Shown here in pieces: positions 1-64,000 of a stretch of DNA of 64,000 bases. Where the stretch lies: assembly GCF_015776785.2 (NCBI RefSeq), contig NZ_LFMD02000002.1, forward strand, positions 832,916 through 896,915, written 5' to 3'. The notes below the pieces were generated by a model. That model was not told the origin of the DNA. It saw only the letters and a program-made list of their open reading frames with translations, and did no database searches. Numbering within the stretch: position 1 is the stretch's first letter; each line of letters begins with the position of its first letter. This DNA is from Kitasatospora sp. SUK 42. GTDB taxonomy: Bacteria > Actinomycetota > Actinomycetes > Streptomycetales > Streptomycetaceae. The position numbers and the translations under genes were made by a program.

Positions 1-1
1 G

Positions 2-775
2 CCGGCCGAGCCGGCGGAGCTGCCGCAGGCCGCCGGCAAGGGCCGGGAGGTCTCCTTCGAGCGGACGAGCTTCGCCTACCGCACCGGGAAGCAGGTGCTG
101 CCGCCCTTCGACCTGCTGATCCCGGCCGGGCAGACGGTCGCGGTGGTCGGTGCGACCGGCGCGGGCAAGTCGACGGTGGCCAAGCTGCTGGCCCGCTTCT
201 ACGACCCGACCGACGGCCGGATCCGGCTGGACGGCGTGGACCTGCGCGACCTCGCCACCCCCGAACTGCGGCGCGGGGTGGTGATGGTGACCCAGGAGTC
301 CTTCCTGTTCTCCGGGACGGTCGCCGAGAACATCGCGATCGGCCGCCCCGGTGCCACCCGCGAGGAGGTCGAGCAGGCCGCCCGCGACATCGGCGCGTAC
401 GAGTTCATCGCCGCGCTCCCCGACGGCTTCGACACCGACGTGCGCAAGCGCGGCGGCCGGATCTCGGCCGGCCAGCGCCAGCTGGTCGCCTTCGCCCGCG
501 CCCTGCTGGCCGACCCCGCCGTGCTGATCCTGGACGAGGCCACCAGTTCCCTGGACGTGCCCGGCGAGCAGGCCGTCCAACGGGCGATGCGCACGGTGCT
601 GGCCGGCCGGACGGCGGTGATCATCGCGCACCGGCTCTCCACGGTGGAGATCGCCGACCGCGTCCTGGTGATGGACCAGGGCCGGATCGTCGAGGACGGC
701 TCCCCGCAGGAGCTGATCGAGGGCTCGGGCCGCTTCGCCGCCCTCCACCGGGCCTGGAGGGACAGTCTGGTGTAA
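2..775 (+). CDS. ABC exporter, C-terminal ATP-binding part (5' end outside window)
   Basis: This is the nucleotide-binding domain of an ABC transporter, probably the C-terminal half of a fused membrane-plus-ATPase exporter. The frame is open to the left edge, so about 257 residues are visible and the membrane domain would lie outside. Walker [10 protein letters not shown] is at nt 149-175, a Q-loop follows in VTQES, the signature is SAGQRQ (near nt 464) instead of LSGGQ, Walker B is LILDEA and the switch His is in IAHR. The SAGQ variant is common in the second subunit of heterodimeric actinobacterial exporters, which suggests a partner gene upstream (inference). Substrate cannot be told from the sequence. 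The gene ends in TAA followed by a strong hairpin and converges on glgP. Confidence 0.9.
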
Positions 776-785
776 AACGACCCCT

Positions 786-818
786 TGTGGATCTTCGCCG
801 GTCCGGCGAAGATCCACA
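786..818 (+). terminator. Hairpin terminator after ABC exporter gene
   Basis: A perfect inverted repeat with 15-16 bp arms (TGTGGATCTTCGCCGG and its complement) starts 11 nt after the exporter stop codon. There is no T-tract, as is usual in high-GC actinobacteria. It probably ends the exporter transcript. Confidence 0.7.
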
Positions 819-911
819 GGACGACCTCCGAGGCCCGGCCCGGCCTCGGCCCCACAGTTGTGCCCGTCCGGGTGCGCCGTCACGCACCCGGGCGGGCCGC
901 CTCCTGCCGAA

Positions 912-957
912 CGCACCGACCGGCCGCCTCCCCGAGGGGCGGCGGCCGGTCGGTGCG
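912..957 (-). terminator. Hairpin terminator of glgP
   Basis: Arms of 17 bp (912-928 and 941-957) pair perfectly, and the inner CCCC/GGGG can extend the stem. It lies 3 nt beyond the glgP stop codon and faces the exporter gene, so it probably terminates glgP and blocks read-through from both sides. Confidence 0.7.
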
Positions 958-960
958 GCG

Positions 961-3627
961 TCAGCGCAGCAGCCCCGCGTCCATCCCCGCCGACTCGGCC
1001 GGGAGGGCGACCAGCCCCGGCTCGGCCGGGGAGGCCAGCCGGGGGTGCGCGGGCAGCACCCGCACGGTGTAGCCGAACGGGCCGGTGCGGCAGAGCTCCA
1101 GCGAGCCCTCGTAGCGGGTGCGGCCGTCCAGGTCCGGGCCGCCGACGGGCTTGAGGGCGAGCAGGCGGGCGTCCGAGATGCCGTCCGTCTCGTCCACCCG
1201 GCCGGAGACCACCTGCACCTCGACGTCGCCCGGCTCCAGCGCCCCGAGCGCGACCAGCACCCGCAGCGCCAGCGAGTCGCCCAGCTCCTGCGCCTCGGTC
1301 GGGCAGTCCGCCTCGACGTGCTCGACCCGCACGGCCGGCCAGCCGTCCCGGACCTTCGCCTTCCAGGCCGCCAGCTCCCGCGCCGGCGCGTGCCGGCCCA
1401 CCGCCAGCTCCCGCTGGGCCAGCGCCGCCGGGGCGTACAGCCGCTCGACGTACTCGCGGACCATCCGCCCGGCCAGCACCTTGGGCCCGAGGGTGACGAG
1501 GGTGTGCCGGACCATGGCGATCCAGCGGTGCGGCAGCCCGTCGCCGTCGCGGTCGTAGAACCGGGCGGCGACCTGCTCCTCGATCAGGTCGTACAGCGCG
1601 GCGGCCTCGATGTCGTCGCGCCGCTCGGCCTCGCTGCTCTCCGGGTCGAGCACGCCGCCGGCCTCGTCGGCGGTGGGGATCGCCCAGCCGTTCTGGCCGT
1701 CGTACCACTCGTCCCACCAGCCGTCCAGGACGGACAGGTTGAGGCAGCCGTTGAGTGCGGCCTTCATCCCGGAGGTGCCGCAGGCCTCCAGCGGCCGCAG
1801 CGGGTTGTTCAGCCAGACGTCGCAGCCCGGGTAGAGGCGCTGGGCCATCGCCATGTCGTAGTCCGGCAGGAAGACGATCCGGTGCCGCACCGCCGGGTCG
1901 TCGGCGAAGGCGACCATCTGCTGGATCAGCCGCTTGCCGCCGTCGTCGGCCGGGTGGGCCTTGCCGGCCACCACGATCTGCACCGGCCGGGTCGGGTGCA
2001 GCAGCAGGGCGCGCAGCCGGTCCGGGTCGCGCAGCATCAGGGTGAGCCGCTTGTACGAGGGCACCCGGCGGGCGAAGCCGATGGTGAGCACGTCGGGGTC
2101 GAGCACCGAGGAGACCCAGCCGAGCTCGGCCTCGCCGGCCCCGCGCTGGCGCCAGGAGGCGCGCAGCCGGCGGCGGGCCTCGTCCACCAGCTGGCTGCGC
2201 AGGGCGCGCCGCAGGTCCCAGATCTCGGTGTCGCCGATCCTCTCCAGGCCGGTCCAGCGCTGGGTGTCGCCGGTGGTCATCGCCTCCTCCGCGCGCTCCG
2301 CGCCGAGTTCGGCGGCGCCGAGGCGGACGACCGCCGGGTCGATCCAGGTGGTGGCGTGGACCCCGTTGGTGACGGAGGTGATCGGCACCTCGGCGGGGTC
2401 GAAGCCGGGCCAGAGGCCGTTGAACATCGACCGGCTGACCTCGCCGTGCAGGGTGGAGACCCCGTTGGCCCGCTGGGCGAGCCGCAGGCCCATCGCGGCC
2501 ATGTTGAACAGCTTCGGGTCCCCGTCGCGCCAGGTCTCGGCGCCGAGCGCGAGCACCTGGTCGACCGGGACGCCGGGCAGCGCGGCGTCACCGCCGAAGT
2601 GGCGGGCGACCAGCTCGCGGTCGAAGCGGTCGATGCCGGCCGGGACGGGTGTGTGGGTGGTGAACAGGGTGCCGGCCCGGACGGACTCCAGGGCGGCGGC
2701 GAAGTCCAGTCCGGCCGTGCCGTCGGCGACCAGTTCGCGGATGCGCTCCACGCCGAGGAAGCCGGCGTGGCCCTCGTTGGTGTGGAAGACCTCGGGGGCG
2801 GGGTGCCCGGTGAGCCGGCAGTAGGCGCGCACGGCCCTCACGCCGCCGATGCCGAGCAGCATCTCCTGGAGCAGCCGGTGCTCGCTGCCGCCGCCGTAGA
2901 GCCGGTCGGTGACGTCGCGCTCGGCGGGCGAGTTGGACTCGATGTCGGAGTCGAGCAGCAGCAGCGGGACCCGCCCCACCTGGGCCTTCCAGATGTGGGC
3001 GGCCAGGGTGCGGCCACCGGGCAGGGCGAGGTCGACCCGGCTCGGGGTGCCGTCGGCCTCCCGGAGCAGGCTGACCGCGAGTTCGTCCGGGTCCAGCAGG
3101 GGGTAGCGCTCCTGCTGCCAGCCGTTGCGGTCGAGCGACTGCCGGAAGTAGCCGTGCCGGTAGAAGAGCCCGACGCCGATGATCGGGACGCCGAGGTCGC
3201 TGGCGGCCTTGAGGTGGTCGCCGGCCAGGATGCCGAGACCGCCCGAGTACTGCGGCAGCGTGGCGGCGATTCCGTACTCGGGCGAGAAGTAGGCGATCGC
3301 GGCGGGCGTCGGGGTGGCGTCGGCGTCCTGCCGGGTCTGGTACCAGCGCGGGCCGGAGAGGTAGTCGCGCAGGTCGTCGGCGAGGTCGCCGAGTCTGCGC
3401 AGGAACCGCCGGTCGACGGCGAGCGCGGCGAGTCGGGCGGCCGGGACCTCCCCGAGCAGCCGCACCGGGTCCTCGCCGGTCGCGGCCCAGACCTCCGGGT
3501 CCACGGACCGGAAGAGGTCCCTGGTCTCGGGGTGCCAGGACCAGCGCAGGTTGAGGGCCAGCTCGTGCAACGGCTGGAGTTGTTCGGGCAGGACGGTGCG
3601 GACGGTGAATCTGCGGATTGCCTTCAC
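961..3627 (-). CDS. glgP: Alpha-glucan (glycogen) phosphorylase
   Basis: This PLP enzyme (GT35) releases glucose-1-phosphate from storage alpha-glucan. The protein has 888 residues with an N-terminal DUF3417-type region and the phosphorylase core. The PLP lysine lies in the motif EACGTSGMKAALNG (Lys622 when numbered from the GTG). I chose the GTG at 3627 because the protein then begins VKAIRRFTV like actinobacterial relatives. The longer frame to 3687 adds 20 residues without family resemblance. No Shine-Dalgarno precedes the GTG; a TACGCT hexamer lies 8 nt upstream, so the message may be leaderless. The gene is divergent from glgE, placing glucan breakdown opposite the synthesis operon. Confidence 0.93.
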   Translation of the reverse strand: MKAIRRFTVRTVLPEQLQPLHELALNLRWSWHPETRDLFRSVDPEVWAATGEDPVRLLGEVPAARLAALAVDRRFLRRLGDLADDLRDYLSGPRWYQTRQDADATPTPAAIAYFSPEYGIAATLPQYSGGLGILAGDHLKAASDLGVPIIGVGLFYRHGYFRQSLDRNGWQQERYPLLDPDELAVSLLREADGTPSRVDLALPGGRTLAAHIWKAQVGRVPLLLLDSDIESNSPAERDVTDRLYGGGSEHRLLQEMLLGIGGVRAVRAYCRLTGHPAPEVFHTNEGHAGFLGVERIRELVADGTAGLDFAAALESVRAGTLFTTHTPVPAGIDRFDRELVARHFGGDAALPGVPVDQVLALGAETWRDGDPKLFNMAAMGLRLAQRANGVSTLHGEVSRSMFNGLWPGFDPAEVPITSVTNGVHATTWIDPAVVRLGAAELGAERAEEAMTTGDTQRWTGLERIGDTEIWDLRRALRSQLVDEARRRLRASWRQRGAGEAELGWVSSVLDPDVLTIGFARRVPSYKRLTLMLRDPDRLRALLLHPTRPVQIVVAGKAHPADDGGKRLIQQMVAFADDPAVRHRIVFLPDYDMAMAQRLYPGCDVWLNNPLRPLEACGTSGMKAALNGCLNLSVLDGWWDEWYDGQNGWAIPTADEAGGVLDPESSEAERRDDIEAAALYDLIEEQVAARFYDRDGDGLPHRWIAMVRHTLVTLGPKVLAGRMVREYVERLYAPAALAQRELAVGRHAPARELAAWKAKVRDGWPAVRVEHVEADCPTEAQELGDSLALRVLVALGALEPGDVEVQVVSGRVDETDGISDARLLALKPVGGPDLDGRTRYEGSLELCRTGPFGYTVRVLPAHPRLASPAEPGLVALPAESAGMDAGLLR

Positions 3628-4273
3628 AGGCGTGAAGCGTAGCCGCGACGATCGGCCTGACAGCGGGTCAAGCGGACTATTGGGCATCCGTTCGGGCTAT
3701 TGATGAGATCGCATTCGGCGCATTGGTCTGCACGGGGGGCGCGCGAGGCGCACATTCCGGGGTGACGCGCTACCAATACGTGAACTCTGCGGTACGGATC
3801 CATTTCCGGCTGCTCACCCACCCCGGACAAAGCCTGAAACTACTGTCGTACCGCTGCGAAAACCACGCCGCCGGTGCGAGGATGACCGGAGGTCGTTGAT
3901 GCTGCGGGGACAACGACGACGGGTGGCGTCCCCCGAGTAGCAGCACGTCCGAATCCTTTTCGCGTTGACCGTTCCCCATCTCCCTTAGCCCATTCGGCGC
4001 TCGCCGGACACCGGCGCGTGTCCTCGCCCCCGGTCGGCTCGTTCACGGGTCGACCGGGTCGCCCAGGGGTGTTCCCCCGGAGGCGTGCGCCGGGACGCGC
4101 ACGGGCGCCGGGGCCTCCCGCCACCGGCTCGGCGGGCGCCGGGCAGGTTGCCGGGGACAGCGACGCGGGCAGGCTCCGGTCGCACGTCCTCCCCACCCAG
4201 CAGTCCTCCCGGTACTCCCCCGGCCCGCCCCCGGCCGGCGGGAGCTGCCGCCGATCTCGGGCAGGAGCTTGGC
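3628..4273. promoter_or_regulatory. Divergent glgP/glgE intergenic region
   Basis: This 646-base gap separates divergent glgP and glgE and holds no convincing gene. For glgP, TACGCT (3641-3636, minus strand) lies 8 nt before its GTG. For glgE, TTGACC at 3965-3970 followed by TAGCCC at 3986-3991 is a possible promoter, but the 15-nt spacer is short. The glgE leader would then be about 280 nt. The glgE ribosome site AGGAG is at 4263-4267. Confidence 0.4.
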
Positions 4274-6631
4274 ATGCACGGCGACACGCGGGACCAGTCC
4301 ACACCGATGGCCGAAGGCCTCGACGCAGCGGTCGCGGAATCCACCGGACGGATGGATTCTGACACTCGGACAGACCCGGCGATGCCGTCGCCCAGGGTGT
4401 CCGGAGCGGTCCGTACCGAATCCTCCGCAGCACAGCCCTCCGCTGGGACCCGACAACCCGGGGTCGAGGAGGGCGGGACCACGGCAGCCCGCAGGCGCAC
4501 CACCACCACGCGCCGCGCCACCGCCACCACGACGGCCACCACCCGCCGGGCCGCCGACCCCGGCTCCGCCGCGCCCGCCACCGGCAGGAGCGGCGCCAGG
4601 AGCACCACCGCCAAGAGCGGCACCGCCAAGACCGCCACCAAGCCCTCCGCCCGCAAGACGACAGAGAGCGACACCGTGATCGGCCGCATCCCCGTCCTGG
4701 ACGTCAGCCCCCTCGTCGACTCCGGCCGCCGCCCGGCCAAGGCCGTCGTCGGCGAGACCTTCCTGGTCACCGCGACCGTCTTCCGCGAGGGCCACGACGC
4801 CGTCAACGCCAACGTCGTGCTGCGCGACCCCCGCGGCCGCAGCGGCCCGTGGACACCGATGCGCGAGCTCGCCGAGGGCACCGACCGCTGGGGCGCGTAC
4901 GTCACCCCGACCGCGCCGGGCCGCTGGTCGTACCTGGTGGAGGCGTGGAGCGACCCGGTCGCCACCTGGCGCAGGACCGCCGCGATCAAGCTGCCGGCCG
5001 GGATCGACACCGCGCTGGTACTGGAGGAGGGCGCCCGGCTGCTGGAGCAGGCCGCCGCCGGGGTGCCGAAGAAGGAGGGCCGCGCGCACGTGCTGACCGC
5101 CGCCGACGCGCTGCGCGACCCGGGGCTGCCGCCGCTGTCCCGGCTGGCCGCCGCGCTCGCCCCCGAGGTGCTGGAGCTGCTGACCCGCTATCCGCTGCGC
5201 GAGCTGGTCAGCGCCTCCCGGCCGCTGCCGCTCCAAGTGGACCGGGAGCGCGCGCTGTTCGGCTCCTGGTACGAGTTCTTCCCCCGTTCGGAGGGCGCCG
5301 TGGTGGACCCGAGCGGCGTCGAGCCGCCGCGCTCGGGCACCCTGCGCACCGCCGCCGAGCGGCTGCCCGCGGTCGCCGCGATGGGCTTCGACGTGGTCTA
5401 CCTGCCGCCGGTCCACCCGATCGGACGAGCCTTCCGCAAGGGTCCGGACAACACCCTGACGGCCGGTCCGCACGACGTCGGCTCACCCTGGGCGATCGGC
5501 TCCCCCGAGGGCGGCCACGACGCGGTCCACCCGGACCTCGGCACCATCGAGGACTTCGACCACTTCGTCGCCGAGGCGCAGGCGCTGCACCTGGAGGTGG
5601 CGCTGGACTTCGCCCTCCAGTGCTCCCCGGACCACCCGTGGGTGAACAAGCACCCGGAATGGTTCAGTCACCGCGCGGACGGCACCATCGCTTACGCGGA
5701 GAACCCGCCGAAGAAGTACCAGGACATCTATCCGATCAACTTCGACCAGGACATGGAAGGAATCGTCAAGGAAACCATCCGGATCCTTCGGTTCTGGATG
5801 GCCCACGGCGTCCGGATCTTCCGGGTCGACAACCCGCACACCAAACCGGTGGTGTTCTGGGAGAAGGTGCTCGGCGACATCGCCCGCACCGATCCCGACG
5901 TCGTGTTCCTGGCGGAGGCCTTCACCCGGCCGGCGATGATGCACGCCCTGGCGAAGATCGGTTTCCACCAGTCGTACACGTACTTCACCTGGCGCAACAC
6001 CAAAACGGAACTCACCGAGTACCTCACCGAACTCACCGGCGCCCCGGCCGCCTACATGCGGCCCAACTTCTTCGCCAACACCCCGGACATCCTGCACGAC
6101 TTCCTCCAGCACGGCGGCCGCGCCGCCTTCGCGATCCGCGCGGTGCTCGCCGCCACCCTCTCCCCCAGCTACGGCGTCTACGCCGGCTACGAGCTGTTCG
6201 AGAACGAGCCGGCCCACCCGGGCTCCGAGGAGTACCTGCACTCGGAGAAGTACGAACTGCGCCCGCGCGACTGGAGCGCCGCCGACACCCTCGCCCCGCT
6301 GCTCACCGTGCTGAACCGGCTGCGCCGCCGGCACCCCGCCCTCCAGCAGCTGCGCGACCTGCGCTTCCACCCCACCGACAACGAGCAGGTGCTCGCCTAC
6401 TCCAAGACCGCGACCACCGCCGAGGGCCTGATCGACCAGGTCGTCACCGTGGTCAACCTCGACCCGCACCACGTCCGGGAGGCCACCGTCACGCTCGACG
6501 GCGACGGCCCGTACACGGTGCACGACGAGCTCACCGGCGCCGTCTACACCTGGGGCCGGCACAACTACGTCCGGCTCGATCCCTCAGCCGAGCCGGCTCA
6601 CCTCCTCACGGTTCGGAGGAACCCAGCGTGA
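4274..6631 (+). CDS. glgE: Alpha-1,4-glucan:maltose-1-phosphate maltosyltransferase
   Basis: GlgE (GH13_3) transfers maltosyl units from alpha-maltose-1-phosphate onto alpha-1,4-glucan. Motif positions give the nucleophile Asp519 ([10 protein letters not shown]), acid/base Glu548 (FLAEAF) and third acid Asp605 (NTPDIL). These sit exactly 125 residues beyond the positions I recall for S. coelicolor GlgE1 (394, 423, 480). The ATG at 4274 has an AGGAG site with 6-nt spacing. It gives 785 residues, including an N-terminal extension rich in Thr, Ala and Arg that the family usually lacks. A GTG at 4676 would remove the extension but has only a poor ribosome site. The TGA overlaps the treS GTG, so the two are translationally coupled. 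Confidence 0.93.
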
Positions 6632-8352
6632 CAGTGAACGAGCCCGTCCCCGACACCTTCCCCGAGACCTCGAAGAAGAAGCTCGACCCCGAGTGGTTCA
6701 AGCGTGCGGTCTTCTACGAGGTCCTGGTGCGGTCCTTCCAGGACAGCAACGGCGACGGGGTCGGGGACCTGAAGGGGCTCACGGCCAAGCTCGACTACCT
6801 CCAGTGGCTCGGGATCGACTGCCTCTGGCTCCCGCCGTTCTTCGCCTCGCCGCTGCGCGACGGCGGGTACGACGTCTCCGACTACACGTCGGTGCTGCCG
6901 GAGTTCGGCGACCTCGCCGACTTCATGGAGTTCGTCGACGCCGCGCACGCCCGCGGCATGCGCATCGTCATCGACTTCGTCATGAACCACACCAGCGACC
7001 AGCACCCGTGGTTCCAGGCCTCGCGGACCGACCCCGACGGTCCGTACGGCGACTTCTACATGTGGGCCGACGACGACAAGCAGTACCCGGACGCCCGGAT
7101 CATCTTCGTCGACACCGAGACCTCCAACTGGACGTACGACCCGGTCCGCAAGCAGTACTACTGGCACCGGTTCTTCTCGCACCAGCCGGACCTCAACTAC
7201 GACAACCCCCGGGTCCAGGACGAGATGATCGCCGGACTGCGGTTCTGGCTCGACCTCGGCATCGACGGCTTCCGGCTGGACGCCGTGCCCTACCTGTTCG
7301 CCCGTGAGGGCACCAACTGCGAGAACCTGCCGGAGACCCACGAGTTCCTCCAGCGGGTCCGCAAGGAGATCGACGCCAACTACCCCGACACGGTGCTGCT
7401 CGCCGAGGCGAACCAGTGGCCGGAGGACGTCGTCGACTACTTCGGCGACTTCGCCTCCGGCGGCGACGAGTGCCACATGGCGTTCCACTTCCCGGTGATG
7501 CCGCGGATCTTCATGGCGGTGCGCCGCGAGTCCCGCTACCCGGTGTCGGAGATCCTCTCCAAGACCCCGCAGATCCCGGGCGGCTGCCAGTGGGGCATCT
7601 TCCTGCGCAACCACGACGAGCTGACCCTGGAGATGGTCACCGACGAGGAACGCGACTACATGTACGCGGAGTACGCCAAGGACCCCCGGATGCGCGCCAA
7701 CGTGGGCATCCGCCGCCGGCTCGCCCCGCTGCTGGAGAACGACCGCAACCAGATCGAGCTGTTCACCGCCCTGCTGTTCTCCCTGCCGGGCTCGCCGGTG
7801 CTCTACTACGGGGACGAGATCGGCATGGGCGACAACATCTGGCTGGGCGACCGGGACGGCGTGCGCACGCCGATGCAGTGGACCCCGGACCGCAACGCGG
7901 GTTTCTCCTCCGCCGACCCGGGCAGGCTCAGTCTGCCACCCATCATGGACCCGGTGTACGGCTACCAGGTGACCAACGTCGAAGCGCAGCAGAGCAGTTC
8001 GAGTTCGCTGCTGCACTGGACGCGTCGCATGATCGAGATCCGCAAGCTCAATCCGGCCTTCGGCCTCGGCACCTACGCCGAACTGCCGTCCAGCAACCCC
8101 GCCGTGCTGGCCTTCGTGCGCGAGTACGAGGGGGACCTGGTCATGTGCGTGAACAACTTCTCGCGGTTCGCGCAGCCGACCGAGCTGGACCTGCGGCAGT
8201 ACGGCGGGCGGTACCCGGTCGAGCTGATCGGCGGGGTGCGCTTCCCGTCGATCGGCGAGTGGCCCTACCTGCTCACCCTGGCCGGGCACGGCTTCTACTG
8301 GTTCCAGCTCCGGCAGCCCCCGCGCCTGAGCGGGACCAGGCGGCCGAAGTAA
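6628..8352 (+). CDS. treS: Trehalose synthase (maltose alpha-D-glucosyltransferase)
   Basis: TreS (GH13_16) interconverts trehalose and maltose and here feeds maltose to Pep2 and GlgE. The protein has 574 residues. Catalytic residues read directly are Asp218 in GFRLDAV, Glu260 in LLAEANQW and Asp330 in RNHDELT. The start is a GTG with GGAGGA 7 nt upstream, overlapping the glgE stop as GTGA. The same frame stays open far upstream across glgE, but that part is a shadow of the high-GC code. A 262-nt gap with a hairpin follows before the maltokinase gene. TreS is often fused to or complexed with Pep2 in actinobacteria; here they are separate genes. Confidence 0.95.
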
Positions 8353-8410
8353 CGATCCGCCGCACCCGCCGCACCCCGCCGGACACCGTTCCGAACAGCA
8401 CCACCAGACC

Positions 8411-8447
8411 CTCCGGGGGCGCGAGTTGAACCCCCGCGCCCCCGGAG
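8411..8447 (+). terminator. Hairpin after treS
   Basis: Arms CTCCGGGGGCGCG (8411-8423) and its complement (8435-8447) form a perfect 13-bp stem followed by TTCTCT. It could partly terminate or stabilise the glgE-treS message before pep2. Confidence 0.55.
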
Positions 8448-8614
8448 TTCTCTGCACCACCGGTACGGAGAACAGCCCAACGGCCACCCACACGAAGGCG
8501 TGACACCCGAGCCGTGCTCGCGTGCCGCGACCGCCGCGCCGCCGCAATCCGGAAGACTGACGGACCCGGCCACCACCCGTCGGGCAGTCCGCATGCTTCC
8601 GGGGAAAGGGAGTC

Positions 8615-10087
8615 ATGTCCGAAACCTCCCGTTCTCAAGCCCATGTGCAGCACGACGCGCCGGCGGGCGCGCGGAGCACCGGGGTCCGGAGAACCACCCT
8701 GGGGGTCAGCGAACTCGTCCAGGCGGCCCTGCCGCTGATCGCCGAGTGGCTCCCCACCCAGCGCTGGTACGCCGGGAAGGGACGGCCCATCACCGGGCTC
8801 GTCCCCGTGGTCGGCACCCCGCTCCAGGTCGGCGACCCCGCCCTGCTGCACCTGCTACTACGGGTCGAGCACGCCAGCACGGCCGGCGCCCCGCACGGCG
8901 ACATCTACCAGCTCCTGCTCGGCATCCGCTCGGCCGGGCCGACGGACATCGAACCCGGCGCCGTGCTCGGCCGGCTCAGCCAGGGCCCGTACGACGGCGC
9001 CGCCCTCTACGACGCGGTGCACGACCCCGAGCTCACCGGGCGGCTACTGGAACACCTGGCCACCGGCGACCGCTTCGGCGCACTGTCCTTCCGCCGCACC
9101 CCCGGCTCCGGACTGCCCACCAACCTCCCCGGCCGGGCCTCCACCGCCGAACAGTCCAACAGCTCGGTCATCTACGGCACCTCGTACATCCTCAAGCTGT
9201 TCCGGCGCATCCACCCCGGCACCAACCCCGACCTGGAGCTCTCGCTCGCCCTCTCCCGGGCCGGCTCCACCCGCATCCCCCGGGTCGCCGCCTGGTTCGA
9301 GAGCCGGATGGAACGCGCCGAGCCCGCCACCCTCGGACTGCTGCAGCGCTACCTGCCGGACGCCGAGGACGGCTGGGAGCTCGCCCTCGACCAGGTCGGC
9401 CGGCTCAAGGGCGACCGCTCCCCCGGCAACTTCGCGATCGAGGCGCACCGGCTCGGCCGGGCCACCGCCGAGGTGCACCGGGTGCTCGCCCGCTCGATGC
9501 CGGTCGCCCGGCTCGACCGCGCCCAGACCGGACGGCTCGCCACCGCGATGGCCGACCGGCTGGACAGCGCCGTCGCCGCCGTCCCCGGGCTGCTGCGCTT
9601 CCGGGCCGCGCTGCGCGCCGCCTTCCAGCAGCTCGCCGACGCCCACCCGGACGGCCTACCGGTCCAGCGCATCCACGGCGACCTGCACCTGGGGCAGGCG
9701 ATGCGCACCCCGCACGGCTGGGTCCTGCTGGACTTCGAGGGCGAGCCCGCCAAGTCCGTCAACGAACGCCGCGAGCCGCAGCCCGCCCTGCGCGACATCG
9801 CCGCGATGCTCCGCTCCTTCGACTACGCGGCCGCCCACCTGCTGGCCGGCGGCCCGGTCGACCCCGAGCTGGCCCACCTCGCCGCCGCCTGGGCCCAGCG
9901 CAACCGCACCGCCTTCTGCGCCGGCTACACCGCCGGGGGCGGCGCCGACCCGGCGGCCTCACCGGAGCTGATGCGGGCGCTGGAGATCGACAAGGCGGTG
10001 TACGAGGTGGTGTACGAGGCCCGGCACCGGCCCGGCTGGCTGCCGATCCCACTGGCCGCGATCAACCGGCTGGCCCTCAGCGTCTGA
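8615..10087 (+). CDS. pep2: Maltokinase
   Basis: Pep2 (Mak) phosphorylates maltose with ATP to maltose-1-phosphate, the GlgE donor. The protein has 490 residues. The C-terminal half has the aminoglycoside-phosphotransferase-like kinase motifs HGDLHLGQ (His354, Asp356) and DFEGEP (Asp373). An N-terminal cap domain contains LPTQRWYAGKGR, typical of maltokinases. The ATG has a GGGAG-like site just upstream. It sits between treS and glgB in the classical GlgE-pathway order, 70 nt before glgB. The gene symbol is mak in some genomes. Confidence 0.93.
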   Translation: MSETSRSQAHVQHDAPAGARSTGVRRTTLGVSELVQAALPLIAEWLPTQRWYAGKGRPITGLVPVVGTPLQVGDPALLHLLLRVEHASTAGAPHGDIYQLLLGIRSAGPTDIEPGAVLGRLSQGPYDGAALYDAVHDPELTGRLLEHLATGDRFGALSFRRTPGSGLPTNLPGRASTAEQSNSSVIYGTSYILKLFRRIHPGTNPDLELSLALSRAGSTRIPRVAAWFESRMERAEPATLGLLQRYLPDAEDGWELALDQVGRLKGDRSPGNFAIEAHRLGRATAEVHRVLARSMPVARLDRAQTGRLATAMADRLDSAVAAVPGLLRFRAALRAAFQQLADAHPDGLPVQRIHGDLHLGQAMRTPHGWVLLDFEGEPAKSVNERREPQPALRDIAAMLRSFDYAAAHLLAGGPVDPELAHLAAAWAQRNRTAFCAGYTAGGGADPAASPELMRALEIDKAVYEVVYEARHRPGWLPIPLAAINRLALSV

Positions 10088-10157
10088 ATCCGCCCCGTGC
10101 CGCCCGCTCAGAGTTCCGCCCGGAGTTCGCCCACCCCCGCCGCAGGAGGACCACGCC

Positions 10158-12488
10158 GTGACGCCGCTCGACCCGACCGGCCGCCCCACCCACCCCGTAC
10201 CGGCCACCTTCCTGGCCGGACAACTCCCGACCGAGGCCCCGGAGGCGAACGGGCCAGTCACTCCCCGGGCCTCCGCGGACGCCCCGGTGGGCGCGCTCAG
10301 GCTCCCGGAGGCCCCACTGCCGCCGGCCGAGGTGGACCGGCTGGTGAACGGTCAGCACCACGACCCGCACGCGCTGCTCGGCGCCCACCCGGTGAACGGC
10401 GGGACGGCCGTGCGGGTACTACGCCCCTTCGCCGAACGGGTGGTGGTGGAGACCGCCCAGGGCCCGGCCGAACTCACCCACCAGCAGGGCGGGTTGTTCA
10501 CCGGCATGCTCGCGGGCGACGGGCTCCCGGACTACACCCTGCTGGTGACGTACCCCGGCGGCGGGCCGCTGCGCCAGCACGACGGCTACCGCACCCGACC
10601 CACCCTCGGCGAGCTCGACCTGCACCTGATCTCCGAGGGCCGGCACGAGCAGCTGTGGCGGGCGCTCGGCTCGCACGTCCGGACCGTCGACGGCGTCGCC
10701 GGCACCGCGTTCGCGGTCTGGGCGCCCAACGCCGTCGGAGTGCGGCTGATCGGCGGCTTCAACCACTGGGACGGCACCGGACACCCGATGCGCTCGCTCG
10801 GCTCCTCCGGGATCTGGGAGCTGTTCGTCCCCGGCCTGGCCGAGGGCGCCACGTACAAGTACGAGATCCACACCCGCCAGGGCTGGGTGCTCGACAAGGC
10901 CGACCCGCTGGCCCGGGCCGCCCAGTGCCCGCCCGCCACCGCCTCGGTGGTCACCTCCTCCGCCTACCGGTGGCAGGACGGCGAGTGGATGGCCCGCCGG
11001 GCCCGCGCCGCACACCACCGGGCACCGATGTCGGTGTACGAGCTGCACCTGGCCTCCTGGCGGCCCGACCTCACCGACTACCGGGCGATCGCCGAGGAAC
11101 TCCCCCGCTACCTCAAGGAGTTGAACTTCACCCACGTGGAGTTCATGCCGGTGATGGAGCACCCGTTCGGCGGCTCCTGGGGCTACCAGGTCTCCGGCTA
11201 CTACGCCCCCACCGCCCGGCTCGGCGGCCCCGACGACTTCCGGTACCTGGTGGACACCCTGCACCGGCACGGCATCGGCGTGATCGTCGACTGGGTGCCC
11301 GCGCACTTCCCCAAGGACGACTTCGCGCTCGCCCGCTTCGACGGCGAGCCGCTGTACGAGCCCGCCGACCCGCTGCGCGCCGAGCACCCCGACTGGGGGA
11401 CGCTGGAGTTCGACTACGGCCGCAAGGAGGTGCGCAACTTCCTGGTCGCGAACGCGGTCTACTGGTGCGAGGAGTTCCACATCGACGGCCTGCGGGTGGA
11501 CGCCGTCGCCTCGATGCTCTACCTCGACTACTCCCGCGAGAGCGGCGACTGGACACCCAACCAGCACGGCGGCCGGGAGAACCTGGACGCGGCCTCCTTC
11601 CTCCAGGAGATGAACGCCACCGTCTACCGGCGCTGCCCCGGCGTGATCACCGTCGCCGAGGAGTCCACCGCCTGGGACGGCGTCACCCGCCCCACCGACG
11701 CCGGCGGCCTCGGCTTCGGGCTGAAGTGGAACATGGGCTGGATGCACGACTCGCTGGTCTACATGTCCAAGGAGCCGGTCCACCGCAAGTACCACCACAA
11801 CGAGCTCACCTTCTCGATGGTGTACGCCTACTCGGAGAACTACATCCTGCCGATCTCGCACGACGAGGTCGTCCACGGCAAGCAGGCCCTGGTCTCCAAG
11901 ATGCCCGGCGACTGGTGGCAGCAGCGCGCCAACCACCGCGCCTACCTGGGCTTCATGTGGTCCCACCCCGGCAAGCAACTGCTGTTCATGGGGCAGGAGT
12001 TCGCCCAGGGCGCCGAGTGGGACCACGAGCACGGCCCGCAGTGGTGGGTGCTCGACGAGCAGTGGCCCGGGCACCAGGACCACCTGGGCGTGCGCCGCCT
12101 CGTCCGCGACCTCAACCGGACCTACCGGGACACCCCCGCCCTCCACGAGCTCGACAACACCCCGGACGGCTTCCGCTGGCTGGACGGCGGCGCCGCCGAC
12201 GACAACCTGCTCTCCTTCGTCCGCTACGCCGCCGACGGCTCCCCGCTGGTCGCCGTCTGCAACTTCTCCCCCGTCGTCCGCCACGGCCACCGGGTCGGCC
12301 TGCCGGCCCTGGACGGCCGCGAGCAGCTCTGGGCGGAGGTCCTGAACACCGACGCCGAGGCCTACGGCGGCAGCGGCGTCGGCAACTCCCACCCGATCAA
12401 GGCCGAGCCGGTCGAACGGGACGGCCAGCCCCGCTCCGCCGAACTGGTCCTCCCCCCGCTCGCCACCCTCTGGCTCCGCCCGGCCTGA
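10158..12488 (+). CDS. glgB: 1,4-alpha-glucan branching enzyme
   Basis: GlgB (GH13_9) introduces alpha-1,6 branches into the glucan made by GlgE. The protein has 776 residues: an N-terminal carbohydrate-binding region, then the (beta/alpha)8 barrel. The nucleophile is Asp448 in GLRVDAVASM and the acid/base is Glu501 in ITVAEES. Both are offset by 43 from E. coli Asp405/Glu458, which supports the assignment. The GTG start has a strong AGGAGGA site with 7-nt spacing. It is the last gene of the glgE-treS-pep2-glgB cluster. Confidence 0.95.
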   Translation: MTPLDPTGRPTHPVPATFLAGQLPTEAPEANGPVTPRASADAPVGALRLPEAPLPPAEVDRLVNGQHHDPHALLGAHPVNGGTAVRVLRPFAERVVVETAQGPAELTHQQGGLFTGMLAGDGLPDYTLLVTYPGGGPLRQHDGYRTRPTLGELDLHLISEGRHEQLWRALGSHVRTVDGVAGTAFAVWAPNAVGVRLIGGFNHWDGTGHPMRSLGSSGIWELFVPGLAEGATYKYEIHTRQGWVLDKADPLARAAQCPPATASVVTSSAYRWQDGEWMARRARAAHHRAPMSVYELHLASWRPDLTDYRAIAEELPRYLKELNFTHVEFMPVMEHPFGGSWGYQVSGYYAPTARLGGPDDFRYLVDTLHRHGIGVIVDWVPAHFPKDDFALARFDGEPLYEPADPLRAEHPDWGTLEFDYGRKEVRNFLVANAVYWCEEFHIDGLRVDAVASMLYLDYSRESGDWTPNQHGGRENLDAASFLQEMNATVYRRCPGVITVAEESTAWDGVTRPTDAGGLGFGLKWNMGWMHDSLVYMSKEPVHRKYHHNELTFSMVYAYSENYILPISHDEVVHGKQALVSKMPGDWWQQRANHRAYLGFMWSHPGKQLLFMGQEFAQGAEWDHEHGPQWWVLDEQWPGHQDHLGVRRLVRDLNRTYRDTPALHELDNTPDGFRWLDGGAADDNLLSFVRYAADGSPLVAVCNFSPVVRHGHRVGLPALDGREQLWAEVLNTDAEAYGGSGVGNSHPIKAEPVERDGQPRSAELVLPPLATLWLRPA

Positions 12489-12510
12489 CGCCCTCCCGCG
12501 GCACAACCAA

Positions 12511-12548
12511 CGGCGGCACCCGGACGTCTCACGTCCGCGGTGCCGTCG
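12511..12548 (+). terminator. Hairpin after glgB
   Basis: CGGCACCCGGACG pairs with CGTCCGCGGTGCCG with one bulged base and a 5-nt loop, 22 nt after the glgB stop. It probably ends the glucan-synthesis transcript. Confidence 0.55.
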
Positions 12549-12591
12549 TTCCGCGGCACCGAACCGGTCTGCCACGAGTCGGGGGGCTCGC

Positions 12592-13410
12592 ATGTGGATA
12601 TGGACGACGGCGACCTGGATGTACGTCCTGTGCCCGCCGGCCTGCTGGGCCGCGCTGGTCCGCACCCGGGTGGTGGGGGCGGTGGTCGGCGCCGTCCTGA
12701 CCGGATGGGCCGTGCTGCTGATCGGTCTGATGTACGGATGGTGGGCCCTCCGGACGAAGGCCGAGATCGAGACCGGCTACCAGCTCATCGCGATCCTGGT
12801 GATCGCGGAGGGCGCGTGGGTCGAACGGTTCCTGCGCGGGCCGCGGCCGAAGGAGCGGGAGACCAACCGCTTCGGCGGGGCGGTGGCCGCGCTGACGGGC
12901 GCGCTGCTGATCTCCGCCATCACCGCCGTCTTCTACCCGGTGATCAACTCGCGGCCCTTCTTCCCGCGCCGGTCGGAGCTGCCGCTGCCACCGGGGCTGT
13001 CCATCCGGCACGACTCGGGCACCGGCGGCACCTGCGGCGACAGCGGCTGCCTCCGGGAGCTCGACATCGCCGGCCCCGACGGCCTCCCGCCCACCGAGAT
13101 CGCCGCCCGGCTGCGCGCCGCGCTGCTCGCCGACGGCTGGACGCCCGAGAGCAACGGATCGCTGGAGCACCGGCACGGGTGGCTGCTGGACCGGCGCATG
13201 TCGCACGCCGGGATCACCGTGGGCCCGACGGGGGTCACGGTCGAGCTGGCCGGCCCCGGAAGGCCCCTCTTCCCGGTGACCTTCGCCCCTTGCCTCCACT
13301 ACGGTCCCCTGCTCGCGGACACCCGTACGGAGTGCGAAGGTATGGTCGATATGACCACCTTCCGAGACGACGGGACGGAGACATCCGCGTGGCGCGCAGC
13401 GTGTACGTGA
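12592..13410 (+). CDS. Membrane protein of unknown function
   Basis: I do not recognise this 272-residue protein. The first about 120 residues hold three or four hydrophobic segments (around VVGAVVGAVLTGWAVLLIGL, YQLIAILVIAEGAW and LTGALLISAITAVFYPVI). The remaining about 150 residues are polar and lack known motifs. The C-terminus overlaps the start of pta by 22 nt in another frame, which suggests translational coupling or that its stop lies slightly downstream of the pta ribosome site. The ATG has only a G-rich upstream stretch. Codon use fits the window, so I consider it a real gene. Confidence 0.6.
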   Translation: MWIWTTATWMYVLCPPACWAALVRTRVVGAVVGAVLTGWAVLLIGLMYGWWALRTKAEIETGYQLIAILVIAEGAWVERFLRGPRPKERETNRFGGAVAALTGALLISAITAVFYPVINSRPFFPRRSELPLPPGLSIRHDSGTGGTCGDSGCLRELDIAGPDGLPPTEIAARLRAALLADGWTPESNGSLEHRHGWLLDRRMSHAGITVGPTGVTVELAGPGRPLFPVTFAPCLHYGPLLADTRTECEGMVDMTTFRDDGTETSAWRAACT

Positions 13411-15518
13411 CCGGCATCGACCGAGGGGACGGCCGGCAGGCGGTCGAACTCGGGGTCATGGAACTGCTCACCCGCCAGGTGGACCGGGTCGGGGTGTTCC
13501 GCCCGCTGGTGCACGCCACCGCTCCCGGCCAGCCCGGCTCGGACCACGTGGTCGAACTGCTGCGCGGGCGCTACCGGATCGACCTGCCCGGCCCCGAGCT
13601 GTACGGGCTCACCTACGAGGAGGCCGCCGCGCTGCAGGCCGCCCAGGGGCAGGACGAGCTGGTCTCCACCCTGGTGGACCGCTTCCGCGCACTGGAGCGC
13701 CGCTGCCAGGCGGTGCTGGTGCTCGGCACCGACTTCGCCGACACCAACATCCCGGACGAGCTGGCCTTCAACGCCCGCCTCGCCAACGAGTTCGGCGCCG
13801 CCGTGCTGCCGGTGGTCGGCGGGCACGGCGAGGACGCCGACGCGGTGACCGCCGAGGTGCGCAACGCCCACCGGGCGTACACCGACCTCGGCTGCGAGAC
13901 CCTGGCGATGATCGCCAACAGGGTCGCCCCGAGCGCCAAGCAGCGGATCCAGCGCACGCTCACCGAGAAGCTGCCGATCCCCGCCTACGTCATCCCGGAG
14001 GAGCCGGCGCTGGCCGCGCCGACCGTCGCCCAGCTGGTCGAGGCGACCGGCGCCGACGTGCTCCTCGGCGACGCCTCGGGTCTGGCCCGGGACGTGCGCG
14101 GCTTCGTCTTCGGCGGCGCCATGCTGCCCACCTTCCTGGACGCGCTGACCGAGGGCGCCCTGGTCGTCACCCCCGGGGACCGCGCCGACCTGGTGATCGG
14201 CTCGCTGGCCGCGCACGCGGCCAGCGCCCCGCCGATCGCCGGCGTGCTGCTCACCCTCGGCCAGCACCCCGGCCCGAACGTCATGGCCCTGGCCGCCCGG
14301 CTCGCCCCCGGCACCCCGGTCGCGGTCGTCCCCGAGGGCAGCTGGCCCACCGCCGCCACCCTGACCCACCTGGAGGGCAAGCTCACCGCGACCAGCCCCC
14401 GGAAGGCCGAGATCGCCCTCGGCCTGTTCGAACTGCACGTCGACACCGCCGAGTTGACCAACCTGATCGAGGTCGGCCGGTCCGAGCGGGTCACCCCGAT
14501 GATGTTCGAGCACGAGCTGCTGGAGCGGGCCCGGGGCGAGCGCCGGCACGTGGTGCTGCCCGAGGGCGCCGAGGAGCGGGTGCTGCGCGCGGCCGAGATC
14601 CTGCTGCGCCGCAACATCTGCGACCTCACCCTGCTCGGCGAGCCGGACGCGGTGCGCCGCAAGGCCGCGAGCCTGGGCATCGAGCTCCCGCAGGAGGAGC
14701 CGGGCGCCGACCGCGCCCAGGTCCGGATCGTCGACCCGGCCACCAGCCCGCTGCGCCGCCAGTTCGCCGAGCTGTACGCGAAGCTGCGCGCCCACAAGGG
14801 GATGACCGTCGAACTGGCCCTGGACGTGGTCACCGACGTCTCCTACTTCGGCACCCTGATGGTGCAGGAGGGCATCGCCGACGGCATGGTCTCCGGCGCG
14901 GTGCACTCCACCGCGGCGACCATCCGGCCCGCCTTCGAGGTGATCAAGACCTCGCCGGGCGCCGCGATCGTCTCGTCCGTCTTCTTCATGTGCCTGGCCG
15001 ACAAGGTGCTGGTGTACGGCGACTGCGCGGTCAACCCCGACCCGGACGCCCAGCAGCTGGCCGACATCGCGATCCAGTCCGCCGCCACGGCCGCCCAGTT
15101 CGGGGTCGAGCCGCGGGTCGCGATGCTCTCGTACTCGACCGGCACCTCCGGCTCGGGCGCGGACGTCGACAAGGTGCGCAAGGCCACCGAGCTGGTCCGC
15201 GAGCTGCGCCCGGACATCCTGGTCGAGGGCCCGATCCAGTACGACGCGGCGGTGGACGCCCACGTCGCGGCCACCAAGCTGCCGGGCTCGGCGGTGGCCG
15301 GGCGCGCGACCGTGCTGATCTTCCCGGACCTCAACACCGGCAACAACACCTACAAGGCCGTCCAGCGCTCGGCCGGCGCGGTCGCGGTCGGCCCGGTGCT
15401 CCAGGGGCTGCGCAAGCCCGTCAACGACCTCTCGCGCGGGGCGCTGGTGCAGGACATCGTCAACACCGTCGCGATCACCGCCATCCAGTCCCAGGACCGC
15501 AAGGAGCCCGGCGCATGA
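13389..15518 (+). CDS. pta: Phosphate acetyltransferase
   Basis: Pta exchanges acetyl-CoA and acetyl-phosphate. The protein has 709 residues with the long three-part architecture: a dethiobiotin-synthase-like N-terminal domain (SVYVTGIDRGDGR, apparently without a canonical P-loop lysine), a central DRTGG domain, and a C-terminal phosphotransacetylase domain with VVLPEGAEERVL and EGPIQYDAAVD. The GTG at 13389 follows GGAG with 8-nt spacing and gives the usual N-terminus. The last bases overlap ackA as ATGA, so Pta and AckA are translationally coupled for acetate overflow or uptake. Confidence 0.95.
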   Translation: MARSVYVTGIDRGDGRQAVELGVMELLTRQVDRVGVFRPLVHATAPGQPGSDHVVELLRGRYRIDLPGPELYGLTYEEAAALQAAQGQDELVSTLVDRFRALERRCQAVLVLGTDFADTNIPDELAFNARLANEFGAAVLPVVGGHGEDADAVTAEVRNAHRAYTDLGCETLAMIANRVAPSAKQRIQRTLTEKLPIPAYVIPEEPALAAPTVAQLVEATGADVLLGDASGLARDVRGFVFGGAMLPTFLDALTEGALVVTPGDRADLVIGSLAAHAASAPPIAGVLLTLGQHPGPNVMALAARLAPGTPVAVVPEGSWPTAATLTHLEGKLTATSPRKAEIALGLFELHVDTAELTNLIEVGRSERVTPMMFEHELLERARGERRHVVLPEGAEERVLRAAEILLRRNICDLTLLGEPDAVRRKAASLGIELPQEEPGADRAQVRIVDPATSPLRRQFAELYAKLRAHKGMTVELALDVVTDVSYFGTLMVQEGIADGMVSGAVHSTAATIRPAFEVIKTSPGAAIVSSVFFMCLADKVLVYGDCAVNPDPDAQQLADIAIQSAATAAQFGVEPRVAMLSYSTGTSGSGADVDKVRKATELVRELRPDILVEGPIQYDAAVDAHVAATKLPGSAVAGRATVLIFPDLNTGNNTYKAVQRSAGAVAVGPVLQGLRKPVNDLSRGALVQDIVNTVAITAIQSQDRKEPGA

Positions 15519-16738
15519 ACAAAGGCACCCGCGTTCTCGTCCTGAACGCCGGCTCCTCGTCGGTCAAGTACCAGCTGATCGACATGCTGGACGGCGCCAA
15601 GCTGGCCTCCGGGCTGGTCGAGCGGATCGGCGAGCCCAGCGGCCGCCTGGTGCACACCCCGCGCTCGGGCGGGCCGCGCGAGGTGTTGCAGGTCTTCCCG
15701 GACCACTCGGCCGCGTTGAAGGCCGTCGCCGAGGAGCTGACCGCCGACGGGCTCGGACTGGACTCCCCCGAGCTGGCCGCGATCGGCCACCGGGTGGTGC
15801 ACGGCGGCCTGCGGTTCACCGAGCCCACGGTGATCACCGACGACGTGCTCAAGGAGATCCGCCGGCTGATCCCGGTGGCGCCGCTGCACAACCCGGCCAA
15901 CATCACCGGCATCGAGGTGGCCCGCGCGCTGCGGCCCGACCTGCCGCAGGTGGCGGTCTTCGACACCGCCTTCCACGCCGCGATGCCCGAGTACTCGGCC
16001 CGGTACGCGATCGACAAGGACGTCGCCGACGAGCACCGGGTGCGCCGCTACGGCTTCCACGGCACCTCGCACCAGTACGTCTCGCGGGCGACCGCCCGGC
16101 TGCTCGGCAGGGACCCGGCCGAGGTCAACGTGATCGTGCTGCACCTGGGCAACGGCGCCTCCGCCTCGGCGGTCAGCGGCGGCCTCTGCGTGGACACCTC
16201 GATGGGCCTGACCCCGCTGGAGGGCCTGGTCATGGGCACCCGCTCGGGCGACATCGACGCCGGCGTGGTGTTCCACCTGCACCGGGTCGGCGGGATGTCC
16301 ATCGACGAGATCGACGACCTGCTCAACCGCCGCAGCGGCCTGCGCGGGCTGTGCGGCGACAACGACATGCGCGAGATCATGCGCCGGGCCGAGGCCGGGG
16401 ACGCGGACGCCAGGCTCGCCTTCGACTCGTACATCCACCGGCTGCGCAAGTACATCGGCGGCTACTACGCGGTGCTCGGCCGGGTGGACGCGATCGCGTT
16501 CACCGCCGGCGTCGGGGAGAACGCGGCACCGGTGCGCGCGGCGGCCACCGCGGGCCTGGAGGAGCTGGGCATCGCCGTCGACCCCGAGCTGAACTCGGTG
16601 CGCTCCGGCGAGGCCCGGATCATCTCCCCCGGGTACGCCCGGGTGGCGGTCGCGGTGGTGCCCACCGACGAGGAGCTGGAGATCGCCCGACAGGCCTTCG
16701 CCCTGGTGCACCGGGAGGGCGAGAGGTCCGAGGACTGA
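15515..16738 (+). CDS. ackA: Acetate kinase
   Basis: AckA converts acetyl-phosphate and ADP to acetate and ATP, completing the Pta-AckA route. The 407-residue protein carries family signatures NAGSSSVKYQLID near the N-terminus, HGTSHQYVS, LGNGASASAV and TRSGDIDAG. The ATG overlaps the pta TGA and has AAGGAG 8 nt upstream. The pyruvate kinase gene follows 94 nt downstream, apparently from its own promoter. Confidence 0.96.
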   Translation: MNKGTRVLVLNAGSSSVKYQLIDMLDGAKLASGLVERIGEPSGRLVHTPRSGGPREVLQVFPDHSAALKAVAEELTADGLGLDSPELAAIGHRVVHGGLRFTEPTVITDDVLKEIRRLIPVAPLHNPANITGIEVARALRPDLPQVAVFDTAFHAAMPEYSARYAIDKDVADEHRVRRYGFHGTSHQYVSRATARLLGRDPAEVNVIVLHLGNGASASAVSGGLCVDTSMGLTPLEGLVMGTRSGDIDAGVVFHLHRVGGMSIDEIDDLLNRRSGLRGLCGDNDMREIMRRAEAGDADARLAFDSYIHRLRKYIGGYYAVLGRVDAIAFTAGVGENAAPVRAAATAGLEELGIAVDPELNSVRSGEARIISPGYARVAVAVVPTDEELEIARQAFALVHREGERSED

Positions 16739-16795
16739 CACTCAGTCGTCTCGTTCCTCGGAATCCTTCGTCGGCGATTCCCCATGATTCGTTCC

Positions 16796-16832
16796 GAATG
16801 CACCTATAACACGAACGGATAGACTGATCCAT
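16796..16832 (+). promoter_or_regulatory. Probable leaderless promoter of pyk
   Basis: TAGACT at 16820-16825 lies 7 nt before the pyk ATG, in a locally AT-rich stretch with no Shine-Dalgarno. Transcription would start at or next to the ATG. A good -35 box is not visible. Confidence 0.4.
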
Positions 16833-18260
16833 ATGCGCCGAGCGAAAATTGTCTGCACCCTGGGTCCGGCGACGGACTCCTACGAACAGCTGAAGGCCAT
16901 CGTCGAGGCGGGCATGAACGTCGCCCGACTCAACATGAGCCACGGCAACCACGCGGACCACGAGGAGCGGTACCGCAAGGTCCGCCAGGTCTCGGAGGAC
17001 ACCGGCAAGGCCATCGGCGTCCTGGCCGACCTCCAGGGTCCCAAGATCCGTCTGGCGACCTTCGCCAACGGTCCGGTGACCGTCGACAACGGCGACGAGT
17101 TCACCATCACCACCGAGGACGTTCCCGGTGACCAGCACATCTGCGGCACCACCTACAAGGGCCTGCCCGGCGACGTGAAGCCCGGCGACCCGATCCTGAT
17201 CAACGACGGCGTCATCGCCCTGGAGGTCGTCAGCGTCGACGGCCCGCGGGTGAAGACCGTGGTGATCGAGGGCGGCGTGCTCTCGAACAACAAGGGCATC
17301 AACCTGCCCGGCGCGGCCGTGAACGTGCCCGCCCTGTCCGAGAAGGACAAGGACGACCTGCGCTTCGCGCTGCGTCTGGGCGTCGACATGGTCGCCCTGT
17401 CCTTCGTCCGCAACGCGGCGGACATCAAGGACGTCCACGAGGTCATGGACGAGGTCGGCATCCGGGTGCCGGTCATCGCCAAGATCGAGAAGCCGCAGGC
17501 CGTCGAGGCCATGGAGGAGATCGTCCTCGCCTTCGACGCCATCATGGTCGCCCGCGGCGACCTGGCCGTGGAGTACCCGCTGGAGCGGGTGCCGCTGGTC
17601 CAGAAGCAGCTGATCACGCTGGCCCGCCGCAACGCCAAGCCCGTCATCGTCGCCACCCAGATGATGGAGTCGATGATCCACGCCTCGCGCCCGACCCGCG
17701 CCGAGGTCTCCGACGTCGCCAACGCGATCCTGGACGGCACCGACGCGGTGATGCTCTCCGCCGAGTCCAGCGTCGGCAAGTACCCGGTCGAGACCGTCCG
17801 CACCATGAGCCGGATCTGCGAGAAGGCCGAGGAGGAGCTCGTCTCCCAGGGCCTGCAGCCGCTCAACCCGGGCCGCAAGCCGCGTACCCAGGGCGGCTCG
17901 GTCGCCCGCGCCGCGTGCGAGCTGGGCGACTTCCTGGACGGCAAGGCGCTGGTCGCGTTCACCAAGTCCGGTGACACGGCCCGCCGACTGTCCCGCTACC
18001 GTTCGCCGATCCCGGTGGTCGCGTTCACCCCGGACGTGGCCACCCGCAACCAGCTCTCGCTGAGCTGGGGCGTCCAGGCGTACGTCACCGAGCAGGTCGC
18101 CACCACCGACGCGATGGTCGCGCAGGTCGACCGCGAGCTGCTGCGGATGGGCGAGCTGCACGAGGGCGACACCGTGATCGTCACCGCCGGTGTCCCGGTC
18201 GGCGTCCCCGGCACCACCAACATGGTGCAGGTGCACTCCCTGGGCAGCCACGGCGAGTGA
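16833..18260 (+). CDS. pyk: Pyruvate kinase
   Basis: Pyruvate kinase converts phosphoenolpyruvate and ADP to pyruvate and ATP. The protein has 475 residues. Signatures include RRAKIVCTLGPAT at the N-terminus, the catalytic lysine region VIAKIEKPQAVE (Lys217), MVARGDLAVE for metal binding and TQMMESMI. The C-terminal allosteric domain ends near VPGTTNMVQVHSLG. There is no ribosome site before the ATG but a -10-like TAGACT 7 nt upstream, so the message may be leaderless. Streptomycetes often have two pyruvate kinases; this looks like the one linked to pta-ackA. Confidence 0.96.
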   Translation: MRRAKIVCTLGPATDSYEQLKAIVEAGMNVARLNMSHGNHADHEERYRKVRQVSEDTGKAIGVLADLQGPKIRLATFANGPVTVDNGDEFTITTEDVPGDQHICGTTYKGLPGDVKPGDPILINDGVIALEVVSVDGPRVKTVVIEGGVLSNNKGINLPGAAVNVPALSEKDKDDLRFALRLGVDMVALSFVRNAADIKDVHEVMDEVGIRVPVIAKIEKPQAVEAMEEIVLAFDAIMVARGDLAVEYPLERVPLVQKQLITLARRNAKPVIVATQMMESMIHASRPTRAEVSDVANAILDGTDAVMLSAESSVGKYPVETVRTMSRICEKAEEELVSQGLQPLNPGRKPRTQGGSVARAACELGDFLDGKALVAFTKSGDTARRLSRYRSPIPVVAFTPDVATRNQLSLSWGVQAYVTEQVATTDAMVAQVDRELLRMGELHEGDTVIVTAGVPVGVPGTTNMVQVHSLGSHGE

Positions 18261-18275
18261 CACCCCGTCACGACG

Positions 18276-18322
18276 ACGCCGGTGGGGCGGTCCTCCTTCG
18301 CGGAGGGCCGCCCCACCGGCGT
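18276..18322. terminator. Bidirectional terminator between pyk and the surface operon
   Basis: A stem of about 21 bp (ACGCCGGTGGGGCGG then TCCTCC, with one G-T wobble) closes on a TTCG tetraloop. It sits between the convergent pyk and the 18334-19785 gene and can serve both. Confidence 0.8.
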
Positions 18323-18333
18323 TGGTGCGTCGG

Positions 18334-19785
18334 CTACTTGTCGCTGTAGGGCGCGTTGTCGTTGAACATGTGCATCCCGGGGATGTGCAGGGTGCCGCCG
18401 AACTGGCCGGCCTGCTTGGCGGTGACGCCGGTCAGCTCCAGGTCCAGCGGGATCGGGATGGAGCCGATCAGGTCGTACAGCCAGCGCGGCAGGGTGTCCG
18501 GGGTGAGGGTGATCTCGCCCAGGTCGATCGGGATCGGCAGGCCGAGCACCTTGGACAGGTGGCCGGAGAGCCGCTCCACGTACATGGTGACCGGGCCCTG
18601 GCGCATGGTCGAGGTCGAGCCCGGGGCGCCCTGGACGTGGAAGGTGACGCCGTTGCCCTCCAGGGTCGACATGTCGAGGTTGTCGATGTCCACGCTGTCG
18701 ACGACGAACTTCAGCACCCGCTTGCTGCCGGTCGGGGTCTTCACGTCGTAGACGCCGTGGAAGGCCGCGCCGTGCAGGGCCAGCCGGCTGGTCAGCAGCG
18801 TCCAGTTCTGCTCCGGGACGACGTGGCCGGGGGCGGCCGCGCCGGCGGTCAGGCCGCGGGCGTCCACATCGCAGTTGGGGTTCGCGGTGGGCGAGGCGGT
18901 GGGCGAGGCCGACGGCGAACCGGAGGCGCTCGTGGTGGGCGCCGGGGCGTCCGCCGACGGGGCCGCGGAGGGCTCCGCCGTGGAGGTCGCCTTGTCCGTC
19001 GGCTTGCCGGCCGGCGCGGTGGCGGCCGGGGACGGCTGCCCGCCGGAGGGCCCGGCGTCCGAGGGCTGGGCGGCGGGCGGTGCGGCCTGCTGGGCACCGG
19101 TGGTCGGGGCCTGCGGCTGGGTCTGCGACTGGGACGGCTGCGCCGGGGTGCCGACCCTCGGGGCCGGGGCGGCCGGGGTCGCGGGCGCCGTGGCGCTCGG
19201 CGTCGGACTGGCCGAACCGCCCGGGTTCAGCAGGTGGTTGACGCCGCCGAGGAGGTCGTCGATCAGCCCCGCCCGGCTCGCGGTGGCGGTGCCACCGTCG
19301 GCGCCCTGGTAGACCGCGCCCACCGCGCCCGAGCCGCCGGTGGTGGCGGAGCGGACGGCGGGCGGTTGGGTGCCGGGCGGCGGGGTGGCCGCGGCTCCGG
19401 TCGGGGCGTCGGTCGGCCCGGTGGTCGGCGCGGTGGTCGGTGCGGTGGTCGACGGCTGGGTCGGCACCGAGGTCGGCCCGGTGTCGGGAGTGGCGCCCGG
19501 GCCGGGCGGCGGCTCGGGCAGCTCGCTCTTGGGGACGGGCGTCTCGATCGGCGCGACGTCCGGTACGGCGACCGGCGCGTTGCCGCAGGGCTTGCCCGCC
19601 GTGGACTCGGCGAGCGCCGGGTTGGGCGTGTAGGCCGCGGCCATCAGCAGGGCCGTCGGGACCGCGGCCATCGCCAGCGCCCGGCCCCGCAGCCGGATCC
19701 GTACCGGCGGGCGCGGCGCGGCGTGCCGGCCGGAGCGCGGTGCGGGGACGGCCGCGCCGTCGGCTTGCTCGGCCTGGCCGGTCAC
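18334..19785 (-). CDS. Exported Pro/Thr-rich protein, third gene of DUF6230/DUF6114 operon
   Basis: The protein has 483 residues. Residues 1-60 hold basic patches and a hydrophobic segment (ALAMAAVPTALLMAAA) ending near PALAES, which looks like a signal peptide. Residues about 75-315 are low-complexity Pro/Thr/Ser/Ala, typical of a cell-wall-spanning linker. The last about 170 residues form a folded-looking domain with alternating hydrophobics. Its beta-rich pattern resembles the DUF6230 protein two genes upstream (my impression, not a search result). The GTG start overlaps the DUF6114 stop as GTGA and has GGAGGAGG upstream. It is the last gene of the operon. Function is unknown. Confidence 0.8.
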   Translation of the reverse strand: MTGQAEQADGAAVPAPRSGRHAAPRPPVRIRLRGRALAMAAVPTALLMAAAYTPNPALAESTAGKPCGNAPVAVPDVAPIETPVPKSELPEPPPGPGATPDTGPTSVPTQPSTTAPTTAPTTGPTDAPTGAAATPPPGTQPPAVRSATTGGSGAVGAVYQGADGGTATASRAGLIDDLLGGVNHLLNPGGSASPTPSATAPATPAAPAPRVGTPAQPSQSQTQPQAPTTGAQQAAPPAAQPSDAGPSGGQPSPAATAPAGKPTDKATSTAEPSAAPSADAPAPTTSASGSPSASPTASPTANPNCDVDARGLTAGAAAPGHVVPEQNWTLLTSRLALHGAAFHGVYDVKTPTGSKRVLKFVVDSVDIDNLDMSTLEGNGVTFHVQGAPGSTSTMRQGPVTMYVERLSGHLSKVLGLPIPIDLGEITLTPDTLPRWLYDLIGSIPIPLDLELTGVTAKQAGQFGGTLHIPGMHMFNDNAPYSDK

Positions 19786-20453
19786 CGCGCCTCCTCCGGT
19801 TGCTCGGCGCCGCCCTGCTGCGGAACGACGGGCGCGGCGGCTTCGGCTGCTTCAACTGCTTCGGTGGCGGGCGCCTTCGGCGCGCCCTGGGCGGGCAGCA
19901 CGGCGGTGGGCGCCTCGGCGGCAGCGGCGGGCTCGGTGGCGACGCTCTCCGCCACCGCGCTCTCGGCCACCACGCTCTCCGCCACCGGATCGGCCGCCCG
20001 CCCGGCCCGGCGTCCGCGGTGCCCCTCGGCGGCCTCGGTCGAGGGCTCCGGCAGCGGCGCCCAGGAGACCAGCAGCCCGCCGCCGATCAGGCCGGGCAGC
20101 AGGGCCAGGCCGAAACCGGCCAGATTGGACATCGGGATCGAGACCAGCGTCAGCAGGATGGTCGCGATGCCCGCGAAGACCCGGACGGCCTTCTGGAACC
20201 ACCCGGTGATGCCGAGGGCGATCATCAGGACGCCGATGAGCAGCGAGCCGGCTCCCGCCGTGGTCGACATCGCGATGGTCACGCTGCCGAGCGCCAGGTG
20301 CGCGTACGGGAAGTAGAGGATCGGGACGCCGGCGATCATGGCCAGCAGGCCGCCCCAGAAGGGCCTGGTGCGACGGAACGTGCGGAATCCCCGCCAGAAC
20401 GACCCGATCGGATTCTGGCGGCCGGTCCGGGTTTCGACCGTTGCGCTGGACAT
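19782..20453 (-). CDS. DUF6114 membrane protein
   Basis: The protein has 223 residues. After a cytoplasmic start it shows about four membrane segments (FWGGLLAMIAGVPILYFPY, LLIGVLMIALGITGW, VFAGIATILLTLVSIPM, GLALLPGLIGGGLLVSW). A charged Ala/Glu/Pro-rich tail follows with repeats of the kind VAESVVAESAVAES. I recognise it as the DUF6114 family, which in streptomycetes accompanies a DUF6230 gene. The ATG at 20453 has GAGGAG with 7-nt spacing; an in-frame ATG at 20471 lacks a ribosome site. It is coupled by GTGA to the downstream exported protein gene. It probably sits in the membrane as part of an envelope complex (inference). Confidence 0.85.
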   Translation of the reverse strand: MSSATVETRTGRQNPIGSFWRGFRTFRRTRPFWGGLLAMIAGVPILYFPYAHLALGSVTIAMSTTAGAGSLLIGVLMIALGITGWFQKAVRVFAGIATILLTLVSIPMSNLAGFGLALLPGLIGGGLLVSWAPLPEPSTEAAEGHRGRRAGRAADPVAESVVAESAVAESVATEPAAAAEAPTAVLPAQGAPKAPATEAVEAAEAAAPVVPQQGGAEQPEEAR

Positions 20454-20584
20454 GGTGCGGCTCCTCGGCATCGCTACGAGGGGAAAACGACTGGCACGGA
20501 GCCGGGAGCGGCGGAACCCGCCGCCCCCGGCCCGCGAAGGACCCGTCCATCGGGCGCGCCCGTCGGCACGCCGTCAGGCGGGGC

Positions 20585-21256
20585 TCAGTAGCACTCGTTG
20601 CCCGGACCGTCGCCGTGCTTGAGCGACAGGCTCAGACCGCTGAGCACGAACTTCCCGGCCGAGGTGGCACGGGCGGTCTGCTCGACGTTGTCCAGCGAGG
20701 CCGACTTGGCGGCCTGGGAGAAGCCGGTGGGACCGGTCGGCAGGCCCTTGCCACCGCCGGCGGCGGAGACACCCGGGTGGGGCGTCCAGCCCTGGGTCGC
20801 CGTGCCGGGGAGGGTGGAGGCGTCCTGGCCGATGTTGATCTGGTTGAAGGTCGCGTCGGCCTTCAGCTGCTCCATGTCGATGAGCAGGTTGTCGGCGTGC
20901 ACCGGCTTGGAGCCGGCGCCGCCGGCGTTCAGCTGGAGGGTGATCTTGCCCAGGCCGAACCCGGACAGGTCGGTCACCACGGACTGGCACATGTTGGTGA
21001 TGTCGGCCGAGTCGAAGGCCGAGACGGCGACCGGGTGCGGCGTGCCGTTGGCCTCGATGTCGACGGTGCCGAACTGGGAGAAGTTCGTGCCCTCCAGGTG
21101 CGTGGCCTTCACCTTGAACTGCTGGCCGGAAATGCTGAACGAGGCGGCGAGCGCGCTGTTGGCGATCGAGACGCCGACCATCGCGGTGGCCGCGACGCTG
21201 GGCACCATCACCAGGGCGAAGCGCTTCCAGCGGGTCTTGCCGTAGGTCTTGGACAT
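20585..21256 (-). CDS. DUF6230 family exported protein
   Basis: This 223-residue protein starts with basic residues and a hydrophobic stretch (FALVMVPSVAATAMVGVSIA) ending near NSALAAS, so it is exported or membrane-anchored. The rest is a beta-rich domain. I recognise it as DUF6230, which databases sometimes label cholesterol esterase. I see no GxSxG lipase motif that would support such an activity. The ATG has a strong AAGGAGG site with 6-nt spacing. It is the first gene of the three-gene operon. A gap of 131 nt separates it from DUF6114. Confidence 0.85.
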   Translation of the reverse strand: MSKTYGKTRWKRFALVMVPSVAATAMVGVSIANSALAASFSISGQQFKVKATHLEGTNFSQFGTVDIEANGTPHPVAVSAFDSADITNMCQSVVTDLSGFGLGKITLQLNAGGAGSKPVHADNLLIDMEQLKADATFNQINIGQDASTLPGTATQGWTPHPGVSAAGGGKGLPTGPTGFSQAAKSASLDNVEQTARATSAGKFVLSGLSLSLKHGDGPGNECY

Positions 21257-22002
21257 GCGAGTCCTCCTTCTAGGACGTACATCTCCGGCTCCCCGGCGGT
21301 GCTTCCCGCACCGGTGGGGGCCTGGGATGGGAGAGAGCTACGTCCTCGGTAGCGGAGAGCGCCTTGGGCGTCGTCGGACGCGGGAGCGGCCTGCGTGCTG
21401 CGGCACTCCCGTCCCGAAACCGGCCGCCCCTGCGGGACGGCGGGTCGGACCGACGACATCGGCGATCACCCCCGAGCGACAACCAGCGACCGCGCAGGGC
21501 CGCGCGGCCGGTCGAGGACAGGAACCGCCGTGGGACCGCGGATACCCCCCTGCCCTCCCTACCGCCGGCCGGGGCCGGCGGATCGCCCGGTGGGGATCCC
21601 TCGCTCCTCGTGGCCGACCGGCTGTCGGAGGGTGTGGAGTCTGGGACCGGGCGTGGCCGATCGTGCTTGAATCCCGGGCGAAGCACAAGAGGTGCCTTAC
21701 TGACGGGTAATGCAACAACAGGTGGCGTTGATCATGGAATTGCCCCGAGTTGCACCGTGCGTGACGTCTTGAAGGAATCGTGGCGACGAAATCCGCCGGA
21801 AACACCAGCGAAACACCCGTGGGTGGTCACGATGCGTGACCACCCACGGGTGAAATCAAGATTTGGTAAACCTCTGTCCGGTTGACCGGATTGTCGCCAA
21901 ATCACCAGGCGACACCGCAGGTCATCCGCCGTGCCAGACGGTGCACCGCCACCCGTCCGGAAACCGGCCCGAGGCAGGTCCGGCACGGGACTTGAGCCGG
22001 GA
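21257..22002. promoter_or_regulatory. 746-base gene-free region upstream of the DUF6230 operon
   Basis: The longer open frames here have arbitrary composition and no ribosome sites, so I see no gene. The right part (about 21660-21900) is less GC-rich and probably carries the operon promoter on the minus strand. A perfect hairpin lies at 21814-21852. The exact promoter cannot be assigned by eye. Confidence 0.4.
21814..21852 (-). terminator. Perfect 18-bp inverted repeat
   Basis: Arms CACCCGTGGGTGGTCACG and its exact complement are separated by ATG (21832-21834). It lies 150 nt downstream of the thioredoxin gene, so it could terminate it. It is also upstream of the DUF6230 operon and could be an operator. 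Confidence 0.5.
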
Positions 22003-22995
22003 TCAGAACAGCACGCGGGCCAGCGCCGTACGGGCCGCGACGACCCGCGGGTCCTCCGGGCCGATCACCTCGAACAGCTCCAGCAGGCGCAGCCGGGCGG
22101 TGTCCCGGTCCTCACCGGCCGTCCGCCCCACGGTGTCCACCAGGCGCCCGAAGGCGTCCTCGACGTGGCCGCCCACCAGGTCCAGGTCGGCCGCCTGGAG
22201 CTGGATCTCGACGTTCTTCAGGTCGGCGGCGGCCGCCGTCCGGACGGCCTGCAGGTCCAGGCCCTCGATCCGCTGCAGCAGCTCGGCCTGGGCCAGACCC
22301 AGCTTGGCCTCGGTGTTGCCCGGCTGCTCGGCCAGCACGTTCCGGTACGCCTGGATGGCGCCGCCCAGGTCGCCGGCGTCCAGCGCGTCGTGCGCGGCGG
22401 ACAGCGCCGGGTCCTCGGGGCGCTGCGGGGCGGCGGCCGGGGCCTCGCCCGGGGCGACCGCGCCGCCGGCCACGCCGAAGCGCTGCTCGGCGACCAGGAT
22501 CAACTGGTCCAGCACCTTGCGGACGTTGGCGGCGCTCTCCGCGCCCTGGAACAGCGGCACCAGCTGGCCGGCGACCACGGCCATCACGGCCGGGATGCCC
22601 TGGATGCCGAACTGCTGGGCGATCAGCTGGTTGGCGTCCACGTCGATCTTGGCGAGCACGAAGCGGCCGGCGTACTCCTCGGCCAGGCCCTCCAGGATCG
22701 GGCTGAGCTGCTTGCAGGGGCCGCACCACTCGGCCCAGAAGTCGATGACGACCGGCACCTCGGTGGAGCGCTGGACGACCTCGGTCTCGAAGGTGTCCTC
22801 GGTGACGTCGATGACGAGCTGGTAGGCGGGCTGGTCGGGGGCGATGCCGGACGCTTCGGCGGCGGCCGCCTGGCGGGCCCGCTCGACCCGGGCCTGCTCG
22901 GCCTTCTGCGCGGCCTCACCGGCCGCCTTCACTGCGGCGAGGTCGACCGCACCGCGCAGGGCGGAGCTGTTGAGACGCGAATTCCGTGGCTGCAT
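22003..22995 (-). CDS. Thioredoxin-domain/TPR protein (YbbN/CnoX-like)
   Basis: This 330-residue cytoplasmic protein has an Ala/Lys/Gln-rich helical N-terminus (1-50) and a thioredoxin domain (about 58-170) with an active site WCGPC (Cys91, Cys94) and a cis-Pro in GIQGIPAV. The C-terminal helical region resembles tetratricopeptide repeats ([20 protein letters not shown]). That order matches YbbN/CnoX holdases, although E. coli YbbN lacks the CxxC; here both cysteines are present, so redox activity is plausible. The ATG at 22995 has GGAGG with 8-nt spacing; longer frames upstream are not convincing. Confidence 0.88.
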
Positions 22996-23360
22996 GGCAC
23001 CATCCTCCCCCGTCCGCGCTGCTCGCGGGCACCAACCTCCGGAAGTTCGCCCCGCGCGGGCTGCGCGGTACGGGTTCCCGGACGGTGCACGCCTCCCCCG
23101 GTAGCCTGAACCGTTCGGCACGGATCCCCACCCGTGCCCGCGCCGCCCCCGTCCCACGGGATGCGGCGCCTGGTTGTCACTGCTTTCGCTACGGGTCGTA
23201 GCGTAACTGGAGCCGGTGCCCCGGCCGCAAGCCCCGCCGACGGTTCGGGGACGTGACCTGCCCCACTTTCCCGGCCCGCCCGGCTGCCCGAATCGACGAA
23301 CAGTCGCTACCGTTACCAGCCCCACCCAAGTTACTTACCAGTAAATCGCAAGGAGACCCG
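22996..23360. promoter_or_regulatory. Divergent region between thioredoxin and TetR genes
   Basis: This gap of 365 bases holds no gene. It contains a palindrome CGCTAC-N5-GTAGCG at 23187-23203, which overlaps a possible minus-strand TACGCT box for the thioredoxin gene. It also contains the TetR operator candidate at 23331-23344. Confidence 0.4.
23331..23344. promoter_or_regulatory. Candidate TetR operator
   Basis: The 14-bp palindrome TTACTTACCAGTAA has perfect 5-bp arms and ends 16 nt before the tetR GTG. Position and shape fit autoregulation by the adjacent TetR protein (inference). Confidence 0.5.
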
Positions 23361-24032
23361 GTGCCGGCCGCCCAGCCCTCCGCGAGCCCGGACTGCACGG
23401 TCCGGGGCAGCACAGTCCAGGAGGGGGCGAGCGCGTCCCGGGCCAAGGGCCGCCCGCGCAGCGCCGCCGCCGACCTCGCGATCCTCGACGCCACCCGCGA
23501 GACCCTCGCCGAACTCGGCTGGGGCGGGCTGACCATGGGCCACGTCGCGACCCGCGCCAAGGTCGCCAAGACCACCCTCTACCGCCGCTGGCCGTCCAAG
23601 AACGAACTCGTGGTCGACGCCGTCGCCAGCCTCTTCGACGAACTGGTGATGCCCGACCTCGGCAGCCTGCGGTCCGACATCCAGGCCGTGGTGACCCAGT
23701 TCGCCGACCTGCTGGCCCGCCCGGAGACCCAGGCCGCGCTGCTCGCGCTGTTCGCCGAGGGCACCCGCGACCCGCAACTGCGCCGGCGGATCCGCGAGGC
23801 GATCGTGGACCCGCAGAAGCGCCTGGTCCGGCAGGGCCGGGCGGCCGCCCAGGCGCGCGGAGAACTCGAACCGGACACCGACGCCGAGTCCGCCCGCGAG
23901 GAGGTCGACATCATCTTCGACACCATCGCGGGCACGGTCGAGCACCGCGTCCTGGTCAGCGGCGAGCCGATCACCGCCGAGTGGACCAGCCGCTTCACCG
24001 ACCTGCTGCTCGGACCGCTCACCGCGGCCTGA
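23361..24032 (+). CDS. TetR/AcrR family regulator
   Basis: This 223-residue protein has a typical TetR N-terminal helix-turn-helix (around residues 45-75: TMGHVATRAKVAKTTLYRRW) and a helical ligand domain. The GTG at 23361 has AGGAG directly upstream; the longer frame to 23253 lacks a ribosome site. A palindrome overlaps its presumed promoter, so it probably represses itself. It converges with icmA across a shared terminator. Its ligand is unknown; acyl-CoA metabolism is a guess from the neighbourhood. Confidence 0.88.
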   Translation: MPAAQPSASPDCTVRGSTVQEGASASRAKGRPRSAAADLAILDATRETLAELGWGGLTMGHVATRAKVAKTTLYRRWPSKNELVVDAVASLFDELVMPDLGSLRSDIQAVVTQFADLLARPETQAALLALFAEGTRDPQLRRRIREAIVDPQKRLVRQGRAAAQARGELEPDTDAESAREEVDIIFDTIAGTVEHRVLVSGEPITAEWTSRFTDLLLGPLTAA

Positions 24033-24068
24033 GCGCACCCGGGCACACGGAGGCCCGAACGCACGAAG

Positions 24069-24104
24069 GGGCCGCCCCGTACGAACCTCCGTACGGGGCG
24101 GCCC
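24069..24104. terminator. Bidirectional terminator between tetR and icmA
   Basis: A perfect 15-bp stem (GGGCCGCCCCGTACG and complement) with a 6-nt loop lies between the convergent tetR and icmA genes, 12 nt beyond the icmA stop. Confidence 0.8.
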
Positions 24105-24115
24105 ACTTCCAGCGG

Positions 24116-25801
24116 TCAGAACATCGCGTTCTCCTGGTACGTCCCCCACTCCTGCCGCAGCGCGTTGCAGATCTCGCCCAGGGTCGCCTCGGCGCGCACC
24201 GCGTCCAGCATCGGCGGGATCATCGAGTCGCCCGAGCGCGCCGCCGCGAGCATGGCGTCCAGCCCGGCCCGCACCGCCGCCTCGTCCCGGGCCGCCTTGC
24301 GCTCGCCCAGCACCCGGACCTGCTCGCGTTCGACCTCGTGGCTGACCCGCAGGATCTCCAGTTCGGGGGTGACACTGCGCGGATGGCAGTTGACGCCGAC
24401 CACGCGCTTCTCGCCCTTCTCCACCGCCTGCTGGTACTGGAAGGCCGCCTCGGCGATCTCGCCGGTGAACCAGCCCTCCTCGATCCCGCGCAGGATGCCG
24501 GAGGTGATCGGGCCGATCTCGTGGTCCTCGCGGCCCTTGTCGAGGATCCGCTGGAAGATCGCCTCGGCCTGCTGCTCGATCCGGTCGGTCAGCGCCTCGA
24601 CGTACCAGGAGCCGCCCAGCGGGTCGGCCACATTGGTGACGCCGGTCTCCTCCATCAGCACCTGCTGGGTGCGCAGCGCGATCTCGGCGGCCTGCTCGGA
24701 GGGCAGCGCCAGGGTCTCGTCCAGCGCGTTGGTGTGCAGCGAGTTGGTGCCGCCGAGCACCGCGGAGAGCGCCTCGACGGCGGTGCGCACCACGTTGTTG
24801 TACGGCTGCTGCGCGGTGAGCGAGACGCCGGCGGTCTGGGTGTGGAAGCGCAGCCACTGCGCCTTGTCGGTCTTGGCGCCGAAGCGGTCGCGCATCCAGC
24901 GGGCCCAGATCCGGCGCGCGGCGCGGAACTTGGCGATCTCCTCGAAGAAGTCCAGGTGCGCGTCGAAGAAGAAGGACAGGCCGGGCGCGAAGACGTCCAC
25001 GTCCAGGCCCCGGGACAGGCCCAGCTCGACGTAGGCGAAGCCGTCCGCGAGCGTGTACGCCAGCTCCTGCGCGGCCGTCGCCCCGGCCTCGCGGATGTGG
25101 TAGCCGGAGACGGACAGCGGCTTGTACGCGGGGATGCCCTGGGCGCAGTGCGCCATCAGGTCGCCGATCAGGCGCAGGTGCGGCTCGGGGGCGAAGAGCC
25201 ACTCCTTCTGCGCGATGTACTCCTTGAAGATGTCCGTCTGGAGGGTGCCGTTGAGCACCGCCGGGTCCACGCCCTGGCGCTCGGCGGCGACCAGGTACAT
25301 GCAGAAGATCGGGACGGCCGGGCCGCTGATCGTCATCGACGTGGTGACCTCGCCGAGCGGGATGCCGTTGAACAGCACCTCCATGTCGGCGGCCGAGTCG
25401 ATGGCCACGCCGCAGTGGCCGACCTCGCCGAGCGAGCGCGGGTCGTCCGAGTCGTAGCCCATCAGGGTGGGCATGTCGAAGGCGACCGAGAGGCCGCCGC
25501 CGCCCGCCTCCAGGATCATCCGGTAGCGCTCGTTGGTCTGCTGCGCGTTGCCGAAGCCGGCGAACTGGCGGATGGTCCAGGTGCGGCCCCGGTAGCCGGT
25601 GGGGTGCAGCCCGCGGGTGTACGGGTACTCACCCGGCCAGCCGATCCGCTCGAAGCCCTCGTAGGCCTGCCCGGGGGCGGGGCCGTACACCGGCTCGACC
25701 TCGTCACCGGAGAGGGTGGTGAAGTCCGCGTCCCGCTTGCGGGCCTTGTCGTACCGCTGCTGCCAGCGCTGCCGTCCGCGCTCGATCTCCTCGGCGTCCA
25801 T
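24116..25801 (-). CDS. icmA: Isobutyryl-CoA mutase large subunit
   Basis: IcmA, with the small cobalamin subunit IcmB, interconverts isobutyryl-CoA and n-butyryl-CoA with adenosylcobalamin. It links valine breakdown to butyryl- and methylmalonyl-CoA pools. The protein has 561 residues, the length of a substrate-binding subunit without the C-terminal B12 domain. From the ATG at 25801, the two diagnostic residues are Phe80 (TIRQFAGF) and Gln198 (YIAQKEW), where methylmalonyl-CoA mutases have Tyr89 and Arg207. This numbering agrees with what I recall for Icm and supports the start, which has GGAG with 8-nt spacing. No icmB is in the window. A double operator and a -10 TAAATT precede the gene. 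Confidence 0.93.
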
Positions 25802-25848
25802 GGGCCGAACTCCGCTCCGTACGGCCGCCTCGCCACCGGGCGGCACAG

Positions 25849-25889
25849 CTGTTAGGACGTCCTACTAATTTACTCGGACGTCCTAACAG
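25849..25889 (-). promoter_or_regulatory. Double operator and promoter of icmA
   Basis: A 14-bp perfect inverted repeat (CTGTTAGGACGTCC at 25849-25862 and its complement at 25876-25889) flanks 13 bp. Each arm contains the palindromic core GGACGTCC, and the cores are 21 bp apart, two helical turns. On the minus strand the spacer includes TAAATT, a likely -10 box. A regulator bound at both cores would cover the promoter. Confidence 0.7.
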
Positions 25890-25957
25890 TTGTCGATGGA
25901 GGCCCGCCCACGAACCACGGCCCCCGGGCCCCGAAACCCCCCGAACCCCCCGAAACG

Positions 25958-25997
25958 CCGGGAGCGCCCCTCCCCGGTCGGGGTGGGGCGCTCCCGG
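25958..25997 (-). terminator. Terminator of the MarR-DUF3817 unit
   Basis: CCGGGAGCGCCCC-T-CCCCG pairs with its complement except for one mismatch, closing on a short loop. It lies 16 nt beyond the DUF3817 stop and separates that unit from icmA. Confidence 0.7.
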
Positions 25998-26013
25998 TAC
26001 GGGATGCCGCGGC

Positions 26014-26355
26014 TCAGACGCCGGCCGCCTGGCGGGCGCCGCCGCCCGCCGGGAGCTTCTCGGCGGCCTCGCCGGCCACCTTGCGCTCGAAGACGAAGGA
26101 GAGGAACGGGATGCAGCCCGCGGCCAGGGTCAGCACGAGTCGGCCGAGCGGCCACTTCAGCTTCTGCCCGAGCAGGAAGGTCACCACGAAGTACCCGATG
26201 TACAGGTAGCCGTGGAGCATCGCGACGTAGGTGGTCACGTCCTTGGCGGTGTCGAAGCCGTACTTCGCGATCATGAAGCCGCAGAACACCAGCAGGGCCA
26301 CACCGGTCGCAATGGCCAGGCCGCGGTACCAGCCCAGCAGGGGGGTCGCCTTCAT
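26014..26355 (-). CDS. DUF3817 membrane protein
   Basis: This 113-residue integral membrane protein has three hydrophobic segments (IATGVALLVFCGFMIA, LYIGYFVVTFLLG, LVLTLAAGCIPFLSFVFE) and a short Gly/Ala tail. The pattern YRGLAIATG-(N)-YVAMLHGYLYIGY fits the DUF3817 family. The ATG has an AGGAAGA site. It follows a MarR gene by 76 nt on the same strand, so they are probably co-transcribed. A second DUF3817 gene lies at 31241-31552. Function is unknown. Confidence 0.85.
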   Translation of the reverse strand: MKATPLLGWYRGLAIATGVALLVFCGFMIAKYGFDTAKDVTTYVAMLHGYLYIGYFVVTFLLGQKLKWPLGRLVLTLAAGCIPFLSFVFERKVAGEAAEKLPAGGGARQAAGV

Positions 26356-26431
26356 ACTCTTCCTCGCCTCGCTCGGCAGTTTCGGCCGGTACGCCCGGAT
26401 CCGCGCACCGCTCCCACGAGGGTAGCCGTCC

Positions 26432-26968
26432 TCACGGCCGCTCCCGCGCAGCCCCCTCGTCCGGCTCGGAGAAGTCGCCCGCCGCGATCCGCAGCGGCTT
26501 GAGCAGTTCGAACACCTGGCGGCACTGCTCGGGGCCGTACTCCTCCAGTCCGAACTCCATCGCCATGAGCTCCCGGGTGGCCTCCTCGACCACCTCGCGC
26601 CCGCGCCCGGTGATCGTGGCGAGCACCCCGCGGCCGTCCAGCGGGTTGGGGCGGCGGGCGACCAGGCCGGCCCGCTCCAGCCGGTCGACGGTGTTGGTGA
26701 CGCTGGTCGGGTGGACCATCAGCCGCTCGCCGATCTTGGACAGCGAGAGCTCACCGGTCCGGCTGAAGGTCAGCAGCACCAGCGCCTCGTAGCGGGCGAA
26801 GGTCAGCCCGTACGGCTTGAGCACCGCGTCGACCCGGGAGAGCAGGATCTGGTGGGCGCGCATGATCGAGGTGATCGCCGCCATCGAGGGGACTCCGCCC
26901 CAGCGGCGGGTCCACAGCTCGTCGGCGCGGGCGATCGGATCGAAGTCGAGTGCGAGGGGCTTGGCCAT
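26432..26968 (-). CDS. MarR family regulator
   Basis: This 178-residue protein has a winged helix-turn-helix (SLSKIGERLMVHPTSVTNTV, wing around RRPNPLDGRG) within a MarR dimer fold. I prefer the ATG at 26968 over the adjacent GTG at 26971, because a TACGGT hexamer lies exactly 6 nt before the ATG and no Shine-Dalgarno is present. This suggests a leaderless transcript. It lies upstream of DUF3817 and then icmA on the same strand and could control either (inference). Confidence 0.88.
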   Translation of the reverse strand: MAKPLALDFDPIARADELWTRRWGGVPSMAAITSIMRAHQILLSRVDAVLKPYGLTFARYEALVLLTFSRTGELSLSKIGERLMVHPTSVTNTVDRLERAGLVARRPNPLDGRGVLATITGRGREVVEEATRELMAMEFGLEEYGPEQCRQVFELLKPLRIAAGDFSEPDEGAARERP

Positions 26969-27466
26969 CACCTAACCGTACCGGCGCGCAGGACGCGTGC
27001 TACCAGCCGTCCTGATGGTGGACAAGCGCGACGCGTGGCGGGAACCCGCCAATCGGACGGCCAGGTCCATACCTGGACATTGCGCCGGTGTGAACGCGCG
27101 GCAACGGGCTCCGGGCGCACCGGTGTTGGCCGACGAACGGCCCACCGCCGCACTATCAGGCCTCGGTTCGGACCGGAACCCGCTGAAAGGCAGGGCGGGA
27201 AGTCCCCTTTGTCCTTCCGTTCACAATCCTTCGCCTTGGCGGGACTTGGCCAATTCATGAGCAAGACCTGTCATTTGATTTGCTCGATTGTCATGCTTTC
27301 CGCCAACCCCGTTCGGTAGCCACCACCCCCACCCAACCGGTGGCGAGCCGTACGACCGCTCGGGGTCCTCGCACGTCAGCGCCCGTTCCGCCCCGAAGGT
27401 GCCGAACCCGGCCCCCGGGACGTGGCGCGACCGCGCCCACACGCGGTTTCCCGGAAGGACTCGTCC
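26969..27466. promoter_or_regulatory. Divergent region between MarR and first protease gene
   Basis: This gap of 498 bases holds no credible gene. It contains the MarR TACGGT box at 26975-26980 (minus strand). It also contains an upstream element shared with the second protease gene: GGCCAAT at 27248-27254, CTGTC at 27268-27272 and CGATTGTCATGCTT at 27285-27298. The protease ribosome site GGAAGGA lies just before 27467. Confidence 0.5.
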
Positions 27467-29104
27467 GTGAAGCGAAAGCTCGCAGCAGTCGCCGTACTCT
27501 CCGCCACCGCCCTGCTCACCGGGATCGTCCAGGCGAGCACCGCCGCCACCGCCGGCGCGGCCCCCGTCGCCGCGGCGCAGGCCGCCGACCACCAGGCCGC
27601 CGCGCTCGCCCTGGCCGGCGGCCAGTCCGGTCCACTGGCCAAGGCCCTCGCCCTCGGCGGCCAGGAGCAGCTCGTCGCCAAGGACGCGGTGGTCGACAAG
27701 GACGGCACCCGGCACCTGCGCTTCGAGCGCACCTACGCCGGACTGCCGGTGCTCGGCGGCGACCTGGTCGTCCACCAGAACGCGGCCGGCGCGGTGAAGT
27801 CCGTGGACAAGGCCGTCACGACGAAGCTCGACCTGCCCAGCCTCAGCCCGAAGATCCCCGCGGACAAGGCCGCCGACCAGGCCACCGGCGCCGTCCAGGC
27901 CACCATAGGCATCGCCGCCGACAAGGACGAGTCCCCGCTGACCGCGGTGCACCAGACCGGCAAGGCCGAGCTGGTGGTCTGGGCCAGCGACGGCAACCCG
28001 CGCCTGGCCTACCGGACCACGGTCGAGGGCGTGCGCGCCGACGGCACCCCCAGCAGCCAGCTGCTGGTCACCGACGCCGCCACCGGCCAGGTGCTCTCCA
28101 CCCACGAGCAGGTGCAGACCGCCGCCGGCTCCGGCACGGGCGTCTTCGTCGGCAACGTCCCGCTGACCACCACCCAGAGCGGCACCTCGTACCAGCTGAA
28201 GGACGCCACCCGCGGCGGCCAGTCCACCTACAACCTGAGCAACAAGACCTCCGGCAGCGGCACCCTCGTCGCCAACAGCACCAACGTCTTCGGCAACGGC
28301 CTGGCCTCCAACAAGGAGTCCGCCGCCGTGGACGCCCAGTTCGGCGCGGCCACCACCTGGGACTTCTACAAGAACACCTTCGGCCGCAACGGCATCAAGA
28401 ACAACGGCGTCGGCGCCACCAGCCGGGTCCACTACGGCTCCAACTACGTCAACGCGTTCTGGAGCGACACCTGCTTCTGCATGACGTACGGCGACGGCGC
28501 GAGCAACACCCACCCGCTCACCGAGCTGGACGTGGCCGGCCACGAGATGACCCACGGCGTCACCTCCGCCACCGCGGGCCTCAACTACTCGGGCGAGTCC
28601 GGCGGCCTGAACGAGGCCACCTCGGACATCTTCGGCACCCTGGTCGAGTTCTACGCCAACCTGCCCTCCAACCCGCCGAACTACTGGCTCGGCGAGCTGA
28701 TCAACATCAACGGCAACGGCACCCCGCTGCGCTACATGGACAAGCCCTCCAAGGACGGCGCCTCGGCGGACTACTGGTCCTCCTCGGTCGGCAACCTGGA
28801 CGTCCACTACTCCTCGGGTGTGGCCAACCACTTCTTCTACCTGCTGTCCGAGGGCAGCGGCGCGAAGACCATCAACGGCTTCAACTACAACAGCCCGACC
28901 TCCAACGGCTCGACGGTCACCGGCATCGGCCGGGACAAGGCCGCGCAGATCTGGTACCGCGCGCTGACCGTCTACTTCACCTCCACCACCAACTACGCGG
29001 GCGCCCGCACCGGCACCCTCAAGGCCGCCGCGGACCTGTACGGCTCCGGCAGCGCCGAGTACAACGCGGTCGCGGCCGCGTGGAGCGGCGTCAACGTCAA
29101 CTGA
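27467..29104 (+). CDS. Secreted M4 (thermolysin-like) neutral metalloprotease 1
   Basis: This is an extracellular zinc protease made as a preproenzyme of 545 residues. It begins with a signal peptide (VKRKLAAVAVLSATALLTG, cleaved near AGAAP). An FTP/PepSY-type propeptide follows (GLPVLGGDLVVHQ) to about residue 215, then the M4 catalytic domain. Zinc ligands are His359 and His363 in HEMTH, with Glu360 catalytic, plus Glu383 in GGLNEATSDI. His455 in GVANHFFYLL is the transition-state histidine. The GTG has GGAAGGA upstream. It is closely similar to the next gene and shares its upstream elements, so the pair arose by tandem duplication. Confidence 0.94.
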   Translation: MKRKLAAVAVLSATALLTGIVQASTAATAGAAPVAAAQAADHQAAALALAGGQSGPLAKALALGGQEQLVAKDAVVDKDGTRHLRFERTYAGLPVLGGDLVVHQNAAGAVKSVDKAVTTKLDLPSLSPKIPADKAADQATGAVQATIGIAADKDESPLTAVHQTGKAELVVWASDGNPRLAYRTTVEGVRADGTPSSQLLVTDAATGQVLSTHEQVQTAAGSGTGVFVGNVPLTTTQSGTSYQLKDATRGGQSTYNLSNKTSGSGTLVANSTNVFGNGLASNKESAAVDAQFGAATTWDFYKNTFGRNGIKNNGVGATSRVHYGSNYVNAFWSDTCFCMTYGDGASNTHPLTELDVAGHEMTHGVTSATAGLNYSGESGGLNEATSDIFGTLVEFYANLPSNPPNYWLGELININGNGTPLRYMDKPSKDGASADYWSSSVGNLDVHYSSGVANHFFYLLSEGSGAKTINGFNYNSPTSNGSTVTGIGRDKAAQIWYRALTVYFTSTTNYAGARTGTLKAAADLYGSGSAEYNAVAAAWSGVNVN

Positions 29105-29512
29105 CGCACGGTCGGCCTACCGCTGACCTACGGCCTTGGCGGCGCCCCGGCGCCGTCAAGGCCGTCCCGCCGTCAAGGCCGTCCGCTGTCAAGGCCGCCC
29201 CGTTGGCGGAGTCCCGCCAGCGGGACGAACCGCGGATTCCGGGCAATGGACGGCAACCGAACCATCCGTACCGGCGCTGGCGACTCTCGGCCAATCCCCC
29301 GAGGCGCCCTGTCCTTTCCTGTCCCCGATTGTCATGCTTCTGACCAAGCTCCCGTCCGGCGCCCCGTCTCCCCCACCCAACGGGCAGGGCGTCAGCAGTC
29401 GCACGGGAGCCGCACGTCCGCGCCCTACCGCCCCCAACGGCGCCAAACCCGGCGCCCCGGTACGCGGCGCACCCGCAGGCACCCGCGGGTCTCGTGGAAG
29501 GAACCCCCGTAC
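29105..29512. promoter_or_regulatory. Region between the two M4 protease genes
   Basis: This gap of 408 bases holds no gene. It starts with three 17-bp repeats (29151-29201). It then carries the same phased elements as the first protease gene: GGCCAAT at 29289-29295, CTGTC at 29309-29313 and CGATTGTCATGCTT at 29326-29339. The second gene therefore probably has its own promoter. Confidence 0.5.
29151..29201 (+). repeat. Three tandem 17-bp repeats
   Basis: CGCCGTCAAGGCCGTCC occurs twice perfectly (29151-29167, 29168-29184), followed by a degenerate copy (29185-29201). It lies just after the first protease gene. Confidence 0.85.
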
Positions 29513-31138
29513 GTGAAGCGAAAGCTGACACTCCCGGCGGTACTGTCCGCCGCCGCCCTGCTCGCCGGGGTCGTCCAGATCGCCGCCGTCCCCGCCGCCC
29601 AGGCCGCCGCCCCGGCGCCCGACCAGCAGTCGGCCGCGCTCGCCCTGGCCGGCGGCCAGTCCGGCCCGCTGGCCACGGCCCTCGCCCTCGGCGGCCAGGA
29701 GCAACTCGTCGCCAAGGACGCCGTGGTCGACAAGGACGGCACCCGGCACCTGCGCTACGAGCGCACCTACGCCGGACTGCCGGTGCTCGGCGGCGACCTG
29801 GTCGTCCACCAGCGCCCGGACGGCTCCGTCGGCTCGGTGGACCGGGCCTTCACCGGCCGGCTGTCGGTGCCCGGCCTCACCCCCGGCCTCGCCGCGCCCC
29901 AGGCCGCCGAGCGGGCCACCGCCGCGGTGCGGGCGACCGTCGGCCTCGCCGCCGACCGGGACGAGTCCGCGCTCAGCCGGGTCGACGGCGCCGACGCGCC
30001 CGAGCTGGTGATCTGGGCCGCCGACGGCGCGCCGCGGCTGGCCCACCGCACGGTGGTGCGCGGCGAGCGGACCGACGGCACCCCGAGCCGCCAGGAGGTC
30101 GTCACCGACGCCGCCACCGGTCAGGTGCTGTCCAGCCAGGAGCAGGTGCAGACCGCGACCGGCACCGGCAAGGGCGTCAACGTCGGCACCGTCACGCTGA
30201 CCACCACCCAGAGCGGCACCTCGTACCAGCTGAAGGACGCCACCCGGGGCGGCCAGTCCACCACCGACCTCAAGGGCGGCACCTCGGGCAGCGGCACGCT
30301 CTTCAGCAACACCACCAACTCCTGGGGCAACGGCTCGCCCTCCAACCGCGAATCCGCCGCCGTGGACGCCCAGTTCGGCGCCGCCGTCACCTGGGACTAC
30401 TACAAGAACACCTTCGGCCGCAACGGCATCAAGAACAACGGCGTCGGCGCCGCGAGCCGGGTCCACTACAGCTCGAACTACGTCAACGCGTTCTGGGACG
30501 ACTCCTGCTTCTGCATGACGTACGGCGACGGCGCGAGCAACACCCACCCGCTCACCGCCATCGACGTCTCCGGCCACGAGATGAGCCACGGCGTCACCTC
30601 CGCCACCGCCGGCCTGATCTACTCGGGCGAGTCCGGCGGCCTCAACGAGGCCACCTCGGACATCTTCGGCACCATGGTCGAGTGGTACGCCAACCTGCCG
30701 GTGAACCCGCCGAACTACTGGATCGGCGAGAAGCTCAACATCAACGGCAACGGCACCCCGCTGCGCTACATGGACAAGCCCAGCAAGGACGGCGCCTCGG
30801 CCGACTCCTGGTACTCGGGCGTCGGCAACAAGGACGTCCACTACTCCTCCGGCGTCGCCAACCACTTCTTCTACCTGCTCGCCGAGGGCAGCGGCGCCAA
30901 GAGCATCAACGGCTACAGCTACAACAGCCCGACCTCCAACGGCTCGACGGTCACCGGCATAGGCCGGAACAAGGCGGCCGCGATCTGGTATCGCGCGCTG
31001 ACCGTCTACTTCACCTCCACCACCAACTACAAGGCCGCCCGCACCGGCACCCTCAAGGCCGCGTCCGACCTGTACGGCGCCACCAGCGCCGAGTACAAGG
31101 CGGTGGCGGCGGCCTGGAGCGGGGTCAACGTCAACTGA
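29513..31138 (+). CDS. Secreted M4 neutral metalloprotease 2
   Basis: This paralogue of the preceding gene has 541 residues: signal peptide (VKRKLTLPAVLSAAALLAG, cleavage near AQAAA), propeptide and M4 catalytic domain. Zinc and catalytic residues are His355, Glu356 and His359 in HEMSH, Glu379 in GGLNEATSDI and His451 in GVANHFFYLL. The propeptide and the middle of the protein are more divergent than the catalytic domain, which is close to identical over long runs. The GTG has GGAAGGA about 10 nt upstream. Differences such as HEMTH to HEMSH leave all catalytic residues intact, so both enzymes should be active. Confidence 0.94.
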   Translation: MKRKLTLPAVLSAAALLAGVVQIAAVPAAQAAAPAPDQQSAALALAGGQSGPLATALALGGQEQLVAKDAVVDKDGTRHLRYERTYAGLPVLGGDLVVHQRPDGSVGSVDRAFTGRLSVPGLTPGLAAPQAAERATAAVRATVGLAADRDESALSRVDGADAPELVIWAADGAPRLAHRTVVRGERTDGTPSRQEVVTDAATGQVLSSQEQVQTATGTGKGVNVGTVTLTTTQSGTSYQLKDATRGGQSTTDLKGGTSGSGTLFSNTTNSWGNGSPSNRESAAVDAQFGAAVTWDYYKNTFGRNGIKNNGVGAASRVHYSSNYVNAFWDDSCFCMTYGDGASNTHPLTAIDVSGHEMSHGVTSATAGLIYSGESGGLNEATSDIFGTMVEWYANLPVNPPNYWIGEKLNINGNGTPLRYMDKPSKDGASADSWYSGVGNKDVHYSSGVANHFFYLLAEGSGAKSINGYSYNSPTSNGSTVTGIGRNKAAAIWYRALTVYFTSTTNYKAARTGTLKAASDLYGATSAEYKAVAAAWSGVNVN

Positions 31139-31168
31139 CCCCCCTGGACCACTTCCGGTAAGAAACGG

Positions 31169-31217
31169 CGACAGGCTGCCGCGGCCCTTTGGGAGAGGAG
31201 GCCGTGGCAGCCTGTCG
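31169..31217. terminator. Bidirectional terminator after protease 2
   Basis: CGACAGGCTGCCGCGGCC pairs with its complement over 18 bp with one G-T wobble. It lies between convergent protease 2 and the DUF3817 gene. Confidence 0.8.
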
Positions 31218-31240
31218 ACCGTCCACGAGAGCGGGAGGGG

Positions 31241-31552
31241 CTACGCGGTGGCGGGCTTCAGCTCGCCGCGCTCCTCCTGGGCGAGGGTGCGCTCGGCGAA
31301 GAAGCCGCCGAACGGCAGCACCGACAGGACGAACAGCAGGACGCCGCGCTTGGCGTCCCACTTCTGCGCCTGCCAGGCCTGGATCCAGAAGACCACGTAC
31401 AGGATGAACAGGATCCCGTGGACCATGCCCATCACCGGGACGGCGTCGAAGGACGTGGTCCGCTTCAGCACCGAGCAGATCAGCAGCAGGATGAAGGAGA
31501 TTCCCTCGGGGGCGGAGACCAGGCGCAGGCGGTGGACGGCGCTGCTGTTCAC
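31241..31552 (-). CDS. DUF3817 membrane protein (second copy)
   Basis: This 103-residue protein has three hydrophobic segments (GISFILLLICSVL, MVHGILFILYVVFWIQAW, GVLLFVLSVLPFGGFFAE) and the LRLVSAPEGISF start typical of DUF3817 proteins. I chose the GTG at 31552 (GAGGT 6 nt upstream); the open frame runs on to 31729 without family features. It is related to, but clearly different from, the DUF3817 gene at 26014. Function is unknown. Confidence 0.83.
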   Translation of the reverse strand: MNSSAVHRLRLVSAPEGISFILLLICSVLKRTTSFDAVPVMGMVHGILFILYVVFWIQAWQAQKWDAKRGVLLFVLSVLPFGGFFAERTLAQEERGELKPATA

Positions 31553-31591
31553 GATGGATACCTCAATACGGGGGTCGGAGGCGTGGGCGCA

Positions 31592-31611
31592 CTTGTGAAG
31601 CGACTCACAAG
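31592..31611. promoter_or_regulatory. Operator-like inverted repeat
   Basis: CTTGTGA-N6-TCACAAG is a perfect 7+7 repeat 39 nt upstream of the DUF3817 GTG and about 190 nt upstream of the divergent DUF2127 gene. Which gene it controls is not clear. Confidence 0.35.
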
Positions 31612-31799
31612 CCTTCCGGTCATTATCACCGAGCACATGTCCGAACCCCGGGCCGGGGGTGGCCACCGTGCCCGATGTCACAGCTCTGCCCCGGATCCGC
31701 GACCGGACGCGGCGATCCGCCACCCGCACCCCCTATCCTCTTGCCGCGCGCCCACCGAACCGGGCGCCGCGGGCATCGCACACGGGGGGTAGCCACCAC

Positions 31800-32597
31800 A
31801 TGTTCAAGCGCGACTGGAACCGCAGGACCTGCGCCAAGCGCGGCCACATCACCTACGCGCCGGCCGAGCCCGAGCTCGCCGCCCGGCTGCACGCCGCCAC
31901 CGCCCTCGGCGACGCCTGGCGCTGCCTGCGCTGCGGCGACTTCGCGCTCGGCGCCCCGCACGGGTCCGGCCCGGCGCAGGACGCCCCGCTGGTGCCGCGC
32001 GGCAAGGCGCTGCGGGACCTCTTCATCCTGCGCTTCCTGGCCGTCGAGCGGGTGCTGCGCGGCATCGTGATCATCCTGATCGCGTGGGGCGTCTGGAAGT
32101 TCTCCAACAGCCAGGACGCGGTGCACCGGGTCTTCGACGAGGACCTCACCGTGTTCAGGCCGGTCGCCGACCACTTCCACTGGGACCTCGAACACGCCCC
32201 GATCGTCGAAACGATCCGCAAGACCTTCGGCTTCCAGAAGAAGACCCTGCTGATCGTCGCGGGCGCGCTGGTGGCCTACGCGCTGATCGAGATCGTCGAG
32301 GCGGTCGGCCTCTGGCTGAACAAGCGCTGGGCCGAGTACCTGACCGTGGTCGCCACCGCCGCCTTCCTGCCGCTGGAGGGCTACGAGCTGAGCCACCACG
32401 TCAGCGCGGTGAAGATCTGCACCCTGGTGCTGAACATCGCGGCGGTGCTCTGGATCATGCTCTCCAAGCGGCTGTTCGGCCTGCGCGGCGGTGTGGTGGC
32501 CTTCGAGGCGGAACGCCACTCGGCCTCGCTGCTGGAGGTCGAGGAGGCGGCCGGCACCGTCCCGCACCCCGGCCACGGGGCGCACACGCGGGCGTGA
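31800..32597 (+). CDS. DUF2127 membrane protein with N-terminal Cys/His motif
   Basis: This 265-residue protein starts with a possible zinc site (TCAKRGHITY then WRCLRCGDFALG, about residues 8-45). Four hydrophobic segments follow (GIVIILIAWGVWKF, LLIVAGALVAYALIEIVEAVGLWL, YLTVVATAAFLPLEGYEL, ICTLVLNIAAVLWIML). The membrane part matches DUF2127. The ATG at 31800 is preceded by a G-rich stretch rather than a clear AGGAGG; the frame runs further upstream without features. Function is unknown. It lies 91 nt before the AIM24 cluster, which seems to have its own promoter. Confidence 0.82.
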   Translation: MFKRDWNRRTCAKRGHITYAPAEPELAARLHAATALGDAWRCLRCGDFALGAPHGSGPAQDAPLVPRGKALRDLFILRFLAVERVLRGIVIILIAWGVWKFSNSQDAVHRVFDEDLTVFRPVADHFHWDLEHAPIVETIRKTFGFQKKTLLIVAGALVAYALIEIVEAVGLWLNKRWAEYLTVVATAAFLPLEGYELSHHVSAVKICTLVLNIAAVLWIMLSKRLFGLRGGVVAFEAERHSASLLEVEEAAGTVPHPGHGAHTRA

Positions 32598-32688
32598 CCG
32601 GCGCGTTCTCGACAGCTTTTCGACAGCCTGGTAGCGGTTCGCCCCCGCCCTCTCGCCCGGCCGTGCCCATCGCGGCTAGATTGCGGCC

Positions 32689-33327
32689 GTGGCACAGTTC
32701 AGACTCCAGGGATCACGGGTGCTCGCCGTCGAGCTGGCCGGCGAGGCCGTCAAGGCCCGGCACGGCTCGATGGTCGCCTACACCGGGCAGATGACCTTCA
32801 AGAAGCTGACCGGCGGCGGGGACGGACTGCGCGGCATGGTCACCCGCCGCCTCACCGGCGAGCGGATGACCGTCATGGAGGTGAAGGGGCAGGGCACCTG
32901 CTACTTCGCCGACCAGGCCACCGAGATCAACCTGGTCCGGCTCAGCGGCGAGACGCTCTACGTCGAGGCGGACAACCTGCTCTGCACCGAGGCCGCCCTG
33001 CACACCGGCACCAGCTTCACCGGGCTGAACGGCGTCTCCTCCGGCAACGGCCTCTTCACCACCAAGGTGGAGGGGCACGGCTGGGCCGCCGTCACCTCCA
33101 ACGGGCCGGCCGTCATCCTGCGGGTCGACAAGGACATGCCGCTGCGGGTCGACCCGGGCGCGTACATCGCGCACACCGGCAGCCTGCACCGCAGCCTCAG
33201 GTCGGGGGCGGGCTGGACCACGGTGATCGGCGAGGGCGGCGGCGAGGCCGTCCAGGTCGAGTTCACCGGCGAGGGCCTGGTGTACGTCCAGCCCTCGGAG
33301 CGGACCACCGTCGGGGGTGACGTCTGA
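32689..33327 (+). CDS. AIM24 family protein 1
   Basis: This 212-residue protein belongs to the AIM24 (TIGR00266-like) family of beta-rich proteins with unclear function. The visible pattern is strands with repeated Gly/Val, ending in EAVQVEFTGEGLVYVQPSE. The GTG lies 6 nt after TAGATT (32677-32682), and there is no Shine-Dalgarno, so the message is probably leaderless. It is the first of three adjacent AIM24 genes; its TGA overlaps the ATG of the next by one base (TGATG), implying coupled translation. Confidence 0.88.
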   Translation: MAQFRLQGSRVLAVELAGEAVKARHGSMVAYTGQMTFKKLTGGGDGLRGMVTRRLTGERMTVMEVKGQGTCYFADQATEINLVRLSGETLYVEADNLLCTEAALHTGTSFTGLNGVSSGNGLFTTKVEGHGWAAVTSNGPAVILRVDKDMPLRVDPGAYIAHTGSLHRSLRSGAGWTTVIGEGGGEAVQVEFTGEGLVYVQPSERTTVGGDV

Positions 33328-33977
33328 TGGGCTTCACCCGGATCAACGGGAAGATGGTCGAGGCCCGGGTGGTGCCCGGGCAGCGGCTGTTCAGCCAGCG
33401 CGGCGCGATGCTCGCGTACACCGGGGACGTCCGGTTCACCCCGAACATCACCGGCGGGCAGGGCGGGGTGATGTCGATGATCGGCCGCCGGGTCGCCAAC
33501 GAGGACACCCCGCTGATGACCGTCGAGGGCCAGGGCCGGGTGATGTTCGGCCACGGCGGCCACCACGTCCAGGTGATCGACCTGGCCGGCGAGACCCTGT
33601 TCGTCGAGGCGGACCGGCTGCTCGCCTTCGAGGGCACGCTGCGGCAGTCCACCGTCTTCCTCGGCTCGCAGGGCGGGGTGATGGGCATGGTCCGCGGCCA
33701 GGTCAGCGGCCAGGGCCTGTTCACCACCCGGCTGGAAGGCCACGGCTCGGTCGCGGTGATGGCCCACGGCGGCGTCTTCGAGCTGCCGATCGTCCCCGGC
33801 CAGCCGGTGCACGTCGACCCGCAGGCGTACGTGGCACACCGCGGCGAGGTGCGCAACAAGCTGTCCACGGCGATCGGTTGGCGCGAGATGATCGGCCGCG
33901 GCTCGGGCGAGGCGTTCCAGCTGGAGCTGTCCGGGCAGGGCGCGGTGTACGTCCAGGCGAGCGAGGAGAAGCTCTGA
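33327..33977 (+). CDS. AIM24 family protein 2
   Basis: This 216-residue AIM24-family protein shares the body plan of its neighbours: QRLFSQRGAMLAYTGDVRF near the start, GETLFVEADRLLAFEG in the middle and FQLELSGQGAVYVQASEEK at the end. It has two Gly/Met-rich loops (GGQGGVMSMIGRR, GSQGGVMGMVRG). Its ATG overlaps the stop of gene 1 and its stop overlaps the start of gene 3, both as TGATG. The three proteins could form a hetero-oligomer (inference from coupling). Confidence 0.88.
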   Translation: MGFTRINGKMVEARVVPGQRLFSQRGAMLAYTGDVRFTPNITGGQGGVMSMIGRRVANEDTPLMTVEGQGRVMFGHGGHHVQVIDLAGETLFVEADRLLAFEGTLRQSTVFLGSQGGVMGMVRGQVSGQGLFTTRLEGHGSVAVMAHGGVFELPIVPGQPVHVDPQAYVAHRGEVRNKLSTAIGWREMIGRGSGEAFQLELSGQGAVYVQASEEKL

Positions 33978-34942
33978 TGTCCTACCCGCCGCAGCCGCCG
34001 TACGGGCAGTCGCCGTACGGGGGGTCGCCGCACGACCAGCCGACCCAGCCGGGCTTCGCGGTGCCGCCCATGCCGCCCGCACCTCCGCCGCCTCCCCACC
34101 AGCCGTACGCCCAGGAGCGGTTCGGCGGCCCGCAGGCCCCGCTGCCGACCATGCACGACGCCCCTCGCGGCCCGGTGGTGTACGACGCGTACAGCCTGCC
34201 GGCCAACGACAACGTCAACCCGTACGCCTTCGCGGTCGAGCTGAACGGCTCCTACTTCCTGCAGAAGGGCAAGATGGTCGCCTACTACGGCGACATCACC
34301 TTCCGCGGCGTCGGCGCGGGGATGGTCGACCGGGTGCTCGGGCAGCACTTCAACTCGCCGCTGCACGCGGCGGACTGGGTGGTCGCCCAGGGCCGGGGCA
34401 AGCTGCTGCTGGCCGACCGGGCCTTCGACCTCAACTCGTACGACCTGGACGACGGCAACCTGACCGTCCGCTCCGGCAACCTGCTCGCCTTCGACCCGAC
34501 GCTGCGGCTCAAGCAGTCGATCATCCCGGGCTTCCTGACCCTGATCGGCACCGGCCGCTTCGTCGCCGCCTCCAACGGCCCGGTGCACTTCGTCGACCCG
34601 CCGATCCGGGTGGACCCGCAGGCGCTGGTCGGCTGGGCGGACTGCCCGGCGCCGTGCCACCACTACGACCACGAGTACCTGCACGGGGTGGTGGGCGGCC
34701 TGCGGCGGCTGACCGGGATCGGCGGGGCCTCCGGCGAGGAGCACCAGTTCGAGTTCATCGGCGCCGGGCAGGTGCTGCTGCAGTCCAGCGAGCGGCTGAT
34801 GGCCGAGCGGTCGGTCGGCCAGGTGGACGCCGAGGCGGGCGTCCCGGTCGGCGGGGTGCCCGTCCAGCCGGGCCACGGCGGCAACCCCAACACCCCGGGT
34901 CTCGGTAACCTGGGCGAACTCGGCAGGCGTTTCGGCCTCTAA
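33977..34942 (+). CDS. AIM24 family protein 3 with Pro-rich N-terminus
   Basis: This protein has 321 residues. Residues 1-65 are Pro/Gln/Tyr-rich (PYGQSPYGGS and a run of prolines), resembling the disordered tails of actinobacterial membrane-associated proteins. An AIM24 domain follows (about 75-280, from NPYAFAVELNGSYFLQKGKM to FEFIGAGQVLLQSSERL) and then a Gly/Pro tail. It has GAGGAG before the ATG and is coupled to gene 2. It ends 39 nt before the MarR gene. Function is unknown. Confidence 0.87.
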   Translation: MSYPPQPPYGQSPYGGSPHDQPTQPGFAVPPMPPAPPPPPHQPYAQERFGGPQAPLPTMHDAPRGPVVYDAYSLPANDNVNPYAFAVELNGSYFLQKGKMVAYYGDITFRGVGAGMVDRVLGQHFNSPLHAADWVVAQGRGKLLLADRAFDLNSYDLDDGNLTVRSGNLLAFDPTLRLKQSIIPGFLTLIGTGRFVAASNGPVHFVDPPIRVDPQALVGWADCPAPCHHYDHEYLHGVVGGLRRLTGIGGASGEEHQFEFIGAGQVLLQSSERLMAERSVGQVDAEAGVPVGGVPVQPGHGGNPNTPGLGNLGELGRRFGL

Positions 34943-34943
34943 A

Positions 34944-34981
34944 CTTGTACAAGATTGAACTAAATCGGGTACACTGAGTCC
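34944..34981 (+). promoter_or_regulatory. Promoter and palindrome upstream of MarR gene
   Basis: TACACT at 34970-34975 lies 6 nt before the ATG, giving a leaderless start. A -35-like TTGTAC at 34945-34950 sits 19 nt upstream inside the palindrome CTTGTACAAG (34944-34953). TGTAC and GTACA also form a wider repeat (34946-34973). This fits MarR autorepression (inference). Confidence 0.5.
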
Positions 34982-35497
34982 ATGGATACGCACACGATCG
35001 ACACTGCGGACACCCCTCCGTCGCAGTCCGAGGAGGAGACTCCCTGGCTGACCGCCAGGGAGCAGCGGATGTGGCGCGCCCATCTGGAGGTCGCCAAGCT
35101 GCTGGACTACCAGCTCAGCCGCGAGCTCCAACCCCACAACCTGGCGATCAACGACTACGAGATCCTGGTCGTCCTCTCCGAGGCCCCCGAGCACCGGATG
35201 CGGATGACCGACCTCGCCACCGCCACGCTCCAGTCGAAGAGCCGGCTCTCGCACCAGATCACCCGGATGGAGAACGCCGGGCTGGTGCTGCGCCAGGAGT
35301 GCCCCGGCGACCGCCGCGGCCTCTACGCCCACCTCACCGACCAGGGCTGGGAGACCATGCAGCGGGTCGCCCCCGACCACGTGCGCAGCGTCCGCGCCCA
35401 CTTCATCGACCGCTTCACCCCGGACCAGCTCGACGCCATGTACGAGGCCCTGGCCCCGATCGCCGAACACCTCCGCGGCCTCCGCGGCCGCGCCTAG
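34982..35497 (+). CDS. MarR family regulator (possible AbsC-position homologue)
   Basis: This 171-residue MarR-type winged-helix protein contains the helix-turn-helix (RMTDLATATLQSKSRLSHQI) and the wing residues ECPGDRRG. A charged N-terminal 25-residue tail precedes the fold. The -10-like TACACT 6 nt before the ATG implies a leaderless message. In S. coelicolor the MarR regulator AbsC (SCO5405, as I recall) lies in the corresponding place near meaB, so orthology is possible but unproven; AbsC affects antibiotic production and zinc-related genes. The gene follows the AIM24 genes and ends 58 nt before a strong terminator. Confidence 0.85.
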   Translation: MDTHTIDTADTPPSQSEEETPWLTAREQRMWRAHLEVAKLLDYQLSRELQPHNLAINDYEILVVLSEAPEHRMRMTDLATATLQSKSRLSHQITRMENAGLVLRQECPGDRRGLYAHLTDQGWETMQRVAPDHVRSVRAHFIDRFTPDQLDAMYEALAPIAEHLRGLRGRA

Positions 35498-35555
35498 GCA
35501 ACGCGAGGGCCCTCGTTCCGCGCAGGACGAGGGAAATGGTGAGTGGAGTGCTTGA

Positions 35556-35585
35556 GCGGGCCCGCGTCCGATGACGCGGGCCCGC
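35556..35585 (+). terminator. Terminator after MarR gene
   Basis: A perfect 13-bp stem (GCGGGCCCGCGTC and complement) with a CGAT loop is followed by CTTTCTC, resembling a classical intrinsic terminator. Confidence 0.8.
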
Positions 35586-35622
35586 CTTTCTCATCCGTTC
35601 CACGCTTGCCCTGTAGTGCGGT

Positions 35623-35656
35623 CCGCGCCGCCGCGATCACGATCGCGGCGGCGCGG
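35623..35656. repeat. Perfect 16-bp inverted repeat
   Basis: CCGCGCCGCCGCGATC is followed after two bases by its exact complement. It lies between two terminator hairpins of convergent genes and may be a further terminator. Confidence 0.6.
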
Positions 35657-35693
35657 CGAAAGAAACCGTGATCGATACTTCCCGTCTTCTGCG

Positions 35694-35720
35694 CAGGAAG
35701 TCGGACTGGCCGACTTCCTG
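35694..35720 (-). terminator. Terminator of meaB
   Basis: CAGGAAGTCGG and its complement form an 11-bp stem with a 5-nt loop, 18 nt beyond the meaB stop codon. Confidence 0.65.
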
Positions 35721-35738
35721 TGCAACGGGGGTGGGGGC

Positions 35739-36695
35739 TCAGCCGCGGGTCAGGCCGGCGACCAGGGCGTCGGCCGCGCCGTACGGGTCCAGCTCGCCCG
35801 CGACGACGCGCTCGGCGAGGCCCGCCAGGTGGCGGTCCCCGCTCAGGTCGCCGATCCGAGCGCGCAGTTCGGCGAGCGCGATCGCCTCGATCTCCTGGGC
35901 GGCCCGCCGGCGGCGGCGCGCGGCCAGTTCGCCGTGCTCCTCCAGCCAGGCGCGGTGCTTCTCCAGCGCCTCGACCACCTCGTCGACGCCCTCGCCGCGG
36001 GCCGCGACGGTCTTCACGATCGGCGGGCGCCAGTCCCCCGGCTCGCGGGCCTCGCCGAGGCCCAGCATGTGGTTGAGCTCCCGGGCGGTGGCGTCGGCGC
36101 CGTCCCGGTCGGCCTTGTTGACCACGAAGACGTCGCCGATCTCCAGGATCCCGGCCTTGGCCGCCTGGATGCCGTCCCCCATCCCCGGGGCGAGCAGCAC
36201 CACGGCGGTGTCGGCCTGGGCGGCGATCTCGACCTCGGACTGGCCGACGCCGACGGTCTCGACCAGGATCACGTCGCAGCCGGCCGCGTCCAGCACCCGC
36301 AGGGCCTGCGGCGCCGCCCAGGACAGCCCGCCCAGGTGCCCGCGGGTGGCCATCGAGCGGATGAACACCTCGGGGTCGGTGGCGTGGTCCTGCATCCGGA
36401 CCCGGTCGCCCAGCAGCGCGCCGCCGGAGAACGGCGAGGACGGGTCGACGGCGAGCACCCCGACCCGCTTGCCGAGCCGCCGGTAGGCGGAGACCAGCGC
36501 CGAGGTGGAGGTGGATTTGCCGACCCCGGGCGAGCCGGTCAGCCCCACCGTGTAGGCCTGCCCGGTGTACGGCGCGAGCGCGGCCATCGCCTCCCGCAGC
36601 TGCGGGGCGGCGTTCTCGACCAGCGTGATCAGCCGGGCGACCGCCCGCGGCCGGCCCTCCCGGGCCTGCTCGACCAGCGTGGCGACATCGATCAT
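35739..36695 (-). CDS. meaB: Methylmalonyl-CoA mutase-associated GTPase (MeaB)
   Basis: MeaB is a G3E-family GTPase chaperone that gates adenosylcobalamin loading and protects acyl-CoA mutases from inactivation. The protein has 318 residues with P-loop GSPGVGKST (Lys60), the switch region [10 protein letters not shown], base-recognition NKAD and a C-terminal dimerisation arm rich in Arg/Ala/Glu. The ATG has AAGGAG with 6-nt spacing. It follows the thiolase gene on the same strand, with a hairpin between them. A client in this window could be IcmA (inference); other mutases probably lie elsewhere. Confidence 0.95.
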
Positions 36696-36741
36696 CAGGA
36701 TCTCCTTGCGCAGATGCCGACGGATGGCGGCAGATGCCGAA

Positions 36742-36776
36742 GGGGCTGCGGACCACTTGTGGCGGTCCGCAGCCCC
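36742..36776 (-). terminator. Hairpin between thiolase gene and meaB
   Basis: GGGGCTGCGGACC and its complement form a perfect 13-bp stem 15 nt after the thiolase stop, so it may attenuate read-through into meaB. Two copies of GCAGATGCCGA lie between it and meaB. Confidence 0.65.
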
Positions 36777-36791
36777 GAAGGTCGGAGCAGA

Positions 36792-37985
36792 TCAGGCCTT
36801 CGGCACGCGCACGATGAGCGCGTCGCCCTGCCCCCCGCCGCCGCACAGCGCGGCCGCGCCGACGCCGCCGCCGCGGCGCTGCAGCTCCAGCACCAGGCTG
36901 AGCACCACGCGGGCGCCGGACATGCCGATCGGGTGGCCGAGCGCGATCGCGCCGCCGTTGACGTTGACGATGTCGGAGGAGACGCCCAGGTCCTTCATCG
37001 ACTGGTAGGCGACCGCCGCGAAGGCCTCGTTGATCTCGATCAGGTCGAGGTCGGCGACCTCCAGACCCTCCTTGCCCAGCGCGTGCTTGATCGCGTTGGA
37101 CGGCTGCGACTGGAGCGAGTTGTCCGGGCCGGCCACGTTGCCGTGCGCGCCGATCTCGGCGATCCAGCTCAGGCCCAGCTCCTCGGCCTTGGCCTTGCTC
37201 ATCACGACCACCGCGGCGGCGCCGTCGGAGATCTGCGAGGAGGTGCCGGCGGTGATCGTGCCGTCCTTGGTGAAGGCCGGGCGCAGCCGGCCCAGGCCCT
37301 CGACGGTGGTGTCGGCGCGGATGCCCTCGTCCTGGCTGAACAGCAGCGGCTCGCCCTTGCGCTGCGGGATGGCGACCGGAACGATCTCGGCGTCGAAGAC
37401 GCCGTCGGCCTGCGCCTTGGCGGCCCGCTGGTGGGAGGCGGCGGCGATCTCGTCCTGGACCTCGCGGCCGATGCCGAGGCGGGTGTTGTGCTTCTCGGTG
37501 GACTCGCCCATCGGGATGTTCTCGTAGGCGTCGGTCAGGCCGTCGTACGCCATCGCGTCGAGCACCTCGACCGCGCCGTACTTGTAGCCCTCGCGGGACT
37601 TCGGCAGCAGGTGCGGGGCGTTGGTCATCGACTCCTGGCCGCCGGCCACCACGATGTCGAACTCGCCGGCCCGGATCAGCTGGTCGGCCAGCGCGATGGC
37701 GTCGAGGCCGGAGAGGCAGACCTTGTTGATGGTCAGCGCCGGGACGTTCATCGGGATGCCGGCCTTGACGGCCGCCTGGCGGGCCGGGATCTGGCCGGCT
37801 CCGGCCTGCAGCACCTGCCCCATGATCACGTACTGGACCTGCTCCCCCGTGATCCCGGCCCGCTCCAGCGCGGCCTTGATCGCGAAGCCGCCGAGGTCGG
37901 CACCGGAGAAGCCCTTGAGGGAGCCGAGCAGGCGACCCATCGGGGTCCGCGCACCGGCAACGATCACAGAGGTGGTGTTGGTCAT
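36792..37985 (-). CDS. Acetyl-CoA C-acetyltransferase (thiolase)
   Basis: This 397-residue thiolase condenses two acetyl-CoA to acetoacetyl-CoA or runs in reverse. The nucleophile is Cys90 ([13 protein letters not shown]), with His351 ([12 protein letters not shown]) and the second Cys381 ([11 protein letters not shown]). The length matches biosynthetic tetrameric thiolases. The ATG has GAAGGGG upstream. A likely promoter lies at 38030-38058. With the 3-hydroxybutyryl-CoA dehydrogenase at 55.0 kb it could supply the C4 units used by IcmA or the ethylmalonyl-CoA route (inference). Confidence 0.94.
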
Positions 37986-38029
37986 GGGACGGGCCCCTTC
38001 GCACGTCGTGGCCAGGTGAGGATGCGCTC

Positions 38030-38058
38030 AATGTACTGACCTGTTACCCGCCCGTCAC
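38030..38058 (-). promoter_or_regulatory. Probable promoter of the thiolase gene
   Basis: On the minus strand GTGACG (38058-38053) and TACATT (38035-38030) are separated by exactly 17 nt. A start about 38023 would give a leader of about 38 nt before the ATG. Confidence 0.45.
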
Positions 38059-38102
38059 CGGAGCGACGGTGTGATCGAGCGCACTGGCACCATCCAGTCA
38101 AC

Positions 38103-38118
38103 ACCGTGTCAACACGGT
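38103..38118. promoter_or_regulatory. 16-bp palindrome in thiolase/epimerase divergent region
   Basis: ACCGTGT-CA-ACACGGT is a perfect 7+7 repeat. On the minus strand it contains TTGACA. It may be a regulator site for the divergent thiolase and epimerase genes. Confidence 0.4.
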
Positions 38119-38241
38119 CCGGGTGAACCCCACCGGGTACGAGCCGTGTGTGAGCAGGCTCGCACGCCCGGCACTGGCGCCCTTCGAGGACGATGCGCTG
38201 CACTGGGTGCCACCTTCTCCCTACCCGCCCCGGAGGTCGCC

Positions 38242-38685
38242 GTGCTGACCCGTATCGACCACATCGGCATCGCCTGCCGAGACCTCGACAAGACGGTCGA
38301 GTTCTACCGCGCCACCTACGGCTTCGAGGTGTTCCACACCGAGGTCAACGAGGAGCAGGGCGTCCGCGAGGCCATGCTCCGGATCAACGGGACGGACGAC
38401 GGCGGCGCCTCGTACCTCCAGCTGCTGGAGCCCACCCGGCCTGACTCCACCGTCGCCAAGTGGCTGGAGAAGAACGGCGAGGGCGTGCACCACATCGCCT
38501 TCGGCACCGCCGACGTGGACGGCGACTCCGAGGACATCCGGGCCAAGGGCGTCCGGGTCCTCTACGAGCAGCCGCGGATCGGTTCGATGGGTTCGCGGAT
38601 CACCTTCCTGCACCCCAAGGACTGCGGCGGCGTGCTGACGGAGCTGGTCACCTCCGCCGAACCGGGCGCCCACGGGGAGCACTGA
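38242..38685 (+). CDS. mce: Methylmalonyl-CoA epimerase
   Basis: This VOC-fold metalloenzyme interconverts (R)- and (S)-methylmalonyl-CoA. The protein has 147 residues, the family length. Metal-ligand regions are visible in RIDHIGIAC (His), GEGVHHIAFG (His) and GGVLTELV (Glu). The GTG at 38242 has GGAGGT just upstream; the longer frame to 38071 is not conserved-looking. It is divergent from the thiolase gene and near meaB, which fits propionyl-CoA/methylmalonyl-CoA metabolism. Confidence 0.94.
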   Translation: MLTRIDHIGIACRDLDKTVEFYRATYGFEVFHTEVNEEQGVREAMLRINGTDDGGASYLQLLEPTRPDSTVAKWLEKNGEGVHHIAFGTADVDGDSEDIRAKGVRVLYEQPRIGSMGSRITFLHPKDCGGVLTELVTSAEPGAHGEH

Positions 38686-39180
38686 GACCACCGGAGGTAC
38701 CGCCCGCCCCGGCGGGCACCTCCCGCCCCGGCCCTAGCGACCCGTCAGTAACCTGGTCCGGAAGCCGGAAAACCCCCACGCGGCCATTCCCCCGCAGTGC
38801 GCTCCCACTACAATGCCCAGGTGCGCGGAGACTCCGGGGGACGGAGGCGTCGGGCACGGCCGATGACAGGCCTGTCCGCCCTCCGGTGGTCGGCCCGTCG
38901 CAGGGGAGTCCAGTACGCGGGCACGGCTGAACAGTCGCAACACTGATCTGTCACCATTCTCCACAGGCAAGAGTTCGCCCAGGAGTCCACCCGGACGGGG
39001 GAACGCGGTACTCCCGCGCTCCCGCGACCAGGACTCCGACGACCGCGGCGGGCGGCCCCGGCTTGGCAGGGGGCGTCCAGTGGCTGCGGATGCAAGGACC
39101 AGTCGGACCGGCACCCGGGACACGGGAGCCCTGGACCGGCCGGGTCGAGGACGCGACCAGGAGATGGATGGGACCGCGGA
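38686..39180. other. 495-base region between mce and scy
   Basis: I see no gene here. An imperfect hairpin (GGAGGT and ACCTCC arms around GCCCGCC, 38693-38723) may terminate mce. A good -10-like TACAAT lies at 38809-38814, which would give scy a leader of about 360 nt. No good -35 or further structure could be assigned. Confidence 0.4.
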
Positions 39181-42100
39181 GTGCGGGGCAACGACCGCTA
39201 CGAGGCTGACGATCACCTCTCCCAGTTCGAGGCCGAGATGGGTCGGACTCGGAAGGAGCGGGACAAGGCAGTCGAGCATGCCGAGGACCTCGCCTACCAG
39301 GTGGAGGTGCTCCGGGCGAAACTGCACGAGTCCCGTCGCATGCTCGCCCAGCCGCGCGCCTTCGACGCCGTCTCCGGCCAGGCGGAGCAGATGCTCCGCA
39401 CCGCCGAGATGCAGGCCCAGCAGCTGCGCGCCGACGCCGAGCGCCAGCTGCGCGAGTCCCAGGCCGCCACCCAGCGGATCATGGCCGAGGCCGCCGAGCG
39501 CACCGCCCGGCTGGAGGCCGAGCTCACCGCCCGCCGCCGCCAGCTGGAGGAGGAGCTCGCCGAGCTGCGCCGCTCCGCCGAGCAGCACGTCAACGGCTGG
39601 GCCGAGCAGACCCGGGCAGGCTCCGAGCAGGAGGCCCAGCGGCTGCTCCAGGACGCCCGCGCCGAGTCCGAACGGATGGTCGCCGCGGCCCGCGCCGAGG
39701 CCGCCGCCCTCTCCGACCACGCCCGTGCCCAGACCGCCGCCGACGTGGACGCCGCCCGCGGCGAGGCCCAGGCCGCCGCCGAGGCCGCCCTGCAGCGCGC
39801 CCACAGCGACGCCGAGCGCATGCTGCGCGCCGCCTCCGAGCAGGCCCAGCAGGCCGGCGCCCAGGCGGCCGCCGACGTCGACGCGGCCCGCGGCCAGGCC
39901 CAGCAGGAGCTGGCCGCCGCCCACGCCGCCGCCGAACAGCAGCTGGCCGTCGCCCACGGCGAGATCGGCCGGCTCAAGGAGCAGGCGGCCGCCGAGCAGT
40001 CCCGCGCCGAGCAGCAGCTCACCGCGGCGAAGGCCGAGATAGAGCGGCTGCGCGCCGAGGCGATCGCCGAGGCCGAGCGCACCCGCCGGGAGGCCTCCGA
40101 GCTGCGCGCCCAGGCCGAGCAGGCCGCCGAGCAGCTCCAGGCCGACGCCGAGGCCGCCGCCGAGCGCAAGGTCGCCGACGGCGAGGCCGCCAGCGAGCAG
40201 CGCTCGCAGACCGCCCGGGCCGAGGTGGCCAGGATGGTCGCCCAGGCCACCAACGACGCCGATGCGATCCGCGCCGAGGCGCAGGCCCTCCGCACCGAGG
40301 CCGCCACCAAGCAGGCCGAGGCGGACGCCGCCAAGGCCGCCGCGTCCGAGGAGGGCGAGCGGCTGCGGGCCACCGCCGAGTCGGTCGCCGCCGAGCTGAA
40401 GGCCGAGGCCGAGGCCGCGATCGCCGAGCTGCGCGCCCAGGCCGACCGGGACGTCGCCGAGCTGCGGGCCCAGGCCGCCGCCGAGGCACAGCGACTGCGC
40501 AGCGAGGCCGAGGAGGAGGGCCGGGCCGCCGGCGCCAAGGACGCCACCGTCCACCTCGCCAAGGCCGCCAAGACCGCCGAGGAGGTGCTCGGCCGGGCCA
40601 ACCAGGACGCCGAGACCGCCCGCGGCGAGGCCTCCGCCGAGGCCGAACGGATCCGCGCCGAGGCCGCCGCCGAGGCGCAGCGGCTGCGCGAGCAGGCCCA
40701 GGCCGCCGTCGAGCAGGCCCAGAACGCCGCGCTGGACGACGCCGCCGCGATCCGCGAGCGGATCGAGCAGATGCAGGACGAGGCGGCCCGGCTGCGGGCC
40801 GAGGCCGAGGAACTGCGCGCCCAGGCCGCGGCCGAGGCCGACCGGGTGCGCGGCGAGGCCCGCCGCCAGGCCGTGCTGCAGATCGAGGAGTCGGCGAAGA
40901 ACGCCGAGGAGCTGCTCACCAAGGCCAAGGCCGACGCGGACGAGCTGCGCGCGGGCGCGGCCGGGGAGATCGAGCGGCTGCGCGAGCAGGCCCAGGAGCA
41001 GGCCGCCGAGACCCAGGGACGGGCCGAGCAGACCCTGACCCGGGCCCGCGCCGAGGCCGGGAAGATCACCGCCACCGCCGAGCAGCAGGGCCAGGACGCC
41101 CTCGCCGCCGCCAAGGCCGCGGCCGCCGAGAACCGCGCCGCCGCCGAGCGTGAGACCGCCGAACTCCGGCGCGACGCAACCGAGTTCGACCAGCGGGTAC
41201 GCACCGAGGCGAGCACCGCCGCGGAGGCGCTGACCACCGACGCCCAGGCCGAGGCGAACGCCGTCCGGGACGCCGCGGTGGCCGACGCCGAGCGGGTGCG
41301 CACCGAGGCCGACACCGAGGCCGCCCGCGCCCGGGCCGAGTCCGAGGCCGCCGCCAACGCGCTGCGCGAGGAGAGCCGTCGCGAGCGCGAGGAGGCCGCC
41401 GCCGGGCTCCAGCAGGAGCGTGAGGAGACCGCCGAGCAGCTGGCTGCCGCCCGGGCCGCCCGCGAGCAGGCCGAGCAGGCCGCCACCGAGCTGACGGAGC
41501 GTACGGCGGCCGAGGCCACCGAGGTCCGCGAAGCGGCCGAGCAGCACAGCACCGAGCTCCGCGAGGCCGCCGACCGGTACGCCGCCGAACAGCGCGAAAC
41601 CGCCGACCGCGAAACCACCGAGCTGCGCGCCCTCACCCAGCAGGAGACCACCCAGCACCGCGAGACCGCCGAGGCCTACGCCGACCGCGTCCGCACCGAA
41701 GCCGAACAGCACGCCACCGAGCTGGCCGAGCGTACGGCGGCCGAGGCCACCGAGGTCCGCGGGGCCGCCGAGCAGCACAGCACCGAGCTCCGCGAGGCCG
41801 CCGACCGGTACGCCGCCGAACAGCGCGAAACCGCCGACCGCGAAACCACCGAGCTGCGCGCCCTCACCCAGCAGGAGACCACCCAGCACCGCGAGACCGC
41901 CGAGGCCTACGCCGACCGCGTCCGCACCGAGGCCGAGCAGTACGCCACCGGGCAGCGCACCGAGGCCGAGCAGCACGCCGCCGAGCAGCGCGCCGAGGCC
42001 GAGCAGTACGCCGACGAGCAGCGCGCCGAGGCCGAGCAGTACGCCGACGAGCGCCGCGCCGAGGCCGACGAGTCGCTGGAGAAGGCCCGGACCACCGCCG

Positions 42101-44139
42101 AACAGCGGCGCGCCGAGGCCGCCCAGGACGCCAAGGCCACCCGCGAGAAGGCCGCCGCCGAACTGGCGCTGGCCCACGAGCAGGCCGAGACGGTACGGGC
42201 CGAGGCCGGCCGCGAGCTGTCCGAGGCCCGCGCCACCGCGGACGACATCCGCGCCGAGGCCACCGCCGCCCTGGAGCAGGCCAGGGCCGACGGCGAGGAC
42301 GTCGTCGCCGCTGCCAGGGCCGAGGGCGCCGAGCTGGTCACCACGGCCGAGGAGGAGGCCGCCGAAGTCCGCCAGTCGGTGGCCGGCCTGCACGAGGCCG
42401 CCGCCGAGCAGATCGCCGCACTGCGGGCCACCGCCGAGCAGGACGCCGCCGAAACCCGCGCCCTGGCCGAGCAGGACGCCGCCGAAACCCGCGCCCTCGC
42501 CGACCGGGAGACGACCGAGCAGCACGAGGCCGCCGACGCCTACGCGGCCGAGACCCGCGACCTGGCCGACCGGGAGACCGCCGAACAGCGCGAGCTCACC
42601 GACCGGGAGACGACCGAACAGCGCGCGGCCGCCGACAAGTACAGCGCCGAGCAGCACGAGGCGGCCGACAAGTACAGCGCCGACCTGTGGGCCCGTACCG
42701 AGGCCGAGACCACCGCCCTGCGCGAGCAGACCGAGCTGGAGCTGGCCGCCGAGCGCGAGGCCACCGAGACCGAGCTCGGCCGCCAGCGCACCGAGGCCCA
42801 GGCCTACGACGCCAGGCTGCGCGCGGACGCCGAGGCCGAGCTGCACGCCGCCCAGGAGGCCGCCGAGCAGCTGCGCGCCGAGGCCGACGCGCAGGCCGCC
42901 CGCACCGTGGCCGACGCCGAGGTCCAGGGCGCCCGTACGGTCGCCGACGCCGAGGAGCTGGCCGCCGCGCTGCGCGCCGAGGCCGAGGAGTACGCCCTCG
43001 CCACCCGCACCCTGGCCGACGAGTACGACTCCGCCACCCACACCCGCGCCGACGCCTACGACGCGGAGACCCGGGAGGCCGCCGAGCAGTTCGACAAGGC
43101 CACCCGCGACCGGGCCAAGTCCGTCCTGGAGAAGGCCTTCGCGGACGCCGAGGCGCTCGGCGAGGACGCCCAGACCACCGCGCTGGCGACCACCGCCGCC
43201 GCCGAGGAGCAGGCGGACGCGATGGTCGCCGCCGCCCGCAAGGAGGCGGACCGGCTGGTCGCGGCCGGCGAGGCCGCCGGTCAGGCCGAGGTCGAGAAGG
43301 GCCGCGCCGACGCCGACGCGCTGCTCGCCGAGGCCCGCCGGGACGCGACCGCGATCCGGGAGCGCGCCGAGGAGCTGCGCGAGCGCACCGACGCCGAGGT
43401 GGAGGCGCTGCACGAGCGGGCCCGCAAGGAGAACGCGGCGGCGATGAAGTCGGCCGGCGAGCGGGTGGACGCGCTGGTGACGGCCGCCCAGGAGCAGCTG
43501 ACCGAGGCCGAGGACCAGGCGGTCGCCACCGTCGCCGAGGCCGAGGACCGTGCCGCCGCCCTGGTCGCGGCCGCCGAGGACCGGGCGAACGAGCTCACCT
43601 CGGAGGCCTCCGCGGAGGCCAGCAAGGTCCGCATCTCGGCCGTCCGCAAGGCCGAGGGCCTGCTCAAGGAGGCGGAGACCAAGCTCGCCGACTCCACCGA
43701 CCGCGCCGAGGCGCTCATCGTCAAGGCCGAGGCCAAGCTGGCGTCGGCCGAGACCGAGGCCGAGGAGCGGCTGGAGAGCGCGGCCGGCGAGGCGGAGAAG
43801 CGGCTGCGCGAGGCCGACCGCACCGCCGACGAGCAGATCGAGCTGGCGAAGGCGGAGGCCGAGCGGCTGGTCGTCGAGGCGAAGGCCGAGGCGAAGCGGG
43901 TCACCGACGAGGGCCGGCGCGAGCTGGACGAGTTGGTGCGCCGCCGCAAGGACATCAACACCGAGATCTCCAGGGTGCAGGACGTGCTGTCGGCGCTGGA
44001 GGCGTTCGAGGCACCGTCACCGGTCGCCCAGGCCAACGGGGGAAGCAGCAACAAGAAGGACGGGGGTGCCAAGGCCGGTGCCGGAGTTGGCTCCCCCCGG
44101 TCGGGTGGCAATCGCTCCAAGAGCGCACCACCCGATTGA
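39181..44139 (+). CDS. scy: Polarised growth scaffold protein Scy
   Basis: Scy is a giant coiled-coil protein that organises the hyphal tip complex with DivIVA and FilP. The GTG start gives the usual N-terminus (RGNDRYEADDHLSQFEAEM), with a DivIVA-like opening (residues about 12-55, KAVEHAEDLAYQVEVLRAKL). It has 1652 residues, about 300 more than the roughly 1326 I recall for S. coelicolor. Almost the whole protein is Ala/Glu/Arg-rich coiled coil. The C-terminus (VRRRKDINTEISRVQDVL) matches FilP-like ends, followed by a short Gly/Lys tail. Internal repeats at 41482-41943 and 41923-42696 account for part of the extra length. The ribosome site is weak (GGATGG). Confidence 0.95.
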   Translation: MRGNDRYEADDHLSQFEAEMGRTRKERDKAVEHAEDLAYQVEVLRAKLHESRRMLAQPRAFDAVSGQAEQMLRTAEMQAQQLRADAERQLRESQAATQRIMAEAAERTARLEAELTARRRQLEEELAELRRSAEQHVNGWAEQTRAGSEQEAQRLLQDARAESERMVAAARAEAAALSDHARAQTAADVDAARGEAQAAAEAALQRAHSDAERMLRAASEQAQQAGAQAAADVDAARGQAQQELAAAHAAAEQQLAVAHGEIGRLKEQAAAEQSRAEQQLTAAKAEIERLRAEAIAEAERTRREASELRAQAEQAAEQLQADAEAAAERKVADGEAASEQRSQTARAEVARMVAQATNDADAIRAEAQALRTEAATKQAEADAAKAAASEEGERLRATAESVAAELKAEAEAAIAELRAQADRDVAELRAQAAAEAQRLRSEAEEEGRAAGAKDATVHLAKAAKTAEEVLGRANQDAETARGEASAEAERIRAEAAAEAQRLREQAQAAVEQAQNAALDDAAAIRERIEQMQDEAARLRAEAEELRAQAAAEADRVRGEARRQAVLQIEESAKNAEELLTKAKADADELRAGAAGEIERLREQAQEQAAETQGRAEQTLTRARAEAGKITATAEQQGQDALAAAKAAAAENRAAAERETAELRRDATEFDQRVRTEASTAAEALTTDAQAEANAVRDAAVADAERVRTEADTEAARARAESEAAANALREESRREREEAAAGLQQEREETAEQLAAARAAREQAEQAATELTERTAAEATEVREAAEQHSTELREAADRYAAEQRETADRETTELRALTQQETTQHRETAEAYADRVRTEAEQHATELAERTAAEATEVRGAAEQHSTELREAADRYAAEQRETADRETTELRALTQQETTQHRETAEAYADRVRTEAEQYATGQRTEAEQHAAEQRAEAEQYADEQRAEAEQYADERRAEADESLEKARTTAEQRRAEAAQDAKATREKAAAELALAHEQAETVRAEAGRELSEARATADDIRAEATAALEQARADGEDVVAAARAEGAELVTTAEEEAAEVRQSVAGLHEAAAEQIAALRATAEQDAAETRALAEQDAAETRALADRETTEQHEAADAYAAETRDLADRETAEQRELTDRETTEQRAAADKYSAEQHEAADKYSADLWARTEAETTALREQTELELAAEREATETELGRQRTEAQAYDARLRADAEAELHAAQEAAEQLRAEADAQAARTVADAEVQGARTVADAEELAAALRAEAEEYALATRTLADEYDSATHTRADAYDAETREAAEQFDKATRDRAKSVLEKAFADAEALGEDAQTTALATTAAAEEQADAMVAAARKEADRLVAAGEAAGQAEVEKGRADADALLAEARRDATAIRERAEELRERTDAEVEALHERARKENAAAMKSAGERVDALVTAAQEQLTEAEDQAVATVAEAEDRAAALVAAAEDRANELTSEASAEASKVRISAVRKAEGLLKEAETKLADSTDRAEALIVKAEAKLASAETEAEERLESAAGEAEKRLREADRTADEQIELAKAEAERLVVEAKAEAKRVTDEGRRELDELVRRRKDINTEISRVQDVLSALEAFEAPSPVAQANGGSSNKKDGGAKAGAGVGSPRSGGNRSKSAPPD
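41482..41943 (+). repeat. 231-bp near-perfect tandem duplication in scy
   Basis: Copies 41482-41712 and 41713-41943 differ at only a few positions (for example CTGACGGAG against CTGGCCGAG, and GAAGCG against GGGGCC). The unit encodes 77 residues, a multiple of both 7 and 11. A third copy begins at 41944 but diverges after a few codons. Confidence 0.95.
41923..42087 (+). repeat. Five 33-bp (11-residue) repeats in scy
   Basis: Units of 11 residues follow the pattern R-[TA]-EAEQ-[YH]-A-x-[EG]-[QR]: RTEAEQYATGQ, RTEAEQHAAEQ, RAEAEQYADEQ, RAEAEQYADER, then a degenerate unit. The 11-residue period is typical of right-handed or mixed coiled coils. Confidence 0.9.
42433..42696 (+). repeat. Eight 33-bp (11-residue) repeats in scy
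   Basis: Eight consecutive units start with Ala/Thr-Asp/Glu, for example AEQDAAETRAL twice identically, ADRETTEQHEA, ADRETAEQREL, TDRETTEQRAA and ADKYSAEQHEA. The unit length of 33 bp is exact throughout. Confidence 0.9.
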
Positions 44140-44256
44140 GCGGACATTGGCGGTCATTGTCCGTGAGAGAACGGCGTATCGCCGTCGACACTCCGGTACC
44201 GTGTCAGGATTCCCTCAACCACCTCAGCGGTTTGACGACAGGAAGCCCAGAGTCCC

Positions 44257-45186
44257 ATGAGCGACAGTCACTCCCCTCACGGCTTCGACCTGGTGCGCCG
44301 TGGGTACGAGCGCGCCCAGGTCGACGAGCGGATCACCAAGCTGGTGGCCGACCGTGACAGTGCCTTGACCCGGATCAGCGCACTTGAGAAGCGCATCGAG
44401 GAGCTCCACCTGGAGACCCAGACCGCCCAGGCGGCGGTCACCGAGCAGGAGCCCTCCTACGCCGGCCTCGGCGCCCGGGTCGAGAAGATCCTGCGGCTCG
44501 CCGAGGAGGAGGCGAAGGACCTGCGCGACGAGGCGCACCGCGCCGCCGAGCAGCACCGCGAGCTGGCCGAGGCCGCCGCCCAGCAGGTCCGCTCCGAGGC
44601 CGAGAACTACGCCAAGGACCGCAAGGCCAAGGCGGAGGACGAGGGCCTGCGGATCGTCGACAAGGCGAAGAGCGACTCCGCCCAGCTGCGCGCCGAGGCC
44701 AACAAGGACGCCCAGAACAAGCGCGAGGAGGCGGACGCCCTCTTCGAGGAGACCCGCACCAAGGCCGCCCAGGCCGCGCTGGAGTTCGAGACCAACCTCG
44801 CCAAGCGCCGCGAGCAGTCCGAGCGCGACCTGGCCGCCCGTCAGGCCAAGGCCGAGAAGCGCCTGGCCGAGATCGAGCACCGGGCCGAGCAGCTGCGCCT
44901 GGAGGCCGAGAAGCTGCGCACCGACGCCGAGCGCCGCGCCCGCCAGACCGTCGAGACGGCCCAGCGCCAGTCCGAGGACATCGTGGCGGACGCCAACGCC
45001 AAGGCGGACCGCATCCGCAGCGAATCCGAGCGCGAGCTGGCGGCGCTGACCAACCGTCGCGACAGCATCAACGCCCAGCTGACCAACGTCCGCGAGATGC
45101 TGGCCACGCTGACCGGTGCGGCCGTGGCCGCCGCCTCGCTGCCGACCGACGACACCATGGGCGTGCCCGCCCAGCAGTCGCGCTGA
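44257..45186 (+). CDS. filP: Intermediate-filament-like protein FilP
   Basis: FilP forms cytoskeletal filaments that stiffen hyphal tips and interact with DivIVA and Scy; older annotations call it a cellulose-binding protein. The protein has 309 residues. It opens with a DivIVA-like segment (GFDLVRRGYERAQVDERI), followed by a long Ala/Glu/Lys/Arg coiled coil and a C-terminal segment LTNRRDSINAQLTNVREML before a short Ala-rich tail. The start ATG has only a weak AGGAAG site. It lies 117 nt after scy in the conserved scy-filP order. Confidence 0.95.
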   Translation: MSDSHSPHGFDLVRRGYERAQVDERITKLVADRDSALTRISALEKRIEELHLETQTAQAAVTEQEPSYAGLGARVEKILRLAEEEAKDLRDEAHRAAEQHRELAEAAAQQVRSEAENYAKDRKAKAEDEGLRIVDKAKSDSAQLRAEANKDAQNKREEADALFEETRTKAAQAALEFETNLAKRREQSERDLAARQAKAEKRLAEIEHRAEQLRLEAEKLRTDAERRARQTVETAQRQSEDIVADANAKADRIRSESERELAALTNRRDSINAQLTNVREMLATLTGAAVAAASLPTDDTMGVPAQQSR

Positions 45187-45209
45187 CGCCCGGTCCACGG
45201 CGACCCACC

Positions 45210-45241
45210 GCAGGCCCTCACCCTCCCGGGTGAGGGCCTGC
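45210..45241. terminator. Bidirectional terminator between filP and small convergent gene
   Basis: A perfect 14-bp stem (GCAGGCCCTCACCC and complement) with a TCCC loop lies 24 nt after the filP stop. Confidence 0.8.
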
Positions 45242-45258
45242 CGGCTTCTCCCCCGTCA

Positions 45259-45570
45259 CTACCTCGGGTAGGCCCCGTCGGGCCGCTGGTACCCGCTGCT
45301 GAGCTGGTTGCCGTCGTCGTCCGAGACGGTGCCGAACCAGGAGGTGCACCAGACCGACACCGAGTCGGGCCAGTACTGCACCTCGAACGGGTGCCCGGGC
45401 CCGTAGTCGCCGTACGAGGTGACGATGAAGGTCTCCCCGGGGCGCATCCAGTAGTCCTCGCCGAGCGGTTCCAGGGTCAGCTCGACCAGCGCCTCGCTGC
45501 GGTTGGTCACCGGCATCCGGCCGGTGACCTCCAGAGCGGAGAAGTCCCAGCCCGCCGCGTCCTGACTCAT
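45259..45570 (-). CDS. Small protein of unknown function
   Basis: This 103-residue protein is rich in Trp and Tyr (WDFSALEVTGRM, DYWMRPGETFIVTSYGDYG, VWCTSWFGTVSDDDGN). It has no recognised domain and no signal peptide or membrane segment. The ATG overlaps the stop of the upstream hydrolase gene as ATGA, so the two are translationally coupled. Composition and coupling support a real gene; function is unknown. Confidence 0.7.
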   Translation of the reverse strand: MSQDAAGWDFSALEVTGRMPVTNRSEALVELTLEPLGEDYWMRPGETFIVTSYGDYGPGHPFEVQYWPDSVSVWCTSWFGTVSDDDGNQLSSGYQRPDGAYPR

Positions 45571-46364
45571 CCGGCGGCCACCCGGGCGAGCAGCCGGCGG
45601 ACGGCGGCGTCGAAGGCCCCGGGCGACTCCAGGGCGCTCAGGTGGCCCACGCCGGGGATGAGGGTCAGCTCGGCGTCCGGGTGGGTCCGCGCCATCAGCT
45701 CGGCCTCCGCCGGCGCGACCAGTGCGTCCTCGGCGCCCGCGACCACCGCGACCGGCACCCGCAGCCCGGCCAGTGTGTCCAGGGAGTCCGGGCGGGCGGC
45801 CATGGCCCGCTGGGCCCAGGCCACGGCGGCCGGCGGCGCGGCGGCGACCATCGCCTGCACCCGCTCCACCAGGTGCTGCGAGTCGGGCCCCAGCTGCCCG
45901 GCCGCGACCTCCTCGTCCAGCAGCAGCCGGACGCTCCCCCGGGCGGTGACGGCGGCGGCGATCCGCTCCCGGTTGGCCCGGACGGCGTCGGTGTCGGCGG
46001 TGGCGCGGGTGTTGGCCAGCAGCAGGCCGGCCAGCCGGTCGGGGTGGCGGCGGGCGAACGCCAGGGCCACGTAGCCGCCCATGGAGAGCCCGCCGACCAC
46101 CGCGCGGTCGACGCCGGCCGCGTCCAGCAGCAGCACGAGGTCGTCGGCGACGAGGTCCAGTGAGGGTTCGTCGGCGCCCAGCTCGGTGCCGCCGAAGCCC
46201 CGCTGGTCGGGGGCGATCACCCGGGCCTCGTCCCCGGTCAGTCCGGGCAGCGCGTCCAGTTGGGCGGACCACATCGAGGCGTTCAACGGAAAGGCGTGCA
46301 GCAGCACGAGGGGTGTTCCGGTACCGCTCTCGCGGACGGACACTGCGGAGGGGAGCTGGGTCAT
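45567..46364 (-). CDS. Alpha/beta hydrolase
   Basis: This 265-residue alpha/beta-hydrolase-fold protein has the oxyanion segment LLHAFPLN, nucleophile Ser94 in GGLSMGG, acid Asp213 (GAEDALVAP) and His241 (GVGHLSAL). The substrate is not evident; relatives include 3-oxoadipate enol-lactonases and esterases. There is no good ribosome site. TAGGTT lies exactly 6 nt before the ATG, so a leaderless transcript is likely. It is divergent from the ABC transporter genes. Confidence 0.9.
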   Translation of the reverse strand: MTQLPSAVSVRESGTGTPLVLLHAFPLNASMWSAQLDALPGLTGDEARVIAPDQRGFGGTELGADEPSLDLVADDLVLLLDAAGVDRAVVGGLSMGGYVALAFARRHPDRLAGLLLANTRATADTDAVRANRERIAAAVTARGSVRLLLDEEVAAGQLGPDSQHLVERVQAMVAAAPPAAVAWAQRAMAARPDSLDTLAGLRVPVAVVAGAEDALVAPAEAELMARTHPDAELTLIPGVGHLSALESPGAFDAAVRRLLARVAAG

Positions 46365-46370
46365 GCGCCC

Positions 46371-46447
46371 AACCTATTCCGGCATGCCCGGCGAGCCCAC
46401 TCAGCGGGCCCGCTCAACGGGCCGCGGCATCCGCTTTGTCCTAGCCT
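46371..46447. promoter_or_regulatory. Divergent promoter region, hydrolase and ABC transporter
   Basis: TAGGTT (46376-46371, minus strand) precedes the hydrolase ATG by 6 nt. TAGCCT (46442-46447, plus strand) lies 23 nt before the ABC ATPase ATG. No strong -35 boxes are seen. Confidence 0.35.
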
Positions 46448-46470
46448 GACTGAGAACTGAGGGAGCGCGA

Positions 46471-47475
46471 ATGATCGAGTTGCACGACCTGACGAAACGT
46501 TACGGCAAGACGCTCGCGGTGGACGGGCTCAGCTTCCAGGTCCCCCCGGGGGTGGTCACCGGCTTCCTCGGCCCCAACGGCGCCGGCAAGTCCACCACCA
46601 TGCGCATGATCCTCGACCTCGACCGCCCGACCGCCGGCCGGGTCACCCTCGACGGCAAGCGCTACGGGCAGCTCAGCGAGCCGCTCAAGTACATCGGTGC
46701 GCTGCTGGAGGCCAAGGCCGTCCACCCCGGCCGCACCGCCCGCGACCACCTGCTCTGGCTCGCCCAGAGCAACCGCATCCCCGAGCGCCGGGTGGACGAG
46801 GTGCTCGCCCTGGTCGGTCTGACCCCGGTCGCCCGCAAGCGGGCCCGCGGCTTCTCCCTCGGCATGGGCCAGCGCCTGGGCATCGCCTCCGCCCTGCTCG
46901 GCGACCCGGAGATCGTCATGTTCGACGAACCGGTCAACGGCCTGGACCCCGAGGGCATCCTCTGGATCCGCAACCTGATGAAGCGCCTGGCCGGCGAGGG
47001 CCGCACCGTCTTCGTCTCCTCCCACCTGATGAGCGAGATGGCCGTCACCGCCGACCACCTGGTGGTCATCGGCAAGGGCCGGCTGCTCGCCGACCTGCCG
47101 ATGCCGGAGTTCATCCGGCGCAACTCCCGCTCCGCCGTACGGCTGCGCAGCCCCGAACCGGAGCGCCTGCTCGACGTGCTGGCCGGCGCCGGACTGCGGC
47201 ACGAGCCGGGGCCGGGCGGCTCCTACGAGGTGGTCGACGGCGACATCGCGACACTCGGCGAACTGCTCACGGCGCACGGCGTGGTGCTGCACGAACTCAG
47301 CCCGCAGCAGGCCTCGCTGGAGGAGGCGTTCATGCAGATGACGGCCGACGCGGTGGAGTACCACGCGGGCGACGGACCGGGCCGCGACGCCGCCGGGGCC
47401 CCCGGCACCTGGGGTGCAGGCTGGAAGGCGAACGGCGCCCGGCCGGCCGCCGCGGTGCGGCAGGAGGAGAACTGA
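46471..47475 (+). CDS. ABC transporter ATP-binding protein
   Basis: This 334-residue protein is a CcmA/BcrA-type ATPase. Walker A is GPNGAGKST, the signature is the variant FSLGMGQRLG, Walker B is IVMFDEP and the switch His lies in SSHLMSEM. A C-terminal extension of about 100 residues (SPEPERLLDVLAGAGL onward) is typical of drug or lantibiotic-type exporters. The ATG has GGGAG upstream. The permease gene starts one base after its stop, so together they form a two-component exporter. The substrate is unknown. Confidence 0.93.
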   Translation: MIELHDLTKRYGKTLAVDGLSFQVPPGVVTGFLGPNGAGKSTTMRMILDLDRPTAGRVTLDGKRYGQLSEPLKYIGALLEAKAVHPGRTARDHLLWLAQSNRIPERRVDEVLALVGLTPVARKRARGFSLGMGQRLGIASALLGDPEIVMFDEPVNGLDPEGILWIRNLMKRLAGEGRTVFVSSHLMSEMAVTADHLVVIGKGRLLADLPMPEFIRRNSRSAVRLRSPEPERLLDVLAGAGLRHEPGPGGSYEVVDGDIATLGELLTAHGVVLHELSPQQASLEEAFMQMTADAVEYHAGDGPGRDAAGAPGTWGAGWKANGARPAAAVRQEEN

Positions 47476-47476
47476 G

Positions 47477-48244
47477 ATGGCGTCCTTCCCGGCGATCCTG
47501 CGGTCCGAGTGGACGAAGATCCGCAGCGTCCGCTCCACCGTCTGGACCCTCGCGCTGACCTTCGTGGTCACCGTGGGCATCGGCGCGCTGCTGTCCCTGC
47601 TCACCAACGACAACTTCACCGAGTTCCGCCGCAACGACCCGTCCCCGTTCGACGCCACCGGAACGGCCTTCTCCGGCATGATGCTCGGCGAGCTGGCCAT
47701 CATCGTCTTCGGCGTGCTGGCGATCGGCAACGAGTACAGCAGCGGCATGATCCGGGTCACCCTGGCGGCCGTCCCGCAGCGCGGCACCCTGCTCACCGGC
47801 AAGGCCACGGTGCTCGGCACGATGGCCCTGGTGGTCTCGCTGGTGACGGCCTTCGTCACCTTCTTCACCGGCCAGGCGCTGCTCGGCCCGCACTCCACCA
47901 CGCTCGGCGAGCCGCACGTGCTGCGCGCGGTGTTCGGCGCCGCGCTGTACCTGACGATGCTCTGCCTCTTCGCCGCTGGCGTCACCACGATGCTGCACAA
48001 CCAGACGATGGCCCTCGGCGTGCTGGTGCCGTTCTTCTTCCTGCTCTCGCCGATCCTCTCGGCGGTGCCGAAGGTCAGGACGCTGGCCCACTACTTCCCC
48101 GACTACGCGGGCTCGCGGATGCTGCTGGTGTACGAGCAGCACGGCCAGCCGTACGGGCCCTGGACCGGCTTCCTCATCTGTCTGGCCTGGACCCTGGCGG
48201 CCCTGGTCGGCGGCGCACTGGTGCTCAGGAAGCGCGACGCGTAG
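47477..48244 (+). CDS. ABC-2 type permease
   Basis: This 255-residue protein has six hydrophobic segments (for example TLALTFVVTVGIGALLSLL, LAIIVFGVLAIG, LVVSLVTAFVTFF, LYLTMLCLFAAGV, LGVLVPFFFLLSPIL, LAWTLAALVGGALVL). It starts with the SEWTKIRSVRS motif common to permeases partnered with BcrA-like ATPases. It is the membrane partner of the preceding ATPase. AGGAGGAG precedes the start. Confidence 0.92.
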   Translation: MASFPAILRSEWTKIRSVRSTVWTLALTFVVTVGIGALLSLLTNDNFTEFRRNDPSPFDATGTAFSGMMLGELAIIVFGVLAIGNEYSSGMIRVTLAAVPQRGTLLTGKATVLGTMALVVSLVTAFVTFFTGQALLGPHSTTLGEPHVLRAVFGAALYLTMLCLFAAGVTTMLHNQTMALGVLVPFFFLLSPILSAVPKVRTLAHYFPDYAGSRMLLVYEQHGQPYGPWTGFLICLAWTLAALVGGALVLRKRDA

Positions 48245-48260
48245 GGCCCGTAAGGGGAGC

Positions 48261-48581
48261 TCAGTACCGCGGAGCGCCGCGACCGCGCAGCAGGTTGGCG
48301 GCCCGGCGCTCCCGCGCCCCCCAGCACGCGCGGTGCCAGTGCCGCCGGTCGTCGACCCCCGCGCCGTGCATCGGCCAGGCCACCACGTGGCCCACACCGG
48401 GCGGGATCTCCTGGTCGCAGCCCGGGCAGCGGTAGTGCCGTCCCGAGGTGCCCGCGACCGTCTGGACGACCCAGTCCTCGCCCTGGTAGTTCTCGGTACG
48501 GCGCAGCGATCCCCCGAGCGGGGCGCCCGGCTCGGCGCTCTCGCGGGGGGCGGCGCTCTTGATCCGGTTGTGGCGGGGCAC
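48261..48581 (-). CDS. Small Cys/His protein of unknown function
   Basis: This 106-residue protein contains YRCPGCDQEI and, about 30 residues later, HWHRACW, a spacing that could bind zinc. It also has Arg-rich ends. It lacks membrane or signal segments. The start is a GTG with a GAGAGG site about 9 nt upstream. Proteins of this kind are found next to the SCO5389-NucS region in streptomycetes, as I recall. Function is unknown. Confidence 0.75.
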   Translation of the reverse strand: MPRHNRIKSAAPRESAEPGAPLGGSLRRTENYQGEDWVVQTVAGTSGRHYRCPGCDQEIPPGVGHVVAWPMHGAGVDDRRHWHRACWGARERRAANLLRGRGAPRY

Positions 48582-48810
48582 GGCGGACTGCCTCTCTTCC
48601 GGGGGCTCGGGTGCGTTCCAGCCTACGGCCGACTGGGCGATGTCCAGGCCTCTATCACGGCTTCGGCCGGCACTTCGGGCTTTTTGCGAAGATCCACCCG
48701 ATCATCAGGGAAATTCAGGGTTCCGCGTGCCATTGGCACATGACATCGGATACCCACGAGGGGACAGGCGGGGCCCGCAGACCCTGCGTGCACCCGAGGA
48801 GGCCCCAAGG

Positions 48811-50121
48811 ATGAGCAAGACCAGCCCCCGCGCCGAGACCCGTCGGCCCGTCGGGGTCCGGCCGCCCGCCGCCGCCGCGGCGCTGAGCGCCGTCCCGACG
48901 CTGACCGCCGTCGCGGGCGAGCCGCTGCCCGCGGTCCAGCGCGCGGGCACGCTGTCACCGGACACCGCACCGGTGCGGGTCGGCGCGTTCCTGTTGTCCG
49001 CGCAGTTCCCCGGGCAGAGCCACGGCGAGGTGCTGGAGCGCACCGTCCGGGCGGCCGTCGAGGCCGAGCTCGCGGGCCTGGACGCCGTCTGGCTGGCCGA
49101 GCACCACTTCGTCCCGTACGGGGTCTGCCCCAACGCCGCGACACTGGCCGCGCTGCTGCTCGGCCGCACCCGCCGGATCGGCGTCGGCACGGCCGTCAGC
49201 GTGCTCTCCACCACCCACCCGGTGGCGCTCGGCGAGCAGGCCGCGCTGCTCCACCTCACCTCCGGCGGGCGCTTCACGCTCGGAGTCGGCCGCGGCGGGC
49301 CGTGGATCGACCTGGACGTGTTCGGCGGCGGCGTGGACGCCTTCGAGAACGGCTTCCCGGAGCGGCTGGACCTGCTGCTGCGCTGGCTGCGCGGCTCCCG
49401 GGTCGGCGCGGACGGCCCGCAGTTCACCTTCCCCGAGGTGGCGGTGGTGCCGCAGGCCACCGAACCGCTGCGCCGCGCAGGCCTGGGCAGCTGGCTCGGC
49501 CTGGACGCGCCCTCCGGCCCGGTGCGCTTCCCGCGCCAGCGCCAGGACGTCGAGGGCCTCGGCGAGGAGCTGACCGCCACCGGGCGGCCCACGGCCGGCC
49601 CGCCCGTCGTGGTCGCCTGCACCTCGCCCGGCGGGGTCAGGCTGGCCGCCGAGCGCGGCCTGCCGATGCTGCTCGGCATGCACTCCGGCGACGAGGACAA
49701 GCTGCGGATGCTGGAGCTCTACCGCACCGCCTGGCTGGCCGCCGGGCGCGGCGAGGAGCAGCTGCGCCGGGTGAACCGCCAGCACGTCGCGGCCGGGGTG
49801 GCCCAGGTGGACGACCGCAACTCGGCCGCCCGGGCCACCCTGCTGAACGCGATGCCCGGCTGGTTCGAGTACGGGCTGGGCGCCCACCGGACGGTGGACG
49901 GCCGGGAGCGGAAGATGCGCGACCCGCGCCAGTACACCGAGTTCCTCTGCGACCTGCACGCCGTGGGCACCCCGAAGCAGTGCGCCGACCGGCTGCTGGC
50001 CACCGCCGAGCGCACCGGCATCCGGCGGTTCGCGCTGCTCGCCGAGGGCAGCGGCGACCACGAGGCGACCCTGCACAACATCGCCCGGCTCGGCTCCGAG
50101 GTGCTGCCGCAACTCGGCTAG
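48811..50121 (+). CDS. LLM-class flavin-dependent oxidoreductase
   Basis: This 436-residue protein has a luciferase-like TIM barrel (VGAFLLSAQFPGQSHGEVL, GLDAVWLAEHHFVPYGVCPN, GVGRGGPWIDLDVFG). These are features of F420- or FMN-dependent monooxygenases and reductases. An Ala/Pro-rich extension of about 45 residues precedes the barrel, which is longer than usual. The ATG at 48811 is preceded by GAGGAGG. The substrate cannot be told. It stands alone between convergent and divergent genes. Confidence 0.88.
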   Translation: MSKTSPRAETRRPVGVRPPAAAAALSAVPTLTAVAGEPLPAVQRAGTLSPDTAPVRVGAFLLSAQFPGQSHGEVLERTVRAAVEAELAGLDAVWLAEHHFVPYGVCPNAATLAALLLGRTRRIGVGTAVSVLSTTHPVALGEQAALLHLTSGGRFTLGVGRGGPWIDLDVFGGGVDAFENGFPERLDLLLRWLRGSRVGADGPQFTFPEVAVVPQATEPLRRAGLGSWLGLDAPSGPVRFPRQRQDVEGLGEELTATGRPTAGPPVVVACTSPGGVRLAAERGLPMLLGMHSGDEDKLRMLELYRTAWLAAGRGEEQLRRVNRQHVAAGVAQVDDRNSAARATLLNAMPGWFEYGLGAHRTVDGRERKMRDPRQYTEFLCDLHAVGTPKQCADRLLATAERTGIRRFALLAEGSGDHEATLHNIARLGSEVLPQLG

Positions 50122-50142
50122 ACCGGACTGAAAAACGGGTCC

Positions 50143-50190
50143 GCGCCGCCGCCCCTCCCCCCGCACCGGGGACGGGGCGGCCGGCGCCGG
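50143..50190. terminator. GC-rich imperfect hairpin after LLM gene
   Basis: GCGCCGCCGCCCCTCCCC and GGGGACGGGGCGGCCGGCGC can pair with small bulges. It lies between convergent genes and probably terminates both. Confidence 0.5.
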
Positions 50191-50194
50191 TCGG

Positions 50195-50587
50195 TCAGCA
50201 GTCCCGCAGTTCCTCGGACTGGTTCAGCAGCTGCTCCCGGACGGAGGTGAAGCGCGTGAACCGCGCGTCGTTGGCCTCCGACGGCAGGAACACCGCCACC
50301 CGGTGACAGTTCTGGAACGCCAGCCGCACCCCGAAGTGGCGCTGCAGGGCGCCCCGGATGGCGTCGCTGGCGAGGGCGCGCAGCAGCTGGCCGCGGGCCT
50401 GCTCGCTGGGCGGCGGTACCTGGTTGTCGGCGAAGTCGGTGCCGTCGACCTTCGCCTGGGCGACCAGCGAGCTGATCAGGTCCCAGGCGTACGGCAGCGA
50501 GACGCGGACGCAGTCGACGAATTCCCGCTCGTCGACCTCGCCCCGCTCGGCCTTCTCCAGCAGGGCCGGTGAGACGTCGAGCGACAT
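50195..50587 (-). CDS. SCO5389 family protein
   Basis: This 130-residue protein is largely helical (DVSPALLEKAERGEVDEREF, VRVSLPYAWDLISSLVAQAK) and belongs to the small actinobacterial family known as SCO5389. It has no catalytic motif that I recognise and no signal peptide. The ATG at 50587 has GAGGAGAA upstream; the open frame to 50755 is an extension without a ribosome site. It is divergent from nucS. Function is unknown. Confidence 0.85.
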   Translation of the reverse strand: MSLDVSPALLEKAERGEVDEREFVDCVRVSLPYAWDLISSLVAQAKVDGTDFADNQVPPPSEQARGQLLRALASDAIRGALQRHFGVRLAFQNCHRVAVFLPSEANDARFTRFTSVREQLLNQSEELRDC

Positions 50588-51067
50588 GGATTCTCCTCTC
50601 GCGGTCCACCCGCGCGGCGCCCGGGTGGTCATGCGTAGTCCAAGCTCACAGTGAGGGTGGGCGAAATCGCAGGTGATGTCCGGAACACCACGGGACGGGG
50701 GTTTCCGGCACCTTTGCGACGGCGGCGGCGCCACGGGACGTAACGCCCTGGACACCGACCGCGTCAGAACAGCGTGTCAGTCAACGGCGGAGCAGGCTGG
50801 TCGTTCCTGGGGATTGCTCCGGAAATACGCCGTGGTGCACCACATTGGCCGGATCCCGTCGGATCGTTCACCTGAAGTCTCCATCCCCGTTGACAGCGGA
50901 CCCGCAGTCGTGCCGTCACACACCGTAGCGACCTGTTGGGGCGGGCGCCAGAGCGCGGCAGGCGGTGGCGGAACCGCCGAGCCTCCATGTTCGCGGGGTT
51001 CGCGCTTTCTTCACCCGGTCGTCGTGGAATCGCATCAACTGGCCCCGGTGGGCTAGCGTGGTCGACC
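50588..51067. other. Divergent region between SCO5389-family gene and nucS
   Basis: This gap of 480 bases holds no credible gene. A consensus TTGACA lies at 50890-50895, but no -10 box follows at 16-18 nt. TAGCGT at 51054-51059 precedes the nucS GTG by 8 nt, a possible leaderless promoter. Confidence 0.4.
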
Positions 51068-51727
51068 GTGCGTCTCGTAATTGCCCGCTGCTCAGTCGAC
51101 TATGCCGGTCGGCTCTCCGCCCATCTGCCCTCCGCCACCAGGCTGATCCTGGTCAAGGCCGACGGCAGCGTCAGCATCCACGCCGACGACCGCGCCTACA
51201 AGCCGCTCAACTGGATGTCCCCGCCGTGCGTCCTCAAGGAGGCCGACGGGGTCTGGACGGTGGAGAACAAGGCCGGCGAGAAGCTCATCATCACGCTGGA
51301 GGAGGTGCTGCACGACTCCTCCCACGAACTCGGGGTGGACCCGGGCCTGATCAAGGACGGCGTCGAGGCGCACCTCCAGGAGCTGCTCGCGGACCGGATG
51401 GAGGTGCTCGGTGCCGGCTGGTCGCTGATCCGCCGCGAGTACCCGACCGCGATCGGCCCCGTCGACATCCTCTGCCGCGACGCCGACGGCTCCACGGTGG
51501 CCATCGAGATCAAGCGCCGCGGCGAGATCGACGGCGTCGAGCAGCTCACCCGCTACCTCGAACTCCTCAACCGGGACCCTCTGCTGGCCCCGGTCAAGGG
51601 CGTCTTCGCCGCGCAGGAGATCAAGCCCCAGGCCCGCGTGCTGGCCACCGACCGGGGCATCGGCTGCGTGGTGCTGGACTACGACGAGCTGCGCGGCATC
51701 GACGACGACAAGCTCAAGCTGTTCTAG
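51068..51727 (+). CDS. nucS: Mismatch-specific endonuclease NucS (EndoMS)
   Basis: NucS cuts both strands at mismatches and replaces MutS/MutL in actinobacteria. The protein has 219 residues: an N-terminal dimerisation domain and a C-terminal RecB-like nuclease domain with catalytic residues around [19 protein letters not shown] and EQLTRYLE. The C-terminal DKLKLF resembles the clamp-binding tail. The GTG lies 8 nt after TAGCGT with no ribosome site, consistent with a leaderless message. It converges tightly (13 nt) with the large P-loop-like gene. Confidence 0.94.
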
Positions 51728-51740
51728 CCCCCAGGACCTC

Positions 51741-54200
51741 TCAGGGCGGGGTGCTCGACGACGAGCTCGGCGTGCTGCTCCCGCTGGCCGACCCGCTCGG
51801 CGTCGGGACGGCGGTCGGCGAGGTCGAGGAGGTGGGCGGCTTCGACGACGACGAGGTGCCGGTGCCGCCCCCGGGCTGAGCGCCGCCACCGCCCGTACCG
51901 GAGCTCCCACCCGTGCCCGAGCCTCCGCCCGCACCGCCCTGCGGCGGCTGGCCCGGCTGCTGCACCGGAGGCTGCGGCTGGCCCGGTGCGGGCTGCTGCG
52001 GCTGCTGCGGGGCGTCCGACTCGGTGGCGCCCGGCGAGGCGCTCGGCCGCCTCGACGCCGAGGCGCTCGGCGAGTGCGACGCACCACCGCTCGCCGAGGG
52101 CTCCGGGCTCGCGTCCGTCCCCGTCGGACCGTCCGGCGCGGTGCCGCCCGTCCCGGGGGCCGTAGCGGGGGTGTTGTCGGCGGACGGCACCGGCATCGGC
52201 GCGTCCTGGCCGCCGACCTCGTCCAGCCGCCCCTGCGGATCGTTCCCCTTGTGCTCCCCCGGCCCGGTGAGGCTCATCGCCACCGCCGAGCCGAGCACCC
52301 CGAAGGTCAGCACGGCCGCGGAGGCCACGACCACCCGGCGCCTGCGCCCCGTCCCGGACTTCAGGCCGGCCGGCACCCGGGCGGCGATCTTGCGGATCAC
52401 CGGCCCCCGCGCGGGCGCCACCGCGGCGGGCGCGGCGGGCGGCAGCTGCCGGCCGTCGGCGCGCAGCAGGTCGATCATCCGGCCGGCGGCGGCGACCCCG
52501 CGCTGCTCCCCCGCCTGGGCCCGCAGGGTGAGCGCGGTCTCCAGTTCGGCGATGGCCCGGGACGGCTGCTGGACGCAGATCGCGTACACGCCCGCCTCGT
52601 GGTGGAACCAGGCCTGGTCGACCACCGAGCCGGTCCGCCGGGCCGCCTCCAGGCCCAGTTGCAGGACCCGCTCCCAGGCGCCCCAGCGCAGCGACAGCGC
52701 CAGCGCGGGCGCCGCCGCCCGGGCGAGGCGCACCACGGCCTCGTGCCGCCCGGCGGCGCGGTCGGCGAGCAGCACGCCGACCAGCACCTCGGCCTCGGCG
52801 GCGATCTGCTCCAGCGTCACCGAGCCGTGCCCGACCCACCAGGCGAAGTGCTGGGCGGCGCCGTCGACGCAGCCGCGGGCCGGCCAGTGCGGGGCGAGCA
52901 GTTCGAGCGCCCCGGCGGTGAGCCGGTGGTGCCCGCCGATGGACACCGCCAGCCCGGCGTCGGCGAGTTCGGCCAGCGCGCTCTCGCCCTGGCCGACGTC
53001 GATCAGCGCGGGCAGGTGCGGCGCGGTGGGGCACTCGCCGCCGAGCGCGACAGCCAGCCGCAGCACGGCCTGGGCGGGCTCACTGAGCCCCGCGGCGAGC
53101 CGGACGGCGGGCGAGGCGGTCTCGGCCACCGAGGGCAGCGGTACGGTGCGGCGCAGCGCGTTCTCCCGGACCGCCGGGTCGGGGTCGTGGGCGGGCTCGT
53201 CGACCGCGCCGAAGACGTCCAGCCGGTCCTCCTCGGCGGCGACCAGCGCGTCCACCGAGACGTCCCGCTGGCGCAGCAGCGCGGCGGCCTGGACGAAGCG
53301 CAGCGGCAGTCCCTCGGACTCGAACCAGAGGTCGACCGCCCAGGCCTTCTCGGCCACGTCCAGCGGACGGCCCGCCAGGCGCCCGGCGAGGGCGAGACAG
53401 GCGGCGCGGGAGAGCCCGGCGACCAGGTGGTCCCGCAGCCGGGAGTCGGCGGGCAGCTGCGGGCTGTCGGGGGCGACCGAGATCAGGAAGGCGCAGCCGG
53501 GGGCGGCGGCGAGCAGTTCCTCCAGTTCGGCGCCGGAGGGCTCGGCCTCGTCGATCACCACGACCGCGCCGACCCCGGCGAGGTGGGCGGCCAGCTGGCC
53601 CGGGTCGGGGCGGAAGCCGGGGGCGTGGTGGGTGGCCGCGAAGAGGTCCTGGAGCAGGTCGGCGGCGGTGCGGCGGTGGCCGCGGAGCTGGACGACTCCG
53701 CCGGGGGCGAGGTCGGCCGCGGCCTCGGCGACGGCCGACAGCAGGGTGCTGCGGCCCGAGCCGGCCTGGCCGACCAGGCGTATCGAGCGGCCCTCGGCGA
53801 GCAGGCCGAGCAGTTCGGCGATGTCGGCCTCGCGGTCGAGCAGCGGGAGGTCGGTGGGCCCGGCACCGAGGGCGAGCGGGCCGACCGCCTTGCCGACGCC
53901 GCCGACCGGGCCGCGGGCGGGCTCGCTGCGCCCGATCCGGCGCGGATGGGGCCGCCACTCCGGCGGGCAGGGCCTGGCCTCGGAGCCGTCCGGGGCGCCG
54001 ACGCCGACCAGCAGGCCGCCGGAGACCAGTTCGCCGCCGCGGGTGCGGACGGCTTCCGGCCGGAACTCCCCGGATGGCTGTGCCACGTTCTGCTCCGCAT
54101 CGTGCTCGGCCGCCGGCGCCCCGCGCCGCCCGGCACACGTCTCGGTCGCGGCCGCGGGCGGGCCCGGGGCGGCCGTCATCTGACGGGCAGACTCTTGCAC
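51741..54200 (-). CDS. Membrane-anchored P-loop-like protein with extracellular low-complexity tail
   Basis: The protein has 819 residues. Residues 118-330 look like a STAND/AAA-type nucleotide-binding domain: LLDREADIAEL, then a Walker A-like GQAGSGRST with Arg150 in place of the usual Lys, and VVVIDEAEPSG as Walker B. A helical, TPR-like region follows to about 600. One membrane segment (VVVASAAVLTFGVLG, about 623-640) comes after an Arg cluster, then about 175 residues of Pro/Ser/Gly/Thr. This suggests a cytoplasmic sensor domain and an outside tail. The GTG at 54200 is uncertain; an ATG at 54179 is possible. It lies between nucS and the STAS gene. Confidence 0.8.
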   Translation of the reverse strand: MQESARQMTAAPGPPAAATETCAGRRGAPAAEHDAEQNVAQPSGEFRPEAVRTRGGELVSGGLLVGVGAPDGSEARPCPPEWRPHPRRIGRSEPARGPVGGVGKAVGPLALGAGPTDLPLLDREADIAELLGLLAEGRSIRLVGQAGSGRSTLLSAVAEAAADLAPGGVVQLRGHRRTAADLLQDLFAATHHAPGFRPDPGQLAAHLAGVGAVVVIDEAEPSGAELEELLAAAPGCAFLISVAPDSPQLPADSRLRDHLVAGLSRAACLALAGRLAGRPLDVAEKAWAVDLWFESEGLPLRFVQAAALLRQRDVSVDALVAAEEDRLDVFGAVDEPAHDPDPAVRENALRRTVPLPSVAETASPAVRLAAGLSEPAQAVLRLAVALGGECPTAPHLPALIDVGQGESALAELADAGLAVSIGGHHRLTAGALELLAPHWPARGCVDGAAQHFAWWVGHGSVTLEQIAAEAEVLVGVLLADRAAGRHEAVVRLARAAAPALALSLRWGAWERVLQLGLEAARRTGSVVDQAWFHHEAGVYAICVQQPSRAIAELETALTLRAQAGEQRGVAAAGRMIDLLRADGRQLPPAAPAAVAPARGPVIRKIAARVPAGLKSGTGRRRRVVVASAAVLTFGVLGSAVAMSLTGPGEHKGNDPQGRLDEVGGQDAPMPVPSADNTPATAPGTGGTAPDGPTGTDASPEPSASGGASHSPSASASRRPSASPGATESDAPQQPQQPAPGQPQPPVQQPGQPPQGGAGGGSGTGGSSGTGGGGAQPGGGTGTSSSSKPPTSSTSPTAVPTPSGSASGSSTPSSSSSTPP

Positions 54201-54298
54201 ATCCGGGCCCGCCCTCGCAGGGCGGTCCGGAGCGGGAACGGTGAAGGGCTGGGGCGGTCCGGACGGTCCCTGGTGATGACCCCTGGGTCAGACAGGCC

Positions 54299-54616
54299 TT
54301 AGTGGACGTGTACCTCGGCGACGCCGCCGTCGACGGCCAGGATGCGGTGCAGCTTGGTGGCCACCAGCAGCCGCTGGAGCTGGGCGGGGACGGAGCGCAG
54401 GACGAGCCGGCGGCCGATCCGGCCGGCCCGCCGGTGGGTGCCCATGATCACGCCGAGGCCGGTGGCGTCCCAGAACTCCAGCCGGGCGAGGTCGAGCACG
54501 AGGTCGCCGAGGCCGGCGTCCACGGCCTGGTGCAGCCGGGCCCGCGCGTCGGCGGCGGTGCGCACGTCGAGGCGGCCTTCGATGGCCAGCGCCGTGTGGT
54601 CGCCGGTGATGCGCAT
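54299..54616 (-). CDS. STAS-domain anti-sigma factor antagonist
   Basis: This 105-residue STAS-domain protein resembles SpoIIAA/BldG-type anti-anti-sigma factors. The usual Ser in the D-S-S-G motif is Thr52 here (FWDATGLGVIMG), a residue that partner kinases could phosphorylate. The ATG has AAGGAGGA with 4-nt spacing. It is followed (98 nt) by the P-loop-like gene. No anti-sigma kinase is adjacent, so the partner must be elsewhere. It is not the bldG locus, as far as the neighbours show. Confidence 0.9.
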   Translation of the reverse strand: MRITGDHTALAIEGRLDVRTAADARARLHQAVDAGLGDLVLDLARLEFWDATGLGVIMGTHRRAGRIGRRLVLRSVPAQLQRLLVATKLHRILAVDGGVAEVHVH

Positions 54617-54999
54617 GCTCTCCTCCTTCGCCTGGGTGGCCTGGTGTCGGGGTGCTCCGCCCCGGCCGCACGGGGCTCGGGAGCGGGGTGGGCCCGGAAA
54701 CGGGTGGGTCGACCGGGCGGACCGCCTGGACGGTTCGGCGCGCACCCGGCCCCGGTCGGAATGCCGGGTTCCCTCATCTGACGGTGGAGCAGCGCCACAG
54801 GTTGCTGGTTTCCGGCCAGATCTGAAGCAACTTCACTCGTCCGATGGAATATACGCAGGAACTCTCCACACCTACGCTCGATTCCCGCCCAAATCACCCG
54901 TCTGCGGCACCCTGCGTGAGGAAACTCACCCGCCCCGGGCGGAGCGGGCCGTACGGTGCTCCGATCGCACGGCCCACCTGGTCGTTCAGCCCCGTCGGC
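54617..54999. other. Region between STAS and 3-hydroxybutyryl-CoA dehydrogenase genes
   Basis: This 383-base gap holds no gene. A TATATT hexamer lies at 54853-54848 on the minus strand in a locally AT-richer stretch and might belong to a STAS promoter, with a leader of about 230 nt. The right end lies downstream of the dehydrogenase stop and should contain its terminator; no strong hairpin is seen. Confidence 0.35.
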
Positions 55000-55869
55000 T
55001 CACTTGCCCTCGTACGGGTAGAAGCCCCGTCCGCTCTTGCGGCCCAGGTCACCGGCGGTGACCATGCGGGCCATGATCTCCGGGGCGGCGAACTTCTCGT
55101 CCTGGGTCTCGGTGTAGATGTTGCGGGCGGCGTGCAGCAGGATGTCCACGCCGGTCAGGTCGGCGGTCTGCAGCGGGCCCATGGCGTGGCCGAAACCGAG
55201 CCGGCAGGCGGTGTCGATGTCCTCGGCGGTGGCCACGCCCGACTCGTACAGCTTGGCGGCCTCGACCACCAGCGCGGTGATCAGGCGGGTGGTGATGAAG
55301 CCGGCCACGTCGCGGTTGACCACCACGACCTCCTTGCCGACGCCCTCGGCGTAGGCGCGGGCGGTGGCGAGCGTCTCGTCGCTGGTCTTGTAGCCGCGGA
55401 CCAGCTCGACCAGCTTCATCATCGGCACCGGCGAGAAGAAGTGCACGCCGACGACCGACTCCGGCCGCCGGGTGGCGGCGGCGATGCGGGTGATCGGGAT
55501 GGCGGAGGTGTTGGAGGCGAGCACGGCGCCGTCCTTGGCGAGCTTGTCCAGCTCGCGGAAGACGCCCTCCTTGACGTCCAGCTGCTCGAACACGGCCTCG
55601 ACCACGATGTCGGCCTCGGCGACGGCGCCCAGGTCGGTGGTGGTGGTGATCCGGCCCAGCGCGGCCTCGGCGTCCTCGGCGCTCAGCCTGCCCTTGGCGA
55701 CGAACTTGTCGTACGAGGCGCGGATGCCCGCGAGGCCGCGCTGCAGCGCCTCCTCGGTGACGTCCCGCAGCACGACCGGGTGGCCGGCCTGCGCGGACAC
55801 CTGGGCGATGCCGGCGCCCATCAGGCCGGCACCGATCACGGCGATCTGCTTGCTGGACGCATTGCTCAT
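55000..55869 (-). CDS. 3-hydroxybutyryl-CoA dehydrogenase
   Basis: This 289-residue NAD(P)-dependent enzyme interconverts acetoacetyl-CoA and 3-hydroxybutyryl-CoA. The Rossmann motif is GAGLMGAG (13-20); the active-site residues are Ser119-Asn120 (ASNTSAI) and His143 (GVHFFSPVPMMKL), followed by RDVAGFITTRL. Its length matches short monofunctional Hbd proteins. The ATG at 55869 has GGGAGA with 7-nt spacing; the frame to 56019 is an extension without a site. It could act with the thiolase at 36.8 kb. Confidence 0.95.
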   Translation of the reverse strand: MSNASSKQIAVIGAGLMGAGIAQVSAQAGHPVVLRDVTEEALQRGLAGIRASYDKFVAKGRLSAEDAEAALGRITTTTDLGAVAEADIVVEAVFEQLDVKEGVFRELDKLAKDGAVLASNTSAIPITRIAAATRRPESVVGVHFFSPVPMMKLVELVRGYKTSDETLATARAYAEGVGKEVVVVNRDVAGFITTRLITALVVEAAKLYESGVATAEDIDTACRLGFGHAMGPLQTADLTGVDILLHAARNIYTETQDEKFAAPEIMARMVTAGDLGRKSGRGFYPYEGK

Positions 55870-56048
55870 GGCTGGGTCTCCCGATGCCGTCGCCGCCCCG
55901 CGGGCGGGCCCTGAAGGCGGCTCAGGGCAGGGATCACCGCCAAGGAGCCGCATCGCTCGTTTTCGGGACTCTAGTGCGCGAATCGCCTGGGCAATAGCAA
56001 TCGGGAGTGTGATCTGCAACCGACCTGGTCAGTCGCTCAACCCGCTGA

Positions 56049-56699
56049 TCAGATACTCAGACCGAGGTCCTGGGCCAGGATCGCGGCCTGCACCCGGCTG
56101 CGCAGCCGCAGCTTCGCCAGGATCCGGCTGACATGCGTCTTGGTGGTCGCCTCCGCCATCTCCAGCCGGGCCGCGATCTCCCCGTTGGACAGCCCGGCGC
56201 CCAGGCACGCCAGCACCTCCCGCTCACGGGCGGTCAGCGCGCCCACCGCGTCCCTGGCCTCCGGGCCGACCCGCCTCTCCGGGCGGGCGAAGGCGCCGAT
56301 CAGCCGCCTGGTCACCGAGGGCGCCAGCATGCCGTCCCCGCGCGCCACCGTGCGGATGCCCTCGACGAGGGTGTCCGCCTCCAGGTCCTTGAGCAGGAAC
56401 CCGGCCGCCCCGGCCCGCAGCGCGCCGTAGACGTACTCGTCCAGGTCGAAGGTGGTCAGCACCAGGACCTGGGAGGCCCCGGCGGCGACCACCTGACGGG
56501 TCGCCGAGACGCCGTCCAGCCGGGGCATCTGCACGTCCATCAGCACCACGTCGGGCCGCAGCTCCAGCGCCAGCCGGACGGCCTCCTCGCCGTCGGCGGC
56601 CTGCCCGACCACCTCGAACTCGGGCTCGGCCCGCAGGATCATCACCAGCGCGGCCCGTACCGCCGCCTGGTCCTCGGCCACCAGCACCCGGATCGTCAT
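56049..56699 (-). CDS. NarL/LuxR-type response regulator
   Basis: This 216-residue protein has a receiver domain (acidic Glu9/Asp10, phospho-acceptor Asp55 in VVLMDVQMPR, Lys in LLKDLEADTL) and a C-terminal LuxR helix-turn-helix (LTAREREVLACLGAGLSNGEIAARL in outline). The ATG has GAGGGA upstream and overlaps the kinase stop as ATGA, so the two are translated together. Its target is not evident. Confidence 0.94.
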   Translation of the reverse strand: MTIRVLVAEDQAAVRAALVMILRAEPEFEVVGQAADGEEAVRLALELRPDVVLMDVQMPRLDGVSATRQVVAAGASQVLVLTTFDLDEYVYGALRAGAAGFLLKDLEADTLVEGIRTVARGDGMLAPSVTRRLIGAFARPERRVGPEARDAVGALTAREREVLACLGAGLSNGEIAARLEMAEATTKTHVSRILAKLRLRSRVQAAILAQDLGLSI

Positions 56700-57898
56700 G
56701 CCCGTCCCTCGTTCTCCCGACCGCGCGGCAGCACCGCGCGCACCCGCCAACAACCGTCCCGCGGCCCGGCCTCGAAGCTGCCGCCGAGCAGCCCGGCCCG
56801 CTCCGCCATGCCCACCAGCCCGGCCCGGGCGCCGGGCAGTTCGCGGCCCGGCTCGCCCCGGTACGGGCTGTCGACGGCGATCCGCAGCTCCTCGGACCCG
56901 AACTCCAGCCGCAGGCTGACCAGTCCGGGCCCGGCGTGCTTGAGCGCGTTGGTCAGCGACTCCTGGACGATCCGGTAGGCGGCCAGCCCGACCGGCACCG
57001 GGACGTCCCCGTGGTCGCCCCGCTCGCTCAGCTCGAAGTCCAGCCCGACGTCCTGCCCGGCCGCCCGGGCCTTGGCCAGCAGCGCGTCCACCGCGGCCAG
57101 GTCGGGCGCCGCGTACGACTCGTCGGCCTCTCCCCCGCCGCTGTCCCGCAGCAGTCCGATCATGCGACGCATTTCGGCCAAACCCTGGACGCTGTTCTCC
57201 CGGATCACCGCCAGCACCTCGACCAGCGGATCGTCCTCGGCCATCCGGCGCCGCCGGGCGACGGACTGCGCTCCGGTGGCGTGGATCGCGATCGCCGACA
57301 GGTGGTTGGCCACGACGTCGTGCAACTCCCGTGCCATCCTGGACCGTTCGGCGACGACCGCCTCGCGCCGGTCCATCTCCGAGAGCAGCGCGGTCTGTTC
57401 GGCCCGCAGCCGCTCGCTCTCCGCCTCCTGCCGGTGCCTGCGCACCAGGTCACCGGTCCACACGGGTGCCAGGAACACCAGCGAACTCACCACCACGATC
57501 AGCAGCCCCGCCGGGATGCCGCCCGCGAACCAGGCCAGGCTGGAGAGCACCAGCACGGTCGAGCCGCCGGTCAGGTGCATCACCCGCGACATCCGGCGGG
57601 TGCCGTAGAGCACCGCCGCGTACAGCAGATCGGTGTACATGATCATCGTCGCGAGCAGGCTGCCTGAGAACAGGCTCCCCGCGAAGGCCAGCCCGCCGAC
57701 CGTCACCGCCAGCACCGGCCTGGTCCGCCGGACCAGCTCCAGACCCGCCATCACCAGCAGCGGCAGCACCACCGACCAGAGCGGCAGCCGGTCGGCGCCG
57801 TCGTACACCTTGAAGGCGATCAGCACCGCACCGCCGAGCAGCCCCGACAGGGCGATCAGCCGGTCCAGCGCACGCGGGGACATGGACGGTACGAGCAC
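56696..57898 (-). CDS. Sensor histidine kinase (DesK/NarL type)
   Basis: This 400-residue membrane sensor has about five hydrophobic segments in residues 10-147, with little extracellular loop. A coiled linker follows, then HisKA_3 with His193 (MARELHDVVANHLS) and an ATPase domain with the N-box NALKHAG. The start is GTG 57898 or ATG 57883; neither has a clear AGGAGG. It forms an operon with the response regulator through ATGA. The signal is unknown; the compact sensor suggests membrane or intramembrane sensing. Confidence 0.92.
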   Translation of the reverse strand: MLVPSMSPRALDRLIALSGLLGGAVLIAFKVYDGADRLPLWSVVLPLLVMAGLELVRRTRPVLAVTVGGLAFAGSLFSGSLLATMIMYTDLLYAAVLYGTRRMSRVMHLTGGSTVLVLSSLAWFAGGIPAGLLIVVVSSLVFLAPVWTGDLVRRHRQEAESERLRAEQTALLSEMDRREAVVAERSRMARELHDVVANHLSAIAIHATGAQSVARRRRMAEDDPLVEVLAVIRENSVQGLAEMRRMIGLLRDSGGGEADESYAAPDLAAVDALLAKARAAGQDVGLDFELSERGDHGDVPVPVGLAAYRIVQESLTNALKHAGPGLVSLRLEFGSEELRIAVDSPYRGEPGRELPGARAGLVGMAERAGLLGGSFEAGPRDGCWRVRAVLPRGRENEGRA

Positions 57899-58054
57899 AC
57901 CCCCATCTCACCACCCCCGGCCCACCGGCCCCCTCCCGTCCGCGGAGGAGCCCGCTACATCGAAAGATGCAGACCGGGACGGCACCCCGCGACGACGACA
58001 GGCCCGCGCCCTCGCACGAGGCTGGAAGCACCGCCGACCGTCCGGGAGCAGAAC

Positions 58055-58645
58055 GTGATCGTCACCCTCATCGTCGCGGCCGAGATCTCCTTCTGGATCC
58101 TGATCGGCCTCGGACTCGCCACCCGCTACCTGCTGCGATGGCGCCGCACCAGCACCGCGCTGCTGGTCGGCCTGCCGGTGGTGGACCTCACCCTGTACGC
58201 GCTCACTGTCCTCGACCTGCGCGGCGGCGCCACCGCGAGCTGGACGCACGCCCTGGCCGCGAGCTACGCGGGCTTCTCGATCGGGTACGGCCCCTCGCTG
58301 GTCCGCTGGGCCGACCGGCACTTCCTGCACCGCTTCGCCGGCGGCCCCAAGCCGCTGCCCTCACCCAAGTACGGCCCGGAGCGCACCAGGTACGAGTGGC
58401 AGGTGGCCGGCCGCACCGCCGTCTCGGCCGCGGTCACCCTGGGCCTGATCACCCTGCTCGTCCCGCTCTCCGCCGGCTCCGCCCACTTCGGCACCTTCAC
58501 CCAGTGGTACATCAAGCTCGGTGCCGCCGCCGTGATCAACCTGATCGTGGCCGGCTGCTACTCGATCTGGCCCAAGCAGCCGCCGGCCGGCGTCGCGGTC
58601 GAGGACGGCCGGGTCGTCGGGAAGACCCCGGCCGAGAGGGCCTAG
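58055..58645 (+). CDS. Membrane protein of unknown function
   Basis: This 196-residue protein has four or five hydrophobic segments (VTLIVAAEISFWILIGLGLA, LLVGLPVVDLTLYALTVL, SAAVTLGLITLLVPLSA, LGAAAVINLIVAGCYSIW) and a short charged tail. I do not recognise a family. The GTG start has GGGAGC upstream. Its stop codon overlaps that of the convergent adenosyltransferase within CTAG at 58642-58645. It is divergent from the sensor kinase. Confidence 0.8.
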   Translation: MIVTLIVAAEISFWILIGLGLATRYLLRWRRTSTALLVGLPVVDLTLYALTVLDLRGGATASWTHALAASYAGFSIGYGPSLVRWADRHFLHRFAGGPKPLPSPKYGPERTRYEWQVAGRTAVSAAVTLGLITLLVPLSAGSAHFGTFTQWYIKLGAAAVINLIVAGCYSIWPKQPPAGVAVEDGRVVGKTPAERA

Positions 58646-59214
58646 CGGTTCTCCCCCGGCACCCAGAGCACGTCGCCGCGCTCCTTGTTGGCCACCCGGG
58701 CCAGGATGAACAGCAGGTCGGAGAGCCGGTTGAGGTACTTCGCGGTCAGCGGGTTGACCGAGTCCCCGTACTCCGCGATCGCCGCCCAGGTGGAGCGCTC
58801 GGCCCGCCGCACCACCGTGCAGGCCAGGTGCAGGTGGGCCGCGCCGGGCGTGCCGCCGGGCAGGATGAAGCTGCGAAGCTTCTCCACCTGCGCCAGGTAG
58901 TGGTCGCAGTCCCCCTCCAGCCGGTCGATGTAGGACTGGAGCACCCGCAGCGGCGGGTACTTGGGGTCCTCGACCACCGGGGTGGACAGGTCGGCGCCGA
59001 CGTCGAACAGGTCGTTCTGCACCCGGGTGAGCACCGCCGCCACGTCCTCGGGCAGCGCGCCGACCGCCAGGGCCACCCCGATCGCCGCGTTCGCCTCGTT
59101 GGCGTCGGCGTACGCCATCAACCGCGGGTCGGTCTTGCTGGTCCGGCTCATGTCACCGAGCGCGGTGGTGCCGTCGTCCCCGGTGCGGGTGTAGATGCGC
59201 GTCAGATTGACCAT
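58642..59214 (-). CDS. Cob(I)yrinic acid a,c-diamide adenosyltransferase (PduO type)
   Basis: This enzyme adenosylates cob(I)alamin, making the adenosylcobalamin cofactor used by IcmA and methylmalonyl-CoA mutase. The protein has 190 residues with the PduO signature YTRTGDDGTTALGD at the N-terminus and VVRRAERS in the C-terminal half. There is no Shine-Dalgarno. TAGGCT lies 6 nt upstream of the ATG with TTAACG 18 nt farther, a good leaderless promoter. It overlaps the convergent membrane-protein gene by four bases. Confidence 0.94.
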   Translation of the reverse strand: MVNLTRIYTRTGDDGTTALGDMSRTSKTDPRLMAYADANEANAAIGVALAVGALPEDVAAVLTRVQNDLFDVGADLSTPVVEDPKYPPLRVLQSYIDRLEGDCDHYLAQVEKLRSFILPGGTPGAAHLHLACTVVRRAERSTWAAIAEYGDSVNPLTAKYLNRLSDLLFILARVANKERGDVLWVPGENR

Positions 59215-59250
59215 GCGGCCAGCCTAGCCGTGGACGTTAGGCCGCGTTAA
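59215..59250 (-). promoter_or_regulatory. Leaderless promoter of the adenosyltransferase gene
   Basis: On the minus strand TTAACG (59250-59245), an 18-nt spacer and TAGGCT (59226-59221) end 6 nt before the ATG at 59214. This is the best-formed promoter seen in the window. Confidence 0.6.
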
Positions 59251-59284
59251 CCCCGGGCGACGTCGGCCCTACGCGACGTTGCCC

Positions 59285-59317
59285 CTCCCCCAGCCTCCGG
59301 CCGGGGGTGCCCCCGTC
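59285..59317. repeat. Palindromic intergenic element
   Basis: The sequence around CCCCCAGCCTCCGG and CCGGGGGTGCCCCC resembles a short palindromic element that recurs between streptomycete genes (from memory). It lies between two near-copies of the DUF2550 gene end (59269-59286 and 59333-59350). Confidence 0.5.
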
Positions 59318-59332
59318 CCGAGAGTCTCGTCG

Positions 59333-59833
59333 CTACGCGACATTGACCCTCTGCCCGGGCGGGGCCGCCTCCAGCCAGGCGAGGAAGCCGGTGAGCGCGT
59401 CCTCGCTCATCGCCAGCTCCAGCGGCGCCCCGTTGTGCAGGCAGCGCAGCACCACCGAGCCGGACAGCAGCGCCAACTCCTCCTGGCCCTCCGGGTAGCG
59501 CCGGCCCAGCACCTCGATCTCCCGGCGGGGCAGCACCCGGCGCGGCCGCGGGGCGTACGAGAAGACCCGGAACCACTCGATCGAGTCGCCGCTGTACCTG
59601 CCGATACCAAAAACCCACCCCTTGCCGTCGGTCGGGGGGACCGGGGCTGAGGTGGGTTTGCCGTTCTCGTCGAGGTCGGGCTGCGTCGAGGCGTCGGCGG
59701 GCATTTTGAGCCGGTAGCTGCAGTCGAACGTGCCGCCGACCCGCTGGATCAGGCGGCGGCGCACCGCGAAGGCCATCAGGCCGATCACTCCCAGCGCCAC
59801 GACCGCCGCACACACCACAAGCGCGAGGACCAT
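59333..59833 (-). CDS. DUF2550 family membrane protein
   Basis: This 166-residue protein has one N-terminal membrane segment (VLALVVCAAVVALGVIGLMAFA) followed by RRRLIQRVGGTFDCSYRLK and a beta-rich cytoplasmic domain with WVFGIGRYSGDSIEWFRVFSY, which matches DUF2550. I prefer the ATG at 59833 (GAGGAGG with about 9-nt spacing) over the GTG at 59839. It is conserved just downstream of the ATP synthase genes in actinobacteria, which suggests a link to the membrane but not a known role. Confidence 0.9.
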   Translation of the reverse strand: MVLALVVCAAVVALGVIGLMAFAVRRRLIQRVGGTFDCSYRLKMPADASTQPDLDENGKPTSAPVPPTDGKGWVFGIGRYSGDSIEWFRVFSYAPRPRRVLPRREIEVLGRRYPEGQEELALLSGSVVLRCLHNGAPLELAMSEDALTGFLAWLEAAPPGQRVNVA

Positions 59834-59908
59834 GCTCACCTACCTCCTCGCTACCCGCGTTCCCCGTTACGGTCTTATCAGGCGACCGCGCTGACCTACC
59901 AACTACGA

Positions 59909-59973
59909 CGACAGTCCCGGGGTCACGCTCACGCGTCCCCGGGACCGTCGGTCGACCCCGCTAAGCCGGGGTC
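59909..59973 (-). terminator. Double hairpin downstream of atpC
   Basis: A stem with arms at 59909-59922 and 59937-59950 (one mismatch) is followed by GACCCCG/CGGGGTC (59954-59973). They lie just beyond the atpC stop and probably end the ATP synthase operon transcript. Confidence 0.65.
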
Positions 59974-59981
59974 CGGCGCAC

Positions 59982-60365
59982 TCAGGCGTGGGCCTTGAGG
60001 CCGCGCGCCGCGAACAGACGCACCTCGGCGCGCCGCTCGGCGTGCTCGTCGAGGTCCGACTTGGCCTTCTCCAGTGCGCGCTCGGCGCGCGCGACGTCGA
60101 TCTCGTCCGCCAGCTCGGCGATCTCCGCGAGCAGAGACAGCTTGTTGTCGGCGAAGGAGATGAAGCCGCCGTGCACCGCGGCGATCACGGTGCCGCCGTC
60201 CACCGTGCGGATGGTGACCGGTCCGGTCTCCAGCACGCTCAGCACCGGGGTGTGACCCGGCATGATGCCGGTGTCACCGGAGGCCGTACGGGCGACGACG
60301 ATGGTGGCCGCACCGGACCACACCTTGCGGTCGGCTGCGACCAGCTCGACGTGCAGCTCAGCCAA
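59982..60365 (-). CDS. atpC: ATP synthase F1 epsilon subunit
   Basis: The epsilon subunit sits on the central stalk and regulates ATP hydrolysis. The protein has 127 residues: a beta-sandwich (LHVELVAADRKVWSG, GDTGIMPGHTPVLSVLE, AVHGGFISFADNKLSLLAE) then a C-terminal helical hairpin rich in Arg/Ala/Glu. The start is TTG at 60365, with AGGAG 6 nt upstream, the same start I recall in other streptomycetes. It is separated from atpD by 188 nt with a hairpin, unlike the tightly packed atpG-atpD pair. Confidence 0.95.
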   Translation of the reverse strand: MAELHVELVAADRKVWSGAATIVVARTASGDTGIMPGHTPVLSVLETGPVTIRTVDGGTVIAAVHGGFISFADNKLSLLAEIAELADEIDVARAERALEKAKSDLDEHAERRAEVRLFAARGLKAHA

Positions 60366-60487
60366 CGTGGGCTCCTAGGCTCATGCAACGCCCGATTACT
60401 CGGGAGTTTCGGTAAGAATAACGGCCCCGCGCCCCCGGCATGAAACCGGCGGCCCGGATTTGACCGGAATCACAGCCGATGCGACGC

Positions 60488-60521
60488 GAGGGGTGGACCC
60501 CGGGCTCGGGGGCCACCCCTC
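60488..60521 (-). terminator. Hairpin between atpD and atpC
   Basis: GAGGGGTGG (60488-60496) and its complement (60513-60521) form a stem, extended inside by CCCCG/CGGGG. It lies 33 nt beyond the atpD stop and may lower atpC expression or protect the atpD message. Confidence 0.5.
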
Positions 60522-60553
60522 ACGTCTCACACAGCTGCTACCGGCCGCAACGA

Positions 60554-62916
<2,363 letters not shown>

Positions 62917-62948
62917 GGGTCGTTACGTCCTTTCCCTCGCTACCGGAC

Positions 62949-64000
62949 TCAGGCCTGCTCGGAGAGCAGCTTGCCGTCAGCGGTCTGGTAACCCTGCTTG
63001 AACGCCTCGATCGCGCTGGTCAGCGCGTCGACGGTGCCGTCGGCCAGCAGACCGGTCTCGACGATGCCGGCGAGCAGGTCCTTGTGCTGCAGGCGCACGT
63101 GGTCCAGGAACTCGCGCTCGAAGCGGCGGATCTCGGCGACCGGGACGTCGTCCAGCTTGCCGTTGGTGCCGGCCCAGATGGAGACGACCTGCTCCTCGAC
63201 CGGGAACGGCTGGTACTGGCCCTGCTTCAGCAGCTCGACCATGCGCGCACCGCGCTCCAGCTGGGCCTTGGAGGCCGCGTCCAGGTCGGAACCGAAGGCG
63301 GCGAAGGCCTCCAGCTCACGGTACTGGGCGAGGTCCAGACGCAGGCGGCCGGCGACCGAGCGCATGGCCTTGATCTGGGCGGAGCCACCGACGCGGGAGA
63401 CCGAGATACCGACGTTCACGGCCGGGCGGATGCCGGCGTTGAACAGGTCGGACTCCAGGAAGCACTGGCCGTCGGTGATGGAGATGACGTTGGTCGGGAT
63501 GTACGCCGAGACGTCGTTGGCCTTGGTCTCGATGATCGGCAGACCGGTCATCGAGCCGCCGCCCAGGGCGTCGTTCAGCTTGGCGCAGCGCTCCAGCAGG
63601 CGGGAGTGCAGGTAGAAGACGTCACCCGGGTAGGCCTCGCGGCCCGGCGGGCGGCGCAGCAGCAGGGAGACGGAGCGGTAGGCCTCGGCCTGCTTCGACA
63701 GGTCGTCGAAGATGATCAGGACGTGCTTGCCGTCGTACATCCACTCCTGGCCGATGGCCGAACCGGTGTACGGGGCGAGGTACTTGAAGCCTGCCGGGTC
63801 GGACGCGGGAGCAGCCACGATGGTGGTGTACTCCAGCGCGCCGGCCTCCTCCAGGGCGCCGCGGACGGACGCGATGGTGGAGCCCTTCTGGCCGACGGCG
63901 ACGTAGATGCAGCGGACCTGCTTCTCCGGGTCGCCCGAGCGCCAGTTGTCGCGCTGGTTGATGATCGTGTCGACGGCCACCGCGGTCTTGCCGGTCTGGC
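62949..64000 (-). CDS. atpA: ATP synthase F1 alpha subunit (N-terminal part outside window)
   Basis: The visible 350 residues are the C-terminal part of the alpha subunit, which carries non-catalytic nucleotide sites. The window edge cuts through the P-loop ([15 protein letters not shown] remains). The reading frame is open to position 64000, so the true start lies outside. Conserved parts include the arginine-finger region ([15 protein letters not shown] family pattern) and AVNVGI. The internal GTG at 63980 is not the real start. Confidence 0.96.

Follow-up and report, generated by a model that had tools for sequence, protein, structure and literature searches.

Anatomy, RNA leader and possible lipid-handling role of a DUF6230-DUF6114 gene module in Kitasatospora sp. 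SUK 42

Three genes of the locus and their conserved order

The window analyzed here is a 64,000-nucleotide stretch of the Kitasatospora sp. SUK 42 genome. Between positions 18334 and 21256, three open reading frames lie on the minus strand at the coordinates given in the original prediction, encoding in turn a DUF6230 protein (P3), a DUF6114 protein (P2), and a Pro/Thr-linker protein (P1). The same window holds what we take, from their sequences, to be pta, ackA, meaA, meaB, and thiolase genes.

P3 (20585..21256, minus strand, 223 aa) starts with an ATG preceded by AGGAGG and matched the full profile of DUF6230 (PF19741, E 7.2e-53), passing the gathering threshold with 179.2 bits against a cut-off of 27.5. 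A simple hydropathy scan found a single hydrophobic segment, located at the N-terminus and followed by ALAAS; the protein consists of this hydrophobic leader and a beta-rich domain. Its AlphaFold2 model had a pLDDT of 77 and a pTM of 0.72, with residues 1-42 unreliable. Cys90 and Cys222 are kept in most DUF6230 members, and in 36 actinomycete-type DUF6230 sequences the positions conserved to at least 97% were S43, C90, C222, one leader Arg, and one leader Pro, the remaining ones being small or hydrophobic. By gene order and numbering, near pyk2 (SCO5423), P3 is the ortholog of SCO5420 of S. coelicolor, which bears the name 'cholesterol esterase'.

P2 (19782..20453, minus strand) is listed as a 229-aa frame at 19782-20471, but translation more likely begins at its second ATG, at 20453. 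It matched DUF6114 (PF19609, E 7.1e-29) across the full profile, at 20058-20387, again passing the gathering threshold (101 bits, cut-off 27.9). The hydropathy scan gave four hydrophobic segments, and the protein ends in an Ala/Glu-rich tail. A weak match to SfLAP (E 1.4) was set aside. No use of the name DUF6114 was found in the literature searched.

P1 (18334..19785, minus strand, 483 aa, GTG start) matched no Pfam family even at E 5 and no NCBIfam model above cut-off. It is composed of a leader, a Pro/Thr/Ser-rich linker, and a C-terminal beta domain. By eye, the leader has a basic stretch, a moderately hydrophobic stretch, and an ALAES end; the hydropathy scan flagged no hydrophobic segment in P1.

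The P2 and P1 frames overlap by 4 nt (19782-19785), and the P3-P2 gap is 113-131 nt. Among 80 related loci, which were fetched via the P3 gene, P3 was present in 80, P2 in 79, and P1 in 77, and the three loci lacking P1 are contigs that end at that point. The order thioredoxin-P3-P2-P1-(convergent) pyruvate kinase was found in all 74 loci that hold thioredoxin and pyruvate kinase as well. This gene association is far beyond chance, and strand, spacing, and conserved order suggest that P3, P2, and P1 are probably carried on one transcript.

A second DUF6230-like domain, and its fusion to DUF6114 in relatives

The original prediction had proposed that the first and last proteins are distantly alike, and profile comparison bore this out. 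The C-terminal domain of P1 (residues 306-483, 178 residues; 18334..18870, minus strand) aligned along the whole DUF6230 domain in hhalign, with a local score of 29.3 (E 3.6e-4, probability 37, 132 columns). This score exceeded those of 100 shuffles (at most 19.1) and of 29 control profiles (at most 19.95), while the global score of 28.3 compared with at most 23.3 for circular shifts. The signal was clear from diverse profiles only, for which the program's own probability was 37-50%; shallow profiles restricted to Streptomycetaceae gave a weak one (probability 1.5, E 0.034). Direct HMM cross-searches were also weak, with a custom DUF6230 HMM finding P1 domains at a best E of 0.022, and the domain was not reached by the Pfam DUF6230 model (PF19741) itself. 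Taken as profile evidence, these comparisons support the P1 C-terminal domain as a remote relative of DUF6230, within a DUF6230-like superfamily as defined here. Beyond its family name, P3 is shown here to be one partner of a constant two-gene set whose other member is a membrane protein, and to have a diverged second copy on P1.

Structure prediction, which had been suggested as a check on this likeness, was consistent with it. The P1 domain was modeled by AlphaFold2 with a pLDDT of 89 and a pTM of 0.84, and strands start at aligned residues in the separate models of P3 and of the P1 domain. By this comparison of strand positions, the folds did not look unrelated. A sequence search of P3 and P1 against solved structures returned nothing significant (best E 0.064), Foldseek gave no PDB match at E 0.001 or better for either model, and the best Z scores of VIA-align against the PDB (3.5 and 2.3) were with other folds. 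LolA, FadL, galectin, and secretin appeared in the PDB searches at noise level and were not used as evidence; no lipid-binding fold was found for either model among these matches.

DUF6230 was present in 59 of 61 sampled Streptomycetaceae genomes. Across the phylum it was found in 22 of 396 genomes, all 22 of which also encode DUF6114. DUF6114 itself was above cut-off in 24 of the 396, and in the two additional genomes (G026 and G098) a custom DUF6230 HMM located DUF6230 next door. A doubtful P1 match (G391; E 0.0025, 58-aa frame) was set aside before counting. In each of the 38 loci fetched, which come from several families and include one fragment, the two genes were adjacent. More generally, DUF6114 was encoded next to DUF6230 in all examined loci except where a contig end truncated them. 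Co-occurrence across genomes was thus as the original prediction expected, and, together with the P1/P3 relatedness and its co-starting strands, neither unrelated folds nor a lack of co-occurrence was observed. In 12 of the 38 loci, DUF6114 and the P1 domain lie in a single reading frame, and in all four fusions checked a further hydrophobic segment separates the two. Such fusions, reported here, place DUF6114 and the tethered domain in a single machine. Second copies (loci L119-L122, L125, and L129) showed no P1 domain, and plasmid records yielded five distant matches without annotation.

In three loci of one distant family, a large protein encoded nearby on the opposite strand carries an N-terminal DUF6230-like region (29.6, 17.9, and 17.1 bits), and in one of the three, SLT and M23 domains typical of wall hydrolases were confirmed. 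The assignment of these genes to an envelope system in the original prediction is thus backed by the leaders, the four-TM protein, the fusions, and the presence of a DUF6230-like region in a protein of wall-hydrolase type. Its further suggestion, that the related domains might occupy the two sides of the cell wall, is a conjecture. In a distant family, genes for a thiolase, an enoyl-CoA hydratase/3-hydroxyacyl-CoA dehydrogenase, and a TetR regulator are found close to the pair. For a neighbor survey, 114 genes were picked from 18 of the 29 loci outside Streptomycetaceae, and 102 of them were scanned. Among the 25 of 113 families listed, the commonest by raw count were TetR (8), M23 (4), SLT_2 (4), DUF885 (3), and adh_short (3), and 3HCDH was found in 2 of the 102. 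No support was found for lipid genes being general neighbors of the pair, as the families listed for these 102 neighbors gave no clear lipid signal.

The RNA leader of the operon

Upstream of P3, the che1 RNA (Rfam RF02935; 21460..21556, minus strand) scored 65.5 bits, above its gathering score of 54.1, identifying it as the leader of the present operon. It was the sole Rfam match at the gathering threshold within the window. Matches to che1 were found in 52 of 61 Streptomycetaceae genomes, and each of the 52 shares its strand with a DUF6230 match that begins 205-330 bp further downstream.

A second leader hairpin (21262..21367, minus strand) beside the ribosome-binding site is conserved, but falls outside the Rfam che1 model. 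It has a GGACGUA/UACGUCC stem with an anti-Shine-Dalgarno CUCUCC upstream and the Shine-Dalgarno AGAAGGAGGA at its 3' end. Counting eight leaders longer than 230 nt, both stem arms were present in 81 of 81 leaders and the anti-Shine-Dalgarno in 76, and Shine-Dalgarno pairing was 0.92, compared with 0.77 in shuffles. In a consensus fold of 17 of the 81 leaders, none of the 18 consensus pairs was changed on both sides, so support for the hairpin comes from invariance, folding energy, and Shine-Dalgarno pairing. The whole 304-nt leader folded slightly better than shuffles (z -1.41, with 7 of 100 as good). The hairpin is predicted to hide the ribosome-binding site. Neither che1 nor this hairpin was part of the original prediction. 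Weinberg 2017 is reportedly the cited source of the che1 motif and may already note the second hairpin.

One che1 leader of S. lividans is already in print: che1-SLIV_11405, whose gene is placed under cholesterol metabolism, is listed among cis elements with RNA-seq validation (PMC8079986). A term search of PMC3765725 found neither che1 nor SCO5420.

Possible roles of the module

The label 'cholesterol esterase' seems to have its origin in enzymological work, as Xiang 2006 and 2007 are said to describe the enzymology of a cholesterol esterase of a 'novel family'. The original prediction held that the label is unsupported. In agreement with this, the DUF6230 alignments contain no GxSxG motif, no conserved Ser-His-Asp, and no conserved His or Asp, and P3 departs from its label in having no hydrolase signature; since the label apparently rests on enzymology, however, dismissing it on motif grounds is unwarranted. 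Several studies have used the name, and their link to DUF6230 is by name. In a potato suberin study, a 'cholesterol esterase' leads the lipid class in a table of the S. scabiei secretome (PMC5158115). The S. scabiei cholesterol esterase C9Z6Y6 is described as not specifically produced with suberin (PMC4098958). Others include Sven_0933, which responds to nitrogen starvation and is listed without an S. coelicolor homolog (PMC3087709), and a gene that responds to xylose and xylobiose (PMC12772271). In S. albulus, a DUF6230 gene was among moderate constitutive promoters (PMC12835213).

We propose a three-part cell-envelope module that handles lipid-like molecules, a reading to which we give an even chance. 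The anatomy of the module, read from gene and domain sequences, is very probably correct; that it handles lipids is evenly balanced, and the direction of traffic and the RNA switch are less secure than either. Outside the cell, the free DUF6230 protein would bind fatty-acyl or sterol esters or help to release them, and the tethered copy on P1 would receive or hold them near the membrane by means of its linker, with DUF6114 as the membrane partner. The che1 leader and the hairpin hiding the ribosome-binding site would act on translation to set expression, which would rise with lipid esters as carbon source. LolA-type lipid carriers resemble this scheme in idea, since there too a long-stranded extramembrane beta protein works with a membrane partner, but Foldseek probabilities for LolA and FadL were at most 0.03 and no membership is claimed. 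A more elaborate version, which we offer tentatively and consider rather doubtful, is an actinobacterial machine for lipid capture. In it, a single family of beta domains, with a fold unrecognized in the PDB, would serve as a free secreted protein, as a tethered copy linked or fused to the four-TM protein, and as a wall-hydrolase cap, while a two-domain che1 leader would control translation and its invariant tail may compete with the hairpin.

The Tween response bears on the alternatives. SCO5420 is stated to increase almost 37-fold on Tween, compared with 3- to 12-fold for other fatty acid pathway genes (PMC7494193), which speaks for lipid handling, as do the fatty-acid-type genes near the pair in a distant family, the S. 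scabiei secretome entry, and the metabolic genes of the window. The same paper calls SCO5420 the Tween-cleaving enzyme (PMC7494193). That name would fit DUF6230 being, as the databases label it, a secreted esterase from an atypical family, with DUF6114 and P1 as anchor and display parts. We consider this unlikely, as GxSxG is absent, no His, Asp, or Glu is found among the positions at least 97% conserved in the 36 sequences, and no hydrolase fold was prominent among the PDB matches; a co-purifying host esterase could explain the old activity. Tween is also a detergent, so its induction may be stress. DUF6230 could then be a wall- or membrane-proximal binding domain of a cell-wall or envelope-stress system responding to membrane disturbance, which is in line with the large DUF6230-like proteins of the distant family, the one with SLT and M23 domains in particular, with the M23 and SLT_2 neighbors (4 each of 102 scanned), and with the description of aliphatic suberin constituents as membrane perturbants (PMC4098958). 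The large proteins are limited to that one family, though, and the accompanying rise of fatty acid genes is expected if Tween is food, making this an improbable account as well. That the three genes are merely conserved neighbors without joint function is highly improbable given the 12 single-frame fusions, the invariant adjacency in several families, and the 4-nt overlap.

DUF6230 is near-universal in the sampled Streptomycetaceae, but its assigned function is based on a label, and the present results call into question an annotation that is used for reading proteomes and transcriptomes. If the proteins form a single module, in which a domain is duplicated and fusions occur naturally, three isolated unknowns become one machine open to experiment, and the che1 RNA would gain an expected mechanism.

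Conservation and organization of the operon

Three ORFs lie on the minus strand of 18334-21256 in the order P3, P2, P1. P3 (20585-21256) is a DUF6230 protein (Pfam 7.2e-53) and P2 (19782-20471) a DUF6114 protein (Pfam 7.1e-29); P1 (18334-19785), with a Pro/Thr/Ser-rich linker and a C-terminal beta domain, matched no Pfam family and no NCBIfam model above cut-off in profile searches. The P2 stop and the P1 start, a GTG, have 4 nt in common. P2 itself probably starts at its second ATG (20453), because a GAGGAG site lies upstream and homologues start there. A hydropathy scan found four hydrophobic segments in P2 and one, N-terminal, in P3, and flagged none in P1, whose leader ends in ALAES when read by eye.

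A scan of named bacterial genomes with the DUF6230 alignment confirmed at least 533 stretches, of which the best 80 loci were kept; all come from Streptomyces, Kitasatospora and related genera, save one "Actinobacteria bacterium". Of these best 80, all contain P3 (the scan being DUF6230-based) and thioredoxin, 79 contain P2, 77 contain P1, and 74 contain pyruvate kinase. Where P1 is missing (three loci), the contig ends at that point. Gene order and strands were identical in all 74 of these loci that hold all five genes. The system first proposed from the window is real and conserved, and is now better defined than the sequence alone allowed.

Across the phylum, DUF6230 occurred in 22 of 396 genomes and DUF6114 exceeded the cut-off in 24, including all 22; in the other two, a DUF6230 relative detected with our own DUF6230 HMM adjoins (loci L203 and L204). 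In the order of one sampled genome (G204), 14 of 81 genomes had DUF6230, and in a distant family of another class (f18) DUF6114 exceeded the cut-off in 7 of 39. The P1 domain (residues 306-483; 18334-18870, minus) was found in 15 phylum genomes, comprising 12 sampled Streptomycetaceae, two relatives, and one doubtful case (G391). DUF6230 adjoins DUF6114 in 38/38 loci, one a fragment (L128), fetched on the grounds of holding either family. The two thus co-occur across genomes, as a single system would imply.

Further copies were also seen. In L115 (7137-11579), a tandem DUF6230-DUF6114-DUF6230-DUF6114 is followed by an unmatched protein and a third DUF6230 (11025-11579), found by Pfam and missed by our own HMM. 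Other Streptomyces copies adjoin MPAB/Lcp-type oxygenase genes (PF09995; L124:4823-6608 and L125:5748-6578). In L119, L121, and L122, genes close to a second Streptomyces copy encode a large signalling protein, a roadblock-like protein, and a GTPase, surroundings which we take to resemble a conservon. Elsewhere in the window, 39181-44139 encodes a very long, repeat-bearing protein of 1652 aa (repeat units of 33 and 231 bases), presumably similar to the Streptomyces polarity protein Scy, with a neighbor at 44257-45186, and 27422-31138 encodes two adjacent, probably exported proteins with similar C-termini (SAEY..VAAAWSGVNVN).

Relationship of the P1 domain to DUF6230

The original prediction held that the first and last proteins seem distantly alike. 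Profiles from Streptomycetaceae only matched weakly (probability 1.5). With diverse profiles (44 DUF6230 sequences versus 78 P1 domains from Streptomycetaceae and three remote forms), the local hhalign alignment covered 132 columns (score 29.3, E 3.6e-4, probability 37), and the global score was 28.3 (E 2.4e-5, probability 50). The best score among column-shuffled controls was 19.1 in local mode (100 trials) and 12.05 in global mode (60 trials); reversed profiles gave 13.6 (local) and 7.6 (global), and circular shifts no more than 23.3 (global mode). DUF6230 was also compared with 29 other gene or frame-family profiles from the same loci, some of which are repeats or antisense frames; its highest score there was 19.95, and no match was longer than 34 columns. 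The four P1 profiles, by contrast, gave scores of 26 to 36 against DUF6230, three spanning 132-134 columns and one 28; direct HMM searches between the families were weak (best E 0.022).

The AlphaFold2 model of P3 (pLDDT 77, pTM 0.72; residues 1-42 poor) has strands at 47-67, 73-87, 89-97, 103-111, 119-138, 141-145, 179-199, 202-204, and 209-214, and that of the P1 domain (pLDDT 89, pTM 0.84) at 23-44, 49-57, 59-63, 66-70, 76-80, 86-90, 94-108, 119-122, 142-157, 160-162, and 167-171. When the strands of these separately built models were placed by hand on the hhalign alignment, four of them began at aligned residues: F47 of P3 paired with W23 of the P1 domain, and 73, 202, and 209 with 49, 160, and 167, respectively. 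PDB searches with both models returned no convincing relative. With the local score above all controls, the proposed remote likeness is supported, and the fold comparison agrees with it at the four strand starts, which coincide via the sequence alignment in this hand placement.

Of the 38 fetched loci, 15 gave a P1 domain, which in 12 of them shares a single open frame with DUF6114 (L112, L124, L187-L194, L201, and L206). A hydrophobic segment separates the two in all four fused frames checked (L112, L189, L193, and L194), which suggests that the Ala/Glu tail lies inside and the beta domain outside. By analogy, the split P2 and P1 of the window would share this layout.

The che1 leader

The che1 RNA (RF02935; 21460-21556, minus; 65.5 bits) was the sole Rfam match in the window at the gathering threshold. 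Of 61 Streptomycetaceae genomes, 52 had che1 under strict filters (50 above cut-off) and 59 had DUF6230; all 52 che1 matches lie 205-330 bp upstream of a DUF6230 match on the same strand, and DUF6230 is also present in seven of the nine genomes that lack che1. The literature lists che1-SLIV_11405 as an RNA-seq-validated cis element (PMC8079986) and calls che1 function unknown (PMC11678152).

Between che1 and the start codon sits a second conserved piece, outside the RF02935 model, which is predicted to form a hairpin around the ribosome-binding site (21262-21556, minus, with che1). Its GGACGUA and UACGUCC arms, inner UCUCC/GGAGA arms, and Shine-Dalgarno (SD) sequence GAAGGAGGA are invariant in 81/81 leaders, which are one family and hence not independent; a CUCYCC-type anti-SD occurs in 76. 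Predicted folding persists in the variable middle (mean z -2.6, with 80 of 81 below -1, from mononucleotide shuffles of that segment alone). Predicted SD pairing averages 0.92 versus 0.77 in 324 shuffled controls, and falls to 0.81 with the che1 tail included. No covarying pairs were found in the 17 leader sequences tested. The leader may act as a translational switch, which we offer as a hypothesis because no pair covaries.

The esterase label and the role of the module

The doubt already cast on the "cholesterol esterase" label was right about the motif, as GxSxG is absent from the DUF6230 alignments, although the label itself appears to go back to published enzymology. Residues conserved at ≥97% among 36 actinomycete-type DUF6230 sequences include S43, C90, and C222, and none of them is His, Asp, or Glu. 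The two cysteines may be joined by a disulfide; C90 is missing from 7 and C222 from 5 of the 44 DUF6230 sequences. The Streptomyces cholesterol esterases of Xiang reportedly lack the lipase motif. Two Xiang papers on these novel enzymes appear in the reference list of PMC3514274. That DUF6230 is an esterase proper seems unlikely to us.

In PMC7494193, SCO5423 is pyk2 and SCO5420, a cholesterol esterase, is up almost 37-fold on Tween. By numbering and conserved gene order, SCO5420, SCO5421, and SCO5422 are probably the counterparts of P3, P2, and P1. S. scabiei tables contain two "cholesterol esterases", so identified by label only, one of which is the most abundant lipid-class entry (PMC5158115) but is described elsewhere as not specific to suberin medium (PMC4098958). 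Genes or proteins so labelled, again by label only, rise on nitrogen starvation (PMC3087709) and xylose/xylobiose (PMC12772271), and a DUF6230 promoter is classed as constitutive and moderate (PMC12835213); these three reports, like the suberin one, count against a lipid-only role. In the literature searched, DUF6230 is named in one paper and DUF6114 in none.

Genes around the pair in the distant family include, by Pfam in L116, thiolase, hydratase/dehydrogenase, SDR, P450, and TetR genes and, by resemblance in L117, L126, and L127, thiolase and hydratase/dehydrogenase genes. The window holds genes that we take, from sequence, to be pta, ackA, pyk, meaA, meaB, and a thiolase. Large proteins with an N-terminal DUF6230-like region, which would be a third use of the domain, are encoded on the minus strand at L117:3506-6040 (17.9 bits), L126:3221-5752 (17.1), and L203:2143-4587 (29.6), opposite in strand to DUF6230-DUF6114 and one gene away. 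The L117 protein contains SLT_2 and M23 domains (Pfam), each found in 4/102 scanned neighbors. A wall or stress role for the module appears to us just as improbable as esterase activity proper. A tally of 102 neighbors from 18 loci gave no clear lipid signal. We therefore give lipid handling by P3-P2-P1 about even chances, which ranks it above either of these roles.

The individual parts are already catalogued, and the module as such was not found described in the literature searched. It consists of a fixed DUF6230-DUF6114 pair and a tethered relative of the DUF6230 domain, with natural fusions in related loci and a che1 RNA upstream.
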